A stretch of 26,245 nt of DNA from a virus: positions 1 through 26,245 of the IMG/VR virus record IMGVR_UViG_3300020195_001307; one strand, 5' to 3'. Below the pieces are notes generated by a model. The model did no database searches and was not told where the DNA came from. It worked only from the letters and a program-made list of their open reading frames with translations. The position numbers were made by a program, and so were the translations under genes. Positions 1 through 26,245 of this stretch are shown here, piece after piece; within the stretch, counting starts at the first letter, position 1, and every line of letters begins with the position of its first letter.

Positions 1-43
1 TACAAAAACTCTATAAATTTTTCCTGAAAACTAGCTGAAAAAA

Positions 44-1474
44 TTATTTTCCTTTCATATATTCCAAAAAATCTTTTTGCATTTTCTTTTTTTGCTCTGC
101 TTTGAGCGAATGTAAGTAAAGTACCGCATCATGTGACTGTAAAATAAATTCACGATCCATTTCTGCAACTTGTGGATTTACTTGCAGGGACATTTGATTC
201 ATACCCAACAACTTCAACCCTGTCAAATTCCTCACGCGAGAAAGTGCAACGTATCCCATACCAGGTATAAATGAACGAGATAGATCAACTTCAGCAGCAT
301 CCAAAGACATACCTTGTGACTTGTGAATTGTTATAGCCCATGCAAGCCGAAGTGGTATTTGTGTGATTGCTGCAAGTTCCCGCTCAGGCCCTGAGTCAGT
401 TGAAGGGTCTTTTACGTCCCAACTCATATGATGCACTGTAAGCTCTGCCCCATCAAAAGTCCTCACAACGGGCAAATCATCTTTATTACGTTCGGCACCT
501 CTGGCGCTCTCAGTATCTGCGACAAAATCTATCACCTCACCAAGCGTTCCATTCACATACCCCACCTCATAATTGTTCTTCACAAACATTACCTGTGCAC
601 CAACTTTCAACACCAATTTTTGCGGCGCAAGACAACTTTTCTGTAGTACCTCACGAAGTCCAAGACTACCCCGAGAACTCATAAAAAATTCCCGCTCTTC
701 CCCTGATAATTTCGCCAATTGCTCCGCATTAATTTTATCAACATCCGCATTATGCGTATAGAGTCTCGTTGGCTTGGCATATCCTTCCACGTCTTTATTG
801 AGCCTTTCTGTGAGATACTCAACCGTTGACTCATTGACTTCACTATTTCTAATATCATTGAGAACCCGCAAAAAATTCCGATCGTCTTGCCGATACTGCT
901 CATCTAGATAACACACACGGACATTCATCTCTTTCCAAATCTCCGACTGCACCACAAAATCCGCCGCTACTGATTCTGTCATTCTGGCAATGTCCTGAGC
1001 TTGTCGAAGGGCTAGACCGGAATCAGCATCAAACTTTTGTACCGGAGGCAGTTGAAAAAAGTCTCCGCACAAAATAACCTGTATTCCCCCAAATGGATAA
1101 TCGATTTTTTTAAAAGCACGACAAATTTTGTCCACTATATCCAACTGATGTGCATGAAGCATTGAAATCTCATCTATGACAAGCACTTTGGTATGAATAA
1201 ATCGGATCTTCAAATAAAATCTTTTAAAAAGTTCCGCGATTATCTGTGGACTTATCTCATCACGAATACCCATGCCTGACCAACTATGAATGGTCGTCCC
1301 CCCAATATGTGTTGCAGCAATTCCAGTTGATGCAGTAATTCCAACTCCTACTTTATGCATCTTGAGATACTCAATATATTTATTCAGAAGATAGGTTTTT
1401 CCAGATCCTGCAGCACCGGTCAAAAATACATTGTGTCCTAACTTTAAAATATCAAGCGCTTCAATTTGCGTCAT
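44..1474 (-). CDS. Pif1-like / RecD2-like superfamily 1B DNA helicase
   Basis: An ATP-dependent 5'-3' DNA helicase of the Pif1 group, acting in replication, repair or recombination in the cytoplasm. Seen in the 476 residues: Walker A GAAGSGKT at about 20-27, the Walker B motif DEIS at 101-104, a GDFFQLPPV motif III at about 137-145, an LDEQYRQDD motif near 193, and a C-terminal UvrD-like block containing ITIHKSQGMSLD and YVALSRVRNLTGL. The length is normal for short bacterial Pif1-like proteins, with no added nuclease or HRDC domain visible. It is transcribed away from the SET-domain gene, with 181 bp between the two starts. A TATAAA box on the minus strand near 1527-1532 could be its -10 element. 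The family call is firm; the exact role is not known. Confidence 0.93.
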   Translation of the reverse strand: MTQIEALDILKLGHNVFLTGAAGSGKTYLLNKYIEYLKMHKVGVGITASTGIAATHIGGTTIHSWSGMGIRDEISPQIIAELFKRFYLKIRFIHTKVLVIDEISMLHAHQLDIVDKICRAFKKIDYPFGGIQVILCGDFFQLPPVQKFDADSGLALRQAQDIARMTESVAADFVVQSEIWKEMNVRVCYLDEQYRQDDRNFLRVLNDIRNSEVNESTVEYLTERLNKDVEGYAKPTRLYTHNADVDKINAEQLAKLSGEEREFFMSSRGSLGLREVLQKSCLAPQKLVLKVGAQVMFVKNNYEVGYVNGTLGEVIDFVADTESARGAERNKDDLPVVRTFDGAELTVHHMSWDVKDPSTDSGPERELAAITQIPLRLAWAITIHKSQGMSLDAAEVDLSRSFIPGMGYVALSRVRNLTGLKLLGMNQMSLQVNPQVAEMDREFILQSHDAVLYLHSLKAEQKKKMQKDFLEYMKGK

Positions 1475-1623
1475 ACATGTGACTAATCTTAGGGAATAGC
1501 ACGGGCAATTGCAAACAGAGATTTATACTAGGTTTTACGAAAGTCCTTTGAAAGATACTAAGTCTTTTTATACACTAATTTTTTATCAGGCATTTCTTGA
1601 ATAAAATTACATATATATACACA

Positions 1624-1652
1624 TTGACACGCGCACTGTGTTAAAATATTTT
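1624..1652 (+). promoter_or_regulatory. Putative sigma-70 promoter of the SET-domain gene
   Basis: A perfect TTGACA lies at 1624-1629 and TATTTT at 1647-1652, 17 bp apart. Transcription would start near 1659, at or just after the ATG at 1656, so the mRNA would be leaderless or start from ATG 1686. Confidence 0.45.
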
Positions 1653-1655
1653 CTT

Positions 1656-2396
1656 ATGATTTTACTTGACGAAGGCTTATGGGAAATGCGCACATCCAAA
1701 GAAAAAGGAAGGGGTATCTATGCAAAAAAAGATATACCTGCAGGTATTGTATTGGGTGACTATATAGGCCGCGTTATCAGAATAAAGGATGAAGAAAAGT
1801 ATGAAACAGGAGACCATTTCTATCTGATGTATTATCATCGCGCAGCAACAATCTATCCGGATCCTAAAAAGCCAGGAGTACACATCATTAATCACTCGTG
1901 CACTCCAAACACATGGATGCATACTTATCGTGGACATACACTGTATTTTGCGCTGCGACGTATATTTGCAGGAGAAGAACTAACAGTCTCATATAATCTT
2001 GCACCTCTTGATAAAGATTGTGACCCATGTACGCATCTGTGTCATTGCAAAAGTATTATCTGTAGCAACACCATGCATATGACTCAAGAAAAAAGTGATC
2101 GATGGAATGAATTTGAAGAAGCACAAGCTCAAAAAACGGTGCGTGAAAGTGTCAAAATAAATAAAATGCTCCCGCTTCTTGATTCATATCCTGAAAATAT
2201 TCCAGACCACCCAATCTACACATTATTTGGAAATCCTAAAAAAGAAGCATATAGGATGCATGACAAAGTTCTCCCATCCAAATCAAGTATTCGAGAAAGA
2301 ATTCGTGAGACCGGCCAAACAATTATATTTCCGGCCCTCAAAATTCATGTGCTTGGAGTGACAGATGACCTAATAGTGTCAACTCGTGTTGATTAA
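1656..2396 (+). CDS. SET-domain protein (putative protein lysine methyltransferase)
   Basis: A SET-domain protein, a family that transfers methyl groups from S-adenosylmethionine to lysine side chains. The N-terminal SET-N block (KEKGRGIYAKKDIPAG), the NHSCTPNT motif that shapes the SAM pocket, and the following GEELTVSYN are all visible. After them comes a cysteine-rich post-SET-like stretch (C-x2-C-x3-C-x-C, then another C) that probably binds zinc. About 100 residues of unknown function follow. I chose ATG 1656 because the protein from there reads directly into the SET-N block. GTG 1638 lies inside the promoter and ATG 1686 (with GAAGG upstream) is an alternative. A TTGACA box at 1624-1629 and a TATTTT at 1647-1652 form a plausible promoter, giving a leaderless or very short leader. 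The substrate is unknown. It converges on the DsbA-like gene with a 13-bp gap. Confidence 0.85.
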   Translation: MILLDEGLWEMRTSKEKGRGIYAKKDIPAGIVLGDYIGRVIRIKDEEKYETGDHFYLMYYHRAATIYPDPKKPGVHIINHSCTPNTWMHTYRGHTLYFALRRIFAGEELTVSYNLAPLDKDCDPCTHLCHCKSIICSNTMHMTQEKSDRWNEFEEAQAQKTVRESVKINKMLPLLDSYPENIPDHPIYTLFGNPKKEAYRMHDKVLPSKSSIRERIRETGQTIIFPALKIHVLGVTDDLIVSTRVD

Positions 2397-2409
2397 AAAG
2401 TGAGATGAG

Positions 2410-3207
2410 TTATTCGGCGAGTTTTTCGTCAATTATTTTTTTAAAGTCTGCAAAGGGATACGCACCAATAAGCGGTGTTCCGACAATCACTCCTGTCGCT
2501 GTTGATTTTCCAATAAAAAATGACGGTGTAGCAGAAGCACCGACTGCTGTTGCATCAGACATATCCTTTGCAATTTCTTCTTTATACGTATCACTCTCAA
2601 GACAGGTCGTAAAAGCTGCAGTATCAAGCGCAAGATTTGTTGCGATCGTCAATAATTTTTCTTTATCAAGTCCATTGCCGTTTGATGTAGTTCTTTTATA
2701 GATTTCATCATGATATGCAAAATATGAAGTGTCGCCACCTTGGGCTCGCGCACAATTTGCAGCTACAGCCTCAGTTGTTGCCATAGGATCATGAAACGAC
2801 AATGGCATATCCCGATACACCATCTTCACTTTTCCGGTATCAATATATTCTTTTTTTATTTCAACGAGTGACTCATCAAAAAATCTTTTACAGAATGGAC
2901 ATTCATAATCAGAAAATTCCACAATAGTTACCGGTGCATCCTTGTCCCCCAAGACAGGATCATCATCAATTGATACTTCTTTTGGACTTAAGTCTTCGGC
3001 TGGTTCTGCAACAGGCGGTGTTGTATCAGCTTGCGCAGTAGTAGTATTTCCTAATATCCCACCACTTTCTAAATACTGTACTCGAGTCCATAGTGATCCA
3101 AGGGTAAATGATGACAAAATAAGAAGCGTTACTAAAATATGCGTCATAGTTATCTTTGAAAGAAATGAGGGGATAGTAAAATTAAATGATACTTTTTTAC
3201 CTGTCAT
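2410..3207 (-). CDS. DsbA-like thiol:disulfide oxidoreductase with N-terminal membrane anchor
   Basis: A thioredoxin-fold protein of the DsbA / Thioredoxin_4 family, probably acting outside the membrane on exported proteins. From the chosen start (265 residues) there is one hydrophobic segment at about residues 21-40. A Thr/Pro/Glu-rich linker follows, then the thioredoxin domain with the active site CPFC (C103 and C106) after a VEFSDYE strand, and a cis-proline region ATPSFF near the end. An upstream in-frame ATG at 3249 would add 14 residues. I prefer 3207 because a TACAAT box on the minus strand ends 7 nt before it, a spacing that recurs in this window. CPR bacteria commonly carry such anchored DsbA-like proteins. 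A DsbB-like partner is not seen here. Confidence 0.9.
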   Translation of the reverse strand: MTGKKVSFNFTIPSFLSKITMTHILVTLLILSSFTLGSLWTRVQYLESGGILGNTTTAQADTTPPVAEPAEDLSPKEVSIDDDPVLGDKDAPVTIVEFSDYECPFCKRFFDESLVEIKKEYIDTGKVKMVYRDMPLSFHDPMATTEAVAANCARAQGGDTSYFAYHDEIYKRTTSNGNGLDKEKLLTIATNLALDTAAFTTCLESDTYKEEIAKDMSDATAVGASATPSFFIGKSTATGVIVGTPLIGAYPFADFKKIIDEKLAE

Positions 3208-3282
3208 GTACCTTATTGTAGCAGAAAATACATACACTATTCCATGCATAAAATAAAGACTTTTTTTTCATATTTGCTTCGG

Positions 3283-3288
3283 TATAAT
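3283..3288 (+). promoter_or_regulatory. -10 box of the 3290-3800 RNA
   Basis: A consensus TATAAT stands 5 nt before the first strong helix of the structured region. The upstream stretch at the expected -35 position (around 3260-3265) is T-rich and matches poorly. The position fits a transcript beginning at the foot of the helix. Confidence 0.5.
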
Positions 3289-3289
3289 G

Positions 3290-3800
3290 AGTAACTCCGT
3301 CTCGCAAAACTTCAGTACCACAGGTTCTCATGCAAGGGCTTTTGTGTGTCTGAATCGTTGCGAATCGGAGTTCATTGACAAGCGAAGCACCGATGTTGGA
3401 GGGAGAGTCAACTCAAAAGCTCTCCAGAGTTGAGTCAGGAGAAGAACGTTGATTCGGGTTCAGCGATGGTCAGACAGCTTGCGTCGTTCGGCGCACTTAA
3501 GCATCTTGATCATCATACTCGTATTTCCACCGCTTGGTGCCAGAATGGGCACAAGCGAGAGGCAAACGGAAAGACCACTTACGGAGGTCGCATCCGAGAG
3601 TGGGTTGTTCAAGAACACCGCATAAGGTCTTCGGTTGCTCCAAGACCCGTCTACTATGCTCGATTAGCTTGGTGTGGCTTGCTAAAAAAGAGCAGAAAAC
3701 CCTCAGTATCCCAAACATAGCCTGTAATGTAGAAAATCGCCGAAAAGACCCTCAAGGTATTTGCGCTCGGTTCTAAGCTTTTGGGGGAAAGAGCCATTTC
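3290..3800 (+). ncRNA. Candidate structured RNA of unknown family
   Basis: This is a gene-free stretch of roughly 500 bp that is clearly GC-richer than its surroundings. It opens with a compound helix: 3293-3299 pairs with 3366-3372, 3302-3307 with 3358-3363, and 3311-3315 with 3350-3354. That is 18 base pairs with symmetric 2x2 and 3x3 internal loops. Further helices are 3480-3485 with 3490-3495 (GTTC loop), 3531-3541 with 3548-3557 (ten pairs, one bulge) and 3626-3631 with 3642-3647. At 3402-3433 two hairpins are mutually exclusive: GGAGAG with CTCTCC, or TCAACTC with GAGTTGA. The small ORFs crossing it look like chance. I do not recognise RNase P, SRP, 6S or a convincing tmRNA. The 3' end is uncertain and no clear terminator is seen. 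Confidence 0.5.
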
Positions 3801-3869
3801 TAGCCCTAATTTAGTGAAATATCTTCGTTCGAATCCTGTTCTTTTAAAGAAATGATCTACTTTGAGAGT

Positions 3870-5183
3870 TTATTGGAGATTAAGTTGTCTGTCTCTCAGG
3901 CTAAATTTTGAGTTCACACCTTTGAGGATTTTGAGTCGTTCTTCCGGTGTTCCAAATTGGAGAACGTGGAGGAGATATTCTTTGAGCATCTCAGTGTGTG
4001 TTTCAGTATATTCTCTTGGGTTTTGGTCACCTGTATTATGAGGAGTAATTTCAACTTGAGGTATATATTCACTAATTACGTTTGCTTTGAAATGCTGTAA
4101 TCGTTTCACTTCTACTTCGAACTCCTGCATCAGGTATGAAGTATTCAGTTTGATTTTTGGGAGATAACCGATAAGCTGTTTAATTAACTCTTGCTCGGTA
4201 ATGTAGGGTTCAGGGCAGTCGTATTTTTTAATCCGATTACAATGATAATAAATGTGAGAGTTGATGATATTTGCTTTTGTTCTTCGATATTTAAGTTCAG
4301 CAGTCACACTTCCACCGCATGATCCACAGATACATATTTTCTTGAACGGAAACAATTGCTTGTTCCATTGCCTCGGTGCAACTTGAAGTTGAATCTGAAC
4401 TCTTTCAAATAATGCTTTTGTGATGAGCGGTTCATATGTCCCTTTGTACCATATGTTTCCGTACTGAAATTCGCCGTAGTAAAAGGCATTTTGGAGAGCA
4501 ACATAGATTTTACTTAGAGGCATCTTGCACCCGCTTTTTGTAGTGAATCCAATATCGTCTAACCATTTCTTTACCATTCGCCCCGAGAAGCCTTGATCCG
4601 CAACTTTATGAAATATCTGTTTAATGATTGGAGCTCGTTCAGGATCAAGTTCAACCGTTGAGATGCGATTTACCTTCAACACATTCCGATAGCCAATTGG
4701 TGCAACTCCTGGTCTGATCCCAATCTGGCATTTGTTCCGTAGTCCTCGTTTAACATTAACCCCTCGATTATCATTCTCCAGCTTTGCTTGTGAGCAGAGA
4801 ATCATGAGAAGGAATTTTTCATTGGGATTGTCAGTAAAAGATTGGGAGTAGGTTTTGATATGAGTCAGCTTTCCCTGATCCATTAAATCAACGATTCGTC
4901 CCAAGTCTCCAGCGTTTCGAGATAATCGATCAGGAGCCCATGTGAGGATGCTGTTGTATCTTCCTTCGATAACTCCACGGAGCAGATTGTTAAACTCTGG
5001 TCGCTGTCCTGATTCTTTGGCTGAATGGCTTTCTGTAATTGTTTCGGTAATATCGAGTCTCTCTCGCTTAGCAAGAAGTTGCATTTCTCTGAGCTGACCA
5101 TCAATGGACATTGCTTGTCGCTCATCCGATTCGCTCGATTTGCGGGCGTATAAGCAGTATTTTAGCCTGGTATTATCCTTCAT
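3870..5183 (-). CDS. Large serine recombinase (site-specific integrase/resolvase family)
   Basis: A site-specific recombinase that cuts and rejoins DNA through a serine-phosphate link. Of its 437 residues, the N-terminal resolvase domain spans about 7-150. The catalytic serine is in YARKSSES (probably S16) and the domain contains APDRLSRN. A Recombinase domain follows, with PIGYRN and the FYYGEFQYG region. Then comes a zinc-ribbon with CICGSCGG and a later pair of cysteines, and a short C-terminal tail. It ends sooner after the zinc ribbon than many large serine integrases, but I see no frameshift. The open frame extends to 5237 and overlaps the RT stop. I chose ATG 5183 because the family normally starts just before the YxRKS strand. 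It is co-oriented with, and directly downstream of, the DGR reverse transcriptase, so it may mobilise this region. Confidence 0.9.
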   Translation of the reverse strand: MKDNTRLKYCLYARKSSESDERQAMSIDGQLREMQLLAKRERLDITETITESHSAKESGQRPEFNNLLRGVIEGRYNSILTWAPDRLSRNAGDLGRIVDLMDQGKLTHIKTYSQSFTDNPNEKFLLMILCSQAKLENDNRGVNVKRGLRNKCQIGIRPGVAPIGYRNVLKVNRISTVELDPERAPIIKQIFHKVADQGFSGRMVKKWLDDIGFTTKSGCKMPLSKIYVALQNAFYYGEFQYGNIWYKGTYEPLITKALFERVQIQLQVAPRQWNKQLFPFKKICICGSCGGSVTAELKYRRTKANIINSHIYYHCNRIKKYDCPEPYITEQELIKQLIGYLPKIKLNTSYLMQEFEVEVKRLQHFKANVISEYIPQVEITPHNTGDQNPREYTETHTEMLKEYLLHVLQFGTPEERLKILKGVNSKFSLRDRQLNLQ

Positions 5184-5225
5184 CAGGACACAAGGTACCG
5201 GGAAGGGGCGAGGAAGTCCAGATGC
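5181..5225 (-). repeat. Conserved 45-nt sequence A before the recombinase start (partner of B at 10239-10289)
   Basis: Read on the minus strand, A and B share GCATCT at the left end, TGGACTTCC in the middle and ACCTTGTGTC at the right. Both run directly into an ATG with no spacer change. Block spacing differs by 6 nt and several positions vary. The position next to a serine recombinase is where attachment sites often lie, but a shared leader or shared coding segment is also possible. Confidence 0.5.
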
Positions 5226-5233
5226 AAGAAAAT

Positions 5234-6304
5234 TCATTTTTGCAGCTCTAGTTGGTGTATTACCCTTGTTAATTTATATGTATTTCCATGTTTTAACATT
5301 CCAAGATATGAAGCCACTGATTCTTTTGTTCGTTTATGTTTTAAGTTTCTAAACATTCTCCGTTTGGTTGTTGTCCTTAATACCCGATGATAGGGGAAAT
5401 GAATCCACCCTAAGAAATCAATTCCGGATGTAATTGGTTTGATAAAGAGTTTTTTTGGGTGCAAGGTTAACTTTAATTTTGTCTCCAAATAATCAGAAAT
5501 TTTTGGGACGAGATTTTCTAAATATTGCCTGTCTTGGTGCAAGATTACAAAATCGTCTGCATAACGAATGTAGAAATGTACTTTTAGCTCCCGTTTCATA
5601 AATTGATCAAATTCGTTCATATATACATTGATGAGAAGCTGACTTGTCACATTACCAAGTGGAAGGCCAATATCAGTTGCGTTCCCTGTGTAGAAGCTAT
5701 CTATAATCTGATTTAGCAACCAAAGTATATTCTTATCCGAAATGTGATTGCGTAAAATTTCTTTCAAAACGCCATGATCTATATTCGCAAAAAACTTTTG
5801 TATATCGCCCTTTAGTACCCAAGCTGCTTGTGTATTGTTTTGTGAAGCTTTTCTTCCAAAGGCCTGAAATCTCCTCATCGCGCGATGGGTTCCTTTGTCA
5901 TTTCTACATGAGTAGGAATCGTAAATAAACTTTTTATCAAAATATGGATATAGAACTTTATAGACAGCATGGTGAATAATCCTATCTCGCACTTTTGCTT
6001 TATGAATGTCTCGGGGTTTTGGGTCATTAATCTTAAAGGCGTAATATAATCCATGTCTGTAGCTTTTTGTTTCAAGTTCTTTTTGAAGACTCAATATATT
6101 GTCCATAAAATGGATTGAAAACTTATTTATATCTTTCCGTTTCCTTTTACCACATAAAAATTCCTGCCATGACAGCAACAGGTTCTCAAGAGAGATGATA
6201 CTATTGTAGGTACTATGACATCTCCCATTTCTGGCCTGAGTAATACTTCGATTCTGAATCGAATCAAAGATGGATATTTGATTTGGATGAATATTGTTCC
6301 GCAT
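5234..6304 (-). CDS. DGR reverse transcriptase
   Basis: The RNA-dependent DNA polymerase of a diversity-generating retroelement. It copies the TR RNA with frequent errors at adenines. Visible motifs, numbered from 6304: GDIQKFFANID at about 166-176 (catalytic Asp), IGLPLGNVTSQ at about 212-222 (the SQ ending is the DGR signature, unlike the SP of group II introns), YADD at 248-251, and a FLGW block near 295. There is no maturase or endonuclease domain. The conserved N-terminus starts near ISLENLL (residue 37), and no ATG, GTG or TTG lies between it and the ATG at 6304. The gene therefore either starts at 6304, overlapping the first 90 bp of the opposite-strand avd gene, or uses a rare start. 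TR and target lie upstream on the same strand; the recombinase follows immediately. Confidence 0.93.
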   Translation of the reverse strand: MRNNIHPNQISIFDSIQNRSITQARNGRCHSTYNSIISLENLLLSWQEFLCGKRKRKDINKFSIHFMDNILSLQKELETKSYRHGLYYAFKINDPKPRDIHKAKVRDRIIHHAVYKVLYPYFDKKFIYDSYSCRNDKGTHRAMRRFQAFGRKASQNNTQAAWVLKGDIQKFFANIDHGVLKEILRNHISDKNILWLLNQIIDSFYTGNATDIGLPLGNVTSQLLINVYMNEFDQFMKRELKVHFYIRYADDFVILHQDRQYLENLVPKISDYLETKLKLTLHPKKLFIKPITSGIDFLGWIHFPYHRVLRTTTKRRMFRNLKHKRTKESVASYLGMLKHGNTYKLTRVIHQLELQK

Positions 6305-6598
6305 ATTCCTAAAACAGCTCGTTATACGATCGGTACTCGTATAGAAAATAAATTTCTTAACCTTTTAGAACTTGCGTATGCGGCTTACTTTATTGAGAAA
6401 GAGAAGAAGGAAGAAAAAATATCAATGTGTATTTTTGAGTTGGATATTCTTAAATTTCTTATTTCCACTTCATGGGAGGCAAAATGTATATCTCATAAGC
6501 AATATGAGGAAATCGCAGTTAATCTTGATGAGGTTGGTAAGATGTTGTGGGGTTGGAAGAAAAGTTTGGACCCAGACAAGAAAAACCGCGCTAGGTAA
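6215..6598 (+). CDS. avd: Avd-like DGR accessory variability determinant (four-helix bundle)
   Basis: A small basic helical protein that forms a ring-shaped oligomer and binds RT and TR RNA in known DGRs, where it is required for mutagenic cDNA synthesis. Its 127 residues show the family hallmarks. These are a tryptophan followed by PHIPKTARYTIG near residues 28-40, ENKFLNLLELAYAA in helix 2, a helix with LDILKFLI, and a C-terminal EVGKMLWGWKKS. It lies between RT and TR, but on the opposite strand to both. Its first 90 bp overlap the RT 5' end and its stop lies 17 bp from TR. A weak Shine-Dalgarno, AGG in TAGGTACT, precedes ATG 6215. The opposite orientation means it needs its own promoter. 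Confidence 0.85.
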   Translation: MTSPISGLSNTSILNRIKDGYLIWMNIVPHIPKTARYTIGTRIENKFLNLLELAYAAYFIEKEKKEEKISMCIFELDILKFLISTSWEAKCISHKQYEEIAVNLDEVGKMLWGWKKSLDPDKKNRAR

Positions 6599-6614
6599 GC
6601 GCGGAAAAGATTAC

Positions 6615-6750
6615 ACTTTCGGAGACTGAAGACAAACTCGTTGTTAGGATTCCACTTGTTGTCAGGTTTCGCCCAATTGTCGTTCAACCACAGACCATCC
6701 TCATTCCGTTCCAGATTGAAGACATTAGGATTGCCATCCGAGTCGGTATT
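6615..6750 (-). repeat. DGR template repeat (TR)
   Basis: A 136-bp non-coding copy of the target gene 3' end, aligned without gaps to VR at a constant offset of 487. There are 22 mismatches, and 20 of them are T on the plus strand of TR, that is, adenine in the transcribed TR RNA. The two exceptions are 6633 (G to A in coding sense) and 6727. In the target frame TR would read 11 asparagine AAY codons, 10 of which are changed in VR. AAY codons are the DGR hallmark because adenine changes in them never give a stop. Similarity ends sharply below 6615 and becomes unclear above 6750. Confidence 0.93.
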
Positions 6751-6781
6751 GTATGACTTGCCATCTTATGCCACTGCTTGC

Positions 6782-6901
6782 TTAGTCACCAAATAATGAA
6801 GAAGCAGAGCTGTATTTTATTTGTGATATAAAATCACTGAGCAAATCACACCAAGTTTCTTCTTTTTTATGACATCGTGTATATCGCTCCGCAAAAAGCA
6901 T
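6782..6901 (-). CDS. Possible small protein (39 aa) within the TR transcript
   Basis: ATG 6899-6901 to TAA 6782-6784 encodes 39 residues. They include FAERYTRCHKKEETWCDLL and end SSLFGD, which is mixed and plausible protein composition. The frame stays open upstream to a TAG about eight codons before the ATG. It ends 32 bp before TR and would lie on the same RNA if the promoter near 6984 drives TR. There is no obvious Shine-Dalgarno. It could equally be a chance frame inside the structured 5' part of the TR RNA. Confidence 0.3.
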   Translation of the reverse strand: MLFAERYTRCHKKEETWCDLLSDFISQIKYSSASSLFGD

Positions 6902-6983
6902 GAAGCCGTCTGCGCTCTCAATCTACATATGCCAGAAAGGTCTCAAAAAACCGTAGCCTTTTGATATAACCTATCTAAATCAT

Positions 6984-7011
6984 AGTATAGCAAAAAAAAT
7001 TCGGCCGACAA
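6984..7011 (-). promoter_or_regulatory. Putative promoter of the TR RNA
   Basis: On the minus strand TATACT (6984-6989) is preceded, 16 bp upstream, by TTGTCG (6006-style -35 position at 7006-7011). Transcription would start near 6977, about 230 nt before TR, and continue through TR. It would make TR RNA independently of the target gene. Between 6750 and 7081 nothing else is seen except the possible 39-aa frame. Confidence 0.4.
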
Positions 7012-7081
7012 AAAAAGAACAAAGTGTCAAACAATCAAAGGGTCAATATTTCAAAAGATTTTTCAAAAGTGAAGCAAGGGT

Positions 7082-9271
7082 CTAAGGTTTTTGAGTTTCA
7101 GACTTGCGGAGACTGAAGATAAACTCGTCGTTAGGACTCCACAGGCTGCCAGGTAACGCCCAAAAGTCGTACAACCACAGACCATCCTCATCCCGCTCCA
7201 GAATGAAGACAGACGGATCGCCATCCGAGCCGGTAATTTGCTTCATACCAACACAAACCCATTTTCCCATTTGTTGATCAGTATTTTGCAGTCTATATTG
7301 TGGGCCAACTTCAGCAGGGCAAAAATATAATCCCAATTCTTGTGCTCTTTCATATATTTGGTCAGTCGTTGGATCACCAGAAAGTCCCATTTGGTTTAGT
7401 GTTAGTATTACTGTATCCAATATTTGAGCTACGGGGAGTGTAGTAAAATCTGGATTATTCATCATATTCTGAGCACGAGAATTTACATGTCCAGCTTGTT
7501 CCAGTTCACTCTGAAGTTGCTCTTTTGTCTTTCCGCCAATCTCAATACCTTGCCTTCGTATTTTCCCTTCTGGAAAAGAGGTATAGATATGTTCGACATT
7601 CGCCTCAGTTAGTTTGTCAAAGATTCCAGGTACAAGAGGTCCAACATAGGCTCTTGTATCAGGTTTTACTTCTGATACGTTGTGAGCAATTTGTGAAGAT
7701 TCACAAGCAAAAACAATCGGCATGTCTTGCTCGGGATTTCTTGCCACCAGCAGTTTTTTAACTTCATTGGTAAATGCTTCAGGAACTGGTCTTGTAACAC
7801 CATACATAAAATCAAGTGGCTCTCTATCTAAACGGTGAGCCCCAAGGTCAAATCCATAAATAGTTTGAATATCTTCAGCAAGATTTCTTTGGTTTCGTAA
7901 CTCCTTAATTCGCGGATCTTCTTTGTAACCGAAATATTTGATAGGTCTATCAATGGCGTAGAGAAATTTAAGGTCATCACTAGTCAATGGTTTATTCTCA
8001 CCCATTTTACGATCAATAACAGTCAGAAGTTTTGTATCTGCATCTGTCGCAAAAAACGCCTCTCCGCCGGGAAGATATTTTAATTTATCTCCAATGACAG
8101 GTGATGCTTTTATATAGTCATCAAGATTCTCTTCCCACTCCATGCCACGGACTTCCGTAACGCGATCTTCTTCAGATACGATGACCACACGAGGATTTGC
8201 TTGGTTGCCATCTTTATCACGAGTATAGTAAATATGTAATTCTGCGCCATTATCTAAATAGTTTCCTTGTGCAGTTTCTGATCCTGCAATACACCAACCT
8301 GTCCCTTTTCCCACAAGCGTATCTGCTACACCCTTTCCCGTATGACCTTTTTGTTTTGAAAAAGTAACCCAGCCGCAACTATTTCCTCCTGTTATTTGCA
8401 TTTCCTCGTCTGTAATAGGAGGAATATACTCCTGTACCCAACCATATGCTGCGCGAAAGTCTTTTTTTTCAAGAGCGTCTAAAAAAGATGGTCTGACCCC
8501 TTCGGGAATATCTAGATTATACCCCCAATAAATAGGGTTGTTGTCTCCTTGGGCCTTATAGGCTGAGGCGATGAACTTCAAACCGTTTTCATTTACTTCA
8601 GGAAACATTTTAACCGAACGTTGTTTGCCACTCGGACGCTTTGGAAATCTGCCTAACTCTACTACTTTCCCATCTGGGCCTTTTTCGGTCTTTTTATATC
8701 GTTCAAGTCCGAGCATCCCCGCAAATGCCCAGTATTTAAGATAATCTGGTAAGTAAGAAGATTTTACAGATACAAGATAATCAATCCACTCCTCAATGCT
8801 TCCTTCTTGATCCTCTTTCGCTTGAGCAAGATGTTCGTGTTTGATTATTAACATTTCTTCTTCGGTTAAATCCTGCCGATCGCCAGCCCTGCCTTGATTA
8901 CGAACAAATTCAGTCTGTCTCGTCCAGTATTGTTCCAAATGTGCGTATTCCTGGCTGCTATTTGTATTTTCTTGCTCACCTTCACTCTCTGGGTTTTTTG
9001 GTTTTGGTAGTTCAATGACATACTTTTCAAACAGTATTCTTTTAAGTCTTGAAACAGCCTTGACTCTGGCATCTCCTTCAGGGCTATAAATAGTTTTTCT
9101 TAATCTATCAAGGTAGTTTTGAATTCTTGCGCCTGGGTCACGAGGAACTGCTTTTTCAGTCAATCTCATTGTACGGTTCGCCGCATGTGTGACTTCTTTG
9201 CTTCCAGAAAGTTTGGAATATCGCTCACTCAAAAATACTTCCCCTAGATTATCTGGATTCCCTTCATTCAT
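7082..9271 (-). CDS. DGR target (variable) protein, C-terminal ligand-binding-type domain
   Basis: The protein whose C-terminus is diversified by the DGR. It has 729 residues and no signal peptide or membrane segment. The first 300 residues are charged and helical, with an acidic low-complexity stretch near 95-110. A middle region has GTGWCIAGSETAQGNYL and ELHIYYTRD, a pattern I associate with large CPR DGR target proteins. The C-terminal domain starts near LGLYFCPAEVGP and ends in the variable region (679-724), with the usual scaffold DGLWLxDxW and FxFSLRK kept constant. A C-type-lectin-like fold is likely from the family but was not tested. A TATAAT box on the minus strand ends 6 nt before ATG 9271, so the mRNA is probably leaderless. 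The ligand is unknown. Confidence 0.88.
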   Translation of the reverse strand: MNEGNPDNLGEVFLSERYSKLSGSKEVTHAANRTMRLTEKAVPRDPGARIQNYLDRLRKTIYSPEGDARVKAVSRLKRILFEKYVIELPKPKNPESEGEQENTNSSQEYAHLEQYWTRQTEFVRNQGRAGDRQDLTEEEMLIIKHEHLAQAKEDQEGSIEEWIDYLVSVKSSYLPDYLKYWAFAGMLGLERYKKTEKGPDGKVVELGRFPKRPSGKQRSVKMFPEVNENGLKFIASAYKAQGDNNPIYWGYNLDIPEGVRPSFLDALEKKDFRAAYGWVQEYIPPITDEEMQITGGNSCGWVTFSKQKGHTGKGVADTLVGKGTGWCIAGSETAQGNYLDNGAELHIYYTRDKDGNQANPRVVIVSEEDRVTEVRGMEWEENLDDYIKASPVIGDKLKYLPGGEAFFATDADTKLLTVIDRKMGENKPLTSDDLKFLYAIDRPIKYFGYKEDPRIKELRNQRNLAEDIQTIYGFDLGAHRLDREPLDFMYGVTRPVPEAFTNEVKKLLVARNPEQDMPIVFACESSQIAHNVSEVKPDTRAYVGPLVPGIFDKLTEANVEHIYTSFPEGKIRRQGIEIGGKTKEQLQSELEQAGHVNSRAQNMMNNPDFTTLPVAQILDTVILTLNQMGLSGDPTTDQIYERAQELGLYFCPAEVGPQYRLQNTDQQMGKWVCVGMKQITGSDGDPSVFILERDEDGLWLYDFWALPGSLWSPNDEFIFSLRKSETQKP
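7102..7237 (-). repeat. DGR variable repeat (VR), last 46 or so codons of the target gene
   Basis: This is the acceptor of mutagenised TR cDNA, covering residues about 679-724. Relative to TR the protein carries N679I, D681G, N685D, N687S, N690I, N694D, N701Y, N703F, K706L, D708G, N709S, K710L, N712S and N715D. All of these come from adenine changes. V718I comes from a G-to-A change near the 3' end. The stop codon lies 18 bp beyond the repeat. The identity run GAGACTGAAGA next to the 3' end is the likely place of cDNA priming. Confidence 0.93.
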
Positions 9272-9379
9272 AACTAAATTATATCAGTTTTCCTCGTTTA
9301 CGCATATCGCTAAGTTCGTAGGTTGTTAAAGAGCAAATTAAAACACACATCGTTATTCTGTTTATAATTTCGCTTAATT

Positions 9380-9428
9380 GTCTTTTTTCTCCTGAGCGCG
9401 ATTGCTCACGCCCAGTCGGAAAGAAGAC
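9380..9428. other. Hairpin in the gap between target gene and DUF4352-like gene
   Basis: 9380-9389 pairs with 9419-9428 (nine Watson-Crick pairs and one wobble), and GAGC 9394-9397 pairs with GCTC 9404-9407 inside it. It lies 5 bp past the end of the DUF4352-like gene and could stop or protect that transcript. It lacks a clear T-run on the minus strand, so it is not a canonical intrinsic terminator. The rest of 9272-9433 shows nothing certain. Confidence 0.3.
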
Positions 9429-9433
9429 GATCG

Positions 9434-9985
9434 TTACTTTCCCAGATCGATCTGTTGGCCTTTGCCAAAATATCCACCTTTGACTAAGAGCTTTAATCCA
9501 GTCGCGTCTTTTGGGATATCGAATACGATATCACCAGTCACGTTGAGTCCTGGCTGAACTTGCTGTAGGAATAAGTCAACTTTTCCTTGAGCCATTCCTT
9601 TTGCTGTTTGGCCGTCAATTGAGCGGTCAAATGTTCTTCCTTGACTATCTGTAAGAGTAATCATGGAACTATCAATGGTCTTTGTCTCTTTAGCCTTGTT
9701 TTCAATTTTCAGACTAATGACATAGAACAGACCTTGAGCATCCTTCTTGGTGTATTGATTTCCAAGACTGGCTGCTGTGGTCACATCAGTAACAGTAAAA
9801 GCGATGTCGCCGTCCTGTACTGTTTCACCAACTTTAGCAATTGGTTTTGCCTCATCTTGTTTAGAGTCAGTACCTGATTGGGAAGTGCCAGAAGTACTAC
9901 TTCCAGATTTACCCATAGAGCCAATGACTCCTATAACGATGAATATGAGTAGGATGATTCCGCCCCATTTAAGTAATTTCTTCAT
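9434..9985 (-). CDS. DUF4352-like membrane-anchored protein
   Basis: The 183 residues start with a lysine-bearing N-terminus and one strong hydrophobic segment at about 9-25. A Ser/Gly/Thr-rich linker follows, then a beta-rich domain resembling DUF4352. It has VGETVQDGDIAFTVTDV, a central YVISLKIENKAKETKTI strand pair and a terminal region with PGLNVTGDIVFDIPK. Such proteins are immunoglobulin-like, sit outside the membrane and have no known enzyme activity. There is no lipobox cysteine, so it is an anchored protein rather than a lipoprotein. The start is firm: GGGAGGTGAT stands about 8 nt before the ATG. A TATAAT at 10035-10040 and an operator-like inverted repeat directly downstream suggest repression, probably by the nearby XRE protein. 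Confidence 0.8.
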   Translation of the reverse strand: MKKLLKWGGIILLIFIVIGVIGSMGKSGSSTSGTSQSGTDSKQDEAKPIAKVGETVQDGDIAFTVTDVTTAASLGNQYTKKDAQGLFYVISLKIENKAKETKTIDSSMITLTDSQGRTFDRSIDGQTAKGMAQGKVDLFLQQVQPGLNVTGDIVFDIPKDATGLKLLVKGGYFGKGQQIDLGK

Positions 9986-10012
9986 ATTTTATCACCTCCC
10001 TTTTCAGGCTAT

Positions 10013-10040
10013 TTGCTAATTGTAGCTTAGCAAGATTATA
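10013..10040 (-). promoter_or_regulatory. Promoter and operator-like inverted repeat of the DUF4352-like gene
   Basis: TATAAT on the minus strand at 10035-10040 is followed immediately by a perfect inverted repeat, TTGCTAA (10013-10019), 7-nt spacer, TTAGCAA (10027-10033). This covers the expected transcription start, as a repressor site would. The same half-site TTAGCAA recurs at 10566-10572, next to the XRE gene. Confidence 0.5.
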
Positions 10041-10079
10041 TCAGCTCTTGAGCGTAAATGCTAAGCCTTATCTAGCAAT

Positions 10080-10241
10080 TTATTTACTCCCAAATTTTTC
10101 AATTAAACGTCTTAGTTTTTTAGTTGTGAAGAAAAGCCGATCAATATAGATCTTGTCGTGAGTGATAAGGTAGCGATAAAAATATCGTTCGCATCTGCTG
10201 AGGAGTTTCACGGCCTTTTCCTTTTGGATATTTCTTTCCAT
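10080..10241 (-). CDS. Possible small basic protein (53 aa)
   Basis: ATG 10239-10241 to TAA 10080-10082 gives 53 residues rich in Lys, Arg, Tyr and Phe, including RCERYFYRYLITHDKIYIDR. It is likely helical and basic. I do not recognise it. It starts directly after sequence B (10239-10289), exactly as the serine recombinase starts directly after sequence A. There is no Shine-Dalgarno. It may be a real small gene, the remnant of a larger one, or a leftover at a recombination site. Confidence 0.4.
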   Translation of the reverse strand: MERNIQKEKAVKLLSRCERYFYRYLITHDKIYIDRLFFTTKKLRRLIEKFGSK

Positions 10242-10289
10242 CAAGACACAAGGTGCCGCAAAGAATCTGGAAGTCCAGGCTGAAGATGC
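10239..10289 (-). repeat. Conserved 51-nt sequence B (partner of A at 5181-5225)
   Basis: On the minus strand it reads GCATCT, then a 6-nt insertion relative to A, TGGACTTCC, a variable middle, and CACCTTGTGTC, running into ATG. It has the same orientation as A and lies 5.06 kb away. The interval between them holds RT, Avd, TR and target. See the finding on A and B. Confidence 0.5.
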
Positions 10290-10306
10290 TATAAGGACAA
10301 ATCAGT

Positions 10307-10519
10307 TTAGAAAAGTTGTTTCAGTGGAATACCGATGGCTTTGGCAATTTTCTCCAAAACCTCTAAAGAAGGTCCATATCGACCTTGTTCGATATAGCCC
10401 ATATACGCACGGCTAATACCGATCTTATCACCAAGTTTTTCTTGGCTTAAGCCCATTTCCTTTCGGCGTTTCTGTATTCGCTTGCCCAAAAGCTTGGGTA
10501 GCTTTGCATTCTTTCGCAT
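10307..10519 (-). CDS. XRE-family helix-turn-helix regulator
   Basis: A small DNA-binding protein of the Cro/CI/XRE type. The five-helix HTH fills almost the whole protein: LGKRIQKRRKEMGLSQEKLG, then KIGISRAYMGYIEQGRY as turn and recognition helix, then PSLEVLEKIAKAIGIPLKQLF. There is no effector domain. I prefer ATG 10519 (70 residues) because GGAG stands 9 nt before it. A GTG at 10555 would add 12 residues but has no ribosome site. It is divergent from the SHOCT-type gene. The gap holds TTAGCAA-like half-sites, which also occur before the DUF4352-like gene, so it probably controls itself and these two neighbours. Confidence 0.85.
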   Translation of the reverse strand: MRKNAKLPKLLGKRIQKRRKEMGLSQEKLGDKIGISRAYMGYIEQGRYGPSLEVLEKIAKAIGIPLKQLF

Positions 10520-10565
10520 ACTCTTATTCTCCAAAGAGATGCTTGGGTTATCCACAATGTCACAC

Positions 10566-10618
10566 TTAGCAATTAGCCTTGAAAACGGTCGTATTTTATG
10601 CTAAGTTAGACTAAGCAA
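10566..10618. promoter_or_regulatory. Operator-like half-sites between the XRE and SHOCT-type genes
   Basis: TTAGCAA lies at 10566-10572. A near-palindrome, GCTAAGT (10600-10606), 3 nt, ACTAAGC (10610-10616), follows. These share the GCTAA/TTAGC core with the inverted repeat at 10013-10033. A TTGAAA at 10579-10584 may be part of the rightward promoter. The spacing fits one regulator controlling both divergent genes. Confidence 0.4.
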
Positions 10619-10644
10619 TTTACTTATGACAGGAGGTGAACAAA

Positions 10645-11046
10645 ATGGGATTATTCGGAAATAAAACAGATAGGAAGCTTTCTTTTGCTTTAGGTGGGTA
10701 TAAATTTACCGCTAATGATGACTATGTTTCCTACCAAAGCATGTATGGAAAGTCTTTCAGAGTACTCAGAAAAGATATCGAAAGTGTCAGTCTTGATAAA
10801 GGTGGAATGGGTAAAAATATCATTAAAGTAAATGGCAGAGGAACAATTCTTGCTGAAGTTGAATTGCCTAAGCCTTGGTCTGAACAAGCACAGGATTTTA
10901 TTAGAAAAGAAGCATTGGGAGGAAGCTCTCAGCAGAGTTCTGTTTCTGGCGTAGAAGATTTGGAAAAGCTAGCTGAACTGAGAGAAAAAGGCGTTATTAC
11001 TCAGGAAGAATTCGATAAAAAGAAGCAACAGATCCTAGGGATCTAG
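10645..11046 (+). CDS. SHOCT-domain protein with PH-like N-terminal domain
   Basis: The 133 residues comprise a beta-rich N-terminal part (about 10-85) with FRVLRKDIESVSL and KNIIKVNGRGT, like short bacterial PH-type domains. A Ser/Gln linker follows, then a C-terminal SHOCT motif, LEKLAELREKGVITQEEFDKK with QQILGI. SHOCT motifs are thought to mediate oligomerisation and usually end proteins of unknown function. The start is firm: AGGAGG at 10631-10636 stands 8 nt before ATG 10645, while GTG 10636 lies within that ribosome site. Its stop overlaps the stop of the convergent terminase gene by 2 bp. Confidence 0.8.
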   Translation: MGLFGNKTDRKLSFALGGYKFTANDDYVSYQSMYGKSFRVLRKDIESVSLDKGGMGKNIIKVNGRGTILAEVELPKPWSEQAQDFIRKEALGGSSQQSSVSGVEDLEKLAELREKGVITQEEFDKKKQQILGI

Positions 11047-12575
11047 TACTTCATATCAAGCATACCGGCAGTGTATGGTTTCGATATATCTCGCCATTCT
11101 CCTGTAATTTTGTCATATGAGTAATGAGGTTTATCCTCAGTTTTAATTCTAAATGGATAATATGGTTGATCGCTTTCTATAATTTTGCTTAATCCAATTG
11201 TAAATGCATCGGCCAAATCATCATGTTTTGTTGAGTGAATGTTAAGTAATTGGTTTATGAGAGTTTCTCCTACAAATTCAGGAATGAATACTTTGCCTAA
11301 CTGTACATATGGAGAAACGAGTCGTAATCGTGAGGCTTTATCAAGATGACCAACTGATACTGGCTCAGCCATGAGTTTTTCTACAAGAAATAATTGTTGT
11401 ACTACTGCGTCTTGGTATCCAACACTCTCTACAAAAATTCTAGGTATAATACCAAATGTTTCTTTTAATTCGGCAGCTAATTTCTTAATTGCTTCAACTG
11501 TTTCTGGAAAGTCCAATTGTTTATTTACAATATTCGGTAGCACATAAGCCTGAAGTGTTTTATCGTATCCTGTTACGTACATCGGAACCATAGCTGTAAA
11601 ATCTCGTCCATCACCTTTTTTAATGGCAAGATCAATTGCAATTAAAATTATTCTTGGCCTCGGCACTTCTCTTGTTGGAAGAGTAAAGTTGTACTTTTTA
11701 ATCCATGCTCTCTGTATAACTTGTTGGTCATCGGGGACAATTTGTAGGAGATATTCTCGTTCAAAAGAACCAATATCAATTGTTTCACGCCTAAGCTCGT
11801 CAATTTTCTCCTGTGTAAACTTTTGAGGCCAGAGAATAACACCGTCCTCATCAACAAGCGGAAATTGAATAAATACGCTATTTTGTCCAACGTCATTATC
11901 GTACTCCTTCAGCTTCATCATTAATGAGTCTTCGTGGAGTAGATTCCCAACCACCACAATTCTTGTTCCAATGTCTCCAAGCGGTTTAATTTCACTGGTA
12001 AACCAACGATAAATACTTTGTCTGTTATCGAGTGTCTTTACTGAGTTAATATCCTCTACATCATCAAGAATAATTAAATCCGGTCTGTATGGGCCGTGCC
12101 TTAATCCTCTGATACTTTCTCCAGTAGATACAACCGTAATTCTTGCTCCGTATCTTGTTAACTCGATTGAATTTGCACTCCATTCACCTTTACCATCGGT
12201 AAATGGTCCAAAATCTTTTTTTAGAAGCTCGTTTGATTCCAACTCTCTTCTTATATTGCTCAAGATTTGCTTACACTGGCTTTGTGTTTGGCTCACGATA
12301 ACAACAAACTTTTTCTGTTGCTCACCAGTAATTGCCCAGATTGGGTATGAGTTACTTATAATAGTTGTTTTACCTGAACTACGAAAAGCCATAATGAATA
12401 CTTCTGGACAATTACTTTTCTGTGTAAGATTAAAAATCGTTTTTTGAAAGTCAGCAGTTGGATATTTTACATACTCACTAAAATACATATGAAAGAAGAG
12501 AATATGGCTTTGCCGTGCTGATTCTCTCCGAACAGACTGATCTGCAAATAATTGGTCTAATATAGTGTTATTCAT
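11043..12575 (-). CDS. Phage-type terminase large subunit, complete copy (TerL)
   Basis: The DNA-packaging motor ATPase and nuclease of tailed phages. Its 510 residues show the N-terminal ATPase with Walker A FRSSGKTT (64-71), Walker B LIILDD (167-172, with E174 as candidate catalytic Glu), and coupling motif VVVGNLLHEDS. The C-terminal RNase H-like nuclease has acidic positions D315 (IAIDLAIKK), E383 (FVESVG) and D452/D453 (HDDLADA). All key residues are present. Its start overlaps the TerS gene by 8 bp, so it is translationally coupled. It is the last gene of a minus-strand operon. No portal, protease or capsid gene follows; host-like genes do. Residues 1-368 recur in the truncated second copy. 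Confidence 0.9.
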   Translation of the reverse strand: MNNTILDQLFADQSVRRESARQSHILFFHMYFSEYVKYPTADFQKTIFNLTQKSNCPEVFIMAFRSSGKTTIISNSYPIWAITGEQQKKFVVIVSQTQSQCKQILSNIRRELESNELLKKDFGPFTDGKGEWSANSIELTRYGARITVVSTGESIRGLRHGPYRPDLIILDDVEDINSVKTLDNRQSIYRWFTSEIKPLGDIGTRIVVVGNLLHEDSLMMKLKEYDNDVGQNSVFIQFPLVDEDGVILWPQKFTQEKIDELRRETIDIGSFEREYLLQIVPDDQQVIQRAWIKKYNFTLPTREVPRPRIILIAIDLAIKKGDGRDFTAMVPMYVTGYDKTLQAYVLPNIVNKQLDFPETVEAIKKLAAELKETFGIIPRIFVESVGYQDAVVQQLFLVEKLMAEPVSVGHLDKASRLRLVSPYVQLGKVFIPEFVGETLINQLLNIHSTKHDDLADAFTIGLSKIIESDQPYYPFRIKTEDKPHYSYDKITGEWRDISKPYTAGMLDMKY

Positions 12576-13005
12576 TTTCTATTTTTTGCACCTCTGGTTT
12601 AATGATTCCTGCCATGAGCAAAGCTTTCCTGACAGAGTCTTCTTGTTCTGCTGTTAGCATCGGATCTTTCATTTGACTTGAAGTAATCTCGACCTTAGTA
12701 AGGTACGCAGGGTGATGGTGTTTTAGCCAAAATATTATTGCTGTCATGTTTTTATCCTTAATGGCACTCATTAGTTGTGACTCTGCCATATCGTTTACTA
12801 AAAGGCTTCCATCGAGTAATGCCTGGTCACTTTGTTGAGTAAATTCCGCATCTTCTTTTCTCCAGCGATAGTAGGTGGAGCGGCCAACACCGCATTTCTC
12901 GCAGGCTACTTGGACGATTGGAGTTTTCTTCAGTTGCTCGACCAGCAGATCCTGCTCAACCTTTATACGATCTCTGACTGTAATTTGGTTATCTTTGTTT
13001 TTCAT
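12568..13005 (-). CDS. Terminase small subunit-like DNA-binding protein (TerS), copy 1
   Basis: The 145 residues have an N-terminal helix-turn-helix, TPIVQVACEKCGVGRSTYYRW, of the kind used by small terminase subunits and Tn3-like HTH proteins. A helical middle part with a conserved IIFWLKHHHPAYL, common in phage TerS-like proteins, and a charged tail follow. The role would be to recognise packaging-site DNA and load TerL. It overlaps TerL by 8 bp and the upstream methyltransferase by 4 bp, so all three are coupled. The start ATG 13005 fits these overlaps. Confidence 0.75.
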   Translation of the reverse strand: MKNKDNQITVRDRIKVEQDLLVEQLKKTPIVQVACEKCGVGRSTYYRWRKEDAEFTQQSDQALLDGSLLVNDMAESQLMSAIKDKNMTAIIFWLKHHHPAYLTKVEITSSQMKDPMLTAEQEDSVRKALLMAGIIKPEVQKIENE

Positions 13006-13745
13006 AGTTTTTTAGCTTTTTTGTTGGTAACTTTTTCAAAACGATCAATGATCACTTGGCAGTATTCTTGATCAAGCTCTATCCCCAAACATCTGCGTTT
13101 GGTCTGCTCACAAGCCATCAAAGTAGATCCTGATCCCAGAAAAGGGTCATATACCCAATCATCGGTTTTTGAGCTGTTCAAGATGAGGTTTCGAAGTAAT
13201 CCAACTGGTTTCATTGTTGGATGTAGTGGACTCTTGTTTGGCTTCGGGTAAAACAAAACACTTTTATCTTGTGATTTCTGGAATGCATGTCTGCCATACC
13301 AGCCGTACGCAATTAATTCATGTTGTGGAAGATAGTTGAGTCGTCCAAGTACAACATGATTTTTAACCCAGATAAGAAGCTGGGCAAACTTGAACCCTTC
13401 ATCAACTAGTCCTTCACGCATAGCGAAAAGCATCTTGTCAGAGTTAAAAAGATAATAGCTATTCTTTTCCGCCAGATACGGTTTCACTAAGTTAAGCCAC
13501 CCTTTGGTAAACGCTCTATATTCTTGGTCAGTCTGTTCGTGGTCATTGGCGATAATTTTCGACTTACTAATCTGATTAAAGTTGATCTTATTTTCTACGT
13601 ATCCAACACCGTAAGGCATATCAGTAAGGATTAGAGAGATTTTCCGATCACTTAGAAGTTTTCCCACCATTACTGGATCTAATGCATCACCGCAGACGAG
13701 ATAATGTGAGCCTAGTTCAAAAATGTCATTCTTTTGGATTAACAT
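13002..13745 (-). CDS. DNA methyltransferase, N4-cytosine/N6-adenine type, copy 1
   Basis: The 247 residues have catalytic motif IV, DMPY (42-45), near the N-terminus and the SAM-binding motif I, DPFLGSGST (200-208), near the C-terminus. This order fits the beta class. The middle includes HPTMKPVGLLRNLI, and a short region there may recognise the target. No restriction enzyme gene is beside it, so it is probably an orphan or a phage-protection enzyme. AAAGGAGG stands 6 nt before the start, inside the end of the upstream gene. DMPY instead of the more usual DPPY is a tolerated variant. Confidence 0.88.
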   Translation of the reverse strand: MLIQKNDIFELGSHYLVCGDALDPVMVGKLLSDRKISLILTDMPYGVGYVENKINFNQISKSKIIANDHEQTDQEYRAFTKGWLNLVKPYLAEKNSYYLFNSDKMLFAMREGLVDEGFKFAQLLIWVKNHVVLGRLNYLPQHELIAYGWYGRHAFQKSQDKSVLFYPKPNKSPLHPTMKPVGLLRNLILNSSKTDDWVYDPFLGSGSTLMACEQTKRRCLGIELDQEYCQVIIDRFEKVTNKKAKKL

Positions 13746-15018
13746 ACGTTGCCTCCTTTCCAGTCAATTGCTGATATCGAGCAACGATTACATCGCAAAA
13801 AACAGGATCTATTTCGCATAAGAATGCTCGGCGTTTCAGTTGTTCCGCAGCTATGAGCTGACTTCCTGAACCACCAAAGAGATCAAGAATGATGTCGCCA
13901 GCCTTGGTGCAACGTCGAAAGGCTTTTTCGTATAACGTCGGGGGCTTTTGTGTTGGATGTTCATAGTCTTGCCCAGCAACACGCTTCGCTAGCCAAATAT
14001 CAAAAAGATCCATAATGTCGTCAGTTAATCGGTTACCCGTGCCAACTTCTTTATTCAGGACTTCATTGAGGTTATGAATGGGAGATAAGTAAGGATTACC
14101 CCTAGTTCCGTATATGCAGGGCTCAAAGCATTTATTGAAAGCTATCTGAGGAGTCATGTTGGCATTATTTTTGATCCACAAACACACACGCTTCTTATCG
14201 ATTCCGAGTTCGTTAAACAATTCTTGGAACATCCAAATATACGACTGATCACAAAAGGAGAAAACATGGCAGTCTGGATGTGTATGAGCTAAACCATTCT
14301 GAAACACAGTTTTGAGAAATGCTCGGTATTCGTTATCTGGTTTTTTATCGTTTACTTTTTTACTCCCATACGTGCCTTTATTACCAACGCCTTTGTTGTA
14401 GTTGAGATCTATATTGTAAATAGGGTCAAAATGCAGAATGTCGGCTTTATCTGAGCCCATAAGTCTTGCGACGACTAGCGGATCATTGTTATCGCCACAA
14501 ATGATTCGATGAGAGTTAAATTCTCCAAGGTAAATGAGGTCTCCTGATTTTGTTCTTGGAGTTTTTATTTTCGCTGCTTCTTTTTCAGCATCGAAGTCAT
14601 CATCATCGATTCCCAGTGCATCATCAAAAATATGAGTGAAGTCAAGATTATCAAAGCCAGATTCCAGAAGCAATTCGATATCAAAGTTTTTTAGAAGTTC
14701 ATAATCCCAATCTCCAGATACTCGATTTAAGGTTAAATTTAGCCGTTTCTCTTTTTCAACATCACTGATATTGATGAAGTTTACAGGTACTTTTTTATAT
14801 CCTAAATCTTTTGCAATCTTGAGCCTAAAATGTCCAGCTATAACAGTTCCATACCGCGACTTATTGCTGTTTGCAAGGATTGGTATAAGAAAACCATTAT
14901 CCTTAATACTTTTTGTAAGGTCGCTAATTGATTTCTCGCTCCAAAGGCGAGGATTGTAGGTGGCTGGAATTAAATCAGCGATTGGTACTTCAACTGTTTG
15001 AATTGATATGTTTTGCAT
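13726..15018 (-). CDS. ParB-like domain fused to DNA methyltransferase, copy 1
   Basis: Of the 430 residues, about 8-100 form a ParB/Srx-type domain (ADLIPATYNPR, IKDNGFLIPI, VIAGHFRLKIAKDLG). An acidic linker with a run of Asp at 138-143 follows. The rest is a methyltransferase with DPIY at 198-201 and LDLFGGSGSQ near 378. It ends overlapping the second methyltransferase by 20 bp. ParB-methyltransferase fusions next to terminase genes are common in phages and prophages, where they are thought to modify phage DNA. The role of the ParB part is not known. A GATAAT box 6 nt before ATG 15018 may be an internal leaderless promoter. Confidence 0.88.
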   Translation of the reverse strand: MQNISIQTVEVPIADLIPATYNPRLWSEKSISDLTKSIKDNGFLIPILANSNKSRYGTVIAGHFRLKIAKDLGYKKVPVNFINISDVEKEKRLNLTLNRVSGDWDYELLKNFDIELLLESGFDNLDFTHIFDDALGIDDDDFDAEKEAAKIKTPRTKSGDLIYLGEFNSHRIICGDNNDPLVVARLMGSDKADILHFDPIYNIDLNYNKGVGNKGTYGSKKVNDKKPDNEYRAFLKTVFQNGLAHTHPDCHVFSFCDQSYIWMFQELFNELGIDKKRVCLWIKNNANMTPQIAFNKCFEPCIYGTRGNPYLSPIHNLNEVLNKEVGTGNRLTDDIMDLFDIWLAKRVAGQDYEHPTQKPPTLYEKAFRRCTKAGDIILDLFGGSGSQLIAAEQLKRRAFLCEIDPVFCDVIVARYQQLTGKEATYVNPKE

Positions 15019-15078
15019 ACCAATATTATCTCAAGGAGTATTTGTTTGGTCACGGTCGAGGTATTCCAAGAAGTTGAG

Positions 15079-15879
15079 TCAATTTATTGGGATAAGACTT
15101 ACCTCATGCAGTGATGGGAGTTGAAAGTTATTAATTATTGAATAATATTTTCTTCGGACTGTACCTGGCTTACTCTTTAACTTTTCAGCGACAATCTCGA
15201 AGATGGGATTAATATTAAATGAATTGGGCTTTGAGATTTTTTCCTCAATAAGATATTTCTCAATAGTTAAATATACTTCTAAGCTATCTGGCTTCGGAGC
15301 TTTTCGACTTTTTTCATTTCCTTCAATTTTAAATCCTTTAATTCTTGAAAGAGTTTGGTAACCTTCCTCAGCCTGTTTTTTTAAATTTGCCACCTCTTTA
15401 TTTGTTAATTCAGGAGTGTACTTTATGTAAACTCCTGTTTCAGTAATTGGATCTCTCGGAGATGTGACAAGTAAAACTTTTGAACTTCCAGGAAATGACA
15501 TGCTTGTATGACCCAATACGTATACTTTGAGTAATTCGAAATTCAGATTAAAATTGTGGAATTTTTCAATTGAGTCATATATTGGTTCGAATAGCTTCTG
15601 CCGAATGACGAAATCTAATCCAAAATATTCTTCCATCTGTCTCGTTACTGATTTCGTTCCACCTTTTGATTTGTTGCGTAATGTATCTGCCAGTTGTTGC
15701 ATATTCTTCCGCTCCCATAAAATAATCTCAGTAGCTGATCCAATGCCGCTCGAGGGGAGTACAAGCTTTTTTCTGAGGTGCTGGATGAGAACTGCAAAAA
15801 AGAAGCTATTTACCAACAGATAGTTGCGCCAGTCCTCATGGGATTTTGTTTTTAAAATGTATTTCTCGAGTTCTGCCAT
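15079..15879 (-). CDS. Hypothetical protein, 266 aa, copy 1
   Basis: I do not recognise this protein. It is soluble, with no signal peptide or membrane segment long enough to trust. The first third is helical (NYLLVNSFFFAVLIQHLRKK). A Lys-rich region in the second half (KIEGNEKSRKAPKP) precedes a C-terminal stretch, IFEIVAEKLKSKPGTVRRKYYSIINN, that looks like a helix-turn-helix with a conserved GTVRRKYY step. It may bind DNA. It lies between the HEPN-like gene and the ParB-methyltransferase in the same operon, with 60 bp before the latter. Confidence 0.6.
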   Translation of the reverse strand: MAELEKYILKTKSHEDWRNYLLVNSFFFAVLIQHLRKKLVLPSSGIGSATEIILWERKNMQQLADTLRNKSKGGTKSVTRQMEEYFGLDFVIRQKLFEPIYDSIEKFHNFNLNFELLKVYVLGHTSMSFPGSSKVLLVTSPRDPITETGVYIKYTPELTNKEVANLKKQAEEGYQTLSRIKGFKIEGNEKSRKAPKPDSLEVYLTIEKYLIEEKISKPNSFNINPIFEIVAEKLKSKPGTVRRKYYSIINNFQLPSLHEVSLIPIN

Positions 15880-15909
15880 ATAAAGTTCTTAACGTTATTG
15901 TGAATATTG

Positions 15910-16935
15910 TTATATCCACCCAAATAGCTGAAATGTCCCGGTAAATTCGGGAGCTTTATATTCATCAGTCATACAACCAGATTCTTTCAACAAATAAACA
16001 ATGTATGCATAAAACATAATATCCGCGACAATGGTATGTGTAATCCAATCCGAATAAATCAGCCCACTCATAGGAATATTATCTCCATGTACAACTGAAT
16101 TTCTCAGTTTATAGAAATCCCAGCCCCACCAAGCGGCAACACTTCTTGTCTGACTTTTCTCGTTATTCTTTCCATACCGCCTAATAGCTTTAATAAAATT
16201 GTCTCGGACGACTGTTTGATCAATTTTATCCGAGAGAAAGCCAGCTTTATCTCTAACATTAGGGATATCAAAAATAATTTCAAATGCAGTCGCCATCATA
16301 ACAGCTCTAAAGAGTGGAGAGATTGACCCATTTTCTAGATGGGCTAGTCGAAACCATTCGCTAGATCGTAATAATCTATTCTTAAACTCTTCGTGTTCTT
16401 GAAGAGTAAGAAGCTTATTAATTGCTTCAAGCACATGCTTGTTTAGATTTTTGAAAAACCCACCAGTAGACCAAGGTTCCTGAAAGTGAATTTCATCTAA
16501 AGTCCATACACCGCTCGTCATACTTCCAGATTTAACAGCAATATCTTCAGTTCCAGGTATAAAGTTCTGAGAAACCATGTCAAAGATATCGCTACTTGGA
16601 GGGCCAATACTGCTGTTCCTGTTTGCCAAAGCGATCCTTGATTGTTCGCCGATACATAGGAAGCACAAGATATTACGGGCAAAGTTCAATTCCTGATACT
16701 CTTCGGTGGTTAATGGTTCAAAGTAGTTCTTATCTTTGTATGAAGCAATGCTGATCGTTTTTACAGGTTTCTGGTGTTTATCGACGTAACACTTTACGTA
16801 CTTATCCAAATACGTCTTAGTGTCACCGTCACTTATGACTGAGGTATCATATTTCCAAAAAATAGCATTGCCAATCTGAATATCTGCAATTTCTAGCCAG
16901 GGAAGCAAGGAAATTTGTTTATAGGATATACTCAT
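15910..16935 (-). CDS. HEPN/Apea-like protein, copy 1
   Basis: The first gene of the operon, 341 residues. The C-terminal half is helical and carries RNSVVHG with R278 and H283, matching the R-x4-H motif of HEPN domains. Many of these are RNases in toxin, defence or abortive systems. A preceding helix with FRAVMMATAFEIIF fits the Apea-like group. The N-terminal 150 residues contain CFLCIG and no motif I know. The start is supported by AGGAAGG 2 nt upstream and a TATAAT box at 16945-16950. Whether it cleaves RNA is inference. No paired antitoxin such as an MNT nucleotidyltransferase is beside it. Confidence 0.6.
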   Translation of the reverse strand: MSISYKQISLLPWLEIADIQIGNAIFWKYDTSVISDGDTKTYLDKYVKCYVDKHQKPVKTISIASYKDKNYFEPLTTEEYQELNFARNILCFLCIGEQSRIALANRNSSIGPPSSDIFDMVSQNFIPGTEDIAVKSGSMTSGVWTLDEIHFQEPWSTGGFFKNLNKHVLEAINKLLTLQEHEEFKNRLLRSSEWFRLAHLENGSISPLFRAVMMATAFEIIFDIPNVRDKAGFLSDKIDQTVVRDNFIKAIRRYGKNNEKSQTRSVAAWWGWDFYKLRNSVVHGDNIPMSGLIYSDWITHTIVADIMFYAYIVYLLKESGCMTDEYKAPEFTGTFQLFGWI

Positions 16936-16944
16936 ACCTTCCTA

Positions 16945-16950
16945 ATTATA
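16945..16950 (-). promoter_or_regulatory. -10 box of the HEPN-to-TerL operon, copy 1
   Basis: TATAAT on the minus strand stands 9 nt before ATG 16935, with AGGAAGG between. Transcription would start within the ribosome site, giving a very short leader. The same element is present at 26062-26067 in copy 2. The -35 region matches poorly. Confidence 0.45.
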
Positions 16951-17009
16951 TCGTATTCAGAATAATGGCTGGAAGCTATAAATATATCAAACAATATCAC
17001 CTTGTTCTA

Positions 17010-17128
17010 AGACACTCCTTTTTTATAGTGTCTCATTTGTCTCATTTTTGATACAATTAGCCTGGAGTTGCCTTCTGGAATGAGACAGTGTTATAAGGAC
17101 AGTTGGGTTCCAGACCTAGGTGCTCCGC
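17010..17128 (+). promoter_or_regulatory. Control region with inverted repeats before the Nudix gene
   Basis: AGACACT (17010-17016) and AGTGTCT (17027-17033) form a 7-bp inverted repeat. TGTCTCAT occurs at 17029-17036 and 17038-17045, with an inverted copy at 17080-17087. TACAAT near 17052 could be a -10 box. Further on, CTGGAA (17075-17080) pairs with TTCCAG (17108-17113) and GGAG (17064-17067) with CTCC (17123-17126). The pattern suggests a regulated promoter with a folded leader. I recognise no known riboswitch. It is repeated at the end of the window. Confidence 0.4.
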
Positions 17129-17157
17129 CAGTAGAAATATAAAGTAATATTAATACT

Positions 17158-17604
17158 ATGAGCAAAGAACGATTTAAGGTACCTACAGCAATTTTTGGCG
17201 TCTTATTAAGAGATGACAATGAAATTCTCCTATTAAGAAGATTCAATACCGGATATGAGGATGGAAACTATAGTTTGCCCGCTGGTCATATTGATGGCAG
17301 AGAGTCTTTATCAGCAGCCTTAATCAGAGAAATGAATGAAGAACTAGGGATTGTTATATACCAGCAAGACATAGATCTTGCATTACTCATGCACAGGAAT
17401 GCCGATGATGGTGAGAGGATGGACGTTTTTTTCCTTATTAGAAGATGGACAAATACTCCTCAAAACATGGAGCCTCATAAAGCTGATAACCTGTCTTGGT
17501 TTCCAATAAATCAATTACCACACAACACTATTCCTTTTATCTTAGAAGCGATTGAAAAAATAGCTAGCAAAAAGAACTATTCTGAATATGGGTGGAACAA
17601 TTAA
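17158..17604 (+). CDS. Nudix hydrolase
   Basis: The 148 residues contain a perfect Nudix box: G at the start of GHIDGRESLSAALI, followed by REMNEELGI, matching G-x5-E-x7-REU-x-EE-x-GU. The enzyme would hydrolyse a nucleoside diphosphate linked to another group, with Mg ions. The YSLPAGHIDG start resembles the MutT and NTP pyrophosphatase branch, but the substrate cannot be read from sequence. A TAATAT box stands 7 nt before ATG 17158, so the transcript may be leaderless. Its stop overlaps the stop of the convergent reductase-like gene by 4 bp. Context suggests nucleotide metabolism. Confidence 0.9.
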   Translation: MSKERFKVPTAIFGVLLRDDNEILLLRRFNTGYEDGNYSLPAGHIDGRESLSAALIREMNEELGIVIYQQDIDLALLMHRNADDGERMDVFFLIRRWTNTPQNMEPHKADNLSWFPINQLPHNTIPFILEAIEKIASKKNYSEYGWNN

Positions 17605-19388
17605 GAATCTAGTGTACGTTCTTGTAAACAGTTCTCTCTAAAAACAGTAACACCTTTCAGTTGCAAGGAATATGCTAACCAAAGTGTTTCTAGAACGTCA
17701 TCTACAGTAGCGTTATTACTTAAATTAATTGTTTTAGAACTTGATTCATCCGCAAATCTCTGAAATGCTTGTTGAATTCTCATGTGGTCCATATGAGAAA
17801 CTTGAGTGGCAGTAGCTAAAAAAGGAAAATTTTCTAAATCTTGATGGATAAATTTATTCTCGGGATTATAGATACTTCCGATTAATCTAATATAGCTTGA
17901 TAAATCAGAAATTTCTCTTATAGCTCTCAGGATTGTATTATAAATAACTGGTGAGGGAGCGCCCTCGGGATTATAACCCTGTTTCCATTGGACTAACTGA
18001 TAATATGGTTCAAAACTAGTAGAAGTACTGGCTAATTGACTACTTGTTCCAGTAGGCGGGTATGCGGTAGTCGAAGCATTACGAATACCATTTTTTAAAA
18101 TATCTCCATAAACTTGATTCCAATCATTTTCACTTACAATACCACATCTCAAATGATCTTTTCTTCTAACCCAGTTTTCATTCGTATATTTACTTTGAAT
18201 AAACACCGGAAATGCCCCTCGTCTTTTTGCTAATTCTACAGAAGCTTTTTTGGATGCAAAGTCAAAAAGCTCACCTATCTCTAATGCAAGTTTCTCCGCC
18301 TCCGGTGAATTATAAGGAATCCGTAGATTCATAAGCAACCCTGCGAAACCAGTAATTCCCACCCCTATTCTTCTTTTAGCAGCAATTAACGATTTCTGAA
18401 AGAAATCATTATCTATGGTGGCCTGAACAGTATTATCTAAAACACGTGTCATGATCTCAACGGCATCAATGATTTTCGCATAGTTGATCGAATAGGCACT
18501 CTCCGTACCATCGGAGCTACCTACCTCAAACATGTTAGTAACGTTAACATAGCTAAATTGACAAACTTCCCCAGGAGCCATGGCGACTTCTGCACAAGGA
18601 GCTGTGCTGGTATATTCCCAAAAAGGAGTAGGGTTATCTCGATTAAATCTATCAATAAATAAGACACCGGGTTCTGCACAATAATGAGCACAGCTTGCTA
18701 TATGGTGAAGAAGTTCTTTTGCAGGAATTTGTTTGACTGTAACTCCAGCATTATCCTTTAGATCCCAGAGCAAGTCTTGTTTTGCTGCTTCAAAAAGCCT
18801 TTCTGTAACAAAAACAGAAATGTTAAATCTCCATTCATGAAAATCCTCCTTATTTTTTACCTCAATAAACTCCATCACCTGATGGTGATCTGCTCGTAAA
18901 GTAGCCATGCAAGCTACTGGCCGCTTACCACGTTGACTAAATTCAGTATTAATTTCATTAATTAATGCATTCATTTTATGGAGTTCTTGTACTGGGTTTT
19001 CAAGCAATGAGAGATCATACCCTGTTCCAATTGCAGAACTCAATGATTCATAAGAATCTGTTTTAAATTGAATAATGTCTAATACACCTTCTTTCAAAGG
19101 TAACGGTAGAACAGTACAAGCAGCCGTTGTCATGTTATCTCGGCCTAAGTTTGTTAAAATAGGCGTTCCATATACAAATGTTCCGTCCCGAGTATAATTT
19201 CTCACTTGATCTTGAAACACTTCATCATCTATACCTTCTAGTCTGCGATCGTAGCTAAAAATGGTAGTTACAATTCTGTTAAAGACCTCATCAAGTGTTT
19301 CACCTTCTCTGATAATACCTCTTTTTTTCATCAGCTCTGGTGTAGATACTTGATCATAAAATTGTGAATTTATTTTTTTTTCATACAT
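17601..19388 (-). CDS. Class II (B12-dependent) ribonucleotide reductase-like protein, divergent
   Basis: The 595 residues resemble the ten-stranded barrel of NrdJ/NrdA. Seen: TPILTNLG and AACTVLPLP with C91 (first redox cysteine), SAIGTGYDLS, APCAE with C265 (thiyl radical position) and E267, C276 (second redox cysteine), a late AYPPTGTSSQLAS loop, and KGVTVFREN near the end. There is no ATP-cone, and the C-terminus stops soon after that motif, without the usual cysteine pair that shuttles electrons. The residue corresponding to the conserved Asn before the radical Cys is Ala (A263). It may reduce an unusual nucleotide or work with another reductant. No R2 subunit or activase is nearby, which favours class II. 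It follows the kinase gene by 19 bp. Confidence 0.8.
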   Translation of the reverse strand: MYEKKINSQFYDQVSTPELMKKRGIIREGETLDEVFNRIVTTIFSYDRRLEGIDDEVFQDQVRNYTRDGTFVYGTPILTNLGRDNMTTAACTVLPLPLKEGVLDIIQFKTDSYESLSSAIGTGYDLSLLENPVQELHKMNALINEINTEFSQRGKRPVACMATLRADHHQVMEFIEVKNKEDFHEWRFNISVFVTERLFEAAKQDLLWDLKDNAGVTVKQIPAKELLHHIASCAHYCAEPGVLFIDRFNRDNPTPFWEYTSTAPCAEVAMAPGEVCQFSYVNVTNMFEVGSSDGTESAYSINYAKIIDAVEIMTRVLDNTVQATIDNDFFQKSLIAAKRRIGVGITGFAGLLMNLRIPYNSPEAEKLALEIGELFDFASKKASVELAKRRGAFPVFIQSKYTNENWVRRKDHLRCGIVSENDWNQVYGDILKNGIRNASTTAYPPTGTSSQLASTSTSFEPYYQLVQWKQGYNPEGAPSPVIYNTILRAIREISDLSSYIRLIGSIYNPENKFIHQDLENFPFLATATQVSHMDHMRIQQAFQRFADESSSKTINLSNNATVDDVLETLWLAYSLQLKGVTVFRENCLQERTLDS

Positions 19389-19407
19389 AATTATGAAATC
19401 TTAACGA

Positions 19408-20490
19408 TCAATTTCGTCCGTCCACTAACTTACTCCCTTTTAGCTGTAAAACCTCTGCTGAAAAAAGTGCTGCTGTTCTCAAGATTTGTTGTGGGGCTTC
19501 TTTTACCAATAATCCTGATATAAATACACCTGCAGCTGTGTCTCCAGCACCCGAAGTATTCACAATTTTTGAGGTAGGACATGCCTCATTATAATAAAAT
19601 CTATTATTAACCCATGAACACATGCCATTTTCTCCAAAAGTGATTAAGACATGAGGAACAACATTTTGAACTCCTAAAGCACTAAGTGCCTGTTCGTTAG
19701 GAAAAAGCTCACTTTCTTTCTCAGAAAATAGTTTACTAAACTCACTGCTATTCCCCATTAAATATTCTATTTTGCCTTTAAATACATAATCAATAATCAT
19801 TCTCTTTAGATCACCCTCTAAGATGGAGCTATTTCCTAAACCAAGAGCAATTTTATATCTTCGAGACGTTATTAATTGATCTAGTGTTTCTGAAATCTTA
19901 CCTTTTCTCAATTCATAGGCATCTAAGTGGATGACTGTTCCCTTAGGAATCTCTGAAGGAAAGTTGACTAACTCGTATGCAACTCCCGGCATCATTGCGA
20001 GAACTTTTTCAGGAATAGTTTTAGTTGACAGCACAAGACCTACTGCAGAATTACCTCTAACAGGATAACTATAGTGTCTTATATTCAATGAATGTAAGTC
20101 TCTAGTAAAAATTTGGGAAATAGGATCTGGATTTTTTCCATCCGGGGAACCTACTGTTGAAACAATTGCAGATCTTCGCCTTTGCAACTTTGGAAAAGCT
20201 GAGAGAAATCCTAGTCCTGTTGACCCTGCAATAACATCAACTGATGGTTTTTTTAATAACTGATCAAAATCACGAAAAAGATTCAACACTGTGGTATTCA
20301 ATGCAATAGCTAAAACTTCTTCCAACTGTCGTGTCTCATGAATATATACCCATCCACCCGGCTTTGTCTGTAGAAACTCAATAATTCTTAGGTAATCTTT
20401 TAGCTCTGGAATATCGATTGAAATATCGACAAGTGCAGGACCTATGCTAACTAAGTCCGGAATAATTTTTCTTTCTAACATTTGATTCAT
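19408..20490 (-). CDS. PfkB/ribokinase-family sugar or nucleoside kinase
   Basis: The 360 residues have the second PfkB signature NTSGAGDTAAGVFISGLL at about 311-328, with catalytic base D317. Earlier come a GNSAVGLVLST strand and VLITFGENGMCSW. The N-terminus (DLVSIGPALVDISIDIPELKDY) matches PfkB openings. The long insertion at about 35-75 is unusual. Substrates in this family include ribose, fructose phosphates, adenosine and other nucleosides; the pairing with a reductase-like enzyme favours a nucleoside. ATG 20490 overlaps the stop of the truncated terminase by 4 bp. A TACAAT box 7 nt before the ATG at 20481 suggests a leaderless start three codons in. Confidence 0.85.
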   Translation of the reverse strand: MNQMLERKIIPDLVSIGPALVDISIDIPELKDYLRIIEFLQTKPGGWVYIHETRQLEEVLAIALNTTVLNLFRDFDQLLKKPSVDVIAGSTGLGFLSAFPKLQRRRSAIVSTVGSPDGKNPDPISQIFTRDLHSLNIRHYSYPVRGNSAVGLVLSTKTIPEKVLAMMPGVAYELVNFPSEIPKGTVIHLDAYELRKGKISETLDQLITSRRYKIALGLGNSSILEGDLKRMIIDYVFKGKIEYLMGNSSEFSKLFSEKESELFPNEQALSALGVQNVVPHVLITFGENGMCSWVNNRFYYNEACPTSKIVNTSGAGDTAAGVFISGLLVKEAPQQILRTAALFSAEVLQLKGSKLVDGRN

Positions 20491-21692
20491 TGTATCAAAC
20501 TATATAGATATTTACATAGGATTTCATTCATTACAAGCTCAGCCTGAGCAGGCAGAAGAACTTCCAATGCAGGAGTTAAGCCTTGTTTGGCAGCTAATTT
20601 CTTAATTGCTTCAACTGTTTCTGGAAAGTCCAATTGTTTATTTACAATATTCGGTAGCACATAAGCCTGAAGTGTTTTATCGTATCCTGTTACGTACATC
20701 GGAACCATAGCTGTAAAATCTCGTCCATCACCTTTTTTAATGGCAAGATCAATTGCAATTAAAATTATTCTTGGCCTCGGCACTTCTCTTGTTGGAAGAG
20801 TAAAGTTGTACTTTTTAATCCATGCTCTCTGTATAACTTGTTGGTCATCGGGGACAATTTGTAGGAGATATTCTCGTTCAAAAGAACCAATATCAATTGT
20901 TTCACGCCTAAGCTCGTCAATTTTCTCCTGTGTAAACTTTTGAGGCCAGAGAATAACACCGTCCTCATCAACAAGCGGAAATTGAATAAATACGCTATTT
21001 TGTCCAACGTCATTATCGTACTCCTTCAGCTTCATCATTAATGAGTCTTCGTGGAGTAGATTCCCAACCACCACAATTCTTGTTCCAATGTCTCCAAGCG
21101 GTTTAATTTCACTGGTAAACCAACGATAAATACTTTGTCTGTTATCGAGTGTCTTTACTGAGTTAATATCCTCTACATCATCAAGAATAATTAAATCCGG
21201 TCTGTATGGGCCGTGCCTTAATCCTCTGATACTTTCTCCAGTAGATACAACCGTAATTCTTGCTCCGTATCTTGTTAACTCGATTGAATTTGCACTCCAT
21301 TCACCTTTACCATCGGTAAATGGTCCAAAATCTTTTTTTAGAAGCTCGTTTGATTCCAACTCTCTTCTTATATTGCTCAAGATTTGCTTACACTGGCTTT
21401 GTGTTTGGCTCACGATAACAACAAACTTTTTCTGTTGCTCACCAGTAATTGCCCAGATTGGGTATGAGTTACTTATAATAGTTGTTTTACCTGAACTACG
21501 AAAAGCCATAATGAATACTTCTGGACAATTACTTTTCTGTGTAAGATTAAAAATCGTTTTTTGAAAGTCAGCAGTTGGATATTTTACATACTCACTAAAA
21601 TACATATGAAAGAAGAGAATATGGCTTTGCCGTGCTGATTCTCTCCGAACAGACTGATCTGCAAATAATTGGTCTAATATAGTGTTATTCAT
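20487..21692 (-). pseudogene. Truncated terminase large subunit with foreign C-terminal tail (copy 2)
   Basis: Residues 1-368 are identical to the complete TerL, including the ATPase motifs and D315. The sequence then changes at 20588/20589 to a 33-residue tail beginning KQGLTPALEVLLPAQAEL and ending YSLIQ. The nuclease residues E383 and D452/D453 are lost, so nuclease activity should be absent. The frame stays open and the new stop overlaps the kinase start. The tail is probably the C-terminus of another gene that once stood upstream of the kinase. The junction is an in-frame rearrangement rather than a point mutation. Confidence 0.85.
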
Positions 21693-22122
21693 TTTCTATT
21701 TTTTGCACCTCTGGTTTAATGATTCCTGCCATGAGCAAAGCTTTCCTGACAGAGTCTTCTTGTTCTGCTGTTAGCATCGGATCTTTCATTTGACTTGAAG
21801 TAATCTCGACCTTAGTAAGGTACGCAGGGTGATGGTGTTTTAGCCAAAATATTATTGCTGTCATGTTTTTATCCTTAATGGCACTCATTAGTTGTGACTC
21901 TGCCATATCGTTTACTAAAAGGCTTCCATCGAGTAATGCCTGGTCACTTTGTTGAGTAAATTCCGCATCTTCTTTTCTCCAGCGATAGTAGGTGGAGCGG
22001 CCAACACCGCATTTCTCGCAGGCTACTTGGACGATTGGAGTTTTCTTCAGTTGCTCGACCAGCAGATCCTGCTCAACCTTTATACGATCTCTGACTGTAA
22101 TTTGGTTATCTTTGTTTTTCAT
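21685..22122 (-). CDS. Terminase small subunit-like protein, copy 2
   Basis: The 145 residues are identical to the protein at 12568-13005, with the same helix-turn-helix and the same overlaps with its neighbours. Here it precedes the truncated TerL, so it could still bind DNA but has no complete partner in this copy. Confidence 0.75.
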   Translation of the reverse strand: MKNKDNQITVRDRIKVEQDLLVEQLKKTPIVQVACEKCGVGRSTYYRWRKEDAEFTQQSDQALLDGSLLVNDMAESQLMSAIKDKNMTAIIFWLKHHHPAYLTKVEITSSQMKDPMLTAEQEDSVRKALLMAGIIKPEVQKIENE

Positions 22123-22862
22123 AGTTTTTTAGCTTTTTTGTTGGTAACTTTTTCAAAACGATCAATGATCACTTGGCAGTATTCTTGATCAAGCTCTATC
22201 CCCAAACATCTGCGTTTGGTCTGCTCACAAGCCATCAAAGTAGATCCTGATCCCAGAAAAGGGTCATATACCCAATCATCGGTTTTTGAGCTGTTCAAGA
22301 TGAGGTTTCGAAGTAATCCAACTGGTTTCATTGTTGGATGTAGTGGACTCTTGTTTGGCTTCGGGTAAAACAAAACACTTTTATCTTGTGATTTCTGGAA
22401 TGCATGTCTGCCATACCAGCCGTACGCAATTAATTCATGTTGTGGAAGATAGTTGAGTCGTCCAAGTACAACATGATTTTTAACCCAGATAAGAAGCTGG
22501 GCAAACTTGAACCCTTCATCAACTAGTCCTTCACGCATAGCGAAAAGCATCTTGTCAGAGTTAAAAAGATAATAGCTATTCTTTTCCGCCAGATACGGTT
22601 TCACTAAGTTAAGCCACCCTTTGGTAAACGCTCTATATTCTTGGTCAGTCTGTTCGTGGTCATTGGCGATAATTTTCGACTTACTAATCTGATTAAAGTT
22701 GATCTTATTTTCTACGTATCCAACACCGTAAGGCATATCAGTAAGGATTAGAGAGATTTTCCGATCACTTAGAAGTTTTCCCACCATTACTGGATCTAAT
22801 GCATCACCGCAGACGAGATAATGTGAGCCTAGTTCAAAAATGTCATTCTTTTGGATTAACAT
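22119..22862 (-). CDS. DNA methyltransferase, copy 2
   Basis: Identical in protein to 13002-13745, with DMPY and DPFLGSGST motifs intact and the AAAGGAGG ribosome site kept. It should be active if copy 1 is, doubling gene dosage. Confidence 0.88.
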   Translation of the reverse strand: MLIQKNDIFELGSHYLVCGDALDPVMVGKLLSDRKISLILTDMPYGVGYVENKINFNQISKSKIIANDHEQTDQEYRAFTKGWLNLVKPYLAEKNSYYLFNSDKMLFAMREGLVDEGFKFAQLLIWVKNHVVLGRLNYLPQHELIAYGWYGRHAFQKSQDKSVLFYPKPNKSPLHPTMKPVGLLRNLILNSSKTDDWVYDPFLGSGSTLMACEQTKRRCLGIELDQEYCQVIIDRFEKVTNKKAKKL

Positions 22863-24135
22863 ACGTTGCCTCCTTTCCAGTCAATTGCTGATATCGAGCA
22901 ACGATTACATCGCAAAAAACAGGATCTATTTCGCATAAGAATGCTCGGCGTTTCAGTTGTTCCGCAGCTATGAGCTGACTTCCTGAACCACCAAAGAGAT
23001 CAAGAATGATGTCGCCAGCCTTGGTGCAACGTCGAAAGGCTTTTTCGTATAACGTCGGGGGCTTTTGTGTTGGATGTTCATAGTCTTGCCCAGCAACACG
23101 CTTCGCTAGCCAAATATCAAAAAGATCCATAATGTCGTCAGTTAATCGGTTACCCGTGCCAACTTCTTTATTCAGGACTTCATTGAGGTTATGAATGGGA
23201 GATAAGTAAGGATTACCCCTAGTTCCGTATATGCAGGGCTCAAAGCATTTATTGAAAGCTATCTGAGGAGTCATGTTGGCATTATTTTTGATCCACAAAC
23301 ACACACGCTTCTTATCGATTCCGAGTTCGTTAAACAATTCTTGGAACATCCAAATATACGACTGATCACAAAAGGAGAAAACATGGCAGTCTGGATGTGT
23401 ATGAGCTAAACCATTCTGAAACACAGTTTTGAGAAATGCTCGGTATTCGTTATCTGGTTTTTTATCGTTTACTTTTTTACTCCCATACGTGCCTTTATTA
23501 CCAACGCCTTTGTTGTAGTTGAGATCTATATTGTAAATAGGGTCAAAATGCAGAATGTCGGCTTTATCTGAGCCCATAAGTCTTGCGACGACTAGCGGAT
23601 CATTGTTATCGCCACAAATGATTCGATGAGAGTTAAATTCTCCAAGGTAAATGAGGTCTCCTGATTTTGTTCTTGGAGTTTTTATTTTCGCTGCTTCTTT
23701 TTCAGCATCGAAGTCATCATCATCGATTCCCAGTGCATCATCAAAAATATGAGTGAAGTCAAGATTATCAAAGCCAGATTCCAGAAGCAATTCGATATCA
23801 AAGTTTTTTAGAAGTTCATAATCCCAATCTCCAGATACTCGATTTAAGGTTAAATTTAGCCGTTTCTCTTTTTCAACATCACTGATATTGATGAAGTTTA
23901 CAGGTACTTTTTTATATCCTAAATCTTTTGCAATCTTGAGCCTAAAATGTCCAGCTATAACAGTTCCATACCGCGACTTATTGCTGTTTGCAAGGATTGG
24001 TATAAGAAAACCATTATCCTTAATACTTTTTGTAAGGTCGCTAATTGATTTCTCGCTCCAAAGGCGAGGATTGTAGGTGGCTGGAATTAAATCAGCGATT
24101 GGTACTTCAACTGTTTGAATTGATATGTTTTGCAT
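22843..24135 (-). CDS. ParB-like domain fused to DNA methyltransferase, copy 2
   Basis: Identical in protein to 13726-15018: ParB-like part, acidic linker, DPIY and LDLFGGSGSQ all retained. The upstream GATAAT box is also retained. Confidence 0.88.
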   Translation of the reverse strand: MQNISIQTVEVPIADLIPATYNPRLWSEKSISDLTKSIKDNGFLIPILANSNKSRYGTVIAGHFRLKIAKDLGYKKVPVNFINISDVEKEKRLNLTLNRVSGDWDYELLKNFDIELLLESGFDNLDFTHIFDDALGIDDDDFDAEKEAAKIKTPRTKSGDLIYLGEFNSHRIICGDNNDPLVVARLMGSDKADILHFDPIYNIDLNYNKGVGNKGTYGSKKVNDKKPDNEYRAFLKTVFQNGLAHTHPDCHVFSFCDQSYIWMFQELFNELGIDKKRVCLWIKNNANMTPQIAFNKCFEPCIYGTRGNPYLSPIHNLNEVLNKEVGTGNRLTDDIMDLFDIWLAKRVAGQDYEHPTQKPPTLYEKAFRRCTKAGDIILDLFGGSGSQLIAAEQLKRRAFLCEIDPVFCDVIVARYQQLTGKEATYVNPKE

Positions 24136-24195
24136 ACCAATATTATCTCAAGGAGTATTTGTTTGGTCACGGTCGAGGTATTCCAAGAAGTTGAG

Positions 24196-24996
24196 TCAAT
24201 TTATTGGGATAAGACTTACCTCATGCAGTGATGGGAGTTGAAAGTTATTAATTATTGAATAATATTTTCTTCGGACTGTACCTGGCTTACTCTTTAACTT
24301 TTCAGCGACAATCTCGAAGATGGGATTAATATTAAATGAATTGGGCTTTGAGATTTTTTCCTCAATAAGATATTTCTCAATAGTTAAATATACTTCTAAG
24401 CTATCTGGCTTCGGAGCTTTTCGACTTTTTTCATTTCCTTCAATTTTAAATCCTTTAATTCTTGAAAGAGTTTGGTAACCTTCCTCAGCCTGTTTTTTTA
24501 AATTTGCCACCTCTTTATTTGTTAATTCAGGAGTGTACTTTATGTAAACTCCTGTTTCAGTAATTGGATCTCTCGGAGATGTGACAAGTAAAACTTTTGA
24601 ACTTCCAGGAAATGACATGCTTGTATGACCCAATACGTATACTTTGAGTAATTCGAAATTCAGATTAAAATTGTGGAATTTTTCAATTGAGTCATATATT
24701 GGTTCGAATAGCTTCTGCCGAATGACGAAATCTAATCCAAAATATTCTTCCATCTGTCTCGTTACTGATTTCGTTCCACCTTTTGATTTGTTGCGTAATG
24801 TATCTGCCAGTTGTTGCATATTCTTCCGCTCCCATAAAATAATCTCAGTAGCTGATCCAATGCCGCTCGAGGGGAGTACAAGCTTTTTTCTGAGGTGCTG
24901 GATGAGAACTGCAAAAAAGAAGCTATTTACCAACAGATAGTTGCGCCAGTCCTCATGGGATTTTGTTTTTAAAATGTATTTCTCGAGTTCTGCCAT
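24196..24996 (-). CDS. Hypothetical protein, 266 aa, copy 2
   Basis: Identical in protein to 15079-15879, with the possible C-terminal helix-turn-helix. Function not recognised. Confidence 0.6.
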   Translation of the reverse strand: MAELEKYILKTKSHEDWRNYLLVNSFFFAVLIQHLRKKLVLPSSGIGSATEIILWERKNMQQLADTLRNKSKGGTKSVTRQMEEYFGLDFVIRQKLFEPIYDSIEKFHNFNLNFELLKVYVLGHTSMSFPGSSKVLLVTSPRDPITETGVYIKYTPELTNKEVANLKKQAEEGYQTLSRIKGFKIEGNEKSRKAPKPDSLEVYLTIEKYLIEEKISKPNSFNINPIFEIVAEKLKSKPGTVRRKYYSIINNFQLPSLHEVSLIPIN

Positions 24997-25026
24997 ATAA
25001 AGTTCTTAACGTTATTGTGAATATTG

Positions 25027-26052
25027 TTATATCCACCCAAATAGCTGAAATGTCCCGGTAAATTCGGGAGCTTTATATTCATCAGTCATACAACCAGATT
25101 CTTTCAACAAATAAACAATGTATGCATAAAACATAATATCCGCGACAATGGTATGTGTAATCCAATCCGAATAAATCAGCCCACTCATAGGAATATTATC
25201 TCCATGTACAACTGAATTTCTCAGTTTATAGAAATCCCAGCCCCACCAAGCGGCAACACTTCTTGTCTGACTTTTCTCGTTATTCTTTCCATACCGCCTA
25301 ATAGCTTTAATAAAATTGTCTCGGACGACTGTTTGATCAATTTTATCCGAGAGAAAGCCAGCTTTATCTCTAACATTAGGGATATCAAAAATAATTTCAA
25401 ATGCAGTCGCCATCATAACAGCTCTAAAGAGTGGAGAGATTGACCCATTTTCTAGATGGGCTAGTCGAAACCATTCGCTAGATCGTAATAATCTATTCTT
25501 AAACTCTTCGTGTTCTTGAAGAGTAAGAAGCTTATTAATTGCTTCAAGCACATGCTTGTTTAGATTTTTGAAAAACCCACCAGTAGACCAAGGTTCCTGA
25601 AAGTGAATTTCATCTAAAGTCCATACACCGCTCGTCATACTTCCAGATTTAACAGCAATATCTTCAGTTCCAGGTATAAAGTTCTGAGAAACCATGTCAA
25701 AGATATCGCTACTTGGAGGGCCAATACTGCTGTTCCTGTTTGCCAAAGCGATCCTTGATTGTTCGCCGATACATAGGAAGCACAAGATATTACGGGCAAA
25801 GTTCAATTCCTGATACTCTTCGGTGGTTAATGGTTCAAAGTAGTTCTTATCTTTGTATGAAGCAATGCTGATCGTTTTTACAGGTTTCTGGTGTTTATCG
25901 ACGTAACACTTTACGTACTTATCCAAATACGTCTTAGTGTCACCGTCACTTATGACTGAGGTATCATATTTCCAAAAAATAGCATTGCCAATCTGAATAT
26001 CTGCAATTTCTAGCCAGGGAAGCAAGGAAATTTGTTTATAGGATATACTCAT
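25027..26052 (-). CDS. HEPN/Apea-like protein, copy 2
   Basis: Identical in protein to 15910-16935, with the R-x4-H motif RNSVVH intact. Its promoter, with TATAAT at 26062-26067, and the repeat-rich control region up to 26245 are also present, so this operon copy is probably expressed. Confidence 0.6.
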   Translation of the reverse strand: MSISYKQISLLPWLEIADIQIGNAIFWKYDTSVISDGDTKTYLDKYVKCYVDKHQKPVKTISIASYKDKNYFEPLTTEEYQELNFARNILCFLCIGEQSRIALANRNSSIGPPSSDIFDMVSQNFIPGTEDIAVKSGSMTSGVWTLDEIHFQEPWSTGGFFKNLNKHVLEAINKLLTLQEHEEFKNRLLRSSEWFRLAHLENGSISPLFRAVMMATAFEIIFDIPNVRDKAGFLSDKIDQTVVRDNFIKAIRRYGKNNEKSQTRSVAAWWGWDFYKLRNSVVHGDNIPMSGLIYSDWITHTIVADIMFYAYIVYLLKESGCMTDEYKAPEFTGTFQLFGWI

Positions 26053-26245
26053 ACCTTCCTAATTATATCGTATTCAGAATAATGGCTGGAAGCTATAAAT
26101 ATATCAAACAATATCACCTTGTTCTAAGACACTCCTTTTTTATAGTGTCTCATTTGTCTCATTTTTGATACAATTAGCCTGGAGTTGCCTTCTGGAATGA
26201 GACAGTGTTATAAGGACAGTTGGGTTCCAGACCTAGGTGCTCCGC

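Follow-up and report, generated by a model that had tools for sequence, protein, structure and literature searches.

Introduction

The diversity-generating retroelement (DGR) of Bordetella phage BPP-1 (mtd, avd, TR, brt) requires the accessory protein Avd for retrohoming (PMC12875486, PMC10053308). The avd gene of BPP-1 is encoded upstream of, and on one strand with, the template repeat (TR), and cDNA synthesis is primed by a folded spacer that separates TR from brt (PMC12875486). DGR clade 2, which is restricted to Patescibacteria, was reported to have a population-level activity below average, the highest activity being that of viral DGRs (Roux et al. 2021, PMC8144416). The main text of that paper makes no mention of avd, of orientation or of the term phase-variable. 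Contingency loci of Neisseria and Campylobacter, which are surface or effector genes, have an unstable tract inside the reading frame, mixed frame states and a tract type that varies between lineages (PMC5084427, PMC4965091).

We analysed the entire IMG/VR record IMGVR_UViG_3300020195_001307 (26,245 bp), called the window below. Its DGR is like that of BPP-1 in the TSQ-type reverse transcriptase (RT), the Avd protein, the TR, the variable repeat (VR) at the 3' end of the target gene and the adenine-specific change. Unlike BPP-1, it has an inverted avd in the interval between TR and RT, which makes any RNA made from the region downstream of TR antisense to this gene; in addition, a slippage tract is found in the avd of its relatives. 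With clade 2 it shares the host range and a target without recognisable domains; low activity is what has been reported for clade 2. Judging from host range, the group to which the window belongs (class A) may correspond to that clade. The relatives also share with contingency loci the unstable tract within a reading frame, the mixed frame states and the lineage-variable tract type, with the difference that the gene to be switched here would encode an accessory factor by which a targeted mutator works. Our overall reading, which we consider probable, is that of a Patescibacteria DGR with an inverted avd, in which the avd tract of the relatives would act as a slippage on/off switch and from which the window's copy would have lost the tract in frame.

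Results

Organization of the DGR in the window

The first-pass annotation had described positions 5234-9271 as a complete DGR, and each of its parts, namely an RT with TSQ and YADD, Avd, a TR and a target with its VR, was indeed found by profile matches and alignment. The features are as follows:

3870..5237, minus strand: large serine recombinase (integrase-like), a neighbour of the DGR (phrog_95 integrase, 8e-59), whose frame overlaps the RT stop
5234..6304, minus strand: DGR reverse transcriptase, 356 aa (RVT_1 1e-22, phrog_1423 2e-111)
6215..6598, plus strand, opposite to RT: Avd accessory protein, 127 aa (PF22296, NF033474, phrog_3206)
6215..6304: antisense overlap of 90 nt between the 5' ends of avd and RT, in codon-on-codon register
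6218..6247, plus strand: segment from the avd start to the avd core, the tract site in relatives; tract absent, avd in frame
6615..6751, minus strand: TR, whose 3' end and the stop codon of avd are 16 nt apart
7102..7238, minus strand: VR, at the 3' end of the target gene
7082..9271, minus strand: DGR target, 729 aa, with an N-terminal module and a C-terminal variable domain

The RT carries LGNVTSQ and YADD, in agreement with the DGR-type motifs [ILV]GxxxSQ and YxDD. Its sole in-frame ATG is at 6304, and ATG, GTG and TTG are absent between this position and the conserved core. Avd was recognised by bAvd PF22296 (1e-15, 58 bits for a cut-off of 40), by NF033474 DivGenRetAVD (3e-19) and by phrog_3206 (9e-21). 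Read along the minus strand, the order is target with the VR inside, TR, avd (on the plus strand) and RT. The avd gene, which has the opposite strand to RT, TR and target, thus sits between TR and RT, head-to-head with RT. An Rfam search of the window gave no match. The inversion of avd, its 90-nt overlap with RT, the conserved layout and the slippage tract of the relatives had no place in the first-pass annotation. The element is a DGR of the Patescibacteria type, a new member of a kind already known.

Adenine-specific differences between TR and VR

TR 6615-6751 and VR 7102-7238 align without gaps at an offset of 487, and 20 of their 22 differences fall at TR adenines, so that the gapless alignment and the count previously given for it were reproduced, here over 137 bp. 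Within a 134-bp core, TR adenines account for 19/21 differences (hypergeometric P 1.8e-10); in the reverse direction, just one of these 21 is at a VR adenine. Direct reading of the codons agreed with the earlier description that ten of eleven AAY codons are changed in VR, with a constant scaffold (Trp, Leu, Asp, Phe). A search across the whole record returned no further TR match. The 28 related loci, the window included, together have 553 TR/VR differences, of which 511 fall on a TR adenine, adenine making up 27% of the TR positions. The adenine-specific pair bears out the view that the element has worked in this lineage, and shows that mutagenic retrohoming occurred in the past of the window's lineage. 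In the window, the C-terminal domain of the target would be the part diversified, by error-prone reverse transcription of TR followed by retrohoming into VR.

The target protein

The target consists of an N-terminal module (aa ~1-475) and a C-terminal variable domain (aa ~506-729), with the VR at the 3' end of the gene as in DGRs. When it was compared with Pfam, NCBIfam, PHROG and PDB, no homologue was found, and neither domain is named by any database. An identity of the N-terminal module with PcfJ was considered and is unsupported. Structure models of the target (pLDDT 35 and 50) were too poor for a fold search, a C-type-lectin-like fold being at issue. The N-terminal module is common to DGR targets and to proteins ending in LRR-like repeats, which lie at loci with no RT nearby (L054, L055, L065-L067 and L077). 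The module is thus joined to a C-terminal domain that is of the repeat type in some proteins and hypervariable in others, which suggests a receptor-like build.

An inverted avd is conserved in a Patescibacteria group

The closest relative of the target is on a Roizmanbacteria contig, and target relatives were detected in 49/380 genomes of the phylum of this contig. RT relatives were present in 14/83 genomes of the order of the same contig and in 58 of the 374 genomes of the class of genome G181. The nearest RTs, 64-70% identical, all belong to genomes of one phylum, that of a Roizmanbacteria MAG. Across the window's RT group, the order VR(+)-TR(+)-avd(-)-RT(+) is uniform; in other Patescibacteria DGRs (RT ~37-40% identical) and in phage-type contigs, avd is on the RT strand or elsewhere. 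The DGR group with an inverted avd head-to-head with RT is specific to Patescibacteria, and the window belongs to it.

A simple sequence repeat in most relatives between avd start and core

Alignment of the junction in 13 close relatives revealed a (GA)n repeat between both start regions in most of them and G8 in one. At the same place, more distant members carry (GT)n, G9-10 or (CT)n, and three of them 5-mers. Altogether, 26 of 32 avd/RT junctions carry a repeat for 0.14 expected from the 24 comparable repeats counted in 800 kb of flanking DNA, poly-A/T being excluded. In an enlarged sample, a tract was found between the avd ATG and the core in 40/57 head-to-head cassettes versus 0/87 cassettes of other layouts (Fisher 2e-22). 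The units of these 40 tracts are dinucleotides in 26, mononucleotides in 11 and pentanucleotides in three, and correspond to poly-C, CT, CA, AG or a 5-mer. Among the 17 head-to-head cassettes without a tract in avd, L076 and L183 have (GA)19 or (AGAC)24 within RT, before GLPxGNLTSQ. A (CT)12 repeat is likewise within RT in L173, and in G296 the RT switches frame across G10. The tract was present in 37/46 genome-derived versus 3/11 virus-labelled cassettes (P 0.001), a comparison confounded by phylogeny as the tract-less virus-labelled members cluster on the tree. These cassettes with an inverted avd and a slippage tract are a newly recognised variant of DGR. The literature passages checked, a set to which subscription papers such as Paul 2017 and Wu 2018 do not belong, contain no tie of DGR RT or Avd to slippage tracts.

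On the RT tree, there are at least 17 changes of tract unit state and nine changes in tract presence. The window is nested in a clade of CT-tract members (SH-aLRT 95), so that its missing tract is a loss. Its element is a tract-less derivative in which avd and RT are both in frame, a state predicted to be fixed.

Frame state of avd with and without the tract

An avd was called in frame when any ATG sharing the frame of the avd core was followed by no stop before the tract, or before the core in tract-less cassettes; this rule is generous to the in-frame state. By this rule, avd is in frame in 17/17 tract-less versus 7/40 tract-bearing cassettes, the other 33 being out of frame (Fisher 2.5e-9); these calls rest on metagenome assemblies, where the tract length may be wrong, and on inferred avd start codons. 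An in-frame ATG, GTG or TTG between the tract and the avd core is absent in 38 of the 40, so translation must cross the tract. In the out-of-frame cassettes, the avd cores are still open and the RT is intact, and in 20 of them 354/382 TR/VR differences are at A, with a non-A change of 1.2%. These cassettes look recently active and not dead.

The congeners L275 (C8, in frame) and L072 (C9, out of frame from the homologous ATG) have flanks of equal length, so that their distances from avd ATG to core differ by one C; this is a comparison between species, the RTs being only ~75-77% identical, and L072 has a second, probably chance, in-frame ATG, for which it was scored in frame within the 7/40. 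Pattern and genus searches were made for strains that would differ in nothing but the length of the tract, and returned no near-identical strains. As in contingency loci, a putatively unstable tract is present at the 5' end of the coding region, in both frame states, among the window's relatives (40/57 head-to-head cassettes); the window's own copy has none.

Coupling of the avd and RT frames in the window's clade

In the clade of the window (13 loci), most RTs have no ATG after the tract, and a conserved ATG lies antisense to the His codon of the avd VPHIP motif. The RT frame offset from this conserved ATG equals the avd offset in 13/13 loci; it is zero in the window, L126 and L128 and non-zero in the others. 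Equal offsets follow from the codon-on-codon overlap, and the two conserved codon alignments are one arrangement, not 13 independent events. In this CT-tract clade, a single tract would thus set the avd frame and also determine whether the RT core is in frame with its sole conserved upstream ATG, and the two genes would switch jointly. In other lineages, an ATG that belongs to RT alone is present on the RT side of the tract, and switching would be confined to avd. Synonymous-site conservation is raised at the 5' ends of avd and RT in close relatives, in line with coding on both strands. Little synonymous constraint was seen at the TR-proximal (3') end of avd, the expected site of a BPP-1-like spacer RNA. 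An initial reading of the N-terminal 30 aa of the RT, antisense to the avd 5' end, as spurious gave way to the frame analysis, in which no other RT frame of the window begins with an ATG.

Discussion

The tract pattern is a signature of phase variation on a mutator, from which switching in a living population may be inferred. In the relatives, replication slippage in the tract would move avd into and out of frame and, since Avd is required for retrohoming, hypermutation would become a stochastic, heritable on/off state that is usually OFF. This reading concerns the relatives of the window, the window itself having no tract.

One could regard the tract as a neutral, low-complexity linker at the Avd N-terminus (Leu-Ser, His-Thr or Pro runs), with translation starting at a non-canonical codon after it. 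The tract does precede the conserved core, and N-terminal lengths vary. However, the usual start codons are missing between tract and core in nearly all tract-bearing members, all the tract-less members have an in-frame ATG, and selection on a linker should favour multiples of three, while the units measure 1, 2 and 5 nt and the majority of tracts leave avd out of frame. We find this explanation very unlikely. Hardly more credible, and if anything slightly less so, is that an out-of-frame avd reflects decay or mis-assembly and that the cassettes are dead. It is true that homopolymer lengths are fallible in metagenome assemblies and that the out-of-frame state prevails among tract-bearing cassettes, yet the OFF cassettes keep stop-free avd cores, an intact RT and near-pure adenine TR/VR changes; moreover, the enrichment of tracts is independent of their exact length, and di- and pentanucleotide tracts dominate.

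An effect of the tract without any frame switch has a somewhat better standing, although we still judge it improbable. Lying between two divergently transcribed genes, the tract could work on transcription through promoter spacing, or give a constant low level of Avd via transcriptional or ribosomal slippage, which is possible at poly-C and poly-G tracts. Against this, the tract of head-to-head members is inside the avd frame, downstream of the ATG, repeats with 4- and 5-mer units do not count among the classical slippage sites, and in some members the repeat is inside RT instead. About as doubtful is the view that the window, taken alone, is an ordinary DGR and nothing further: it is tract-less and its parts are standard, but its inverted avd, its antisense overlap and its nesting within a tract-bearing clade speak otherwise.

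We thus favour the slippage switch, and a wider picture seems rather likely to us, in which targeted hypermutation in Patescibacteria would be a bet-hedged heritable switch. The tract in avd, or in the avd/RT overlap in the window's clade, would keep most cells OFF and sometimes turn them ON, and lineages, perhaps more often virus-borne ones such as that of the window, would escape by in-frame loss of the tract. The inverted avd limits the possible sites of the cDNA-priming RNA, and the window offers a natural tract-less, in-frame comparison for its tract-bearing relatives. A slippage switch in avd would be in keeping with the low activity measured for DGRs of Patescibacteria and, if true, would mean that tract slippage, one genetic mutator, governs another, targeted hypermutation.

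Repeat tracts in the avd and RT genes

One genome, G181, carries six related RTs, and five of its cassettes were read (L060, L130, L131, L135 and L170). A simple sequence repeat between the avd start codon and the avd core, whose length would set avd in or out of frame, was present in all five, differing in length or unit from one cassette to another; four of the five were scored out of frame. Slippage tracts were also detected within the RT gene itself, at four related loci:

L076, 8094-8131: (GA)19
L173, 2595-2618: (CT)12
L183, 11313-11408: (AGAC)24
L277, 1930-1939: G10

The RT of the window begins with an N-terminal extension, MRNNIHPNQISIFD (6261-6304, minus strand), that is kept across 13 relatives with the consensus MRxNxHPxQISLFD, although this conservation is confounded because the extension lies antisense to conserved avd codons. 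Its QISLF stretch is similar to the beta-clamp-binding consensus.

Targets of the retroelement

At L263 (3468-4175, 4359-5084 and 5352-5540), a single TR serves two tandem target genes, and TR adenines account for 23 of the 26 differences for one gene and 26 of the 28 for the other. The N-terminal module of the window target (7847-9271) recurs fused to LRR-like repeats in L054, L055, L065, L066, L067 and L077, where no RT is found nearby. We read the LRR-fused and DGR-target forms as recognition domains swapped on one module.

Genomic setting and virus-labelled relatives

An imperfect repeat of about 41 nt (5181-5221 and 10239-10278; alignment score 21.5 versus at most 14 for shuffles) brackets the DGR and a DUF4352 gene of the window, and one copy ends at the codon with which the serine recombinase gene probably starts. 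This repeat is possibly a recombinase site, and the DGR segment may therefore be mobile. The window also contains an exact direct repeat of 5,657 bp (11472-17128 and 20589-26245, spaced by 9,117 bp), which arose either by tandem duplication or through a loop in the assembly; its second copy reaches the contig end and cuts short the terminase large subunit gene.

Head-to-head DGRs, with avd inverted between TR and RT, were found on five virus-labelled records (L004, L183, L190, L191 and L263), four of which carry a terminase 41-44% identical to that of the window. Both the paired methylases and the serine recombinase of the window are also present on L004, and L183 likewise has a serine recombinase. 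Altogether, these records suggest a family of Patescibacteria prophages with head-to-head DGRs.
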